NCBI GenBank assembly: GCA_033439265.1
Contig: JAVTVX010000012.1
Coordinates: 30,016,761 to 30,080,760 of the forward strand
Length of the DNA: 64,000 nucleotides
Source: Dillenia suffruticosa
Taxonomy: Eukaryota > Streptophyta > Magnoliopsida > Dilleniales > Dilleniaceae
Direction of reading: 5' to 3'
Positions 1-64,000 of this stretch are shown in pieces. The notes beneath the pieces are model-generated. The model did not search any database. It saw only the letters and a program-made list of their open reading frames with translations, and was not told where the DNA came from. Within the stretch, counting starts at the first letter, position 1, and each line of letters begins with the position of its first letter. The position numbers and the translations under genes are program-made.

Positions 1-871
1 TGACAGAAAAGGGGGACCTTTGGATTTTTGGCTTTGGTGTGGTTATGAAAATGCGTTTTTTCAAAAGTTGAAGAGTGTTTTAAAGTTATGAATGATGGTT
101 TATGGTGACGATGGACGGTGGGTGGAGGAATTGCTGGGACTTGTTTGATGAAATTCATCATCAATACATAACATATAAACAACCCTAAATTTACATATCA
201 AATTATTAATAAATTGTAATTAACTTAAAAATATAACCAAAAGAAAATATACATAAATCCATGCTTTCTAGATTTCCTTTAATAATTTCTTACGGGTGTC
301 CCCAATCAAGTGCAAACCTTCTAGAATCCTAAATTGGGGCTACCTTTCAAATCTTTGTGCTCTTCCCAAAGAAATCTCTAACTGATGAGATATAAGGATA
401 GAAGGTGCATCGGATCTGGGGATCACAGCCACTTTTAAAGATAACTATGCTATCTTTTTTATGTTATTATTTTAATTCATAACAAAGATAAGAATTATCA
501 TTTAGGTTTCTGCATATTTACAAATTCTATATCCTTTTATATACTTTAAAGTTCAAAATTAATCAAAATTTTAATAAATTACTGTCTCATGGATTTAGTT
601 TTATAACAATTTAAATATATAATTATTTTATATATTAATACAATAGGAATAGCAATCATGGCTCAGAAACCGAGGCTATTGGTGGCCAAAAAGGTGAAAT
701 GGCCATAATCGAGTTCTAAAGCTTGAGATAACACATTTAAGATTCAAGTTGTTTTGGACTCTCACCGGTGGTGATGATGAGCTCAAATATATATTTACTT
801 CATATATAAATATATATTTGTAAAAAAATATAAAAGTATATAATGAGCAAACTTGAATTTTAAACATATAC
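1..871. other. AT-rich non-coding DNA downstream of orphan exon 1
   Basis: No coding region is visible. The stretch pairs with 12895-13074 plus 27782-28477 in unit 2 and, less closely, with about 45030-45760 in unit 3. Positions 168-177 are the empty target site for the chromovirus in unit 2: the five bases TAAAC are present once here and twice there. If the exon at 872-997 belongs to a gene running off the left edge, this would be part of its first intron; I see no exon 2 in it. Confidence 0.6.
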
Positions 872-997
872 CTGGCTATTATCGATTTTGCCATCTGCAC
901 GGGCTCCATAATTTATTACATTGAAATCTTTGGCATGAATTGGAGTTGTTGAAAGAAGTAGTGAGAACATAGCTAGAGAAGTTGATCTCAAACTCAT
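872..997 (-). pseudogene. Orphan first exon of a polygalacturonase (unit 1)
   Basis: Read on the minus strand it gives 42 codons from an ATG at 997: a hydrophobic signal peptide, then the conserved FNVINYGARADG start of a mature plant polygalacturonase, ending in a CAG codon followed by a GT donor (871-870). It closely resembles exon 1 of genes A and B (MSLRSTSLAMF against MRLRSTALAMF). Promoter DNA and about 50 bases of intron are also shared with gene A. No exon 2, 3 or 4 lies between here and the left edge. The matching exon in unit 2 is also followed by no pectinase exons, so I infer a duplicated promoter plus first exon rather than a working gene. Exons beyond the left edge cannot be excluded. 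Confidence 0.7.
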
Positions 998-1005
998 CTT
1001 CTCCT

Positions 1006-1106
1006 CTCTTCTTCTTCTTCTTCTTCTTCTTCTTCTTCTTCTTCTTCTTCTTCTTCTTCTTCTTCTTCTTCTTCTTCTTCTTCTTCTTCTTCTTCTCTTC
1101 TTCTTC
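1006..1106. repeat. (TTC)n / (GAA)n microsatellite in the leader of orphan exon 1
   Basis: About 30 TTC triplets on the plus strand (GAA on the sense strand) sit between the TATA box and the start codon. Genes A and B have only about five triplets in the matching place. The unit 2 counterpart (28614-28704) is also expanded. A minus-strand ATG at 1108-1106 lies just upstream of the repeat. In this copy it is in frame with the exon through a basic, arginine-rich reading of the repeat. Confidence 0.92.
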
Positions 1107-1156
1107 ATCCTTTTGTTTTTCTCCAAAGGTGAATGAACTTGATTTCACTCCGTCCA

Positions 1157-1164
1157 TATTTATA
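1157..1164 (-). promoter_or_regulatory. TATA box of orphan exon 1
   Basis: TATAAATA on the minus strand, about 160 bases upstream of the ATG at 997. The longer distance than in gene A (77 bases) is explained by the expanded triplet repeat. The surrounding sequence matches the promoters of genes A and B. Confidence 0.65.
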
Positions 1165-2143
1165 ACTAGCATTTAGAGCACAGGCATATTGCATCGGATT
1201 TCAAAGGAAAGTTTATCTATTTTTAACACTAGTAATAATATAAATAATTGTCAAAAAGTTAAATTATAATGATAAGTATACATAGTAATGCTCGTGAATT
1301 AGTTTATCCAAGTCCGTTAGCTCATGTGGATCATTTTGTTAACCACACATCATTTGGCAAAAATATTTTGTATACAGTAGATTTGGCAATAATAACCCTA
1401 TAATTTTTATTGCTGTATTGGGGATCACTTGAAGGGAGTTCACTTTTCCACCCCCTCACTTCCCAAGTTGGGATGATTTTAATGGTGAGTGAATTATGCA
1501 ATGCAATTGTTGAATGATTCAACATTGGTATGATTTTCGTGAATGATCCCCAAAAAGAATGGAAAATATAAATAAATGATTTGGTAAAAAGAAAAGGAAA
1601 AAAACTGTTGAATTTTTAAAATACGAAGGTATTTTTTATAATTTACGGTATTTATACTATCATCTAACCCTTTCTAACAATGTTAACTAATAAAATTCAC
1701 AATGTGTCATTTTACTCTAAATTAGGGTGCGCAGAGTTGAATATGATAAACCAAAAATTGTAGCAAAAAAGTTTTTATTTTTATTGAATGCATAAACACC
1801 CGTATTTATGATGATATTTATCATCATAAATATTAGAACAATTACTTGGCAAAAATGTTTATGATGATATTTGGGATAAATCACCAGTATCTGGTTGTTT
1901 ATACTGGTTTTTTATCCCAAATGTTTATTAAAGTTGCAACTTTTGCTCACTTTCTGCTCTGTCCACCAGATACTTCATAGAAGAGAACTCCCATAACACT
2001 ACAACACTGCTTAAACTTTTACATTGAATCTTTGAATGTTGATATCACAGATGATATTATTGGAAATTTGATCTACACAAATAAACTAAGAGTGGGATAC
2101 ACTGAGATCCCGCTTATTGGCATGCAAACACAGACAATGCACC
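1165..2143. other. Spacer between pectinase gene A and orphan exon 1
   Basis: This holds the 3' flank of gene A and the upstream region of the orphan exon. The part near 1165-1340 resembles the promoter of gene A at about 5985-6170. No coding region is seen. It is almost identical to 28763-29729 in unit 2: about one difference in 500 bases over 1200-1700 by eye, plus a short deletion in unit 2 matching about 1810-1835. Confidence 0.7.
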
Positions 2144-3771
2144 CTAACGAAGGCAAGAAGGTGGTTTTTGTGTCCCGTAAGCGACACCATTGGCATATTC
2201 ACATTTAGTCCTCGCGGGTTTCTTTCCATTATGGATCAAATTTATATCAGTCAACTCGAGTTTTTGACATGGCTTGTTCTGGCTGCACAAGAGACTGACT
2301 GCTACTTCAGAGTTTGAACTTCCCCAAATGTTTTTGTATTTCACATTACTAATTCGAATGTTCGAACCAGCCTGCACAAAGGAAGGTGCATGACAACCTG
2401 TTGTGTGCTCGCAATAGGGGGTAACTTAGAAAAGGAAGAAAGAAAGAAAAGCACACAGACAGAGAGATGGACCTACCTTTACACAAGCGTTATTGGGGCA
2501 ATACTTCTGGTCGATAACAATGGGGTTGTTCACATTGATCATTTGAATGTTTTCAAAGATGAAATTTGATGCAATGCCGGTATATGAAGTAGCCCAAGTT
2601 TTGATCCTTACACCATTGTTAGTCCCTTTAAGTGTGCAGTCTTTTACTGCAACATTTGTCACATCTTCATTGTCTCGGGAACGTCCAAGGCTACCGATAC
2701 TAATTCCATGACCCGGACCACAGGATACATGTGTTATATTGATGTGCCTAGACCCTCCATTCAAAGCAAAGCAATCGTCTCCTGTGCCAATATCTGAATG
2801 TAGAAAGCTAATGTAGCTGGACTCGGCTATGCGAACTCCGTCGGTGTTAGGGCTTTCATCGGGGGCCTTGATTTCAATGTTCTCAAAATGAACGTTGTTG
2901 CATGCAAAAATGCTCAAGTGTCCCCCTTTGCTGTCGAGTAATCTTATGTTGTCAATCCATCCATTATTGACCTTACGGAGAGACAGCGTCTGTTTTAAGA
3001 GAAGAAAAGAAAAGAAAAGAAAAGAAAAGACGTGTCAAAATATTACATTTAGTTAATTGAGAATATATATTTCATGATTTGTTATATCATATGAATGCAA
3101 AGAATATATATTTTGGAAAAAAAATTTTCCCAAATTTGTCTAAACCAAATTGGGCGTAACAATTCAAACTTCAATGCCAAAACTTGAGTCTGGTCATAGG
3201 AAATAAAGAAAGAACTGGTGCTAATGCATTGGTTCTTTTGTATTTAAAGTAATTATTAATGAATAAAAATGTGTATACGCTTGGCTCATGCATTGGATGT
3301 TGCATATCTGTGAAGAGAAGATGGAGAGAGAGAAAGAGAGAGAGTACATTCGGGAGAGGCTGGCATTGCGGATTCTTTTTACAGTCATTGTAAGGCCAAG
3401 CCAAAGGTCCTTGACCATCAAATATTCCATATCCTGTAACTGTTAGTCCATCAATTTCCCTGAAGACGATCCACATAGTTTTACCAAGTTGAGGATCAGA
3501 TGGTGCTTTCAGAACCCCATCGTTCCTAAATATGACATAACCGCGGCATGGACCCCTAAACTCCACAATACTTGTCATGAACTCTCCGGCAGGAATATAA
3601 ACCATGTTCGTTCCCTTTTCTTTACATGCTTCCTTCCATACTTTCAAAAGCACCTGCCAGTGAAATCCTTTTTGTTATGAACCGAAAAACAGGATATGCT
3701 TTTTCTTTCCTTTTCATGCGATTAATTGTCCTTTATAAATGAATATATGTTATGCACATAAATATTTATGA

Positions 3772-3824
<53 letters not shown>

Positions 3825-5898
3825 TTTTCTATTTTTTTTCTTGTCTATAAATGGTGAATTCTAAAAGTTAAGTGTCCCTCTCTACCCTGTGAATTGTCTA
3901 TCCTCTCGTGAGATTTGATTCTCAAATGTTTTAGCTTCATCTAGAAAAGTGATTTTTACCGACTAATTTAGTTCATATATAGACATACTAGGAGAGTTAT
4001 GACCGCACAAGGTGCAGCTTTGGCCCAGGTGTTTTTTTTTTTTTCTTTTGTGTGTTGTAATTATTGAAAAAAAAGGGTGAAGGGTAAAAAAAAAAGTAAA
4101 AAAAGGAAAAAGAAGAAACAAAAAAAAGAAGTAAAAAAAAGTAATAGTAGCAAAACCGTAACAATGGAACCAAAACAAAAGAGTGAAAAAAAAAGAAGGG
4201 TGAAGGGTGAAAAAAAGAAGTAAAAAAAACAAGAAGAAGAAGAAGACAAAGAAACCCAAAAAAAGTAAAGAAAAAAAATGGAGGGATGAAGGGTGAAAAA
4301 ACAAAGATGTAAAAAAAGGGAAGAAGAAAAACCCAAAAAAGAAAAAAAAGGAAGGGTGAAGGGTGGAAAAAAAACAAGGGTAAAGGGTGAAAAAAAGTAA
4401 AAAAGAAAAAGAATAAACAAAAAAAAAAGAAGTATAAAAAAATAATTGTAGCAATCCGGTAATAGTGGAACCCAAAAAAAAAGTGAAAAAAATGGTGAAT
4501 GGTAAAAAAAAAAAGAAGTAAAAATAAAAAAAAAAAGAAGAAGAAGAAGAAAGAAGCCCCAAAAAGGGGAAGAAGGGCCAAATACAAGAAGTGAAAAAAG
4601 AAGAAGAAGAAGAAGCCCTAAAAAAGAAAAAAAAAAGAAATAATAGCAAACTGTTCCCATCTGAGGTGATAATTTCTCCCACTCCCTTCTTTTCACTTGT
4701 TTCTTTATATATAGTTAAAATATATATATAGTGACGGGTGAAAAAAAGTAAAAAAGAAAAAGAAGAAACCAAAAAAATGAAGAAAAAAAAGGAATAATAG
4801 CAAACCAATAATAGTGGAACCCAAAAAAAAAGAGGAGTAAAAAAAAAGAATGAATGAAGAAAAAAAGAAGTAAAAAAAGAAGAAGAAGAAATATAAAAAA
4901 AGGAAGGGTGAATGGTGAAGGGTGAAGGGTGAAAAAAAGTGAAAAAAAAAACAAAAAAGGATAAATGGGTGAAAAAAAGATAAAAAAAAAAGAAGGTAAC
5001 AGTGAAATTCACAAAGAAGGAGCGAAAAAAAAGAAATGTGAAGGGTGAGAAAGAAAAAAAAAGAAGAAATCCAAAAAAAGTTAAAAAAGAAGAAGAAACC
5101 CAATTAAAGAAAAAAAAGGGAATGGTAGCCAATTGTTCCTATCCAAGGTGGCGTTCCTTCCCACTACCTTGGAAAAAAAAAAGCAAAACAAAAGAAGTAT
5201 AAAAAAAAAGAATAGTAGAGAACTGGTACCAGTGGAATAAAAAAAAAAGGAGTGAAAAATGGAATATTAAAGGGTAAAAAAAAAGAAGAAAACCAAAAAA
5301 AAGTTAAAAAAAGAGGAAGGGTGAAGGGTGAATAAAAAGAAATGGAAAAAATGATAAATGAGTGAAAACAAATAGTAAAAAAAAGGAGCAGTAGCAAAAT
5401 GATAACAACGAAAAAAAAAAAAGGAGTAAAAAGAAGAAGGGTGAAGAAAGAAGTAAAAAGAAAAAGAAAAAGAAGAAACCCAAAAAAATAAAAAAAAAGT
5501 AAATGGGTGAGAAAAAAAAGTAAAAAAAAAAAAAGAAATAAGAAGCCAAAATCAAAAAACAAAAAATAGAATAGTTGGCATATAATAATAGTATAAGAAA
5601 AAGAAGTATAAAAAAAATCCCCAAAAAATAAACAGTAACCTACTATTCAAATCCAAGGCGGCACGTTCTGTCACTCCCCGCTCCCCATTTGTTTCTTTCC
5701 ATCATAGTAAGATACGTACGTGAAAAAATATGAAAAATATATCATGAGCAAACTTGAATTTTAAACATATACCTGGCTATTATCGGTTTTGCCGTCTCCT
5801 CTTGCTCCATAATTTATGACATTGAAAAATTCGGCATGAATTAGAGTTGTTGAAACAAGTAGCAAGAACATAGCTAGAGCAGTTGATCTTAACCTCAT
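2144..5898 (-). CDS. Polygalacturonase (GH28), exopolygalacturonase-like, gene A
   Basis: A secreted glycosyl hydrolase predicted to cut alpha-1,4-galacturonan in pectin of the cell wall. Exons on the minus strand: 5898-5773, 3653-3348, 2989-2477 and 2371-2144, all with GT/AG borders and all joining between codons; they give 390 residues, the usual length for plant enzymes. Residues 1-22 form a signal peptide ending in IHA. GH28 motifs are complete: SPNTDG (D194), GTGDDC (D215, D216), GPGHGIS (H238) and RIK (R272, K274); the protein ends PPSCLR. Exon pattern and sequence recall the pollen exopolygalacturonase clade, which is an inference. The first intron is 2.1 kb and filled with a purine-rich repeat. 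Gene B has about 10 differences. In exon 1 this copy reads AEFFNVINYGARGDG where B has AKDFNVINYGARADG. Confidence 0.92.
3772..3823. repeat. (TA)n(TG)n microsatellite in intron 1 of gene A
   Basis: About 11 TA repeats followed by about 15 TG repeats. The matching site in gene B (near 31352-31370) is much shorter, so this is a length-variable microsatellite inside intron 1. Confidence 0.9.
4030..5640. repeat. Purine-rich tandem repeat filling intron 1 of gene A
   Basis: About 1.6 kb of almost pure A and G on the plus strand, made of variants of GGGTGAAAAAAAGTAAAAAAG and AGAAGAAG, with recurring spacers such as AGTAGCAAAACCGTAACAATG and a longer spacer containing CCAAGGTGGCG. The sense strand is therefore a long polypyrimidine tract. 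Gene B has the same array at 31570-32640 but about 0.5 kb shorter, so whole repeat blocks have been gained or lost. Long open frames here, rich in Phe and Leu, are products of composition and not genes. Confidence 0.85.
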
Positions 5899-5974
5899 CT
5901 TCTCCTCTCTTCTTCTTCTTCTTCTTCCTTTTGTTTTCCTCCAAAGGTGAATGAACTTGATTTCACTCCCTTCA

Positions 5975-5982
5975 TATTTATA
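5975..5982 (-). promoter_or_regulatory. TATA box of pectinase gene A
   Basis: TATAAATA on the minus strand, 77 bases upstream of the ATG at 5898, with a short GAA-rich leader between. The same box occurs at the same place in gene B (32981-32988) and both orphan exons. Confidence 0.7.
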
Positions 5983-7239
5983 ACGAGCATTTCGAGCTCA
6001 AGCATATTGCATCGGCTTTTGAAGGTAAGTTTCTCAATTTTTAATACCAGTAATAATGTAAATAATTGTCATGTAGTTAAATTCTAGTGATAAGCATGCA
6101 TAGTAATACTCATGAATTAGTTTATCCAAGACCATAAGCTCATGTGGGCAATTTAATTAACCACTCATCATTAGCCAAAAAAAATTTTTATATGGTAGAT
6201 TTGGCAATAATAAATAATAACATACCTTTTCCCACCATCATCACTTACTCCTATTGCCAAAGATTTTGGACTTTTGCATTTTAAAGAAAATATTTCTTAC
6301 GAAGTTTAAGATTGCTTGAACCAATTTCAATTTCACAAAAAATTTATATTTTAACTTTCTATTTATTACAAAATATTGTGAATCACACTTTCATGAACAT
6401 TTATTTATTTATTTCTCCAAACATTGGGGAATAAACGGAGAAAATATTCTATTATAGTTTTTCTTGATAAAGAAAACTCTCATTTGGATGATAAAAGATA
6501 AAATAAAATCTTTATATTAACACAAATTAATTAAGAAGAGTGTAAGATAATACATAATTTTAAAATACAAAATTTATAATGGATGCTTGAGAGTTCTATG
6601 GTGTCCAAGTGCCAATAAGCTTAATATTACATTCTCATTGCTAAGAGAAATTTTAAATCATTAAATAAAAATTGTTAATGATAATTAAATTCTAAGCTTG
6701 CCATTATATTTGCATGGACCCGTGTGAGTCTGCCAATGTAACAACCCAATGGGGTCGATCCGGTGGTGCAACTATAGAACTAGGTTGCACCGAAATAAAA
6801 TTAAGAAAAAAGTGGATAACTTTATAAGAATATAGAAAACGAAAATGTGGATAAATGTATGAATAAAAAAATATGATTTTATATAAATATTATTTATTTT
6901 ATAAAAATAATAAAATAATCATGTTTTATAAAAAAAAAATATAAAATGATCAAATATGTAATTTTTAATCATAAGACAAATAATACGAAAAATATAAATT
7001 ATAATTAAATTAATATATAATTCATTAAATATGAAAAATATGTATATATAGAAAATATAAGAATTTTTATGTAAATATTAATTAATTTAACGTGTTAAAA
7101 TGTTTTGAAAATGAGAAACGTTTTAGAAACGAGAAAATATTAGTGTTGACAAGTTTTTGTATATCATTGTTATAGACCAATGATATAATTTTTCATATTT
7201 GATTTTGATTTTATTGATACTGAAATTTGAATAAAGAAT
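5983..7239. other. Upstream region of gene A, AT-rich non-coding
   Basis: No gene is seen. From 5983 to about 6375 it matches unit 2 from 32989 to about 33300; about 450 bases (roughly 6375-6830) have no counterpart there. From about 6830 on it matches unit 2 from 33305 with roughly 6% mismatch by eye, clearly more diverged than the gene itself. Confidence 0.6.
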
Positions 7240-8062
7240 AACTAAAAGGCAGAAGTTTTAAATATTTCAATTTATTCTTATCTTATTTTATTCATTTTTT
7301 CTTTTTTGGTATAAAAAATGATTCGAACTCGATATTTTTATAAGAATGAGGAGAGACAGAGTTGAGCTATAATTCATTAGTCTTGTTTCACTCCATTAGT
7401 ATTAAAGGTGGAAGCTCCATCTATTAATTTTGGCAACTAAATATTACATGATTAATAGTAATTATAAATTCTCTCTCTCTCTCTCCCTCTCTCCCTCAAG
7501 TGATACGTAGTATCAGTTTTCAAATTTGATTCTCTCTCTCATTCTCCCTCTCTCTCCCTCTTACAAGGGGGGAGAACACAATTCAATTAAGTTATAAGTC
7601 ATTGGTTTTATTTCATTCTCATTAGTATTAAATGGGGAAGGTCCCCCTATTATTTTTGACAACTAAATATTACATGATTAATGGTAATTATTAATTCTCT
7701 CTCTCTCTTCCCCCTCACTCTCCCTCTAGTGATACGTGATATGATTTTTCAAATTTGATTCTCTCTCTCTCTCTCCCCTCTAGTGATACATGAATCGATT
7801 TTTCAAAATTGATTTTAATTTGATTAATATTAAAATTTGAATAAAGATTAATTAAAAGGAAGCAATTTTATCTCACTCACATTATATTAAAGGTGGAAAC
7901 TCCGTCTATTAATTTTGGCATCTAAATATTACATGATTAATGGTAATTATTAACTCTGTCCCTCTCTCCCCTCCCTATTTTTCAAATTTGATTTTAATTT
8001 ATTAATATTAGAATTTGAATAAGGAATAATTAAAAGGAAGAAATTTTAGATATATTCACATC
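7240..8062. repeat. Tandem repeats with CT-rich tracts, unit 1
   Basis: About four imperfect copies of a 160-200-base unit. Each runs through ATTAAAGGTGGAAGCTCC, AACTAAATATTACATGATTA and a CTCTCTC tract, then GTGATACGT and TTTCAAATTTGATT. Unit 2 has the same array at about 33740-34740 with longer CT tracts. No coding potential. Confidence 0.8.
7299..7385 (-). repeat. tRNA-derived SINE-like fragment
   Basis: On the minus strand there is an A-box-like ATAGCTCAACTC, a B-box-like GAGTTCGAATCA and a terminal GGTATxAAAA-like end close to the T-run at 7299. It is shared by both units (also about 33765-33850), so it predates the duplication. Confidence 0.4.
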
Positions 8063-8077
8063 TTATTTCACTCTTTT

Positions 8078-8272
8078 TTTTTTGATACCACGGTTTGACT
8101 ATTAATCTAGTAACCAGAGTTTTGCCTTGACTAATTTGGGTCGACCGCTTACAGGTCCCAATTTTTGGGGGGCAAGTATCCCAATATTGATTTTTCCGTT
8201 TCCATGAGAGATTGAAACCCTGACTATGCTTAAGAGGCGTCAGTTTTTAAACTAATTGAGTCATCAGACGTT
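8078..8272 (-). mobile_element. SINE-like insertion in unit 1
   Basis: A roughly 190-base segment absent from the matching place in unit 2. On the minus strand it begins near TGACTCAATTAGTTTAA (A-box-like), has a B-box-like GGTTTCAATCTC, and ends GTGGTATC followed by a run of A. This is the layout of a tRNA-derived plant SINE. Imperfect flanking ATCTTATT repeats can be seen. The neighbouring bases also differ from unit 2, so the insertion may have been accompanied by a deletion. Confidence 0.55.
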
Positions 8273-8523
8273 TATATCTTATTAATTCTCTCTCACATTC
8301 CCACCACTGATATTTATAGTAATATTCTACATAATTCGGTTCGAATATTATAAAACACATTTTGGAACAGATTTTTCAACGTAATTTTTTTCATTCTCAA
8401 ATTTTGAATCAGAGATTTGATTAACAGATCTAATAATTAATCCTACTAGACCAACTAGCCTATTTTATTTTTATTTCAAGCAACATGAGTGGATCCGAAT
8501 TTCACATCTCATGTATAATTCTA

Positions 8524-11055
8524 TGTAATACCCAATTTAAAAAAAAAAAAAAAAAAGGGAAAAATAAAAATTAGGGCTTAAAGCCCAATTTTCTCCCCTC
8601 TCTCCCTCTCTCTCTTTCCCCCTCTCTTCTTTCTCTCTCCCTCTCCCTCTCTCCTTTTCTTCTCTCTTCGCCCGATCCCCCGCCGCCGCGCCTCTCTCTC
8701 CCGCTGCCGTCCTCCGCCGAGTGCGATCGGAGCGCACCAGCGTGCGCTGCACCACAGCGAGCGCACCAGCGTGCGCGGCAGTGCGAGCCCTACACGAGCT
8801 CAGCACGCGAACCCAGCCTGCGCGCGAGTTAAGCGAGAGCAGCCCGCGAGCGGCGCGCGAGCAGCCCGCGAGCAGGGCGCGAACAGCGCTCTATCAGCGC
8901 GCGAGCAGCGCGTGACACCCAGCGCGCGACCCCAGCGCGCCTCAGCACGCCCTAGCACGAGCCAGCGTGCACTCCAGCGCGCGATCCACTGCTCCAGCAC
9001 GCTCCAGCTTGCGACCCACAGCGCGAGCAGCGCACGATCCAGCTTGAGAGTGCGCTTCAGCGCGCGAGCTAGCGCCAGCGCCAGCACGAGCGCGAGCGCG
9101 CGATCCGGCTTGCCAGGCCGCAGGCCCACCAGGCCGCAGACCCATCAGGCCCGCCAGCCCATCAGCCCGCGGCCCACGGCCTGCGGTAGTCCGTGAGCCT
9201 CTGCGAAGGTAAATGACTCTAAGTTTCGATTTTCGCACTTGGGTTTCGAAATTCTTTAGTATTGGACTTAAATTGTTCGCAATTGTTTCAAATCTGGAAA
9301 CATTCAGGTTTTAGACCAAACCAACGGGCGAACGAAAGCTAAATTTGAGATCCGAAGAATCCTAGGTGAGAGAAATGAAATCTCTTCAACCCTTGAATAA
9401 ATTTTGTCAAATTAGGTAGCATTAGTTGATTTGTTTATAAATTGAGGAATTTAGGGTTCGTACGAAATTAAGAAAAACGATAAATCCTGACAATAGTCGA
9501 AATCTGATGAAAATCGTGATGATTGAGTAGGTTGGCTATTTTGGTGATTCGATTGAGGGGCGTCTTGTTTTGCGTATTTTGACGTTATTGGGGAGTGCGC
9601 TACCTTTCCCAAAACTGTGAGTGAGATTTATTTCAATACTTTTGTTTAATATGTAAATCCTGTTTTACAACATTTTGATAATGAGCATGATTTGTCGTAT
9701 GTTGGAAATGTTTTGACTGGCTTTAAAATTGACTTTTGTGAACCGTTGGAGTGTCCAAAAACTGTATTGAATTATGAAATTATGCATCCATATGGTTGAA
9801 ATGTATAATGTGCCATTTTATGCTCTATATTGCATTGGTTTATGAACCTGACTTCGGCACATTTTGATATGATATTGATTTTGGCTTTGAGAGCTTTGAT
9901 ATGTATTGTTCCGTAGCTACGAAGGACACCGTGAGAGACGCTTTGGTGGCGTCCGGATATTCCTAGGCCTGGGGTATCCCACGAGTTGTCGTGATTTGAT
10001 TATCTACACGATACTAGCCAGGTTGAACCCGAAAGGGGGAGGATTTGGATTTGGATTTGGATTGGATATCCTCTCCAAGTCTAGCACCTGGACGAGGTTC
10101 GTCGCCAACGCCGGGGTAGAGAGCACTTTAAAGAAATTTGCATATAACACCCCCGGTGCGCCTGTCATAGGTCGCGGTAGACCTCTGCCAGGACATTTTC
10201 GGCTGGCAGCTCTATGATTTTAAATGATGATACTTTGGATGCATATTTGACTTGAAAATGCGTGAAGTGATATATTGTTGAAATGAAAAGCATGATGATT
10301 TGAAATATGATTTATATACTTATGTTTTGACACTCCAGTTTCACACTCCATATTTGATGACTGCATTGACCCACTCACTCACTGAGTATTCTTTCCCGAG
10401 TACTCACCCCTCATTTCCCTTTTGTTTCAGAGATAGTATTTGACAAGGAGCGTCGCTTTTAGGACGCCCAGTTTCTTTGGGAGATCAGGTCTGGACTTGA
10501 GGAATTATTGTGTATTTCCGTTGCAAATTTGTATTGGTGATGTATATGTATTTTGAGGTCTATAGATGACCATTTTTTTTTATAATTCTGGGATGACTGT
10601 ATAAATATGGACATTTAAATTGTGGAACTCTCGTGTCACTGCATGACATTGCATTGAGGCATTTCTTTTTCGTTGCGTCTGTATTTGGGAACGTGTCATG
10701 TCTTAGAAGTGTCCTCTAGGACCGCTCGGTGCCTCCTCTAAATCACAGGAGGGGTGACTGGCGGCTGTCCATGCCTTTGATGGGGGCATGGCAGTAGAGG
10801 TCTGTGGTTAGGACTGTGGAGAATTGTTTGTTAGCCTTGCGTTACCCTGGATTGTGCAGTAGGATGATATGGTTTATTGTTGAGGATAATATATGTATTT
10901 TGAGACCGGGATGGCCCCTTTTGGACAGGTAACAGGTTTATTTTAATATGGGAGATCTCCGATATATGGGGAGGTTCTGCCCGATTTTCTGTAAAAATAC
11001 ATCCGGCATCCAGGGTAACGGGCGGCTGCTCACGCTCCAGGTTTGGGGCGTGACA
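8524..11055 (+). mobile_element. Solo LTR (2.5 kb) of a Tekay/Del-like chromovirus
   Basis: It begins TGTAATACCC and ends GGGGCGTGACA, the same termini as the 3' LTR at 25231-27776, and is flanked by the 5-base duplication TTCTA (8519-8523 and 11056-11060). Unit 2 keeps the empty site with one TTCTA near 34955. Nothing internal is left, so this is a solo LTR made by LTR-LTR recombination. It has a CT-rich leader near 8590-8670, a GC-rich block of CAGCGCGCGAGC-type repeats (about 8690-9190), and a conserved core (about 9910-10215) shared with the other LTRs of the family. Open frames inside follow base composition and are not taken as genes. Confidence 0.92.
8690..9190. repeat. GC-rich short-period repeats inside the solo LTR
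   Basis: Dense CAGCGCGCGAGC and CAGCACGCG variants, very rich in CpG, within an otherwise AT-rich region. The LTRs of the complete element have a similar but diverged block (about 13620-13840 and 25770-26090). Confidence 0.75.
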
Positions 11056-11060
11056 TTCTA

Positions 11061-11689
11061 TATCATGCTTTTGCATATATTATGAATTAAAACAAGTGGG
11101 GATTGTTCTCAAGGGAACAGTTTAGTGGTATAAATGTTCTCTTCTAATCTGATGATTTTAAATTCAAATGATTGTACAACAAAGAAAAAAAAAGAAAGAG
11201 GGGATTAACCCGTGTGTATCTCTCTCTCTCCCCCTTGCTTCATCCCTCTACATACGGGTTTAGGGTCTTGCATCTAATTTTTCCTAAACCAACATGATTA
11301 AGGGATATCTCAATAAACGGGCGGCAAAATAAGCACGACGTATCCATAAAAATTTGAAGACCAAGTAATATGGCATATAACGCAAGCTAGAAATCATAAG
11401 ACTCAAACCCAAACACTAACACACTAAGTAACCTATCATTGACCGACCATAAGAACTTTTATTGAGTGATAGAGGGTTAATGGGTCTGCAGATGTTCATA
11501 TGAACTAACTAAAGTGGTTTGGTGGCTATTGTCATTATTTTTATTTTTTAGTTTTATTTTCTCTATTTTTATTTTTAAACTTTTATTTATTCATTTATTT
11601 CTCTCTCCGCTCTCTAATATTGGTTTGATCAATTTTAAAATTTGAAATTAAAATTCAGTTTGTTATTATTATAAAACTCAGTTTGAACC
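11061..11689. other. Non-coding DNA between solo LTR and copia remnant
   Basis: Nothing coding is visible. Compared with unit 2, a segment of about 500 bases is missing near 11536: unit 2 has 35705-36230 there, including a copia fragment. A segment of about 320 bases near 11345 is also absent here (35200-35525 in unit 2). Confidence 0.6.
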
Positions 11690-12893
11690 CATCTTCTTGA
11701 CCTCTTCCTCTTCTGCATTATCCTTCTCCTTTGACAACTACCCTTGATTGTAATACTTTTTCATTTTATTCCCTATTGCTCAAAATTCATTCTTTTTTCA
11801 TGGACAGCCAAAAAACCATTGAGTTGTTAAAATAGTCACATTCTTCAAATCTTTGAATTCTTCAATTGCAACCATCATGTGATTGAATTTTGAATCGAGC
11901 CTCTACATCGGGTTCACATTACTTGAATTCAAGTAAAATAATCCAAGATGGATTCACTCTCCTTCAAAGAGAGGGTTTCAAACTCAACCCTTAGAGTTTG
12001 AAATCATACCTCCTTAAGATTACCAACATCAATGTGAGTGCTCTTTAAAGCAGCCCATGCTTGGGGGTGATTTTATCGGTGACTTTTTAAAATATATCGT
12101 CATCCAATATTTGATGAATGATTATAGGTGTAACTTGGTCCTTCTTTCCGTCCAATCTTTATCGCTTCTATTTATTTTCTTGTGGAAGTAAAGGCTTGAT
12201 TTTCTTCAAAACTTCTTTCATCAATATCCTAACCCCTAAAAATCCATAATCCTTGGGATCTAACAATTGGCAAGATTGCCTTCATCCGTATTGGCCAATT
12301 TTCATTAAGTGAGCTTAGTAAGGAGTGAATATTTGAATGAGATTGAGATATCCAATGAGACAATTTTCAAAACTTGGCTTGAAGCTGAACCATTGATCTG
12401 ATATCACTTTGTCAGATAGTAAGTTAAGAAATTCTGAATTAGGAATTTGAGACTTGGATTTTCAAAGTTTTTAAGATTTGGTGGAGTAACTCCAAATCAC
12501 TCACACTTACAAGAAGGAAGAGAGTAAAGAGAATAATATTATTTTTTTATATAAATGAGTTAATATTCTACTTTAGTGTAAACATACATTTAATGTATCT
12601 ACTGAATGATAGCACTAAGTATACCAAGGAGCCTAGCAACGAAAGAGACAAAATCATATGTCAATATTTTTTAACCACAAAAAAGTCCTAATTCTTTTGC
12701 ATTCTACATATATTCCATATTTTTCATGTTGACAAGACAATTAGACTTCTATGACTCTCCTTATTTTTACATGTTTCCCACGATCAAAACATTCAAATTT
12801 CACATTAATATTAGCTCATGTGAATAGCCATTTTATCTCCCTATAAATATTAAGTTCATTTTGCAACATCTCCATCAACATCTATGGCTTCCT
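11690..12893 (-). pseudogene. Ty1/copia remnant: gag piece, primer site and LTR piece (unit 1)
   Basis: On the minus strand the order is an LTR-like segment (12893 to about 12411), a decayed tRNA-iMet primer-binding site (about 12407-12396, close to TGGTATCAGAGC), then broken gag reading frames. ENWLIGMKAILPIVRSQG-type residues can be read near 12300-12250 and a UBN2-like part including DYFT near 11960. Frameshifts and stops interrupt it. The same remnant in unit 2 has an intact primer site (44448-44459) and is split by a CACTA element. Position about 12173-12176 is the empty target of that insertion. Confidence 0.7.
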
Positions 12894-13074
12894 ATGACAG
12901 AAAAGGGGGACCTTTGGACTTTTGGCTTTGGTGTGGTTATGAAAATGCGTTTTTTCAAAAGTTGAAGAGTGTTTTAAAGTTATGAATGATGGTTTATGGT
13001 GATGAAGGACGGTGGGTGGAGGAATTGCCGGGACTTGTTTGATGAAATTCATCATCAATACATAACATATAAAC

Positions 13075-13840
13075 TGTAACACCGACACCGTGGTGTCTAT
13101 ATTTTTGTATTTCGGTTTAGAAATTTAATAACAATATTTCTTATTTTATTATTTGGAGTGGTTGAATTTTTAGGATTTTTTTTTTCATTTGGTATATTCT
13201 CTGTAAAAAAAAAAAAAAGGAAACAAAACAGCGGAGTGATGCATTTTAGACAAAACGCAGCACCCCCGCCCAATTTGGGATTAGGGCTTTTAGCCCTAAT
13301 CCTTCTCTCTCTCTCTCTCTTCATCTCTCTCTCCTCGACTCTTCGTCTCCCCTTCTCCCCACCTCTTCTTCTTCCGCGGCTGCTGCCCTCCTCTGCGACT
13401 GTTTCGCTCCCTTCCTCCGTGACCTACTGCCACCACCACCATCACCATCTTCTTCTTCTTCTTCTCTCATTCTCTATCTTTCTCTCTCGGATTCTCTCTC
13501 TCACTATTCACTCCCTCTCTATCTCTCGCGATCGCCCTCCATCGCGAATCCGACACCAGCCACCACCCAGTTCCCTCACCTGAATCCGCCGTGTGCAACC
13601 CACCGCCTCTGCTACTTCCTCCCGTGAGCACGCGACCCTTCCTGTGCGAGCGCGAGCCCGAACGCGCCTTAGCCTGCGCGGTCCCTGCACCAGCGCGCCC
13701 CAGCGCGCCTCTGCACGAACGCTAGCGTGCCCCTGCACGAGCGCTAGCGTGCCCCTGCGCGAGCGCAGTATGCATAGCAAGCGACCTTCTGCGTGAGTTC
13801 GTGCCTCAGCCCGTGAGCGCGCGCTCCAGCTCGAGCCGAG
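13075..13840 (+). repeat. Truncated 5' LTR of the chromovirus
   Basis: It aligns from its first base with the 3' LTR (25231 to about 25960) and shares the AGGGCTTTTAGCCC palindrome and the CT-rich leader. Similarity stops near 13800-13840, where the sequence passes into gag. About 1.8 kb of LTR, the primer-binding site and the start of gag are missing. By eye the two LTRs differ at about 10% of aligned positions. Confidence 0.85.
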
Positions 13841-13859
13841 TGAGACTACATCGGCTATT

Positions 13860-14770
13860 TTTAGACGAGTACATAAGTTGACTCAGTTGGTTAAGGAGGC
13901 CCGTCAGCTGGGATGCACAGATTTTGCAGGGCTTGGTGATGCTGCGGCAGCCAAGCATTGGATCAACCGCACCCGCAGGATTCTGACCAATCTGGGGATT
14001 GGAGAGGAGCTCTGCCTGAAAGTGGCAGAGCGATTATTAGAGGGAGAGGCCTTCTCATGGTGGGAGGCCCTCACTGATGAAGCGACAGCGCCACTGCGGT
14101 GGGACGACTTCCTTCGGGAGTTTGATCGCAGATTCTTCCCATTCTACCAGCAGAATCGGATAAGGACAGAGTTAGGACGGCTTACACAGGGGTCCAGATC
14201 TGTCTCAGAGTATGAGGCAGATATGCAGAGACTTGCTGCATTCGTACCGGATCTAGCCACATCTCAGTATTTGCGCTTCAAATTTGAGGACGGTCTTAGA
14301 CTCAGCATAAAGAAGTATATGACTATTACCTCGCAGTTTATACTGGCCGAGGTGATAGACTCTGTTCACTGCGCGGAGGCTTTAGTCCGCGTAGAGGTTA
14401 GGCAGAGAGAGAGAAGAGAGTAGAAAAGAGAGAAAGAAAAGTCTCATTTTGCGCAGAACTCTAAGAGGGGCAGGGGATCCAGTTCGCACGGAGGTGGATT
14501 AAGATCTGGATTTCCTGAGCTAGGACCGGGACAGTACTCCCACGAGTTTAGACAGCCTATTCTGACTCACTCTGCACAATATACTACTCAGCAGCATCCT
14601 TATTGCCGCAGGTGCAATTGGTCTCATCCGATAGGCGCTTGTTCAGTGACGGTCACTTGCTTCCACTATGGGAAGTCGGGACATATTAGGAGTTTTTACT
14701 CTGAGTTAGGACTCAGAGGACAGAGTTCACAGAGCCGTACTAGTACTCCTCGTATGGGACAGTAGGGGCA
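13860..14770 (+). pseudogene. gag of the chromovirus, N-terminally truncated
   Basis: The frame 13878-14423 (181 codons) is a retrotransposon gag domain: FSWWEALTD and FLREFDRRFFPFYQ are typical capsid-region motifs. A TAG at 14421-14423 ends it. Past the stop the same protein can be followed to a zinc-knuckle region near 14600-14700 (CFHYGKSGHIRSFY), where two of the usual cysteines read as tyrosine. The natural start lies in the deleted segment. Confidence 0.85.
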
Positions 14771-15119
14771 GCTTGCTCGGCCAGCAGCTTCTACTCCCAG
14801 GGTGACCACTGGGTGTAACACAGTGCAGACCCAGGCACGACAGCAGCCTAGGGCTCAGATCCGGGTTTATGCCATGACGCAAGAGGATGCCCAGGCAAAC
14901 CCCGACATCATCATGGGTACTCCTTCTGATCCTGTAAAATAAGATCTCTATTCGTATTTTCACTTTTGAGGATGTAAGCATTGTATCAGTCGTATAGGTA
15001 TTTTATGTTGTGTTCCCTTTTGTCGACATGATACTACTCTGACATCTTTGTACACTGAAGTTATAGAAGTCTTAGAGACTCAACTATTTTGACATATATA
15101 TATATATACATATCAAGTT

Positions 15120-15333
15120 TGAAATTATTCTAAGTTTATGTGCATTTTGTTCAATGATAGGTATTCTACCTATCTTCGGAATAGATACTCGTATCCTTAT
15201 TGACACGGGGTCTAACTATTCGTATGTGAGCGATCAATTCTTCTGACATTCTGACAGGCCGGTCTCACCTTTGGACGAAGAGCTATTGGTCATCACTCCT
15301 CTAGATGAGCAGATTGTGCGCGGCACAGTGTAT
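15120..15333 (+). pseudogene. Retropepsin, 5' part (before the CACTA insertion)
   Basis: The aspartic protease active site is readable as LIDTGSNYSYV near 15195-15230, followed by an in-frame TGA at 15244-15246. The reading frame is cut at TAT (15331-15333), which is the 3-base target duplication of the inserted CACTA element, and resumes at 21976. Confidence 0.85.
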
Positions 15334-15424
15334 CACTACAAAGTAAGTGAGTTATTCTGACGGACTAAAACCATCTCCTAAATATGATAAAACCGTTGGC
15401 AAAAGTTTCTCCGACGGATGGAGT

Positions 15425-15475
15425 TTTAGTCGGTAATACACCAGTCGGGATAGGTGTATTCCGACACTTTTCTTA
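15425..15475. repeat. Subterminal hairpin of CACTA copy 1
   Basis: AATACACC, then AGTCGGGATA, then GGTGTATT form an eight-base-pair stem. The matching place in copy 2 (about 44095-44130, inverted) keeps the loop and most of the stem. Confidence 0.6.
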
Positions 15476-15559
15476 ACCATTGAAGCATGTCATATATTTA
15501 TAGTAACGGTCAGAAAGTGTTGGTAAAATTACGCTAAGTATGGGTAAAAATTACTATAT

Positions 15560-15965
15560 TTTATCATCAGTTACCATTCGATTACTACTTGGTTACTACT
15601 TGGTTACTACTCAGCTACTACTTGATTTTGATTATTACTCGGTTACGACTCGGTTATTATCATTCGATTAACACAAGTATTATCTTTTGTTGTCGGTTAC
15701 TACATAACTGTTAAGAAATGTAACTGTCATTTAGAAACGGTTATTTATATATTAGGAAATGTTATAACTTTTATCGTCGGTTACCACTAGATTACTACTC
15801 GGTTACCACTCGATTACTACTCGGTTACCACAATTGTTACCTTTTATCGTCGGTTAGTCATTTATGCTCGGTTAGTACATATGTTCATATGTTATATCGG
15901 TTACTGCAGTCATTTATCCGTTAGCAAATGTTACTATTTCGTCAGTTATCACATACTGTACGATT
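15560..15965. repeat. Subterminal repeats, left end of CACTA copy 1
   Basis: Many copies of CGGTTACTACTCGGTTACC-like words with variants CGATTAC and CAGTTAC. Such clustered short subterminal motifs are typical of En/Spm elements, where the element-encoded TNPA binds them. The equivalent array in copy 2 is at about 43660-44050. Confidence 0.8.
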
Positions 15966-16429
15966 ACCATACAAGCTGATATTTTAGGAAATGTTATAAA
16001 CTATAAAATAAAGAAATTATTAAAATAATAAAACATCTTGTATTATTGAGAATGATTGATACATTAATAGAATAAGAAAAAAAAATATTACATATCAAAT
16101 AACTATATATCTTCTCTTATCTTCTCTTCAGTATATCTTCTGCCCCAAATATGTTTGAGTCGCAGCATTAACCTTCATGTCAATCTATTCATAAAAAGGG
16201 TTATAAAAAAATATTATTTTTTTTTAAATGGAGTATGTCAATCCATTCATAAAAATAAAAATTGTTATAAATAAAAATATTACCTTTTGGATACAGTCAC
16301 GTAGAGATAATGATTGTTGGTTGGGAGCTAAGAATACAAATAATTTAAATTATTATTAAAAGCAAAAATAAAATTGAAATTAGTAATATTGTGTGAAAAC
16401 AAAGAAATAACATTCGTACTTAAATTTGA

Positions 16430-16790
16430 ACTAAACCAGATGATTGGGTTTCTTCAAAGTCAAGTTGCTCTAAGATGATTGTGTTTCTTCAAAAATACTC
16501 ATCATTCATTTAATTTATCCAAAATGAGCACAAGTTGTGAAATTTTAAAATATTTCAAAATATAATATAATCTAAATTTTACTTAAAAAAAAATATATGA
16601 TTACCTGCTTCATGAAGATTTTGGTTGATTAACAAACAAGAGCTTTGTGCGGAGATGAGAGGTTTTGAGGGGAGGAAGGGAAAGAGGGTTCAGAGAGAAT
16701 GATTTATAAAATATTTGGTTTATTTCATCGCCTAAACAAATTTTCAAAATTTTCAAAAGCCCGTCAATTTTTCCCGCTTTTTTTAACCTT
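16430..16790 (-). other. Outward-facing leader/first-exon block (left), CACTA copy 1
   Basis: On the minus strand, a leader with AAATCATTCTCTCTGAACCC and AAAACCTCTC precedes a short coding-like piece containing CCCAATCATC. It matches the plus-strand block at about 42160-42440 in copy 2. It points toward the left end of the element, opposite to the block at 19000-19397. Confidence 0.5.
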
Positions 16791-17099
16791 TTTATCGCCT
16801 TTAGATCATCAAGTTTTTACCGTCTTAGAGTTTAATTTCATCTTAATCTACCGCTCTTTTTTTTATTATATCATAAAAAATTTTGTATTTTCATTTGTAT
16901 TTTTATTTCTGTTACCAACTATTATTATAATATTATAACATTGTTACTATGTTATGTTATAATATTATTACTAAATTACATTAAAAACTTTTATTTTTAT
17001 ATTATTACATTATTTAAATTAATAATATTAATTATACCATTATTCTACATAATTCATATTTAAAATTTTTTATATATTAATTATAGCATTATTGATTGA

Positions 17100-17345
17100 A
17101 AGGCCAATACTCGTCCCATGACGCATGCCTACACGGGTGCCCGCACGGCATGCATGGTAGCCTATGCAAATGTGTGCGTGGGCGCCTGCATGGCATGAGT
17201 GGCATATGCCCCCGCGTCGGGCAACAGTGCAAGCAAGTGCCTGTGCAAGGCGCCTACGCGGGCGCACGGCTATGCCAACACGGGTGCCCGGCTATGCCAA
17301 CGCGAGCGCCCTAGCATGGGGCATGCACACATGGAAGCGACCCCG
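17100..17345. repeat. GC-rich minisatellite in CACTA copy 1 (left array)
   Basis: Short repeats such as GGCGCCTGCATGGCATG and CGGGCGCACGGCTATGCC in a setting that is more than 70% A+T. Several overlapping open frames exist only because of this composition. Confidence 0.8.
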
Positions 17346-18999
17346 TAAATTAGTATATTATTAAATTAGTAATTTATATATTATTATTTTAAATTATTAA
17401 TAATATTATTTAAAAATTATAATAATATTTAATCAATTAAGCAATTCTCACAAAAATTAGATAGTAAATTTTGTTAAAGTTCCAAAAACATTTTACATTT
17501 TGGTATCAGTCGCCAAAATTTTTTATTTACTTTTTGTTTCAACCGCGAAAAATTTAGTTTTTGCGCAAAATTATCATGTTACTTACTTGCTATATGTCTA
17601 TTTCTTTTTTTTTTCTTTTTTACTTTTTTTGTTTGCTTTTATTTAAACAAAAACAATCTAAAATAATTATTAAATTAAATTGACTTTGTGTTAGGAAAAT
17701 CAAACCACTTTATCATCAAATTCAAATAAAATTCATTAAAATTCATTGTCTCATTATGGTTGGAAGATGATATGATAGTTTTAACAAAATTAATCAAATC
17801 ATTTGAAAAATAAAATTCATTGTGTATAATGTTTTGCCTTTGACAAAATTGGGGTGAAAATTTTAGATTACTTTATTGTTAAATTTTGTTAAACTACTTG
17901 TAAAATTAACATGATGAACTAAGAGGTGTTATCTAAATATCAATTGCGTTTTTCTAAGATTGGTTACTTTAATCAATGAACTAAATTAAATCTGGTCTTA
18001 AGTATCTATCCAAGAATAATGTTACTAGTACAACATAAATTTTATCTTTGCTCCTAGCAACATTAACTTGGTCTTGCTGCCTAAATGTCAATAATGGTAA
18101 TTAAGCAATTGAGCAAATATTTGTTCTATCTTATCATATCACTTGTTAGTGGGTGAGATGGATATTGTTAGTGGATAGTACAACTAATAAACACCATGTT
18201 GTTAGTTGTTGGTGAGTGGTACAACCTTAAATTTATTATTACATAATTTGATATTATTTTTTTAAATATTATTCTTAAAAAAGATGACAAATACTATAGA
18301 TACATACTATTCAATACATACTACTTAATAGTGACTCAATTGCGAGTGTAAGTATATACCGTCATATATATATATAGTAATATTAAATTCTATTAAACTC
18401 TAATATCCAATGTACTGTTTCATATGAAGTGAATGTAATATTTTCGAAAAATAAATCAATCATGGTTGAAACATTATAGTAAATCATAGTAAAGACTTTA
18501 TTATGTGGTTTATTCTTCATGTAATAAATGGGTACAATGATATTAACAAATGGAAACAGTATAATTGGTATTTTGATAGAAAATTTAAGTAAAAACTAGA
18601 TTTAATCATTTGTTTAATTAGATTAATCTGACAAGACAAATCACGAATACTCTACTACTTATAAGGAGTTGTAAGAGTATAGATATGAAAAAATTAACAA
18701 ATTCTAAAAATTACATTGCATGAGAACTATAAAGAAATGGAGGCAATGAGTATAATAATATAGTGACTAAGAAAAAAAGAGAGAGGGTCAAAAAATTGTG
18801 AAATATAGTAATTAGTTAGTAAGTAGTTAGTAAATATTTCGTAAGTAAGTAATAAAAATCACAAGACGGTATTAATTAAAAGTATAAAAAAAATTGTGAG
18901 GAATTAAAAAACGCGGTAATGAAAAAAGAGGCGGGAGAAAAAGCGCGAAAGCGAAGTTTTAAAAATTTGTTTGTAAAAATTATATATTATATATTTAAT

Positions 19000-19397
19000 C
19001 CAGGCGAAACCCTAACTCAAAATTTCTTCATCCTTCCCTTCAAAGTTATTCTCTCCAAACTCTAACTCAAAAATTTTTCATCTTTCCCTTCAAAGTTCTT
19101 CTCCCCAAACTCATTTAAACATCTCACTCATACCTTACAAAATTTTATCCGGGAAAACTCTTCTTCTCTAACTCATTTAAACCTCTCACTCATACTTTAC
19201 AAAATTTTATCTGCCATCAAAATTTCTCCATCCTTCCCTTGAAAGCTCTTCTTCCCTAACTTATTTAAACCTTTCACTCACACTTTGTAAAGTTTTATCT
19301 TGGATATTTGAAAGAACAACGATGAACATTATACGAAAAATCACAACTACTCCAAGTTCAGTCGAACAAGTTCAATCATCCAACATATTACCCAGGT
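19000..19397 (+). other. Outward-facing leader/first-exon block (right), CACTA copy 1
   Basis: Three imperfect copies of a roughly 80-base unit (CATCCTTCCCTTCAAAGTTC, then CTCATTTAAACCTCTCACTC, then ACAAAATTTTATC) form a leader. An ATG at 19322 opens a short exon that ends CAATCATCCAACATATTACCCAG before GTTTT, a likely donor. The inverted counterpart in copy 2 lies at about 39880-39560 on the minus strand. Probably the first exon of an element gene; the downstream exons are decayed. Confidence 0.5.
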
Positions 19398-19879
19398 TTT
19401 AAAAAATAAACATACTATTTTTATTTTAATTTGAGATTTAATATTAAAATAAAAAATTTTCAAAAAATTGGCGCAGAAAAGGAAAAATTTTGTGAAAACT
19501 TATTTTCAAAATTTGTTTATGAAAATAGTGAGAAATTGTTACAGCGGAAGTGTAAAAATTTTGTAAAAAATTTGAAAATATTTTGGGAGACAAATAATAT
19601 AATAAATATATTATTATAAATTTACCAACTTAGATCAAATTATCGAGTTAATGTACTTTTTCATAATATAATATTTGTATAATAATCATTTAATTATTAT
19701 TAATATTATATTATATAACTTAATTAATTATTTTAGATGTGAAAAAATATTTCAAGCGGTGTCAATATTAATAATTTTAAATCATTATGTTCGTTAAATT
19801 GTAAATAATTTTCTTAATTATTATTATTATTAATTTAAATAAAATTACTAGTAATTTAAACAATTAAAAAATTGCTTGC

Positions 19880-20310
19880 CTGCACCGTGTTAGGCTGTTA
19901 CAGGCGCTTGACCCTTCTCGCGCGGGTGCACCCGTAGGCAGGCCAGCGCCCGTGCGGGCGCCTGCCCTTGCTCGCGTTGGCGCCCGCGTAGGCGGGCACT
20001 GCACACTGGCAGGCGCACATGCGAGCGCTCGCACTTGCGCTTGCCCATGCTCGAGCAGGCGCCCGCATGGGCAGGCGCCCCGCGCAAGCAGCGCCCGTGC
20101 GGGCGCCTGCCCTTGCTCGAGCTGGCGCCTGTGTTGGCGGGCGCTGCGCACAGGCAGACACGCATGCGAGCGCCCGCACAGGCGCCTGCCCCATGTTTGA
20201 GCGGGCGCCCACGTAGGCAGGCGCCCAGCGCAAGCAGCTCCCGTGCGGCCGCCCGCGGGGTTAGGCGCCCCGCGCAAGCAGCGCCCGTGCGGGCGCCAGC
20301 TTGCTCAACT
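19880..20310. repeat. GC-rich minisatellite in CACTA copy 1 (right array)
   Basis: About 430 bases of partly palindromic repeats built on GCGCCCGTGCGGGCGCCTGC and CTTGCTCGAGC, CpG-dense and flanked by AT-rich DNA. A tRNA-like segment begins about 35 bases to its right. The set of overlapping frames on both strands is a by-product of the repeats. Confidence 0.9.
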
Positions 20311-20344
20311 TCCTTTTATTTATGTAAAAAAGGGTAAAGTGTTG

Positions 20345-20416
20345 CAAGCACCCGGATTCGAACCTATGACCAGAACTGAGCTGAATATTTGAGGTGTTAA
20401 CCATTAATCCACAACT
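20345..20416 (-). other. tRNA-derived segment next to the GC array, CACTA copy 1
   Basis: On the minus strand, A-box-like TGGATTAATGGT (20411-20400) and a perfect B box GGTTCGAATCC (20364-20354) are 47 bases apart, close to tRNA spacing, and the segment ends GTGCTTGCAAC. A TTTTTTACATAAATAAAAGG linker then leads into the GC-rich array. It does not fold as a full tRNA by eye, so I call it tRNA-derived and not a tRNA gene. Confidence 0.65.
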
Positions 20417-21299
20417 TTTTTGTGTAAGTTTCTCTTTGTTTTTTTTTTTTTTTAATTTCTTTCTTTCTTCCTACCAATCTCAATCTCAATTTTGTTTTGC
20501 CTCCCTATTTCACTCTCACTTTTTTTTCCCTATCTCACTCTCACCTCTATTTTTTCTTTTTCTGGGAGTTTTTTTTTTCGTTTTATATTCTCTTTGAATT
20601 ATTTTTTTTCCGATTTTAATATATTCAAAACCAATGATATTTAAATTGAATATTATGAATGAATTATAATTTATTAATTTTATATATTTTGAAGGGGAAA
20701 TATTTGTGATTAAATATATATATATTTTTAAATTATTAATATATTATAATTTAAATTTCATACTTATTAGAAAAACAAAAAATTAGAAAAAAAAACAAAA
20801 ACAATAAAATTAAATGAAATAGAATAATGGATGATATAAAAATTAATTGTTATAAGAAATTTAAAATATATTGTTAAAAATTAAAATATAGAAAATTTTG
20901 AAAAATTGATGATATTTTTATAATTTATAAAATCTCGATACTATATAAAATCTAGGGAAATAATGTTATATAGTTTTTTAAAATTTCATAAAATAAAAAT
21001 AAAAGTTAATATATGCAATTTTGTACTATTTAGAAAAATTTTAAAAATGAAAGTAAATATAATATTTATAACTAAATGATGTTTTTCGATTTTTAATTTT
21101 CAAATTATTAAATCATAAAACTTTTCAAAAATTCCTTATACATTTTAAAATTTTAAAAAATGTATATAAGTTAATATTAAATTAGTATAAATAATTAAAA
21201 TATTTAATAAAATTATTTAATGTATATAAGTAATGTATGTTTATAAATATTAAATAAATGTATGTTAATAAAAAATAAAAATAAATATAATAATAGTAG

Positions 21300-21775
21300 A
21301 TTAAATAACGATTATATCACAAATTTACCACTATATAAAGTTATTTACCCACTTACCAACTATTTAATATCTACTTACCACGACTATATATCACAAATTT
21401 ATCACTAACTTATCACTAACTTACAACTATATAAACTTAATTACCCAATTACCATATACTTATCACTAATTTACAACTAACTTACCACTATATAAACTTA
21501 TTTATCCACTTACCATCTACTTATAATTTACTTACTATCTATTTATCACGACTGTATATCACAAACTTATCACTATATAAACTTACTTATCCACTAACCA
21601 TTTACTTACCACTAACTTACTATTATATAAACTTACTTATTCACTTATCATCTACTTACCACGACTATATATCACAAACTTATCACAAACTTACCACTAT
21701 ATAAACTTACTTACCCACTTACCATCTACTTACCACCTACGTACCTACTACTTCTACTTATCATTATCACAATGG
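21300..21775. repeat. Subterminal repeats, right end of CACTA copy 1
   Basis: Many copies of ACTTACCACTATATAAACTT and CACTTACCATCTACTTACC. The inverted equivalent in copy 2 is at about 37700-37985 (GTAGGTGGTAAGTAGG words). The motif differs from that of the opposite end. Confidence 0.8.
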
Positions 21776-21975
21776 AATATTACTTTACAGACGGTTGTGG
21801 TAGCTTTACCTACAGTTGATAAATTTTTCTTCACGGACATTTTAGTCAGTTGATAAAAACCTATATTTTCTGACGGTTTTGTCATAGTGCGTCTTTATAA
21901 ACTATAAAAACCATCACTAAAAGTCACCGTCATTAAAAATTATCGTCAGCATAGCGCTTTAATTTTGTAGTATAT

Positions 21976-22269
21976 AGAGAATGTGAGATCAAAGTTGGGG
22001 ATACAATGCTGAAGACAGATCTAATCCCCCTCGCCATGACTGATTTTGATGGCATCTTGGGGATGGATTGGCTACATATGTATCGGGATTTAGTTGACTG
22101 CTTTAAGAAGCAGGTGGCGTTTCGAAGACCCGATCAGCCAGTGTTGATTTTTGAGAGCGAGAGGCGGGTTTTACCCCGCTGTGTCATTTCAGTTTTGGAG
22201 GTGAAACGCATGATTCGCCACGGATGTGCAGCTTACCTGACTCATATCATTGACACTACTGCTCAATGA
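21976..22269 (+). pseudogene. Retropepsin, 3' part (after the CACTA insertion)
   Basis: This continues the protease reading frame with no gap once the CACTA element and one copy of TAT are set aside. The conserved DFDGILGMDWLHMYRDLVDC stretch is the C-terminal protease signature of gypsy elements. It runs toward the reverse transcriptase, with an in-frame TGA at 22267-22269. Confidence 0.88.
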
Positions 22270-22290
22270 CCGAGACTCGAGGATGTCCCA

Positions 22291-23685
22291 GTGGTACAGT
22301 ATTTTCCTGATATTTTCCCCGAGAAGTTACCCAGATTACCACCGGTTTGGGAGTTTGACTTTGAAATCGATTTAGTTCCGGGGACTACCCCTATCTCTAT
22401 GCTGCCATATAGGATGGCGCCGGCTGAGTTGAGGGAGCTCAATGTCCAGCTGCAGGAGTTGCTGGATAAGGGGTTTATCCGTCCTAGCACGTCCCCTTGG
22501 GGCGCTCCAGTGCTGTTTGTAAAGAAAAAGGACGGCTCACTGAGATTATGTGTAGATTATAGGCAACTTAATCGGGTGACTGTGAAGAACAGATATCCGT
22601 TGCCCTGCATAGATAATTTATTTGATCAATTGCAAGGTGCTCGAGTTTTCTCGAAAATTGATTTTCGATCGGGATATCATCAGTTGCGGATTAGGAGTCA
22701 AGATGTGCTTAAGACGGCTTTCCGTACCCGATACGGACATTATGAGTTTTTGATCATGCCATTTGGGTTGACTAATGCTCCTGTCGCATTTATGGATCTA
22801 ATGAACCGAATTTTTCACGATTATTTGGACCGGTTCGTTATTGTTTTTATTGATGATATCTTAGTTTACTCGCGGAGTGATGATGAGCATGCTCAACACC
22901 TTAGGGTGATTCTGCAGACTCTTCGTGAGAGACAGCTTTATGCCAAGTTCACCAAGTGTGAATTTTGGTTACGGCAGATTGGTTTTCTTGGCTATATAGT
23001 TTCTGCGGAGGGTATCTTTATTGATCCGCAGAAAGTTGTGGCTATATTGAGATGGGAGCAGCCACAAACAGTATCAGAAATCAGGAGTTTTCTTGGTTTA
23101 GTCAGGTATTACCGCAGATTTGTTGAGGGGTTTTCCCGGATAGTTGCTCCATTGTGTAGATTGACGCGAAAATATGTCAAGTTTGTATAGGATGACCGTT
23201 GTGAGGTGAGCTTTCAGGAGTTCAAACAGCGGTTGGCATCCGCTCCGATTCTAGCCCTTCCCACGAGTAGTCGAGTGTATGTGGTGTACAGTGACGCCAT
23301 CAGGCAGTGATTGGGCTGTGTATTGATGCAGGATGGTAGAGTTATCGCCTATACTTCGCGACAGCTAAAGAAGTATGAGGTGAACTATCCTACGCACGAT
23401 TTGGAGTTGGCGGCCATAGTCTTTGCACTAAAGATATAGCGCCACTATTTATATGGGGTCACATGCGGGGTGTTTATAGATTACAAGAGTCTGAAGTATC
23501 TGTTCAGTCAGAGGGAGCTGAATTTGAGGCAGCGGAGATGGTTAGAGCTGCTAAATGATTATGATCTCATCATTGACTATCATCCGGACAAGGCTAATGT
23601 AGTGGCTGATGCCTTGAGTCGGAAGTCGTCTTCCTCTTCTCAGACTACCGAGAGTACTTATCTCTCATGTTTATCGGGACTCTGA
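22291..23685 (+). pseudogene. Reverse transcriptase and RNase H of the chromovirus
   Basis: The reverse transcriptase is nearly intact from 22291 to 23190: fingers motif [38 protein letters not shown], and the catalytic FIDD box near 22845-22860. TAG at 23188-23190, where a tryptophan codon is expected, ends it. RNase H follows with TGA at 23308-23310 and TAG at 23437-23439, then an open stretch 23470-23685 ending with the VVADALSRK motif that closes gypsy RNase H. These stops rule out a working polyprotein. Confidence 0.93.
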
Positions 23686-25185
23686 GCCCTGGAAGTCAGG
23701 TTGGCTAGTGATGATCAGGGAGCTATATTAGCCAGATTTGAGGTTCGGCCGAGTTTGCTCGACCGTATCAGGGAGCTTCAGCAGAGTGATGAAGAGCTCC
23801 GAGCTATTTATGAGAAAGCCAGCAGAGGTGATATTGATGACTTTAGAGTTCGCAAGGATAGACTGTTGGTTTTTTGAGATCAGGTATGTGTACCTACAGA
23901 TAGTGATCTTCGCAGGGCTATTCTTGAGGAGGCCCATTCATCTGCCTATGCTTTACATCCCGGCAGTACTAAAACGTACCGTACCATCAGAGACAGTTAT
24001 TGGTGGTCGGGTATGAAACGAGAAATTACAGAATTTATTGCTCATTGCCTTGTATGTCAGCAGGTAAAGACTAAGCACCAGCGTCTAGCGGGCACCTTAC
24101 AGTCTCTTCCCATTCCTGAGTGGAAGTGGGAGCATATCACGATAGATTTCGTAGTGGGATTACCGCGGATTTCGGCATAGTATGATGCTATTTGGGTGAT
24201 AGTTGACTGACTTACTAAATCCGCACACTTCATCCCGATTAGGAGTGATTACTCGCTTGAGGCGTTGGCACGCCTCTATATTGATATAATTGTGAGACTG
24301 CATGGGGTTCCAGTATCGAAAGTATCAGATCGAGACCCCATATTTATATCCCGTTTTTGGCCCAGTATGCAGGAGGCTTTGGGTACTAGACTGAATTTCA
24401 GCACAGCGTATCACCCCAGACAGATGGTCAGTCAGAGAGGACCATTCAGACTTTAGAGGACATGTTTAGGGCATGTGTTATGGATTTCTGGGGAGTTGGG
24501 ATTGAGATCTTCCGTTAGTAGAGTATGCCTATAATAATAGCTATCAGGCGAGTATTGGCATGCCACCTTATGAGGCATTGTATGGGAGGAAGTGTCGTAC
24601 CCCGTTGTGCTGGGATGAGGTTGGTGAGCGACGACTCACCAATATTGAGCTGGTAGAGGAGACGAAGAAGAAAGTGAGGATCATCCGTACGTGGATGAAA
24701 GCCGCCCAAGATAGACAGAAATCCTATGCAGATCGTAGGCAGCGACCTCTAGCGTTTACTGTGGGAGACATGGTATTCTTAAGGATATCTCCTTTGAATG
24801 GAGTCATTCGATTTGGGCAACGGGGAAAGTTGAGCTCCAGGTATATTGAGCCATTCCGTATCCTTGAAAGGGTCAGAAGTGTAGCATATAAATTGGAGCT
24901 ACTAGCAGACTTATCGCGTATTCACGATGTATTTTATGTCTCAGTACTTAGCAAATATCAGCCAGATCTTTCACACATTTTAGAGACTCCGCCAGTTGAG
25001 TTTCGAGAGGACTTGAACTTACCTGTTTAGCCCGTGACTATTTTGGATCGACAGGTCAGAAAGCTACGGAGAAAAGAGGTTCCTCTAGTAAGAGTTTTGT
25101 GGAGGAACGACTAGGTCGAGGAACAGACCTGGGAGCCTGAGGAAGCCATGAGGAGACAGCAGCCCCAACTTTTTTCTGTATAGTT
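23686..25185 (+). pseudogene. Integrase and chromodomain-like end of the chromovirus
   Basis: A zinc-binding HHCC region (CLVCQQVKTKHQ near 24045-24085), the catalytic core with IDFVVGLP, TKSAHF and a damaged YHPR/TDGQ region, and the GPY/F-like end can be followed. Stops at 23875-23877, 24178-24180 and 24208-24210 and a frameshift near 24420-24500 break it. The open frame 24560-25030 covers the C-terminal integrase. After it, RKLRRKEVPLVRVLWRND and EEQTWEPEEAMRR form a chromodomain-like tail, itself cut by TAG at 25112-25114. Confidence 0.88.
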
Positions 25186-25230
25186 TCTTGTAGTCTCGAG
25201 GACGAAACTTATTTTTAGAGGGTTAGAAAA

Positions 25231-27776
25231 TGTAATACCGACACTGCGGTATCCGTATTTTTGTATTTCGGTTTCGAAATTTAATAACAATATTTCTCAC
25301 TTTATATGTATAAAAAAATTTTTATTTATTTGGAGTGGCTGAATTTTTAGGATTTTTTTTTCATTTGGTATATTCTCTATAAAAAAAAAAAGAAACAAAA
25401 CAGTGGAGTGCTGCGTTTTGAGACAAAACGCAGCACCCCCGCCCAATTTGGGATTAGGGCTTTTAGCCCCAATCCTTCTCACTCTTCATCTCTCTCTCCC
25501 CGACTCTTCGTTTCCCCTTCTCCCCGCCTCTTTGTCTTCCGCGACTACCGCCCTCTTCCGCGACTGTTTCGCGCTCTCCGCCGTGACCTACCGCCACCAC
25601 CACCATCACCATCTTCTTCTTATTCTTTTCTCCTTCTCTATCTTTCTCTCTCGGATTCTCTCTCTCACTGTTCACTCCCTCTCTATCTCTCACGATCGCC
25701 CTCCACCGCGAATTCGACACTCTCCACTGCGATCCATGCAGCCACCACCTAGTTCCCTCGCTCGAAGCCGCCATGCGCCACCCACCTCCGCTGCTACTTC
25801 CTCCCGTGAGCGCGCGACCCTTCCTACACGAGTGCGAGCCTGAGCGTGCCTCAACCTGCGCGGTCCTTGCACCAGTGCACCCAGCGCGCCTTTGTACTAG
25901 CGGTAGCGCACTCCTGCGCGAGCGCAAGCTCCAACCCGAGCGCGAGCCCAAGCCCTAGCCCGGGAGTGCGCCAACCCACGCATGCAGCCCATGGCCCACT
26001 GCAGCCGTGAAACCATCGCCAGCCCGTGAGCGCACCAGGCCCACCAGCCCACGGCCCACAAGCCCGCGACGACCCGTGATAGTCCATGAGCCTCTACAAA
26101 GGTAAATGACTCAAAGTTTCGATTTTCGCACTAGGGTTTCGAATTTTTTTAGTAATTGGATTTAAGTTGCTCACAATTGTTTTGAATTTGGAAACATTCA
26201 GGTTTTAAACCAAACCGACGGGCGAACGAAAGCTAGATCCGAGATTTGAAGAACCCTAGGTGAGAGAAATGAAATCTCTTTAACTTTTAGATAAACTTTG
26301 TCAAATTAGGTAGTATTGGTTGGAAAAAAAATTTGAAGATCCATTACTAAACGCTTATTTGATATCGAATTGTGATTATTAATTAGGAAAATCTCATTGG
26401 AGACTCGAGCGGTCAGATTTGAATTGACTTTTAAAATATGGAGTGATCACCCTCCCGTATACAGTGAATGAGATTTATTTCAATACTTTTGTTTAATATA
26501 TAAACCCTGTTTTACATCATTTGAATTATGAAATTATACATCTATGTGATTGAAATGTATAATGTGTCATTTTATGTTCTATGTTGCATTGGTTTATGAA
26601 CCTGATTTCGGTATATTTTGATATGATATTGATTTTGGCCTTGAGGGTTTTGATATGTATTATTCTGTAGCTATGAAGGATACCGTAAGAGACGCTTTGG
26701 TGGTATTTGGATATGCCTAGAACTGGGGTATCCCACGAGTTGTCATGATTTGATTAACGATATGATACTAGACAGGTTAAACCCGAAAGGGGGAGGATTT
26801 GGATACTCTTTCCAAATCTAGCACTTGGATGAGATTCGTCGCCAACGCCGGGGTAGACAGCACTTTAAATAAACTTGCATATAACACCCCCGGTGCGCCT
26901 GTCACAGGTCGTGGGAGACCGCTACCAGAACATTTTCTGCTGGCAGCTTTATGATTTTTAGTGACAGTGTTTTGGATGCATATTTGACTTGAAAATACGT
27001 ACTAATGATATATTGTTGAAATGAAAAGTATGATGACTTGAAATATAATTCGTATACTTATATTTTGACATTTTAGTTTCACACTTCATATTTGACGATT
27101 GCATTGACCCACTCATTCACTGAGTATTCTTCCCTGAGTACTCACCCTTCACTTTTCTTCTTGTTTTAGAGATAGTATTTGGCAAGGAGCGCTACTTTTA
27201 GGACGCTCAGTATTATTGAGAGATTTGGTCTGGACTTGAGGAGTCGTATATTTCTACTGCAATTTCGTGAGTTAGCAATTGTATTGGTGATATATATGTA
27301 TTCTGAGGTCGATAGACGACCATTGTATAATTCTGGGATGACTGTATAAATATGGACATGTCATTGTATAACATTGTATTGAGCAATTTCTGGTTCATTG
27401 TGTAAGTAGTTGGAAATGTGTCATGTCTTAGAAGTGTACTCTAGGATTGTTCGGTGTCTTCTCTAAATCACAGAAGGGGCGACTGGCAGTTGTCCATATC
27501 TTTGACGGGGGTATGGCAGTAGATATCTGTGGTTAGGATTGTGGAAATTCGTTGTTATAGCCTGTGTTGTTCTGAATATTAGTTGTGTGATTGGTTGATT
27601 TTGAAGAGATCAGAATGACCATTTGTTTATTTTATATGATGAATATTGATATACACGTAAAATTGTATATGAGAGACTTCCGATTTAATGGGAGATTCTG
27701 TCTGATTTGTCGTAAAAATACAGTCAGCATTCAAGATAACGGGCGGCTATTCATGATCCTCATTCGGGGCGTGACA
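25231..27776 (+). repeat. 3' LTR of the chromovirus (2.5 kb)
   Basis: TGTAATACC to GGGGCGTGACA, followed by the target duplication TAAAC. A purine-containing AGAGGGTTAGAAAA just before it is the likely polypurine primer. It is nearly the same length as the solo LTR at 8524-11055 (2546 against 2532 bases) and shares the conserved core at about 26670-26950. The CT-rich leader and GC-rich repeats lie in the first third. Confidence 0.92.
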
Positions 27777-27781
27777 TAAAC

Positions 27782-28477
27782 AACCCTAAATTTACATATC
27801 AAATTATTAATAAATTGTAATTAACTTAAAAATATAACCAAAAGGAAATATACATAAATCCATGCTTTCTAGATTTCCTTTAATAATTTCTTACGGGTGT
27901 CCCCAATCAAGAGCAAACCTTCTAGAATCCTAAATTGGGGGCTACCTTTCAAATCTTTGTGTTCTTCCCAAAGAAATCTCTAACCGATGAGATATTAAGG
28001 ATAGAAGGTGCATCGGATTTGGGGATCACTGCCACTTTTAAAGATAACTATGCTATCTTTTTTATGTTCTTATTTTAATCCATAACAAAGATAAGAATTA
28101 TCATTTAGGTTTTTGCACATTTACAAATTCTATATCCTTTTATATACTTTAAAGTTTAAAATTAATCAAAATTTTAATAGATTACTATCTCATAGATTTA
28201 GTTTTATGACAGTCTAAATATATAATTAATTTACATATTAACACAATACGAATAGCAATCATGGCTCAGAAACCGGGGCTATTTGTGGTCAAAAAGGTGA
28301 AATGGCCATAATCGAGTTCTAAAGCTTGAGATAACACACATTTAAGATTCAAGTTGTTTTGGACTCTCACCGGTGGTGATGATGAGCTCAAATATATATT
28401 TACTTCATATATAAATATATATTTGTAAAAAAAATATAAAAGTATATCATGAGCAAACTTGAATTTTAAACATATAC
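27782..28477. other. AT-rich non-coding DNA right of the chromovirus
   Basis: Counterpart of 178-871 in unit 1, with a few percent mismatch by eye. No coding region is seen. Confidence 0.6.
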
Positions 28478-28603
28478 CTGGCTATTATCGGTTTTGCCAT
28501 CTGCACGGGCTCCATAATTTATTACATTGAAATCTTTGGCATGAATTGGAGTTGTTGAAAGAAGTAGTGAGAACATAGCCAGAGAAGTTGATCTCAAACT
28601 CTT
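28478..28603 (-). pseudogene. Orphan first exon of a polygalacturonase, start codon lost (unit 2)
   Basis: Same 42-codon exon as 872-997, ending in CAG before a GT donor, but the initiator at 28603-28601 reads AAG instead of ATG. The next in-frame ATG is codon 10, inside the signal peptide, and would leave a shortened hydrophobic leader (MFSLLLSTTPIHA). Downstream on the minus strand lie non-coding DNA, the chromovirus and then the end of unit 1, with no pectinase exons 2-4 before gene A's own exons. I judge it a dead fragment. Confidence 0.8.
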
Positions 28604-28613
28604 CTTCTCCTCT

Positions 28614-28704
28614 CTTCTTCTTCTTCTTCTTCTTCTTCTTCTTCTTCTTCTTCTTCTTCTTCTTCTTCTTCTTCTTCTTCTTCTTCTTCTTCTTCTTCTT
28701 CTTC
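28614..28704. repeat. (TTC)n / (GAA)n microsatellite in the leader of orphan exon 1 (unit 2)
   Basis: About 30 triplets, a few bases different in total length from the unit 1 tract. Because of that difference the upstream ATG is out of frame with the exon here (it reads a lysine-rich frame) while it is in frame in unit 1. Confidence 0.92.
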
Positions 28705-28754
28705 ATCCTTTTGTTTTTCTCCAAAGGTGAATGAACTTGATTTCACTCCGTCCA

Positions 28755-28762
28755 TATTTATA
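28755..28762 (-). promoter_or_regulatory. TATA box of orphan exon 1 (unit 2)
   Basis: TATAAATA on the minus strand at the same relative place as 1157-1164 in unit 1. Confidence 0.6.
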
Positions 28763-29729
28763 ACTAGCATTTAGAGCATGGGCATATTGCATCGGATTTC
28801 AAAGGAAAGTTTATCTATTTTTAACACTAGTAATAATATAAATAATTGTCAAAAAGTTAAATTATAATGATAAGTATACATAGTAATGCTCGTGAATTAG
28901 TTTATCCAAGTCCGTTAGCTCATGTGGATCATTTTGTTAACCACACATCATTTGGCAAAAATATTTTGTATACAGTAGATTTGGCAATAATAACCCTATA
29001 ATTTTTATTGCTGTATTGGGGATCACTTGAAGGGAGTTCACTTTTCCACCCCCTCACTTCCCAAGTTGGGATGATTTTAATGGTGAGTGAATTATGCAAT
29101 GCAATTGTTGAATGATTCAACATTGGTATGATTTTCGTGAATGATCCCCAAAAAGAATGGAAAATATAAATAAATGATTTGGTAAAAAGAAAAGGAAAAA
29201 AACTGTTGAATTTTTAAAATACGAAGGTATTTTTTATAATTTACGGTATTTATACTATCATCTAACCCTTTCTAACAATGTTAACTAATAAAATTCGCAA
29301 TGTGTCATTTTACTCTAAATTAGGGTGCGCAGAGTTGAATGTGATAAACCAAAAATTGTAGCAAAAAAGTTTTTATTTTTATTGAATGCATAAACTCCCG
29401 TATTTATGATGATAAATATTAGAACAATTACTTGGCAAAAATGTTTATGATGATATTTGGGATAAATCACCAGTATCTGGTTGTTTATACTGGTTTTTTA
29501 TCCCAAATGTTTATTAAAGTTGCAACTTTTGCTCACTTTCTGCTCTGTCCACCAGATACTTCATAGAAGAGAACTCCCATAACACTACAACACTGCTTAA
29601 ACTTTTACATTGAATCTTTGAATGTTGATATCACAGATGATATTATTGGAAATTTGATCTACACAAATAAACTAAGAGTGGGATACACTGAGATCCCGCT
29701 TATTGGCATGCAAACACAGACAATGCACC
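28763..29729. other. Spacer between gene B and orphan exon 1 (unit 2)
   Basis: No coding region. It is almost identical to 1165-2143 apart from a short deletion near 29412, and is one of the most conserved tracts between the units. Confidence 0.65.
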
Positions 29730-32700
29730 CTAACGAAGGCAAGAAGGTGGTTTTTGTGTCCCGTAAGCGACACCATTGGCATATTCACATTTAGTCCTCG
29801 CGGGTTTCTTTCCATTATGGATCAAATTTATATCAGTCAACTCGAGTTTTTGACATGGCTTGTTCTGGCTGCACAAGAGACTGACTGCTACTTCAGAGTT
29901 TGAACTTCCCCAAATGTTTTTGTATTTCACATTACTAATTCGAATGTTCGAACCAGCCTGCATAAAGGAAGGAGCATGACAACCTGTTGTGTGCTCGCAA
30001 TAGGGGGTAACTTAGAAAAGGAAGAAAGAAAAGCACACAGACAGAGAGAAGGACCTACCTTTACACAAGCGTTATTGGGGCAATACTTCTGGTCGATAAC
30101 AATGGGGTTCTTCACATTGATCATTTGAATGCTTTCAAAGGTGAAATTTGATGCAATGCCGGTATATGAAGTAGCCCAAGTTTTGATCCTTACACCATTG
30201 TTAGTCCCTTTAAGTGTGCAGTCTTTTACTGCAACATTTGTCACATCTTCATTGTCTCGGGAACGTCCAAGGCTGCCGATACTAATTCCATGACCCGGAC
30301 CACAGGATACATGTGTTATATTGATGTCCCTAGACCCTCCATTCAAAGCAAAGCAATCGTCTCCTGTGCCAATATCTGAATGTAGAAAGCTAATGTAGCT
30401 GGACTCGGCTATGCGAACTCCGTCGGTGTTAGGGCTTTCATCGGGGGCCTTGATTTCAATGTTCTCAAAATGAACGTTGTTGCATGCAAAAATGCTCAAG
30501 TGTCCCCCTTTGCTGTCGAGTAATCTTATGTTGTCAATCCATCCATTATTGACCTTACGGAGAGACAGCGTCTGTTTTAAGAGAAGAAAAGAAAAGAAAA
30601 GAAAAGAGGCGTCAAAATATTACATTTAGTTAATTGAGAATATATATTTCATGATTTGTTATATCGTATGAATGCAAAGAATATATATTTTGGAAGAAAA
30701 TTTTCCCAAATTTGTCTAAACCAAATTGGGCATAACAATTCAAACTTCAATGCCAAAACTTGAGTCTGGTCATAGGAAATAAAGAAAGAACTGGTGCTAA
30801 TGCATTGGTTCGTTTGTATTTAAAGTAATTATTAATGAATAAAAATGTGTATACGCTTGGCTCATGCATTGGAAGTTGCATATCTGTGAAGAGAAGATGG
30901 AGAGAGAGAAAGAGAGAGAGTACATTGGGGAGAGACTGGCATTGCGGATTCTTTTTACAGTCATTGTAAGGCCAAGCCAAAGGTCCTTGACCATCAAATA
31001 TTCCATTTCCTGTAACTGTTAGTCCATCAATTTCCCTGAAGACGATCCACATAGTTTTACCAAGTTGAGGATCAGATGGTGCTTTCAGAACCCCATCGTT
31101 CCTAAATATGACATAACCGCGGCATGGACCCCTAAACTCCACAATACTTGTCATGAACTCTCCGGCAGGAATATAAACCATGTTCGTTCCCTTTTCTTTA
31201 CATGCTTCCTTCCATACTTTCAAAAGCACCTGCCAGTGAAATCCTTTTTGTTATGAACAGAAAAACAGGATATGCTTTTTCTTTCCCTTTCATGCGATTA
31301 ATTGCCCTTTTATAAATGAATATATGTTATGCACATAAATATTTATGAATATATATATGTGTGTGTGTGTCTTTTCTATTTTTTTTTCTTGTCTATAAAT
31401 GGTGAATTCTAAAAGTTAAGTGTCCCTCTCTACCCTGTGAATTGTCTATCCTCTCGTGAGATTTGATTCTCAAATGTTTTAGCTTCATCTAGAACAGTGA
31501 TTTTTACCGACTAATTTAGTTCATATATAGACATACTATGAGAGTTCTAACCGCACAAGGTGTAGCTTTGGCCAAGGTGTTGTTTTTTTTTCTTTTGTGT
31601 GTTATAATTATTGAAAGAAAATGGTGAAAAGTAAAAAAAAAAAGTAAAAAAGGAAAAAGAAGAAACAAAAAAAGAAGTAAAAAAAAGTAATAGTAGCAAA
31701 ATCGTAACAATGGAACCCAAAAAAAAGAGTGAAAAAAAAAGAATGGTGAAAAGTGAAAAAAAAAGAGTAAAAAAAACAAGAAGAAGAAGAAGACAAAGAA
31801 ACCCAAAAAAAGTAAAAAAAAAAAAATGGAGGGATGAAGGGTGAAAAAACAAAGATGTAAAAGGAGGGAAGAAGAAAACCCCAAAAAAAGAAAAAAAAAA
31901 ATAGTAGCAAACTATTCCCATCTGAGGTGGTAATTCCTCCCACTCTCTTCTTCCCACTTGTTTCTTTATATATAGTTAAAATATATATATAGTGACTGGT
32001 GGAAAAAAAGTGAAAAATAAAAAGAAGAAACCAAAAAAATGAAGAAAAAAAGAAGAAATCACAAAAAAGTTAAAAAAAAAAATAGAAGAAGAAGAAACCC
32101 AATAAAAGAAAAAAAAAGAGGGAATAGTAGCCGACTGTTCCTATCCAAGGTGGCGTTCCTTCCCACTCCCTTGGAAAAAAAAGCAAAACAAAAGAAATAA
32201 TAAAAAAAATAATAGAGAACTGATAAAAAAAATGAGTGAAAAAAAAAACTATTAAAGGGTGAAAAAAAAGAAGAAGAAACCCAAAAAAAAGTTAAAAAAA
32301 GAGGAAGAGTGAAGAGTGAATAAAAAGAAGTAGAAAAAATGATAAAAGAGTGAAAAAAAATAGTAAAAAGAATGAGCAGTAGCAAAATGATAACAACGGA
32401 ACAAAAAAAAGGAGTAAAAAGAAGAAAGGTAAAGAAAGAAATAAAAAGAAGAAGAAGAAGAAGAAGAAACCTAAAAAAAATAAAAAAAAAAAGGGTAAAT
32501 GGGTGAGAAAAAAAAGTAATAACAAAAAAAGAAAGAAGAAGTCCAAAAAAAAAAAAACAAAAAATAGAATAGTTGGTATATAATAATAGTATAAAAATAA
32601 GAAGTATAAAAAAAATCCCCAAAAAATAAACAGTAACCTAGTATTCAAATCCAAGGCGGCACGTTCTGCCACTCCCCCCTCCCCATTTTTTCTTTTCATC

Positions 32701-32895
32701 ATAGTAAGATACATATGTGAAAAAATATAAAAAATATATCATGAGCTAACTTGAATTTCAAACATATACCTGGCTATTATCGGTTTTGCCATCTGCACGT
32801 GCTCCATAATTTATTACGTTGAAATCTTTGGCATGAATCAGAGTTGTTGAAACGAATAGTAAGAACATAGCTAGAGCAGTTGATCTCAACCTCAT
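29730..32895 (-). CDS. Polygalacturonase (GH28), exopolygalacturonase-like, gene B
   Basis: Second intact copy of the pectinase: exons 32895-32770, 31229-30924, 30571-30059 and 29957-29730 on the minus strand. All have GT/AG borders, the same phases as gene A, and give 390 residues. The start is fixed by the signal peptide (residues 1-22, ending IHA) and by the match to gene A. Catalytic motifs are complete: NTDG (D194), GDD (D215, D216), GHG (H238), RIK (R272, K274). Differences from A include AKDFNVINYGARADG in exon 1, N for Y in VTGNGIFDG, D for H in GSRDINITH, and FTFES for FIFEN. Predicted to be secreted and to hydrolyse galacturonan. Intron 1 is 1.5 kb. Both copies look functional; expression is not known. 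Confidence 0.93.
31570..32640. repeat. Purine-rich tandem repeat in intron 1 of gene B
   Basis: The same A/G-rich array as in gene A (4030-5640) but about 1.07 kb long, missing several internal repeat blocks. No coding meaning. Confidence 0.85.
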
Positions 32896-32980
32896 TTTCT
32901 CCTCTCTTATTCTCCTTCTTCTTCTTCTTCTTCCTCTTGTTTTTCTCCAAAGGCGAATGAACTTGATTTCACTCCCTTCG

Positions 32981-32988
32981 TATTTATA
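32981..32988 (-). promoter_or_regulatory. TATA box of pectinase gene B
   Basis: TATAAATA on the minus strand, 86 bases upstream of the ATG at 32895, in the same context as in gene A. Confidence 0.7.
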
Positions 32989-33739
32989 AGTAGCATTTGG
33001 AGCACAAGCATATTCCATCGGCTGCTGAAGGATGGAATAATATAAATAATTCTAATAATTGTCATATTGCCATATACTAGTAATAATATAAATAATTGTC
33101 ATATAGTTAAATTCTAATGATAAGGATGCATAGTAATACTCATGAATTAGTTTATCCAAGACCATGATCACTTACTCCTATTGCCAAAGATTTTGGACTT
33201 TTGCATTTTAAAGAAAATATTTCTTACGAAGTTTAAGATTACATGAACCAATTTCAACTTCACAAAAAATTTATATTTTAACTTTCTATTTATTACAAAA
33301 TATTTAGAAAATGAAAATATGGATAAATGCATGAATAAAAAAATATGATTTTATATAAATATTATTTATTTTATAAAAATAATAAAATAATCATGTTTTA
33401 TAAAAAAATATAAAATGATCAAATATGTAATTATTAATTATAAGACAAATAATACGAAAAATATAAATTATAATTAAATTAATATATAATTCATTAAATA
33501 TGAAAAATATGTATACATAGAAAATATAATAAATTTTATATAAATATTAATTAATTTAACGTGTTAAAATGTTTTGAAAATAAGAAACGTTTTAGAAATA
33601 GAAAAATATTAGCGTCGACAAGTTTTTATATATCATTGTTATAGGCCAGTGATATAACTTTTCATATTTGATTTTGATTTTATTAATACTAAAATTTGAA
33701 TAAGGAAAACTAAAAGGAAGAAATTTAAAATATTTAAAT
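32989..33739. other. Upstream region of gene B, AT-rich non-coding
   Basis: No gene is seen. About 450 bases present upstream of gene A (about 6375-6830) are absent here near 33305. The rest is alignable but visibly more diverged than the gene. Confidence 0.6.
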
Positions 33740-33934
33740 TTATTCTCATCTTATTTTATTCCTTTTTTCTTTTTTGGTATAAAAAATGATTCGAACTCGA
33801 TATTTTTATAAGAATGAGGGGAGACAGAGTTGAGCTATAATTCATTAGTCTTATTTCACTCCATTAGTATTAAAGGTGGAAGCTCCATCTATTATTTTTA
33901 GTAACTAAATATTACATGATTAATAGTAATTATA

Positions 33935-33998
<64 letters not shown>

Positions 33999-34735
33999 AG
34001 TGATACATAGTACCATTTTTCAAATTTGATTCTCTCTCTCATTCTCTGTCTCTCTCCCTCTTGCGATACGTGATACAAAAAGGCAGAAATTTTAAATATT
34101 TAAATTTATTCTCATCTTATCTCACTCACTTTATGTTAAAGGTGGAAGCTCCATCTACTATTTTTGGCAACTAAATATTACATGATTAATGGTAATTATT
34201 AATTCTCTCTCTCTCTCTCTCTCTCCCCCCTTACTCTCCCTCAAGTGATACGTGATATGATTTTTCAAATTTGATTCTCTCTCTCCCTCTCTCTCTCTCT
34301 CTTTCTCTCTTTCTCTCTCTACCCTCTAGTGATACATGATACGATTTTTCAAAATTGATTTTAATTTGATTAATATTAAAATTTGAATAAAGATTAATTA
34401 AAAGGAAGAAATTTTATCTCACTCACATTATATTAAAGGTGGAAACTCCATCTATTATTTTTGACATCTAGATATTAGATGATTAATGGTAATTATTAAC
34501 TCTGTCCCTCTCTCCCCTCCCTCTAGTTATTCGTGATATGGTTTTTCAAATTTGATTTTAATTTATTAATATAAGAATTTGAACAAGGAATAATTAAAAG
34601 GAAGAAATTTGATATTTAAATTTATTCTCATCTTATTTCACTCCCATTAGTATTAAAGGTGGACACTTCGTCTATTATTTTTGGCTACTAAATATTACAA
34701 GATTAATGGCAATTATTAATTCTCTCTCTCACATT
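33740..34735. repeat. Tandem repeats with CT tracts, unit 2
   Basis: Counterpart of 7240-8062, with about five imperfect units. One CT tract is expanded to nearly 60 bases (about 33937-33993). An old tRNA-like fragment, minus strand, is embedded at about 33765-33850. Confidence 0.8.
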
Positions 34736-35704
34736 CCCACCACTTATATTTGTAGTTAAACTCTAAGTAATTCGGTTCGAGTATTATGAAATACATTTAG
34801 GGACAGATCTCCCAACATAATATTTTTCATTCTCAAATTTTGAATAAGAGATTTAATTAACAGATCTAGTAATTAATCCCACTAGACCAACTAGCTTATT
34901 TAATTTTTATTTCAAGCAACATGAGTGGATCTGAATTACACATCTCATGTATAATTCTATATCATGCTTTTGCATATATCCATATCATCATATATGAATT
35001 AAAACAAGAGGGGATTGTTCCCAAGGGGACAGTCTAGTAGTATAAACTTCCTCTCTTAATCTGGTGATTATAATTTTAAATTTTTGTATAATCAAAAATG
35101 AAAAAAAGAAAGATAGGGTCTTGCATCTAATTTTTCCTTAACTAACATGATTAAGGAATATCTCAATAAACGGACGGCAAAATAAGCACGACGTATCCAT
35201 AAGAAATTATTTTTTTTGGTTACAATATAAAATTATTTCATTACAACAAAGACGGTCATACCCATACACTACATCTAGAGGCGAAGCCAATGGTTTCTCC
35301 CCCTTCTTCCCCAAGAAAAAGCAAAAAACAATAATTTATATTCTAAAAGATTTATTTTATTTTTAAAATTATAATACATATCCCTCTGTGTGCTTCTCCC
35401 CAAATGTTATATATCCCCTTTAATTTAAATTTTTAATTTTTCCCAGCCGACTAAAAAAATATGGCATAAGAACTCTACCATACCATACATCCGTGGCAAC
35501 TGTCCAAGCGCACTTAAAAACAGATGAAGACCAAGTAATATGGCATATAACGCAAGCTAGAAATCAAAAGACTCAAACCCAAACACTAACAAACTAAGTA
35601 ACCTATCATTGACCGACCATAAGAACTTTTATTGAGTGATAGAGGGTTAATGGGTTTGCAGATGTCCATATGAACTAACTAAAGTGGTTTGGTGGCTATT
35701 GTCA
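34736..35704. other. Non-coding DNA with the empty solo-LTR site and an unclassified insertion
   Basis: Near 34955 one TTCTA marks the empty target of the solo LTR in unit 1. About 320 bases at 35200-35525 are absent from unit 1 (joined there near 11345). They begin with a T-run on the plus strand and could be a transposon, but I recognise no family and no clear duplication. Confidence 0.5.
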
Positions 35705-35960
35705 TTGATTGCTTTGGAAAGCTTTTCCTCAGACGCTTTACAATCAAACATCCTTCACAGATTTGATTTAGATCTGTGATTGGAATTCTTTTCACTACCT
35801 TCTTTACTCGTTATGCTTTGAGGTCCCCGAAATAAATATGATCGAATCTCATATGTCAAACCCATGAAAGATATTGAACCGATGCTTTTAAGCACGTAAA
35901 ATCAGCTGTTCAAAAATTCAATAAAAATAATATATTCTTTGTCATGGGAACTATAGCTAT
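35705..35960 (-). pseudogene. Ty1/copia GAG-pre-integrase fragment
   Basis: On the minus strand a decayed frame reads RFDHIYFGDLKA, then NQICEGCLIVKRLRKSFPK, the pattern of the domain just before copia integrase (RFGHLNF...CEGCxxGKxxRxxFP). It belongs to the copia remnant whose gag lies to the right. Unit 1 has lost it in a deletion of about 500 bases. Confidence 0.6.
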
Positions 35961-36326
35961 CACTTTAGTATTTTGATATATTAACCACAAAGATCTACAT
36001 TCCATAGATCCAAACTCATGATGTTACTAGTTAACTTTTGAATATAGTAGATATCAACCAATAATTATAGCCACCTCTTTTAGTTTTGATTATTCGTAAA
36101 GATAAAGATATAAATACCAAGAATTTAGTTGAAAAAATGATTTCGAATAGAAATAAGAAGTGTAAAAAAATCTAAACCAATTAAAATAATGCATTATTAT
36201 TATTATCATTATTATGAATTTTCATTATTTTCATTTTTTAGTTTTATTTTCTCTATTTTTATTTTTAAACTTTTATTTATTCATTTATTTCTCTCTCCAC
36301 TCTCCAATATTGGTCTGACCAATTTT

Positions 36327-36521
36327 TTTTTTGATATTATACCAATCGGTATCTGGAATCATATTTCTACTAATTTGGTTTGGGACTTGCAGTGACCTAT
36401 TTAAGGGGACTACCCTCCCAATATAGTTTTTTGCATACCCAAGTTGCGAGTTAAATTCAAAAATTTAGTTAAGGGAACAAGCACCACATCTCATTAGATC
36501 AATTATCCGTTTGTGGTCTTG
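36327..36521 (-). mobile_element. SINE-like insertion in unit 2
   Basis: About 195 bases absent from unit 1, flanked by CCAATTTT (36319-36326 and 36522-36529). On the minus strand it has an A-box-like TGATCTAATGAGATG and ends near GGTATAATATC followed by an A-run. A B-box-like word is weak. The size, duplication and tail fit a plant SINE. Confidence 0.55.
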
Positions 36522-36639
36522 CCAATTTTAAATTTTGGAATTAAAATTTAGAATTAAAATTCAGTTTGTTATTATTATATAGTTCACATTGGATATGAGA
36601 TTTATCACACCTTTTACAATTACTTTGTCTTCCTCTTTC

Positions 36640-37219
36640 TCGACCTCTAACTTTTCCTCTTCCTCAGTTTACATTCGGCGCATTTTGAGCCCATCTTCTT
36701 GACCTGTTCCTCTTCTGCATTATCCTTCTCCTTTGACAACTACCCTTGATTGTAATACTTTTTCATTTTATTCCCTATTGCTCAAAATTCATTCTTTTTT
36801 CATGGATAGCCAAAAAACCATTGAGTTGTTAAAATAGTCACGTTCTTCAAATCTTTGAATTCTTCAATTGCAACCATCATGTGATTGAATTTTGAATCGA
36901 GGGAGCGCAAAATTTTCCATCACATGGAGATTTTCACCAAGCCTCTACATCGGGTTCACATTACTTGAATTCAAGTAAAATAATCCAAGATGGATTCACT
37001 CTCCTTCATAGAGAGGGTTTCAAACTCAACCCTTAGAGTTTGAAATCTTACCTTCTTCAGATTACCAACATCAATGTGAGTGCTCTTCAAAGCAGCCGAT
37101 GCTTACGTGGCGGTGGTCTCGTCGTTGACTTTTTCAAATATATCATCATCCGATCTTCGATGAATGATTGTAAGTGCAACTTGGTCCTTCTTTACCTCCA
37201 ATCTCTATCGCTTCTATTT
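36640..37219 (-). pseudogene. Ty1/copia gag remnant, left of CACTA copy 2
   Basis: The downstream half of the copia gag on the minus strand, with UBN2-like residues such as LKSTHIDVGNL and RVEFETLSLKES near 37090-36990. The frame is cut at 37220-37222 (ATT) by the CACTA insertion and its upstream part resumes at 44231. Confidence 0.65.
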
Positions 37220-37699
37220 ATTCACCGCAAAATTAAAGCATTATGTTGACGGTAACTTTTAGGATCGGAGACTTTTAGTCACGATTTTTATACTTTATAG
37301 AGACGGTTTATAACGAAATCGTCAAAAAATATTAGTTTTTCCCAATAGACTAAAATATTCACGAAGAAAAGTTTAGCAACCGTCTGTAAAGGTACCACAC
37401 AATCATCTATAAAGCAATATTCAATTGTGATGGTTTAAAATTATAGTCAGTAAATGTAATAGTCTTTTTGACACGTTTTAAAAATAGTTTCAATATAAAT
37501 CTTTTTTATTGTCTATTTCTCCATAAGTTTTAAATGTACTGTAACATACAAATTCTACCATTTTTTAAAACTATATTCAATTCTCACCGTTAGAATAAAA
37601 CGTTTGTATAAATTCTATTTATACTAACATATATATTGTAACGTCACTAAAATGTAAAATTGTTATCATATTTGTATCATATACTTTTATATTTGAAAA

Positions 37700-37985
37700 T
37701 AGTCTAAGTGGTAAGTTATAGTAAATTTATGATAGTAGTAGTTTTAACTAAATAAGTAGGTAGTAAGTATGTGGTAAGTAGGTGGTAAGTAGGTAGTAAA
37801 TTGTAGTAAATTTATGATAGTAGTAATTTTAACTAGATAAGTAGGTAGTAAGTAGGTGGTAAGTAGGTGGTAAGTAGATAGTAAATAAATAAGTAAATTT
37901 ATATAGTGGTAAATTAGTGATAAATTTGTGATATATAGTTAACCGATAAGTGATAAGTGGATAGTAAGTGATAAATTAGTGGTCA
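37700..37985. repeat. Subterminal repeats, left end of CACTA copy 2
   Basis: Arrays of GTAGGTAGTAAGTAGGTGG-like words, inverse to the right-end array of copy 1. A short GC-rich scrap (GGGCGCCCGCCC) follows at 37988-38030. Confidence 0.75.
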
Positions 37986-38526
37986 TCGGGCGCCCGCCCA
38001 TGCTAGCACAGGCACCCGCACATGCCAATCAACATATGCACTTAATGGTAACTTCATGCTTGTAATTTCACTAAATCTAATTTTATTTTTATTTATATTT
38101 CAACTATTATATTTTTTCATTTTTCATTTTAATTAATTCTATTTCAATTAATTTAATTGTGTTTTATTTTTTTCTTATTTTTTGTTTTTCGAATGAGTAT
38201 GGAATTTAAATTATAATATATTAATAATTTAAAAAATCTATATATTTAATTACAAATATTTACCGTTCAAAATATATAAAATTAATAAATTATAATTCAT
38301 TAATGATATTCAATTTAAATATCACTCAAATAAATTTGTTTGAATATATCAAAATAGTAGTAAAAAAACTCAATGAGAATAGAAAAAAAAAATCTCATGA
38401 AGGAAAATAATAGAGGTGAGAGTAAGATAAGGGGAAAAAAAGTGAAAACCAGATAAAAAATGAAAAAAAAAAGTGAAGTTGAGATAACTAGGAAGAAAGA
38501 AAAGAAGAAAATAGAATTACATATAT

Positions 38527-38600
38527 CACATTATGGTATAATAGTTGACTCAATTGTGTTTTGTGATTCAAGTCATCGGTTCAAATCCCTACAGCAACAA
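38527..38600 (+). other. tRNA-derived segment next to the GC array, CACTA copy 2
   Basis: A-box TGGTATAATAGT at 38534-38545 (11 of 12 consensus positions) and a perfect B box GGTTCAAATCC at 38578-38588. They are 44 bases apart, the distance in a normal tRNA. It ends CTACAGCAACA, then a T-run and TTGCATAAAAAATAAAGGA lead into the GC-rich array. Same order and polarity as in copies 1 and 3. Confidence 0.68.
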
Positions 38601-38644
38601 TATTTCCTTCTTTTTTTCTCCATTTTGCATAAAAAATAAAGGAG

Positions 38645-39005
38645 AGTGACGGGGCCCGTGCAGGCGTATGCAGCAAGCGCGGGCGCCCGCAAGGCATGCG
38701 TGCCGTGCTCATGTGCACACTCTTGCCTCTGTGGGCGTCCGGGCAGGCGCCAGCGCATACGTGGGCAGGTAACATGCGGGCGCCTAGGCATGCGGGCATG
38801 CTCACGCGCAGGGGCCTGTATGGGCAAGGGCGGGCGCCCGTTTGGGCAATGGACCATGCGCACAGCATGGGCAAGCGCTTGCATGCGCGTCGGCATGCAG
38901 AGCACGTGGGCACCCGTGCGGTTGCATGGAAGAGTGTGGAGCTTGCGCATGCGCGGGCATGTACAAAGCTTGGGTGCTCCTGCCCCGCACAGACAAGCGT
39001 GGATG
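38645..39005. repeat. GC-rich minisatellite in CACTA copy 2
   Basis: About 360 bases of repeats such as GCGGGCGCCCGCAAGGCATG and GCATGCGGGCATG, CpG-rich inside an AT-rich element. Open frames in all six readings are composition effects. Confidence 0.88.
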
Positions 39006-39559
39006 TCCATGGTTACCACATGGTTTTAATATCAGTTACCACATGGTTACTACATGTTACTACATGTGTTGTTTATATTGTCTTACTCCAAAATTATTAT
39101 TTTATCATCTAGAAAGGCATCAGAAAAAGTTATTACCATCAGTTACGTTACACAAAAGTTACAGTGATTTATGTCGGTTACTTACTTCCATGTTAGTATA
39201 AGTTTTGTATCGTTAAACGTAATAAGGATTGAAAAAAAAAAAACAAAGGCATATGTCACATAACTACATGTAAGATGTTCGAAACAAAAAATATTCTTCA
39301 AGTTTGAAGGCATTTTTATCTGTAAAAAATAATTGTATATAATAAATTGTACATAATAAATAATAAATTATGATTGTAAATACAAATATTAACTGTGAGC
39401 CCTTTCCTTTATTTGAATCCAAAACATTTTGATCCAAAATATCTTAATAGTATTGATTTCTATATTTCTTCACAACTATTCAAAATAAAAAATTAAAAAC
39501 TGCATTTTAATATTAAATATCAAACTAAAATAATGTGCTTATTATTAAAATCTGGTAAC

Positions 39560-39880
39560 ATTTTGGATGATTGAGATTGTTCAGACCGAAACTTGTTCTT
39601 TTTCTTGGAATTGTTGTGATTTTTCATACAATACTCATCCATAGGTTTAAATGGGTTAGGGAGGAGAGCTTTTAAGAAAAAATGAAGAAACTTTGATGGT
39701 GAAAGGATGGAGAAATTTTGATGACCGCATAAGATTTATAATATAACTTTTTCACAAATAAATTTTTAAAATTCCGTCCATTTTTTCTTTGGCATTTTTC
39801 TCTCGCCTCTTTTTTCATTACCGCGTTTTTAATTCGTCATAATTTTTTTTTATATTTTAAATCAATACCGCCACGTTGTT
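39560..39880 (-). other. Outward-facing leader/first-exon block (left), CACTA copy 2
   Basis: On the minus strand it holds GAGGCGAGAGAAAAATGCC, a leader with CATCAAAATTTCTCCATCC and CCCATTTAAACC, and a short piece ending CAATCATCCAAAATGTTACCAG. It matches 18930-19397 of copy 1 and faces the left end. Confidence 0.5.
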
Positions 39881-40258
39881 GAAAAAATCACTTACTACTT
39901 AATTACTATATACTTACTACATATTTACTATATTTAAGTACCTGTAAGCCTTTCTCTGCGTTAATTATATCCATTTGATTAATAAAAAATAACGTATATT
40001 CAGTATAAATTTATTAATATTATTAATTTAAATAATATACTGATGTGAAATTAGTAATTTATATAATATAGCATTATAGTTTTTGAAAATTTATCGAACA
40101 TAATATAATAGAAAGAAGTTAAACACTTTCCAAATTGACAAACTTTATAGTAAATGGTTCATTACTGGTTTACTCATCATGTAAGTATATCATTTTTTAA
40201 TATTATTAATTTCTTCTCTTTATATAAATATTTAATCTTTTAAGATTTCTTTTTTAGG

Positions 40259-40890
40259 TTATTAATCCAAAATATATCAGAGAGATTACAGATAAAATTA
40301 AATAGATTGCTCGTGGACCAGATCCATTCATTAGAAATTACAATGGCTAATATCGATTTTATGTAAAAGATCGTGAAAAATACCTTCAAACTCAGAATTC
40401 AAGAGTTATGGCAGCAGTAGTTAATGATGTTAGTTATGCAAGTGCGAGGGATAAAAGATCAATTCAAGGTAAAGTTAATTATTATGGCATCTTAAGAGAA
40501 ATCATTCAAGTAAACTAAAATGGAATGTATACATTTGTATTATTTCGGTGTGATTAGGTTGACCTACAATGAGGATGCAAGAAGGATTGATTTGGTTCAA
40601 CTTTTATCAATTTTTCCTATCGCAATCATACCAGTATCATACCGATGATGATTTGCTGGATGATTCTTATGTGTTGACATTTCAAGCAAAGAAGATATTT
40701 TATGTGGCTGATGAAAGACATAATAGATGACTTGTTGTAAAATATGTCAAAGTTGGAGATGAATTTGATATGGGTGATGAAGTGACAATTCATCATTTCA
40801 ATTCAGAAACTAATCCTCAACTAATCAGTGGGTTTGAACTAATATTAATGAAGATGAAGGAAATATATTAATCGAGATGAATGATGATAA
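40259..40890 (+). pseudogene. TNP2-type transposase fragment (DUF4216-like)
   Basis: After a likely intron acceptor (TTTTTTAG at 40251-40258) a decayed frame reads IARGPDPFIRNYNG, YRFYVKDREKYLQTQNSRV, then KVNYYGILREIIQVN, and farther on SYVLTFQAKKIFYVADE. This is the pattern of the DUF4216 region at the C-terminal side of CACTA TNP2 proteins (...RxxTQNSGV...YYGxLxxIIEL...). Stops at about 40303, 40352 and 40516 and frameshifts kill it. It is direct evidence that the element descends from an autonomous CACTA transposon. Confidence 0.7.
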
Positions 40891-41289
40891 TGATGTTGAT
40901 AGAGTAGGATGAGATGCATATATATAGGAAATGTAATTTTGTTTACATATTACTTAAGCATTTGCTATTTTTATATTTTTTTCCATTAATTTATTCGATA
41001 CACTCAGTATAATACATAGTAACAATTGGTGTAACAAATATGAAAACTATATTTAATTCTTAATTAGTTTACTAAAACAAATACTCAAAGTTGTAACAAT
41101 ATTTCTAAAAATTACATTGCATATGATTATAATAATAAGCTCAGGAAGAAAAAAAAGAGACAGATCAAAAATTAAATAAATTATTAGCATACAAAATTTA
41201 CAAGCAGTAAATAGAGTTTTTAAAAATTTACAATTAATAGTAATAATATAGTAAATAGTAATAATATAATAGAGTTTTTGAAAATTTAT

Positions 41290-42235
41290 AAGTTAGGTAC
41301 GTAGGTGCCTGTGCTGGCATGACTGAGCACCTGTGTCGACCACATATGCCATGTCAATACTTTTTTTATTATATAAAAATTTTCACTTATATATTATATC
41401 AAAAATTTCAAATATGAATTATGTAGAATAATAATATAATTAATATTATTAATTTAAATAATGTAATGATATAAATTTAGAGTCATTATTTATTGTAATG
41501 TAATATTTAGGGTAAGATTGTAGTAACATATTTCAATGTTGTAACAAAAACAAAAACAAAAACACAAATTCATAAAATGAAATTGCCGATGATGTAATAA
41601 TAAAAAAATGAAATTAAACTTATAAAAAGCGGGAAAAAATTACGGATTCTAAAATTTTATTTGAGTCCCTAAATCAAATATATAATAAATCATTCTCCAC
41701 AAACCTTCTTTCCCTCCAAAATTTATAAGTTAGGTAATAAACATATAGTAAGTAGTTAGTCAGTAGTAATACTGTCGCATGAGCTTGCATAGGCACGCAT
41801 GCATTGGCGCCCGCAGGAGGTTGCATGCATGTAGTGGCATGTGTGGGCAGGCGCCCATGCTGGCATGGCCGAGCGCCCGTATCGGCCTACACATACCATG
41901 TCTTTACTTTTTTTATTATATAAAAATTTTCACTTATGGATTATATCAAAATTTTCAAATAATATAAAATAATGATATATTTAATATTATTAATTTAAAT
42001 AATGTAATGATATAAATTTAAGATTATTGTTTATTATAATGTAATATTTAGGGTAAGAATGTAATAAAATGTTACAATTTTATAACAAAAATAAAAATAC
42101 AAATACAAAAAATGAAATTTGAAATTAAACTTACAAAAAAGTGGGAAAAAATAGTGGGGTCTAAAAATTTATTTAAACGCCTAAATCAAATATATAATAA
42201 ATCATTTTCGATAAACCCTCTTTTCCTCCAAAACC
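41290..42235. repeat. Internal direct duplication in CACTA copy 2
   Basis: Two consecutive copies (about 41300-41745 and 41850-42235) share GGCATG.C.GAGC, then ACTTTTTTTATTATATAAAA, AATTTAAATAATGTAATGAT, TATTTAGGGTAAGA and AAATCAAATATATAATAAAT. A short GC-rich insert (41780-41890, GGCGCCCGCAGGAGG) lies between them. Confidence 0.7.
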
Positions 42236-43440
42236 TCTCCTGATAAGCTCTTCTCCCTCAAAGCTCAGATCTTGTAACTTAACCATAATCTCTTTTTTCA
42301 AATTTTCAAATCTTGCGACTTCACCAAAATTTTATTTCAAATTTTCTAACTCAATATGGGAAAAACTAAACGAAACCATCCAAAAAACAATTTTACTTTG
42401 AAGAAGAAGCCCAATCATCCTAATATGCTACCCAGGTTTGATTTGGTTTTGGTTTAAAAATATATCATTGCTTAGGATCTAAATTATTTGCCAAACTCAT
42501 TGTTGAAAAGATATAAATAACTCATATTTTATTTTACTTATAATTAATTTTACTGCATAATATTTTATAAATTTGGAATCACATTTTATTCTTACAGACA
42601 ACACAATCTAGGACGAAACCTTGTAGAGCAGAATAAGTAGAATCTGATTGGATGACAGTTTTATTTCTATGAAAGTATCAGAAGTTATGGTATAAATGAT
42701 TATTTTTATATAGTTTTTGATTTATTGACATTCTCGTTTCATTTATTTTCTTTATACGAAATGATGAAGAGTCAAATAAAGTCTGTCGAGAGTGAAAAAT
42801 ACCAAGTATAAAGTTCAAATTTATCTTGAAAAAGTGATATTATCTCTAAAGTTAAAGGTTCTGATTCGTGGGAAAGAATCATATATGCATCACAAAATAT
42901 GCATTCAACCAGAGTTGAGAAAGAAGATATAACTAATATGATACAACGATTAATGGAATAAAATTATATTAAGTAATGTTCTTCTTCATATTGCTATGCA
43001 TGTTGGAACTGAACATAAAGATGAATTGATGAATATGGTTAATGAAGCAGACTTATTACTGGTATTCAGGTATGTTATTTCTCTATTTCTATTTCAGTAC
43101 AATCTTATTAATTTCACTCTTATTTTTCAAAAATAATCAAAATTATTTGTTTTTTAGGTTTCTTCAAGACAAGATGCTGAGAGTGCACATAAAAACCAAC
43201 AATCATCATCATCGCCTGACTCCGTCCCAAAAGGTAATATTTTTATCTATAACTATTCTTAATATGTACCATTCCATTATACTCTTGTCACTATTTATTT
43301 TTATTTTATTTTTAACATAGTAATATTTTTATTTATGAACATTTTTGCATTATTATATTATATTTCATCTGACTCTACTTCTTTTTGTAAATGAATAGAT
43401 TGAATGAAGATGGATTGTGCCGATAATCCTTTTGATAATT
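42160..43440 (+). pseudogene. Second element gene (leader and decayed exons), CACTA copy 2
   Basis: A leader with AAATCATTTTCGATAAACCC is followed by an ATG at 42356 that opens a short exon rich in Lys, Asn and His, ending in CCTAATATGCTACCCAG before a GT donor. Further exon-like pieces can be read to about 43440, for example around 42780-42960 and 43160-43235, separated by AG/GT borders and broken by stops. The position next to the subterminal repeats suggests the tnpA-like gene of En/Spm; that is inference, as I see no diagnostic motif. Confidence 0.4.
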
Positions 43441-43659
43441 GAAGTGAAGCATTTGTATAAACATATCAGAAGAAGATATATGGATTGTGGGATATGCTTG
43501 TAAGATATGTATTTTTTTTTATTTATCCAATTGTATCAATCATTCTCCAAAATTATAATATTTTACTATTTTCTTTATTTTCAAGTTTTTAGTTATATTT
43601 TCTAATACTTGTACTAACTATCAATAAAATTTATAACATTTCCTCACATACGAAAATAT

Positions 43660-44060
43660 ACGCAGTAACTGACTAATAACTGACTAGTAAGTAATGATAG
43701 TAGTAACCGAAAAATAAGTAACTAGTAACTGATGATAGTAGTAACCGAGAAGTAAGTAATCAGTAAGTGAGTAGTAAGTGATGGTAATAGTAATCAACTA
43801 TAGTGGCAATAAAAGTACTAACATTTCTTAACATTTCCTAACCGACCATAAATTGATCACAATATTTCTTAACATTTGTACAACCGAAAATAAAAGTAAT
43901 AACATTTCCAAACGGTTTTATATATGTCATAATATGGCAGTAACATAACTGACATAGGTACTAATATGACAACCGATGATAAAAGTATTAAATTTTTCTC
44001 AACACTATTTTAAACCGATGATAAAATATTAAATTGTACTAACAGTTCTAACCGTCACTA
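43660..44060. repeat. Subterminal repeats, right end of CACTA copy 2
   Basis: AGTAACCGA, TAGTAAGTAATGATAGTAGT and CTAACCGACC words repeated, inverse to 15560-15965 of copy 1. The hairpin with CTATCCCGACT follows at about 44095-44130. Confidence 0.78.
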
Positions 44061-44230
44061 TAAATATATGACATGTTCCAACGGTCATAAAAAGTGTCGG
44101 AATTCACCTATCCCGACTAGAGTATTACCGACTAAAACCCCATCCGTCAGAGAAGATTTTGCAAACGGTTTTATCATATTTAGGAGACGGTTTTAATCCG
44201 TCAAAATAACTTACTTGTTTTGTAGTGATT

Positions 44231-45028
44231 ATCTGGTGGAAGTAAAGGCTTGACTTTCTTCAAAACTTCCTTTTTCAATATCCTAACACCTAATAACCCA
44301 TACTCCTTGGGATCTCACAATTGGCAAGATTGCCTTCATCCCTATTAGCCAATTTTCATAAGTGAGCTTAGTAAGGAGTGAATATTTGAATGAGATTGAG
44401 ATATCCAATGAGACAATTTTCAAAACATGGCTTGAAGCTGAACTATTGCTCTGATACCACTTTGGCAGATAGTGAGTTCAAAATTTCTGAATTTGGAATT
44501 TGAGACTTGGATTTTCAAAGTTTCTAAGGTTTGTGGAGTAACTCCAAATCACTCACACTTACAAGAAGGAAAAGAGAAGAGGATAAAATCTGCGAACTAT
44601 TTGAACTGTTACTTACATTGTTGGATTGAATTGCTTGAAACTTATTTACAATTGAGCACCAAGATAAGTTAATATTACTTTTTTCTTATAAATGAGTTAA
44701 TATTCTTCTCTAGTGTAAACATATTTAATGTATCTATTGAATGATAGCACTAAGCATACCAAGGAGCCTAGCAACGAAAGAGACAAAATCGTATGTAAAT
44801 ATTTTTTAACCACAAAAAAGTTCTTATTCTTTTGCATTCTACATCTATTCCATATTTTTCATGTTGACTAGACAATTAGATTTCCATGACTCTCCTTTTT
44901 TTTTTATATGTTTCACACGATCAAACCCTTCAAATTTCACATTAATATTAGCTCATTTGAATAGCCATTTTATCTTCATATAAATATTAAGTTTATTTTG
45001 CAACATATCCATCAACATCTATGGCTTC
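44231..45028 (-). pseudogene. Ty1/copia remnant right of CACTA copy 2: gag start, primer site, LTR piece
   Basis: On the minus strand: an LTR-like segment (45028 to about 44466), an exact tRNA-iMet-type primer-binding site TGGTATCAGAGC at 44459-44448, then a gag start with NWLIGMKAILPIVRSQGVW near 44360-44290. It is the upstream half of the gag broken at 37219. The match to unit 1 (12190-12893) has roughly 10% mismatch by eye. Confidence 0.75.
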
Positions 45029-45765
45029 GTGAAAAGGGGGACTCTTGGATTTTTGGCTTTGGTGTGGTTATGAAAATAAGTTTTTTCAAAAGTTAAAGAG
45101 TGCTTTAAAGTTATGAATGATGTTTTATGGTGATGATAGATGGTGGGTGAAGGAATTGTTCATCAATGCATAACATAGACAACCTTAAATTTATATATCA
45201 AATCATTAAGAAATTCCAATTAACTTAAGAATATAACCAAAAGAAAGCATGTCTAAATCCATGCTTTCTAGATTTCCTCTAATAATTTCTGAGGGGTGTC
45301 CTGAATTGAGTGCATGTCTCTTGAAATCCTAAATTGGGGCAACCTTTTATATCTTTGTGTTCTTCCAAACAAATCTCTAACCGATGAAATATTAAAAGGT
45401 GCACATAATCTGACCACAACCATTTTTAAAAATAATTGTGTTATCTTTTCATATCCTCATTTTAATTCATAACAAAGATAGGAACTATCATTTAGGTTTT
45501 TGTACATTTATAAATTCTATATCCTATAAGATATTTTAGAATTCAAAATTAATCAAAATTTTAATAAATCGCTTTTTCATAAATTTAGTTTTATATGACA
45601 GCTTAAAAATATAATTATTTTATATATTAAAATAAAAATTTAATAGGAATAGCAATCATGACTTAGAAATTGGGGCTATTGGTGGTCAAAAAGGTCAAAC
45701 GGCCATAATCGAGTTCAAAAGCTTGAGATAAAACAGTGTTTTGGACTCTTACTCGTGACGGTGTA
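45029..45765. repeat. Tandem duplication, partial unit 3
   Basis: It matches the start of units 1 and 2 (1-760; 12895-13074 plus 27782-28380), from GAAAAGGGGGAC to TTTTGGACTCTTAC, with more mismatches than units 1 and 2 show to each other. Similarity stops before the place where the orphan first exon would lie, so no pectinase sequence is present. This is the right end of the array. Confidence 0.78.
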
Positions 45766-47600
45766 CAATGATAAAAAGATGAGCTTGAGAAATTCATGAT
45801 GATTTTTATATGATCGATCAAATAAGAGAGAGAGGGAGGTTGCACTTCTGTTGAAGGAGAGGAGGTATCGAAAAAGAAGAACAAGTGATGGTGCATCTGT
45901 TGCACGAGCAGGTGAGGGAGAAATTGAATGCTAACATTTCTCTATTTTTTTCTCTTTCTCATTGGTTTACGTAACACGCATATATCAAAATTAACGAAAA
46001 AGCCAAAAGACACATGACAAAGTAGTGAGGGTGGGGCGAAGGGACAAAAAATTGAAACTATAAGAAACCAAAGTGACAATTTTGAAACTACATGAACTTA
46101 AGGTCAATCCGTGTGTACTTATCCTTTTTTTATGATCCAATTTAGTATCAGCTGTTATTTTCAAAACCCTTTGTTGTAAAATGCCATTTCACTTGTGCTC
46201 CACCTATAAATATTGTATAGAGATCCAAATGACAAAAATGATACCCATTCTTCCCATATATATTATACTTAACCAACCAGTATTCAGATTTATACTACGA
46301 CTAATTTCACTCAAATTACTATTATTAGAACCTCTATAAGTGGAGCTCTTCCATTTTTTCATTTCCAAAATTTGAAACCGAGTTTTAATTAAGAGATTTA
46401 GTACTATTCCTATCAGACCAAGCTCCCACATTCCTCCATACACCCCTTTATAATTAGTCAGTTTATATTCAATAATTGCATGGGTATGCTTTTTTCTTTT
46501 TACATTAGAGTATTAATTCAATCAACAATTTGTTTTCCTCAAATTTCATAAAAATAAATATCATCATAAATATTTATTATTGAGTTCATTTTTTGGATTA
46601 TAGTTTGAGAAAAAATATTTATATTTTTTATTTTTAATTTAATCAACGCAGCAACCATGTTATATCAGGTGTTGTTAGATGTGGCATGTAGCAATCTAGG
46701 GCCAGCCATCACTAAATTGTTATTCATTAAATGAGAATGTTTGTAACATTTCCAAAACAATGAATGAATGAGCAATGATTGTCACTAAACTAAAGCACAA
46801 TAATAATTACAAGAAGATTACACCCCCTTATGGGAAAAACGCCTATCCAAATACTACGTACTTTTCGCATAAAGTTATATATGATGGAGTAGATTTTTCT
46901 TTCTTTTTTATTCAAATGTATGTATGGTATCATTCTAATTTCAAGGGATTAAGTGCATCTCCTTTTTATCATTTTTTCCTACTAAAATTATGAACCAAAG
47001 GCATCATTAAGGATAATTTCTCCATTACATGTACAGTAATGAAATCTTTGTTTATCTGATCATGATAATGAGATTTGTATATTATACCATAATAATAATA
47101 ACCAAATATTTATCCCACTAATTGTATTTTGCTATATGAATTACTTTTCATCATTATACTTTATTTTATATCGCATATTCACCATATAATTATTCTTTTA
47201 TACAGTAATAAAACTTGTGCTTTCATATCATTAAATTGGGGTCAGCAATATGAATACCTTTTTGTCATAGTACTCTATCTTTCATCATATTTTCAATTAT
47301 ATTTAAATAGTTTATATTATATTTTATTATCATTATCCAAATTTCTATAGATCTCCCTCCCCCTCTCCCTCAATTAATATAAATATTTATTATAATCTCA
47401 CAATCGCACCGCCTAACCAAGGCCTTGAGATATATTTCCAATGAAATATAAGAATTAAAAATTGCTTTATTTATTTGTTGAAAAGGCTTATTTAACGTTT
47501 TACATCCTAAATATTATATTATGAGTCTTATTCTTTTGTATATAAACGACTGTGGCTTGACCCTTATTTATAAATTCACTATTGGGAAACACCATACTAA
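45766..47600. other. AT-rich DNA without recognisable features
   Basis: No coding region, transposon ends or structured repeats that I can support. Short open frames here have no recognisable motif. Confidence 0.6.
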
Positions 47601-47603
47601 TTT

Positions 47604-47830
47604 TTTTTTTTTTTTTTTTTGATACCATCTCAAGAATTTTAATCATATGAGAAAAGGTACTCATCTTATCTGAGAGTCTAACACAATTTTATTGCACCTT
47701 CTAAATAGAGTAAAAACAAGGTACCATGGTCATAATTAGCTTAACTAAAAACTACCGATGAATCTACAAAATCCTTCGAATTTCATATGATTAAGCCTAC
47801 CTCATTTCCATCCTAGAGCATTTTTAATTT
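47604..47830 (-). mobile_element. SINE-like element (third candidate)
   Basis: A run of about 22 T is followed by GATACCATCTC. On the minus strand the element would end GAGATGGTATC plus poly(A), the same tail as the SINE-like insertion at 8078-8272. The 5' end and pol III boxes are not clear. Confidence 0.4.
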
Positions 47831-48439
47831 CCCATTTATCAAAAAATCCCATTATTGTCTCATTTCTCATAAATACCCACAGCAGATTCCAAACCCGTGT
47901 AAAGGAAGAAAGTTGTGCTAGGTTGCTAATCAACGTAAAATTAATATAAAAGTTGTTCATGAAATGAGTTTTAATAATAAGCAAATGATAGACAATAATG
48001 AGCACATGATGAGAACATTAGGATAAATAAATGAAGCATTAGTTTGGAAGAATATTCGGATGAGTTAGAACTGATAAAAGACACACATATAAAAATTAGA
48101 CTTGTAGATTTAACTTTAGCACCGGTTGACTCACCAAGTTTAGAAAAACCCTTATGTTTAGATAGAATATTAAGTTAGTTGATTCATGAAGAAACATAAG
48201 TCTAATTACCATGCACTATAGATAAGCTGAACTTAGATAATAAGCAACTCTAAGTCAATTCACCTCAAAGTGGTAGTTGACTCACTCAGAGTAATAACAC
48301 TAAAATTCAAAATGGCAACAGTAAAAAATTTAAAACATTAATTGTCAAAATGAAAAGTAGGACTTATAATGAACTGGTCAAGTCAATCTGTTATAAACCA
48401 TAAGTCGACTAACACAAATCGATATATATACTAAGTCAT
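47831..48439. other. AT-rich DNA without recognisable features
   Basis: Nothing supportable beyond scattered words such as GTCAACT/AGTTGACT that recur without order. Confidence 0.5.
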
Positions 48440-48699
48440 AGGACACAAGGCACCAGGACATGTCATGAGGCATAGCACGAGTTGCACCATGGATCATGAT
48501 ATGGGCCAGACCTTAGTATCTAAATCACACACTATGTCAAGTCAACTGACATATTTCCCCAAGTCGACTCACACTATAAGATCTTAGAAAAGTAAGCCAT
48601 AACATGACTCACACGATATGCCATGACATAGGCCATGAAGTGAGTCACACCATGTAATGACATGAACCACGACATGCCATGACATGAGCCATGGCATAG
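48440..48699. repeat. CATGACATG-type short minisatellite
   Basis: Irregular recurrences of CCATGACATG, CATGAGCCATGGCAT and GACTCACAC over about 250 bases just outside the left LTR of the next element. Confidence 0.55.
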
Positions 48700-49796
48700 T
48701 GTTGGGCAACAAACTATTGGGCATGATGGGTAAGGTGATATGGAGTGCAAAGCCCTCTCGTAGCACCTTTGTCACACAAAAAGGTGGCTTGGGTGAAAGG
48801 ATTAGGCGTAGGGTTAAGGGTAGTCGTGAATCACTCACTCCCACTCAATTTGTTTGTGATCCTCACCTCTCTGCATCATAGAGATCTCTTAAAAGGTGGT
48901 GTAACAAAAAAAATGGACAACTTCTTTATGCTCCTAAGTTAGACTCTTACTTTAGAAGAAAAAACTAAACTTTATTAATAAAAGAGAATTAACAAAAGAC
49001 TTGACAATATGCTAGACAATTCGGTCTCCATGAGGTACTTATAGACATCAATCATACCTCAAGAGAACTACTTTATCTAGGACTCTAATGACCAGATCTA
49101 ACAACCATTTTAATTAGAATTAATCTCCTATTAATGGCCAAACACAATTCTAGAAAAATAAGATAAGATAAGATATGTTTCCTAGTTTAAGTGGTCTTTC
49201 TCTTGGCTAGGACTTGTATTGCTTGCTCTTGGACTCCTAGCTTAGGTGGAACTCCTTGTTGCTTAGGGCATTTTGATGTGTAGGACTCCTTGTTGTTTAC
49301 AACTTCTTACTCAGGTAAAACTCCTTGTTGAATTAAATCTCCTTGTTGTAAAACAACGTCTTGTTTATCTAAGAGTCTTGGCTAAGATGAGACTCCTCCA
49401 TTAATGCTATTCAACTCCTGCTTAAGCTTGATGGTCACACTGCACAGCTCCTAACCCAAATGCTTATGCGAACTAGTATTGCTTTTCATGTCTTTAGATC
49501 TTGGTTGGTTCTCTTACTACTAGAAAATAAGATATTAGCGACGGAAATTTCCATTGTTGAAGGTAAAAAATCCGTCATTGAAAATACCCAACTAATTTTT
49601 ACTGACGAAATACTATCCGTCGCTAATAGCAGCAATGAATTAATGACAGATTTTTTTCGTCACTAAAAATATCGGTCGCTAATCCATCGTTAATAGAAAA
49701 AATTATCTAAAACAACTAACGACGACTTAGTGACACCGTCGCTAATCCGTCATTAATAATTCACTATCAGTGATAGATTTTTTCTGTCGCTAAATC

Positions 49797-49980
49797 TGGT
49801 ACCCACACGCGCCTGCAGCGCCCAATCGCGCTTCTCGCCCATGCATTGTCACGCACACAACCTGGTCCTGCGCCACCAGCCCGCCCACACCTGCGAACCC
49901 GTGCTTGCAAACCTGCCCACACACTCCCTCATACGCACGCACCCGTTATCCCGCCCCGCCCGCCAACCCGCCCACTTCCT
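49797..49980. repeat. GC-rich stretch in the small CACTA-like element
   Basis: CACGCGCCTGCAGCGCCC, CGCACGCACCCG and CCGCCCCGCCCGCC words, C-rich on the plus strand, in AT-rich surroundings. A tRNA-like segment follows at 50005. Confidence 0.75.
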
Positions 49981-50004
49981 CTAATGTGTAAAAAATCCCT
50001 CCAT

Positions 50005-50075
50005 TGCCTCCGGCGTGGCTCGAACCCCGCTACGGCTAAAATGATTAAAGCAACACAACCACCAGACCACACTTA
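50005..50075 (-). other. tRNA-derived segment next to the GC stretch, small CACTA-like element
   Basis: On the minus strand, A-box-like TGGTCTGGTGGT (50069-50058; 10 of 12 positions) and B box GGTTCGAGCCA (50026-50016; 10 of 11) lie 43 bases apart. It ends GGAGGCAATGG, followed by TTTTTTACACATTAGAGGAAG and then the GC-rich stretch. Same order and polarity as in the two large CACTA copies. Confidence 0.6.
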
Positions 50076-50645
50076 GTCATCTGACTATATATATATTTTT
50101 TATTTTTTTTGCTTTACTAATATACCAACGAATTAGCGACATAAATTTTTCGTCGTTAACCTATCGTTAATAGGTTTACAATTTTTTTTTTTTTTTTTTT
50201 TTTATGGTTGACCACTACAACGATGGATTATGGATAAAAATATTTCCGACGCAAATCCATTGCTATTAGCAACGGATTTTTTTCTGTCGATAATTTTCCG
50301 TCGTTGAAAGTGTATTTTATTGTAGTGTCCTTTCTGCCCAGACTTTGATTTAGCATTTTAGCTGCATTCACCCCCACTTTGAGCCCTCTAAGATTCTTGG
50401 ATGCATTTGTATACTTTTGCTTGGGGATTAATCTATTTGCTCAGCGTTGACATGAGTTTCCCCGATGAGATTTTGGTTTACATTCTCTCTTCATGCTTTC
50501 TAGTTTCCTTAAGCCGTTTCCCTATTCTTCTAAAGTGCTCAAGTCAAAACTTCATTTGCATTACGTTTGCCTGGAGTTCATGAAGAATTCGGATTTGGAC
50601 AAGGCCTTGTCCCATGTTCCACTGGGACTCTCGACTCCGCTGAGC

Positions 50646-51199
50646 AGATTTTTTGCCCTGCACATGATTTTTCATTTCCTCAAGCCTTTTCCTTAATCCT
50701 CTTGATGGCTTGAGTCAGCTCCTCTATTACATGGCAATTGCTTGGGGCCTCTGAAGACATCGTGTCTTGAGTAGGAGTCCTTGGAATGCGACTCTATGGC
50801 TTCCATTCCACAAGCTATTGCTTGATATGTCTCATTTCCCTTAAGCATTCCCATGTTTTTTAGGCTTCTTGAGAGTCCTAAATCCATCTGGACTCCTCTA
50901 CTTGATTGTGGCTCAGTGATGGTATTAGGTAGCTCATTGCCTAAATGTAGGTTGGATGCATCATCTGGACGCGGCTCATATGCTATGGCATGGGTAGTAG
51001 GCTTGATGGCTCCTATGGGCTGTGACTTGGCTTCAGCACATCTTGCCCTATTTGAAAGTAAAAAAGCTTTAGATGACTTGTTGTATATCTTCAAGTTATA
51101 TCCACTTCTCTAAGGTTTTTTTCACTTCACTAAGACTTCATTTATCATCTGATCTCCAATATCTTCATCTCTAATCTCAGTTTTCTGCATCATTGAATG
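50646..51199. other. Internal DNA of the decayed gypsy element without recognisable domain
   Basis: An open frame on the minus strand (51094-50693, 133 codons) has no motif I recognise. It lies where integrase or the 3' end of the element would be, so it may be a scrambled remnant. Confidence 0.4.
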
Positions 51200-51745
51200 G
51201 CTGAAATTATCATTAGGAATGGCAACTTTGATCTCATGCGGGTCTGGAAAGTGCCATGAGAACTTCACCATCTTCTCGGTGGGATAGGGCATCAACTAAC
51301 CTGTTTTCTATTCTTGGCTTGTAGATGACTTCAAAATAACCTTGAAATTTTGCTGCCCATTTTTTGCTATTGTGGGGGTGGTGATTTTCTGTTACAAAAG
51401 GGCTCTTAAGGGTTACTGGTCGGTGACAATCTTAAACTTCCTTTGTAATAAACAAGGTCTCCAAAAGTAGACAACTTCTATGATTACTAACATCTCATGC
51501 GCATAGACTTACCAAACCATTTTTTACTCACCGAAAGCCTTGCTAAGAAAGGCTTGGGGCCTTCCCTTTTGGAGTAGAATAACTACTACACCAATAGGGT
51601 TAGCATCTGAATGGATCTCAAATTCTTCTTCAAAATCGAGCATGGCAAGGATGAGGATTTGTGTCATGGCCATTTTCAGCTTCTCAAAGGCCTCATGGCT
51701 AGCCTCATTCCATGCAAATGTATCCTTCGTTAGCATATTGGTCAA
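51200..51745 (-). pseudogene. RNase H of the decayed gypsy element
   Basis: The frame 51745-51524 reads FAWNEASHEAFEKLKMAMTQ then IHSDANPIGVVV, the start of the gypsy RNase H with its catalytic aspartate. Degraded frames to about 51200 follow the rest of the domain with stops and frameshifts. Confidence 0.78.
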
Positions 51746-51841
51746 GGGTCTTGCAATGTTGTCTCAGTCCTTGATAAACTTGCAGTAGTATCTAGTAAGA
51801 CCAAGAAATCCCCTAGGTTGTATTAGGGTTTGGGGTTCCAG

Positions 51842-52120
51842 TCATGCTAGCATTGCTTCTCCCTTTTCGGGATCAAACTTGAATCCTTCTTTTGAGATGA
51901 TATAGTTTAGATACTCCACTTCTTGCTGGCCAAAAGCACACTTTGCTCCCCCTAACTCATCTAGCATGTCATCAATAGCAGGAATTGGGAGCCTATCTTG
52001 GATGGTTACTTCATTTAAGGCTCTATAGTTGGTGCAAAATCTCCACGATCCATATTTCTTTTTGACAAGAAAAATCTGGCTGGAAAAAGGACTTGTACTT
52101 GGGTCGAGCATCTTTTTCAC
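51842..52120 (-). pseudogene. Reverse transcriptase with internal deletion
   Basis: The N-terminal part (STSPFSSQIFLVKKKYGSWR, TNYRALNEVT, IDDMLDELGGAKCAF) passes directly into a C-terminal part (VEYLNYIISKEGFKFDPEK). About 100 residues, including the catalytic DD box, are missing, while the open frame is kept. Confidence 0.82.
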
Positions 52121-52316
52121 TTACCTTTCAATCTCCTCCTTCTAGTAGTATACATAATGATGGAGGCAACATTGTTAAGCTTTGAATCATCTTTGAGATT
52201 GATTGAGTGGTTAAAGTTTCTTTTGGATGGTAAAGACTTTGGTTCCATTGTGATTTGCTTGAACTTATCCAAAAGAGTTTGGATGTCTTTGGGGATAAGT
52301 GGGTTATCCTTATTAT

Positions 52317-53392
52317 TGCTACGGTAACAATCTATTTAATACATTGGGTAAAGTGATATGGAGGGCAAAGCTCTCTCACGGCACCTATGTCACACAAAAA
52401 GGTGGCTTGGGCGCAAGGATTAGGGTTAGGGTTAGGAATAGTCGTGTATCACTTACTCACACTTTCTTTGTTTGTGATCCTCACCTCTCTGCACCATATG
52501 GATCTCTCGAAAGGTTGTGTAACAAAAAGAAGGAACACTTCTTTGTGCTCCTAAGTTAAGCTCTCACTTTGAAAGGAAGAACTGTTTTATTAATAAAAGA
52601 GAATTAACAAAAGACTTAGACAATTATGCTAGACAATTTAGCAACCATGAGGTATTTATAGACTTCAATTATACCTCAAGAGCACTACTTTATCTAGAAT
52701 ACCAATGACTAATCCAACAACCATTTTATTTCAAATTAATCTCCTACTGATGACCAAACACTATTCTGGAAGATAAGATAAGATAAGATAAGTTTCCTAG
52801 TCTAAGTGGTCTTCCTCTTGGTTAAGACTTGTATTGCTCTTGGACTCCTAGCTTAGATGGAACTCCTTGTTTCTTAGGACTTCTGGCTGCGTAGGACTCC
52901 TTATTGTTTAGGACTTTTTGCTCAGATAAGAATCCTTTTTGAATTAGATCTCCTTGTTGAATTAAATCTCCAAAGTAGAATAGAACTTCTTGTTTATCTA
53001 AGAGTCTTGGCTAAGATGGGACTCCTTTATTAATGATGTTCAGCTCCTAGTTAAGGTTCATGGTCGCATACTACAACTCCTTTTCCAAATGCTCATGTGA
53101 ACTAGGATTGCTCTTCATGTCATTAGAGCTCAATTAGTTCTCCTTTCTGCCCAGACTTTGATTCAGCATTTTAGCAGCATTCTCTTCCTCCTTTGAGCCT
53201 GATCAATTTGGTCAGAGTTGGCATTGGTTTCCTCGATGAGATTCTGGTTCACCAAGCCTTTTCCTTATTCTTCCCAAGTGCTCATATCAAAACTTTATTC
53301 ACATTACGTTCGCCTAGAGTTCCTGAGGAATCCAAATCTAGATACGGTCTTGTCCCATGTTCTACTAGAACTCTCAATTCTACTAGATAGCA
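52317..53392 (-). repeat. 5' LTR of the decayed gypsy element
   Basis: A 1.08-kb direct repeat of the left LTR without the CACTA-like insertion. Shared words include CTCACCTCTCTGCACCAT, ATTAATAAAAGAGAATTAAC and AAGATAAGATAAGAT. No clear primer-binding site is readable on its left. Confidence 0.75.
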
Positions 53393-54394
53393 ACGCGATT
53401 GACACTATTAACATTTTAGTGATCTTAGAAACATACTTTTTTCCATACTTTGAGTATAATTACTGGAGTACCCTAAGATCTGATAAGTCATTAGTGATAC
53501 TTAACATTGTATGTTATGAACAGATATTCAGTAATGAATGTTTGCAACGTTAGAGAATAAACTCTAATAATGTATATCATACACTTGAATCCATGTGTTT
53601 CAAGATTCACGGCTTATGGATATTGTCATTCCTTAATTATATAAGTGATACCATCTCACCTTAATAAGATAAGTCATATGATCTCCTCTAGCATTGGCTC
53701 TTAACCGACAACACCTCTCTTATAATCTCCTTTGTGATCATATCTTGTAGTTTCAACCAAGAACTTAGTGTATTGAGAACTTTATAGAGAGTTGAAGTAT
53801 CTTATTATCGTTTATTTAAGAGAGCAATTCTCAATTTGAGAATGCACATCTTCTATAATTAACTGGCTTAAGGAGAAAAAGAATTTGGTGGTTTATGCAT
53901 GGTTAGTATAAATATCATTATTTTCAATTCCCTAATCATTTGAATATGAGATAATATGTTGTTTCAAATCACATAACTATATGCACTATTATAATTGGAA
54001 TGATGATTTACATGCATAAATATATCACTATACTGTTGTCATTTCATGTAACATTCAATATGTTTATCATATAAATGTCCACAAATCTCTTAGTATGAGA
54101 CTTATTGGTTCATTTGCATTAATAACTCTTTATTGAATCTGGTACAAATACGTGACTATTTTTGAAATTTTGTTGCTCGGTCACAATTTCTATGATTGTG
54201 AATTATTATAAATATTTGGATTAAAGTGTTCGCACTCATATTTTTAATTCTTTGAGAATGAACCATCCTCTAAAATATCTAAATGTTGAATTTTAATAGA
54301 AATAAATGTATTTAATTAAAAGAGAATTTTATTAATACTTTTGTAATTTACATAAACAAAAAATTTTGATATAGTATTAGGACATAGAACTAAC
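53393..54394. other. Unclassified AT-rich DNA
   Basis: No coding region or transposon ends that I can support. Parts read like decayed retrotransposon LTR (for example GTGATACCATCTCACCTTAA), but I cannot assign it. Confidence 0.4.
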
Positions 54395-54545
54395 AGCAAG
54401 AAGAAGTGGCAAGTTATCGCAGCAACAATAGCCCTGCACAATTATGTATGTGATGTTACACAAGATAGACCATTAATTACATGGAATATCAAGTTGGAGG
54501 AAGTTCAAGCATGTAAGAAGATGATCACTAGCCATTGGATGATAT
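54395..54545 (+). pseudogene. PIF/Harbinger-like transposase C-terminal scrap (tentative)
   Basis: A short frame reads KKWQVIAATIALHNYVCDV followed by ITWNIK. IA..IALHNYI is a typical motif near the C-terminus of plant PIF/Harbinger transposases. Nothing else of such an element is visible, so this is tentative. Confidence 0.35.
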
Positions 54546-54829
54546 TGTGCCTAGGATCGGCAATTGGGCCGAGCCAGCATGAGCTCAGCCTATTTGCAGG
54601 GCCAAGCTCGCACTATTTTAGCGTTGGGCTAAACTCGTGCTCATTATTTAGATCCGTTTTAATTACAGGCCGAATCTAGATATTGGTCAAATCGACTAGT
54701 TATAGGCTTGGCCCGTTTAGGAATCGAACTTGGTTAGGCATATGGGCCGGAATTAGGTCACTAATCTGTCATAGTCTTGAGGAGATGTCAACTTAAGGGG
54801 AGAAAGTGAGTCGACTGCTGGAAATCAAA
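54546..54829. other. Unclassified segment with GGGCCGAGCC-type words
   Basis: GGGCCGAGCCAGCATGAGC, TTGGGCTAAACTCG and TTGGCCCGTTTAGG recur in related forms. This may be the decayed end of a DNA transposon, but no inverted repeat could be proved by eye. Confidence 0.35.
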
Positions 54830-55188
54830 AAGATGAGCTTGCTCAAATATCAGCAACAATCACTCTGCGGAGCTGCTAATGATTGGTTTGAAGCAAGTTA
54901 TGAAAGAATATAGAGAGAGCAAATAGAGAGGACGAAGAAAAGAAGAATAGAGAGAGAGAGAGAAAAGAGAGAAGAAGAGAGAAGCAGAGAGAGAAGAAGC
55001 TTAAGAATTCAGAATTTTTCCACACATTTCCTCATTTCCAAGTATAGTACATATATTCCACTTATTAACTATCTAACTAACTCTTAACAGATTTGTCAAC
55101 TGCTTTGCTGACTAGACTATATCCTATACACATTACTTGAGATGCATTCTTAAGCTCTATGCGATTACAATTATCTGCCTCTTTAACA
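54830..55188 (-). repeat. 3' LTR of the right-hand gypsy element
   Basis: On the minus strand it begins TGTTAAAGAGGCAG straight after the polypurine tract, contains a CT-rich leader (CTTCTCTCTCTGCTTCTCTC), and ends near 54830. The exact end is not known because the partner LTR is outside the window. Confidence 0.55.
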
Positions 55189-55214
55189 TTCTCCTTGTCC
55201 TCAAGGATGAAATG

Positions 55215-55926
55215 AATGAAATTGTGTTCTTATGAAGTCTTTGTCTTCCCAGGTTGCTTCTTCAGGACTTAAATTGACCAATTGAATCAATGCTTGAGTA
55301 ACTGGCCTGTTGTTCCTCATAATCACCCTTTTTTTCAAGACTATTTTAGGTTCCACTATTTTGTCTGAACCAAGTAAGGTAGTGCAGACATTGTTGTTTG
55401 ATTAGGACCAAGTTTCCTCTTGAGTAAGGACACATGAAAAACTGGATGTATCTTGGATCCTTGAGGTGGCTACAGCCGATAAGCCAAGGTGGCTACAGCC
55501 GATAAGCCACCTTTCCTACCTTAGCTATCACTGGAAAGGGTTCATAGAATTTGGATGAAAGCTTAAGTTATCTTCTCACTTCCACAGTCCGTTGTCAGTA
55601 AGGTTGTAGCATCAAATACACTAAGTCTCCTACATTGAATTCCCTCTCTATACGATTGAGATCTATATAAACTTTCATTCTATTTTGAGCTTTTGTTAGA
55701 TGGTCATGGAGGATTTGCAACATAGCCTGCCTGCTCTTAATGAAGTTGTCAACTGTTGGAGTCACAAAATCTAAGTAGGGTCCTTTGGGATGTGCCTTGG
55801 TTGATAACCATAGAGAGCTTCAAAAGGAGTCATTCGAATGCTTGTGTGGAAGTTTGTATTATACCACCACTTAGCCAAGCTCAACCATTGTGACTAAAGA
55901 GTAGGTCTATCTATAGTTATACATCT
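55215..55926 (-). pseudogene. Integrase C-terminal part and chromodomain-like tail
   Basis: The integrase frame resumes left of the solo LTR with WYNTNFHTSIRMTPFEALYG, a gypsy integrase signature, then VGDLVYLMLQPY, and ends in SPEEATWEDKDFIRTQF, the chromodomain-like tail. Stops and small frameshifts are present, including TAG codons near 55900 and 55780. Confidence 0.82.
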
Positions 55927-55931
55927 GAAAT

Positions 55932-58900
55932 TGTAATACCAACACGAAATGTATTGTATATTATATTCCTCATTATTCCATATATGATACATTTTCTTAT
56001 TCATATAGAAAATCACTCAGAAAATTTTTCGAGCCAAAATGCCTTAGAAGAATTTTGGGTGTGGGCTCCGGGGGTTTAAAAAGGGACCCTTCTAGGCCAT
56101 CAGGAAATCTACTCGTGCGATTTTGAGCTCAATGAAATTATATATACAAAATCACTCTAAAAAGTTAATAAAACATGAATTTGGGCAAAGCCACATTGTT
56201 TGCTCGGGAGTACTCGATGACTACTCGCCGAGGGTGAGAAATGAGCTCCTACCGAGTCAAATCAAAATTTACCCATGCGAAATTTCTAAAATTTTTCCCA
56301 GAAGCCTAATTTAGGCTAACTAATGATTTTCATAATTAAAAATGAGATTTTGAGAAATTTTCAAAACTCACCCAGTAGGATGGGAATTGACTTTACCGAG
56401 CCAAAATGAAACCCACGCGTGCAAAATTGATGCCGTGTGGTTTATACGTGCTAAATTCACTTTAAAAGTGAATGCCTAAGATGAAAAATCAAAATTTAAG
56501 CCGTAGCACAAAATTGCTGGGTACTCTAGATTTTTGCTTAAAGGGCCCTAAATTTATGAGCCAAATCAAAATTTGCCCGAGCAAACGGTCTTATTTTCAT
56601 TCGGGACCAATTACGTTGAACTTAGCATACAATTCTGAGCTCATAGGTGAATTTTATAAATTTTTGGGTTATGGCGAAATTTTGACCGGTCAAAGGGGCA
56701 TATGAGCAATTTTTAGGCTAGGGGCCTATTTGCAAATAATAAAAGTATGGGGATATCCCTGAAATATATAAGAATTTTGTGAAAAAAGAGAGATGCCATT
56801 TGGAGGGCCTAGATTGAAAGTTGGACGTCAAAATTTGCCTTAAAACCCTTGGATCCAAAAAGTAATGTGAAACCATGCCTCCATTGTTGACTTTTGGGGC
56901 ATTGATGATGTCATCAATCCTAAAACCTATGGCTGAGATTTGGCATTGGAAAAGTGATCAATGGCTTGGATTAAAAGTTGGATGGATGTCCAAGATAAAG
57001 AAAATCAAGGGCCAAGATTTGCATGACATGTTTTATTAGTTTAAAAAAAATTGAAGTCTTTATTCCATACCAAAAACAGTGAGAGTGCTTGTGGGAAGAA
57101 CAAGTCTTCTTCTCCTTCATTCTTCTTCATGGCCGTAAGGTATCTCCAAGAGCGAAGGCGATTCTTTCAAACTTCACCCAAATTTTCTTCCATGGTTTTT
57201 CTTCTCTCACCCCCTAGATCAACATATCCAAGAATTAGATAAAAAGGAGAACCCTAGCTTGGTGTTCTCAGGATGGCCAAAAATTTGGGCTTGAGCCAAA
57301 TCTTATTTCTTTGAGCAATCACCTAATCTTTTTGCATGGTTTTACTCCCCTCCTAGCCTAGTAGAACATATCCAAAAATCAGCCCAAAAGGAGGATGATT
57401 GCTCGGTAGATCTAACATGGCTTAAGGCTCTGAAGGAGGGAAGGAACATGCACCTCCAAGGCTTTCTTTCACCTGCACATCATAAGGTAAAGTCCCCTTA
57501 CCTACTAGAATAACATATGTTAATTTGAGGCTAAAAGGAAAAGGTTTGCTTGGTAAACTTTGTTGTGGCCAAATTTTAGGGGAAAGAGGAGGAAATTGGG
57601 CATTTCTCATGAGCAGTCTTTAGAGGCATGTTATGGTGATTCAATGTGATGATTTTAATGTAGTTTAGAAGTGTAAATGAAGTGTCATGGCTCATGAAAA
57701 GTGTGCAGAGAAATTAATGATATGAAAGCCTTGATTTGGTGTCCAAATTCATGTTTTTGAAGGTCAATGTGTGTGCAGAAAATTTCCAGCATGTGTTAGG
57801 GTCTAATTGAACCTTGAATGATCACAAATGTAGTAAGGAATCATGTGCTAAGTGTGCAGAGAATTTTGAACCCTTTGGCATGTAAAAATTGAATGGTTTT
57901 GGATAGATTTTGTATGCTAAAAAGTCATGTTTAGAGCCCTTCATATGTGCAGAAACTTGGCTTGGTAAATGTGTGCCATATGTGTGTAAAAATGCATGAA
58001 AGAAAGTAAGAAGTGGTGCAGAAAAATCTGCACTTATGGGTGGCCAAAGGGGGAAACTATTGCATGCTGAATTGTATTGGAAATGCAAGGAAATAACCAT
58101 TTTTGTTGTGCAGATTTTTAGCATGAACAATTGTCTATGTATGTGTGAAAATAAGGCCAAAGCATTGGAAAATTTTGTATGTTTGCCTAGTAGAAATTTG
58201 GAGTTGTTCTAAGGTGCATATATGTACATTTATTGGAAATAATTGCATATGTGAGTATGAAATTGTTAATATTGTGTAAGGTGATATAAATGTGTGCTTA
58301 ACTTGTCTCTTTGTAGACATTGAGCATGATTTGTTGTGCATTGAGAAAAGAGAGAGTTGATTTCCTTGTATGTGTACTATCGAGGTCAAGGAAATGAGGT
58401 GTTGTGTATATACCTCTAGGGTGATTGTATGGATGCATTTAGTTGGTATGTCGAGGTATGTATATTGCCCTGGCGTGTAAGCGTGGTCATCGGATGGTAT
58501 ATTAGAGAGTAGGGGACACAGATAACCTATAAAAGAGGTTAAATTAATATATTTAACCTAAAAGTCTTCATTTACATTTCATAAATATTTCGTATGTACT
58601 TTGTGTTGCCTTTGTAGTGACACGATAGCAGATTTACGAGGGGACTCAGTTTCCACACAGTTTGGTTTTTTAGGGAGTGATTGACCCTCCCGTATACTGT
58701 GAATGGGACCCTAATTTCTTGCTTGAAATAGTGAAACCTGATTTTATCGTGTTTTTAATAAAATATGCTTTTGATATGCATTGTCTTGACGTATGGAATT
58801 GAAATTGAAATCTGTTTTGTGATTATTGGAGTATCGTACTTATATTTTCTACGATTATACATCCATATTTGAAATGAAATGAAATTGTGTCATGATTTGA

Positions 58901-60224
58901 AAAATGGAATGTTTTTCTATTCTACCATTGTATTGGTTTGTTGAATTTAAATGATTTCGATAAAATATATTGGCACACGGATTTGAATTGTTTTGAAGAT
59001 ATGATGAGATGATTTGACTATGTAGGTTGGATGCCTACTAGCTTGAGATGATATGATGATATGATATTTGATAAATTCCGTAACTACGAAGTGCGTTTGT
59101 AGAGGCACCGGGTTGCCCGGATACGCTTCTGTATGAGGTATCCGCAAACGTCATATGCCTAATTGCTATAGGCGCGGCCGGTTGAACCCATTGTAAGGGG
59201 GAGGACGTGTGTAACGCCACCGTCTAGCTCCGGACGTGGTCCTATACACGATAATGAGCTAGCCCCAGCGAACTCATGGCCAACGTCGGGGTAGAGAGCT
59301 ACTTTTGAAAACTCTTTGCATAATAAAACCCCCGATGCGCATATTCTTGGTCATGGTTGACCTTTGTCAAGATTCTTTCGGCTTGCTCTATGATTTACTT
59401 GATTTTAAATGAATACATATATGTATGTTAACGTGTGAATGATTAAATGAGTTCATTTTAGTGAACATATCATGATTTACTATAAAATTTGAATCGTTGA
59501 TTATGAATGATATTATTTGACACTCCAATATTCACCTACACTATTAGTACTTGAGATTAATCCCCTCACTCATTGGCTATCTTTCTTGATACTTATCCCT
59601 CTTATTTTCCTCCTCAGACAGGATTATTGTGCTAGAGCGATGTTTCAGGTTCTAGAGGATTTGATAGCTCGTTGGTGGATTTGAGTATTTATCGGCGGTG
59701 AGATTTAAATTAAGTTGAGATATGAGCTCTGCACTTTATTTTCAATCCTATGAGGTCTTTACCTTGAAATCTGTAGTTGACCGTGTATTTATTACGAGAT
59801 TGACTGTATAATTTATGTATATTTATTTGTGAAACTCTCATATTTCATTTGCATTGAGGCAAATTGTAGTGTTTGAATGTTAACTTGGGAAAATTGATTA
59901 TAAATTATATGAAACTTAGACCCACTCAGTGTGGCGGCTGCTCATGCTTTAGTTGGTCATGATAGTAGAGGTCTGTGACTAAGATTGTTGGTAATTTACT
60001 TAGCCTGTCGTTGTTCTGGATGTTTGCTGTGGTTGGTGGGTTGTTGTGAGGCCGGGATGACCATTTTATTTTATTTACAGGACGATTTTAAATTATACAG
60101 ATTTAAACAGGTTTATTTGTATATGGGAGATTTCCAATTTATGGGGAGGTTCTGTCCGATTTTCTGTAAAATTACAGCCGTCATTCAGGGCAACGGACGG
60201 CTGCTCATGGTTTGGGGCGTGACA
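55932..60224 (+). mobile_element. Very long solo LTR (4.3 kb), chromovirus family
   Basis: It begins TGTAATACC and ends GGGGCGTGACA with the 5-base duplication GAAAT (55927-55931 and 60225-60229). The host integrase frame continues across when it is set aside. The 3' half shares the GGAGTGATCACCCTCCCGTA-type word (about 58674), the conserved core (about 59075-59395) and the terminal CGGCTGCTCATG box with the 2.5-kb LTRs; the 5' half is unrelated or strongly diverged. No coding region is recognised inside, so a solo LTR is the simplest reading. Confidence 0.82.
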
Positions 60225-60229
60225 GAAAT

Positions 60230-60835
60230 AGCGTTTTAAATATTGGTTGAGTCTCTCACTTTGCCCATCCGTTTGAGGATGATATGCACTACTTAGTTGG
60301 ATTTGAGTTCCTACCATTCTGAACAACTCCCGCCAAAATAAATAGTGAAATCTTATCTCTATCAAACACTATGGCATTTGCAGGCCATGTAGCTTGAACA
60401 CCTGATCAACAAAAACTTTGTCCACAGTCATGACAGAATAAGGATGCCGCCAGGCTACAAAATGGCCAAACTTTGTAAGCCTATCAACTATTACCATAAT
60501 AGTGTTTTGGCCCTATGATTCTGGCAATCCTTTAATGAAATCCATATTAATTTGTGACTAGACTTGTGCTAGAATGGGCAGCAGACCAAGATAGGCTACA
60601 TTTTCATGCATATTTTTCTGACACACATTACATTCTTCCACATACTTGACTACAGAAGACTTAAGGGATGGCCAATAAAATATGGATTTAACCCTTCTGA
60701 ATGTACCTTACTGTCCGGTGTGTCCTCCCATTGCTGAGTTATACATGGACTACAATATCTTCCTTCTTAAATTAGAACCAATCCCAACATATATCTTCTA
60801 TTTACATCTCAGAATCCCATCTTTATATTGCACAT
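60230..60835 (-). pseudogene. Integrase N-terminal and core part of the right-hand gypsy element
   Basis: Pieces of the zinc-binding region and the catalytic core can be read: MDFIKGLPES near 60545, IVDRLTKFGHF near 60490, and [20 protein letters not shown] at 60290-60240. The frame stops exactly at the target duplication of the inserted LTR. Internal TAG codons near 60570 and 60520 disable it. Confidence 0.85.
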
Positions 60836-62230
60836 CTATCTACTTTCAGGTTGCGATGTCAACTGAGCTATTAAATTTTGACTTATTTCATCAACCTTAT
60901 AGCTTTGTACTACTTCTTCCACCCATTTAGGTTGCACAGTAGAGAAGGCCATCAGTTCTTGTCCTACTAGAGTCTCTTCATCCTTCATTTCTCTCCTGGA
61001 CAAAGCATCAGCAACTTTGTTTTTCACCATTTTTTTATATTGAATCTCGTAGTCATAACCAAGCAATTTAGTGAGACATTTGTGTTGCAAAGGGCTAGTA
61101 AGTCTCTACTCCAATAGGAATTTATTCAGGCTTTGGTGATCAGTTCTTATTATAAAATGATACCCTAGCAAGTAATGCCTCCACTTACTCATAGCCATTA
61201 CCACTACCATAAGTTCTTTCTCATATATGGATAGTCCCCTACTCTTTAGTCCTAGAGCTTTACTTAGATAGGCAATTGACTACTTTTCCTGCATTAGTAT
61301 AGCTCCCCAACCTTTTGAGCATGCATCTGTCTCAACAACAAAAGACTTAGAAAAATCAGGTAGTCTCATTACACGAGTAGAAGAAATCGTCTCTTTGAGT
61401 TTCTGGAATGCTAAATTAGCTTCCGCGTTCCATATGAAACTATTTTTCTTGAGCAAATCATTTAGAGACCTTGTTATGATTCCATAGTGCTTAACAAACC
61501 TTCTGTAATAATCAGTGAGTCCTAAAAAAGCTCTCAAGCCTTTAACAGATTCAGGTATTGGCCATGCTGCTATACATTCAGTTTTCTGGGTAACAACATG
61601 ACCCAAGTATTTAACTCTATCTCTAGTAACAACATGACCCGAGTATTCAACTTGCTTTTGTGCAAATATACATTTTGAAAGTTTAGCAAAAAGCTGATGT
61701 TGTCTGAGTAGGGAAAGAACTACCTGCAGGTTTATGTATGAGCTACTAAATCAATACTATATATGAGGATGTCATCAAAAAACACAAGGACAAACTTCCT
61801 AAGATAGGCTTGAAAGAGGTGGTTCATTAAGGACTGAAATGTGGTTGGGGCATTAGCCAAACCAAAATACATCACAAGGAATTCGAAGTGACCATGATGA
61901 GTTTGGAAGGTTGTTTTAGGAGTGTCCTAATGTCTGACTCTAATATGATGGTATCTAGATCTTAAATCAAATTTTGAGAATACTTTGGACCCATACAATT
62001 TATCCAATAGTTCATCAATATTAGGAATGAGGTATTTATCCTTAATAGTTTGGTTGTTCAGCTATTTATAATCTACACAAAATCTCCAAGTGTTGTCTTT
62101 TTTTTTTAACTAATAGAACAAGTGAGGCGAAAGGGCTCTTACTAGGCTTAACAATGCCATTACTCAACATCTCATGAACTTGCTTTTCAATTTTAAACTT
62201 TTAGGAATAGGGATATCTATATGGTTTAAG
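60836..62230 (-). pseudogene. Reverse transcriptase and RNase H of the right-hand gypsy element
   Basis: The reverse transcriptase reads MLSNGIVKPSKSPFASLVLL, VDYK then a stop, [14 protein letters not shown], and a catalytic box FFDDILIYS near 61790. RNase H begins in 61606-61280 (FLGLTDYYRRFV, FVVETDACSKGWGAILMQ) and ends in 61090-60836 with NKVADALSRRE. Stops in the reverse transcriptase include TAG near 62063 and 61929. A 36-base segment is tandemly repeated at about 61590-61652. Confidence 0.88.
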
Positions 62231-62427
62231 TTTGAAGGGTTGGGATTCAGGTTTTAAATCTATAGGGTGATAATGGTATCTTTCAGGAGGTAAAGAAGTA
62301 AGTGGTTGAAAAACATCATCATATTGTTTCAATAAAATTTTTATCTCTACAGGTGTTTCTATCCCTGAAATCTATAGGGTGATCATGGTATCTTACTGAA
62401 ATCAATGGAAGCACATGCCTGCAACTG

Positions 62428-62991
62428 CTACTGTCTAAATGCTCTGGTATCCTTTCCTCTAACAAGTTTCATTTTGGGATACTGGGCATTACCTTCTAAA
62501 ACTATCTCATCTTTTCCTTTAAAAAACCTAACTTGTAGTTGCTTGAAGTCAAAAGTGATAGGGCTGAAATGGTACATCCAATCTACTCCTAAAACTACAT
62601 CCCATTTGCCCAAATTAATTACCCTCAAGTTGAATAAGAAAGCATAGCCTTGTGTTTTCCATTTAGCATTCTTAACTTCTGTGTAGCTAGAAACTACACT
62701 ATCATCTACTATAATAGTATGCAAAGGTGTTGATGGTTCAGCCTTCAATTGCAATTCTTGCATTATTCTATGATTTAGGAAACTGTTCAAGTTATCAATA
62801 TCAACCAGAATGGCTATGGTAGTTTTATTCATTAGCCCTTGTAGTGCTATGGTCTTCCTTGTTAAGGAATCTAATAATGTACAGAGGGATATGTGTATGG
62901 GATTACCTGCAGTTTCCTTCAACTCCTCTTGTTCTTCCTCCACTTCAGCAGACTCCCATCCTGTAGCCTCTTCTGCCAGTATCAAGTTCAA
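62428..62991 (-). pseudogene. Protease region of the right-hand gypsy element, active site altered
   Basis: An open frame of 187 codons has the retropepsin layout: ALQGLMNKTTIAILVDIDNLN, then VINLGKWDVVLGVDWMYH, the conserved C-terminal motif. In the first motif the expected D-S/T-G is D-I-D, so the catalytic triad is lost although the frame is open. Confidence 0.82.
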
Positions 62992-63009
62992 GCCTTTGAC
63001 CTTGCACTG

Positions 63010-63060
63010 ATGACCTGGGTCACATTTTCTTCACATTTGTAACATAATTGGTTATTTCTT
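63010..63060 (-). pseudogene. Zinc-knuckle remnant of gag
   Basis: On the minus strand LCYKCEE and a decayed histidine/cysteine region match a CCHC knuckle at the gag-protease junction. The second half of the knuckle is lost. Confidence 0.5.
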
Positions 63061-63311
63061 CTATGCTGAATTTCTTGAGGAGTTAGCTTCTATGGTATAC
63101 CTCTTTCCACAACATTCATGCTCTGACTTCTTTGAAATGCCGTTGTCTGTTTTTTTGCAGGAAAGTTTAATCCCTTTTCCTTTCCCAGACTTCTTTCATT
63201 CACAGCTTCAACCTTGTTCCAAGAAGTGATTATTTTACTTTTTAGTCACTTCTAAGGACTGCTCTTGTAACACAGCAACTTCAAATGCTTGTAGTAGGGT
63301 ATTAGGTTTCA

Positions 63312-63894
63312 TCAATCTGAGCATGGGTTTAACTCCTCTTTGAGTCCACCAATGAAGCTAGGTACAAAGTAAGACTCTAACGAACTGGGATTTCTTATCA
63401 ACATCAGGGACCATAGTTCTTCAAACCTCTCTTGATACTCCATCACTGAACCAGTCTGTTGCAATTTATTGAGCTCTTCAACCTTATCTTGCATTTCTTT
63501 TTTTATCAAATCTTTGACACAGTAGTTTGGAGAACTCCTCCCATTCTACCATCCCTTTTGCCATTCGTATGCCTTGATACCAAATATTAACTAAATAAAA
63601 TTCCATAGTTTCCATCCATAAATTGCATGGAATATGGTAGATCATGAAAAATTTGTGAAATTTTCTTATCCAACTTCGAGGCTCTACACCTGAGAATGTG
63701 GGTAACTCAATTCTTGGATGGTTAGGAACTGAAGTCTTAGGATTAATCTCCTTTCTAACAAGTTTTGCATCAGTCTTCCTTTTGTACCCCATTAAAGTAG
63801 GTAGCAAGGAGGGAGGTGGACTCTTATTCACCTCTGACTCTTCATCTCCATCTTTGCATAATTTCCTTGAAAGGGCATTGAATTGAAATTCCAT
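63312..63894 (-). pseudogene. gag (capsid region) of the right-hand gypsy element
   Basis: Frame 63894-63484 includes RIELPTFSGVEPRSWIRKFH and WEEFSKLLCQRFDKK, typical of gypsy gag. Frame 63509-63312 continues it (QQTGSVMEYQERFEELWSLM) after a frameshift in a run of eight A/T bases at about 63500. The start of gag lies near 63894 or farther right. Confidence 0.85.
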
Positions 63895-64000
63895 TTAAGT
63901 CATGGCAACTCCATCTTTTTGTCCATCTGTTCCTTCAATTGCTCGTGCTCTACCTGCAGTTCTTGAATTCGTAACTCATGTTTTTTGTTGTGTTCTTCCA

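Follow-up and report, generated by a model that had tools for sequence, protein, structure and literature searches.

Recurrent cassettes with a Pol III type-2 promoter signature and a GC-rich block inside CACTA-type elements of Dillenia suffruticosa

Analysis of a 64-kb window of the Dillenia suffruticosa genome (the whole stretch of 64,000 nucleotides) uncovered one small ordered cassette at three sites, each inside a CACTA-type element. An A-box-like word, a B box, a T run, an AT-rich linker and a GC-rich block can be read directly, in this order, at site B (38527-39005, + strand; B box 44 bases past the A box, block of 67% GC), site A (20416-19880, - strand; 47 bases, 74% GC) and site C (50075-49797, - strand; 43 bases, 68% GC). 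The polarity of the parts is identical at all three sites, the T run is of six or seven T, and the observation of a recurrent cassette is confirmed. The cassette also recurs across unlike CACTA families and is more widespread than these three sites. Starting from its established position, polarity and copy number, and from the established homology of its linker across families, we tentatively favor, at close to even confidence, the reading of these sites as copies of an old internal CACTA cassette that bears a type-2 Pol III promoter signature and is a putative TFIIIC-based boundary or regulator.

A scan of both strands of the 64 kb for the full order (A box with ≤2 mismatches, B box with ≤1, TTTT within 45 nt, then ≥60% GC), whose criteria were fixed only after sites A, B, and C were known, returned exactly three matches, namely these sites, and no match in 60 control windows shuffled inside 100-nt blocks. 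Without the GC condition, three real sites compare with 0.83 expected. Direct reading and scan thus bear out the common order of parts at three sites described in an earlier note on this DNA, and the shared polarity that it described is found at all three.

The carriers of the cassettes have CACTA-type terminal inverted repeats, with one or two changes at one of the ends in every case, and each is flanked by a 3-bp target site duplication (TSD) as in the CACTA (En/Spm) superfamily. Element A (15334..21972, - strand; TSD TAT; ends read, with self-alignment) separates the gag-like from the pol-like part of a Ty3/gypsy element, whose LTR pair was placed by self-alignment at 13144-13748 / 25320-25929 and whose gag and pol ORFs were recognized by eye. 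Its tRNA-like segment (20340..20418, -; box scan and genome copies) contains the A box TGGATTAATGG and, 47 nt on, the B box GGTTCGAATCC, followed by a T6 run and AT linker (TTTTTTACATAAATAAAAGGAAG; 20309..20331, -; sequence reading and C-linker profile) and by the GC-rich block (19880..20302, -; reading and self-alignment), which contains a repeat of ~145 bp. A second GC-rich block of 60% GC (17094..17363, no strand assigned), in which TRF lists a 22-bp array at 17252-17311, has no tRNA-like segment according to the sequence model R1, built from 37 of 81 extracted modules.

Element B (37223..44227, + strand; TSD ATT; ends and self-alignment) is a relative of A, and its empty site is found at 12174-12176 within a duplicated segment. 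Its tRNA-like segment (38527..38600, +; box scan and genome copies), with the A box TGGTATAATAG and the B box GGTTCAAATCC 44 nt on, is followed by a T7 run and AT linker (38611..38646, +) and by the GC-rich block (38647..39005, +), both placed by sequence reading; a second, short GC-rich block of 56% GC (41763..41912, no strand assigned) again lacks a tRNA-like segment by model R1. Elsewhere in the window, 175-4349 and 27776-31898 form a segmental duplication of 96.4% identity with ORFs that are polygalacturonase-like by eye, and additional alignment blocks connect 8279-12176 with 34713-37222. No transposase was found in A or B: of their 29 listed stop-to-stop frames of ≥70 aa, 10 chosen outside the GC blocks gave no Pfam family, Transposase_21 (tnp2) included, and none of the others looked transposase-like by eye. 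The two elements therefore look non-autonomous.

Element C (49515..50327, - strand) is an 813-bp CACTA element of a different family, with a TSD of TCC/TCT (one mismatch) and an empty site near 53140 recognized by eye. Its tRNA-like segment (50001..50080, -; A box TGGTCTGGTGG, B box GGTTCGAGCCA 43 nt on) precedes a T6 run and AT linker (49974..49995, -), which are the best-kept parts in the C family, and a GC-rich block (49797..49973, -); the family ends read CACTACAAGAAAA...TTTTCTAGTAGT. The CACTA-type nature of the carriers and the distinct termini of the third element, both proposed in the earlier note, are accordingly upheld by the terminal inverted repeats and TSDs. Recurrence of the module in unlike families is likewise supported, C belonging to a separate family. 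Elements A and B, in which several blocks including both ends align at 77-87% identity and the cassette lies at the same place, are related, and the module common to them is best explained by descent. The description of the arrays as minisatellites was only partly apt: TRF lists none in the three GC blocks, and a degenerate repeat of ~145 bp is present in that of A.

The Pol III type-2 promoter signature, comprising an A box, a B box at the usual spacing and a T run after it, is present in all three families, and TTTT or longer follows the B box in 28/28 A copies, 30/30 B copies and 22/23 C copies. Box spacing in A copies ranges over 40-47, varying by indels between the boxes. The exact B-box consensus is retained in only 2 of 23 C copies; no B box within two mismatches is found in 2/23 C copies and 1/30 B copies, and no A box within two mismatches in 2/23 C copies. 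A true tRNA was rejected, since ARAGORN returned none and Rfam gave no hit at gathering threshold or at E values up to 10, so that the segment is tRNA-like in its boxes and their spacing and is not recognized as a tRNA by the tools tried. A structured RNA was likewise rejected: RNAalifold found no consensus base pair in 22 C copies (locus L078, in which the B box is deleted, was left out of the alignment), and single folds were no better than those of shuffles. Given no tRNA and no conserved RNA fold, the boxes are best regarded as a DNA-level signature. Plant tRNA genes are described, in the part of the source available, as combining AT-rich upstream DNA, A and B boxes and poly(T) (PMC11700998), and we counted the presence of this same set of signals in favor of a Pol III cassette.

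In order to evaluate how far the three cassettes share ancestry, they were aligned as single copies, as family majority forms, and by parts. In plain alignments of single copies, the tRNA-like parts of A and B are related (0/1000 shuffles as good), while C is not related to A or B (204/1000 and 253/1000 shuffles as good). With family majority forms, the whole cassette aligns in every pair better than all 500 shuffles. When the boxes and T run were held fixed, the tRNA-like bodies of A and B were still related (16/2000 and 8/2000), and the C body aligned with A or B no better than shuffles did (870, 1103, 543, and 617 of 2000). A and B agree in their boxes and diverge in the spacer that joins these. 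For the linker, every pair of A, B, and C is related (0-8 of 2000 shuffles); a profile built solely from C-family linkers ranks the A linker 3rd of 127,950 window positions and the B linker 659th, the low rank of the latter likely reflecting additional bases there in B. Together these alignments indicate that the T run and linker are common to A, B, and C, and that the C body has either diverged strongly or come from another source. A resemblance limited to the boxes, raised in the earlier note as a possible outcome, does not apply to A and B, whose bodies are homologous, nor to the linker, homologous in all; for the C body, homology beyond the boxes could not be demonstrated. The cassette would have been inherited by descent, with families perhaps exchanging it to some extent.

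Copies were then sought with patterns and sequence queries in the whole assembly (596 Mb in 37 contigs). Among the best 40 of 219 candidates, these 40 being scored, A cassettes are 84-93% identical to the query, the window's own copy excepted, and B cassettes are 83-94% identical among the best 40 of 79. For the whole C element, the best 40 of 883 candidates were scored, and the best matches are 65-79% identical, itself excepted. By these figures, the C family is old and large, and it is separate from A and B. One locus (L004) combines A-like and B-like pieces. In four places, B-type and A-type cassettes lie 2.54-2.58 kb apart on one strand (C34:11598283/11600833, C34:11360032/11362587, C34:11812469/11815049, and C1:5621518/5618977), as composite or nested elements.

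The A/B terminus on the cassette side has 187 genome matches with ≤2 mismatches, compared with 0 for the control. Between the first 100 of these termini and the 80 listed A/B cassettes (40 each), 19 pairs lie within 5 kb; in 19/19 the two are on the same strand with the cassette inward, and no other orientation occurs. At least 19 of the 100 listed termini thus have a cassette. Five more A/B-type termini were read, of which two contain it (L090 and L092). Another, L091, shares its terminus with the A/B type and has no cassette in the 3 kb read; by eye, L093 is broken by gypsy-like sequence, and L094 is a 951-bp stretch that stops just short of the expected cassette place. L094 is also an A-type element with an additional GC-rich block at ~530-660, upstream of that place, again by eye. 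Two series of A/B-type termini, each on one strand, look as if they lie inside very long duplicated arrays: C15:16423455-17289440, with steps mostly of 100-113 kb, and C4:9421821-10218499, with irregular steps of 39 kb upward.

Within the C family, both CACTA ends flank 14 of the 23 aligned cassettes, and the elements so bounded measure 812-1756 bp by alignment. Model R1 detected the cassette in 27/30 C loci at E ≤0.01, 24 of them strongly, and matched 10 of the 13 loci outside its building set (7 strong, 3 weak). Seven of the 30 loci had been left out of the alignment because they gave no plain alignment over the tRNA-like part; in these the module is strong in one, weak in three and absent in three. 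A majority of CACTA members without the module, which the earlier note had named as evidence against it, was not found: among 12 C loci whose best match lies outside the cassette, nine have it (6 strong, 3 weak), three of the six strong ones having been used in R1.

A generic pattern (exact GGTTCGAATCC, 10-38 bases, TTTTT, 12-40 bases, GGGCGC) has 191 matches in the genome, A copies included and a few places counted twice, compared with 0 for the reversed pattern as control, and a T run/linker pattern derived from the C family has 119 matches vs 0. Among the first 19 matched strings listed are several types distinct from A, B, and C, designated D-I and known from the matched strings alone. In comparisons of short segments (66 pairs, 500 shuffles each, uncorrected), the linker chains A, C, F, H, and I, with D, E, and G apart. 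Strings of the form B box-T run-ATTAAAA-GGGCGC also occur outside families A-C, for example at C1:7967587, C5:9072337, and C4:21465026.

Evidence for selection on the cassette is mixed. In the A family, the purine/pyrimidine (RY) identity of both boxes is 0.994, compared with 0.849 in the far flank, and the boxes are almost free of transversions, a contrast that arises in part from ranking the copies with a query that spans the cassette. B copies have no conservation contrast between boxes and surroundings. In the C family, RY identity is 0.917 and 0.834 in the boxes, 0.914 in the upstream block, 0.983 in the T run and 0.943 in the linker; by this measure, the boxes are not preferentially conserved in old C copies, and the T run and linker are best kept.

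Such decay of the boxes at the rate of their neighbors, together with the loss of a box in some copies, is what would be expected if a tRNA-derived, SINE-head-like piece had been caught once or a few times by CACTA ancestors beside a GC block and had since spread without function, which we consider a real possibility, if on balance a doubtful one. Capture by CACTA elements has been reported for gene fragments and satellite arrays, in the available portions of the sources (PMC8978399, PMC8195511). Passive copying of one capture would hardly produce a C body unlike that of A and B in which boxes and linker were kept, and does not account for the recurrence of order and polarity in families with unlike termini, the kept T run or the further cassette types across the genome. 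Plant tRNA-derived SINEs resemble the cassette in their Pol III type-2 head, where A and B boxes stand at the usual spacing and a T run is present. Unlike them, the cassette copies read sit inside CACTA elements, in a similar place and with constant polarity. The eight A loci read first all align with element A well beyond the cassette and into the element flanks (8/8), 14 of the 23 aligned C modules have a CACTA end on either side, and a separate SINE body, tail, or SINE target duplication was not seen in the copies read.

The GC-rich blocks also occur without the tRNA-like part, as in the second blocks of A and B and at L089 (C12:20520900-20525118). The latter is likely an autonomous element: a 744-bp block of 71% GC (1697-2440), with no cassette, is preceded by an open frame (1-1482) and followed by an open Transposase_21 frame of 861 residues, with the likely start of the transposase ~0.9 kb downstream of the block. 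Genome-wide, the best 150 of 2257 Transposase_21 candidates were scored, and none has any of the 80 listed A/B cassettes closer than 20 kb. Two have a listed A/B terminus within that distance, one at L090, a plain A-type element with its cassette, and one at L091, of a family without a cassette in the 3 kb read. For cassettes of the generic pattern, 2 of 94 listed lie within 20 kb of a listed transposase, compared with 0.95 expected by chance, and an autonomous partner carrying the cassette was not found among the scored candidates near the listed cassettes and termini.

CpG sites in the GC blocks of A and B have transition frequencies of 0.101 and 0.113, compared with 0.056 and 0.057 at other C/G positions. 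Changes at about twice the rate of other C/G are in keeping with methylated DNA and not with a protected island. The flanks show no less change at their CpG sites (0.17 and 0.117), so that the blocks are not special in this respect. In maize En-1, exon 1 is 82% GC between positions 300 and 550 and was proposed as a site of regulation by methylation, and soybean Tgmt* is said to be without such a GC region, both as far as the available part of the source goes (PMC2613891). The elements described here resemble the maize En/Spm control region in being CACTA elements with a GC-rich block inside one terminus and CpG changes in keeping with methylation. They differ in that an A box, a B box and a T run precede the block, that the search of A and B for a transposase frame was negative, and that the block is described here as a sequence feature.

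This likeness suggests an alternative in which the AT linker, TATA-like in the form CATAAATAAAAGG, is the conserved unit of a Pol II core promoter, the GC block is a transcribed leader like En/Spm exon 1, and the Pol III boxes are incidental. The superior conservation of T run and linker in C, and the start of the GC block directly past the linker, would fit such a promoter. We consider it improbable: the C linker (CACAAATTAAAGG) makes a poor TATA box, no transposase frame was detected in either A or B, the L089 block is placed between two open frames well upstream of the likely transposase start, and such a promoter would not explain why A box and B box recur together. Chance coincidence of tRNA-like words and GC blocks can be rejected as extremely improbable from the empty shuffled windows, together with the genome-wide excess over the reversed pattern and the family-wide presence of the cassette, despite the abundance of B-box words with ≤2 mismatches in the window and the post hoc design of the scan.

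Under the favored reading of an old CACTA cassette with Pol III promoter signals, the layout is an A box, a B box usually 40-47 nt further along, a T run, an AT-rich linker, and a GC-rich block, placed some way inside one terminus and reading inward. The boxes may bind TFIIIC, or once did so, in the source elements, and the outcome would be either a short transcript made by Pol III (~100 nt) or a complex of TFIIIC on the DNA. Such a complex would then separate the terminal repeats from the CpG-dense block and might thereby act as a boundary or regulator for the internal promoter of the element. An insulator role or a Spm-like control role of the cassette is thus putative. tDNA insulators, which are bound by TFIIIC, offer a parallel with their A and B boxes beside a chromatin-sensitive block, the likeness of the cassette lying at the level of sequence. 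A more specific and rather unlikely version is that of an ancestral CACTA control cassette in which a Pol III, not a Pol II, promoter faces the CpG-dense block. Several families would then have retained or regained the boxes, even as the rest of the tRNA-like body changed, because TFIIIC/Pol III occupancy shields or times the methylation-sensitive part.

Tandem repeats inside CACTA elements have precedents in Jozin, Tpn1, and Pack-CACTA elements with captured gene fragments or satellites; in Chenopodium quinoa, according to the part of the source available, a satellite array lies inside CACTA elements, and the Jozin type contains a 171-bp satellite close to its 3' end (PMC8978399). The present case differs in being a small ordered cassette that recurs across families. 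No description of a Pol III or tRNA-like cassette in CACTA or other DNA transposons was found in the open-access literature searched by title.

Should the boxes be functional, a class II transposon would be under Pol III regulation, and the many copies with differing boxes would offer a natural setting in which to study tDNA-like boundaries next to methylated DNA. Annotators should be alert to such stretches, which can pass for SINEs or for tRNA pseudogenes. Even if it is a passenger, the cassette is a marker for descent and for module exchange between CACTA families.
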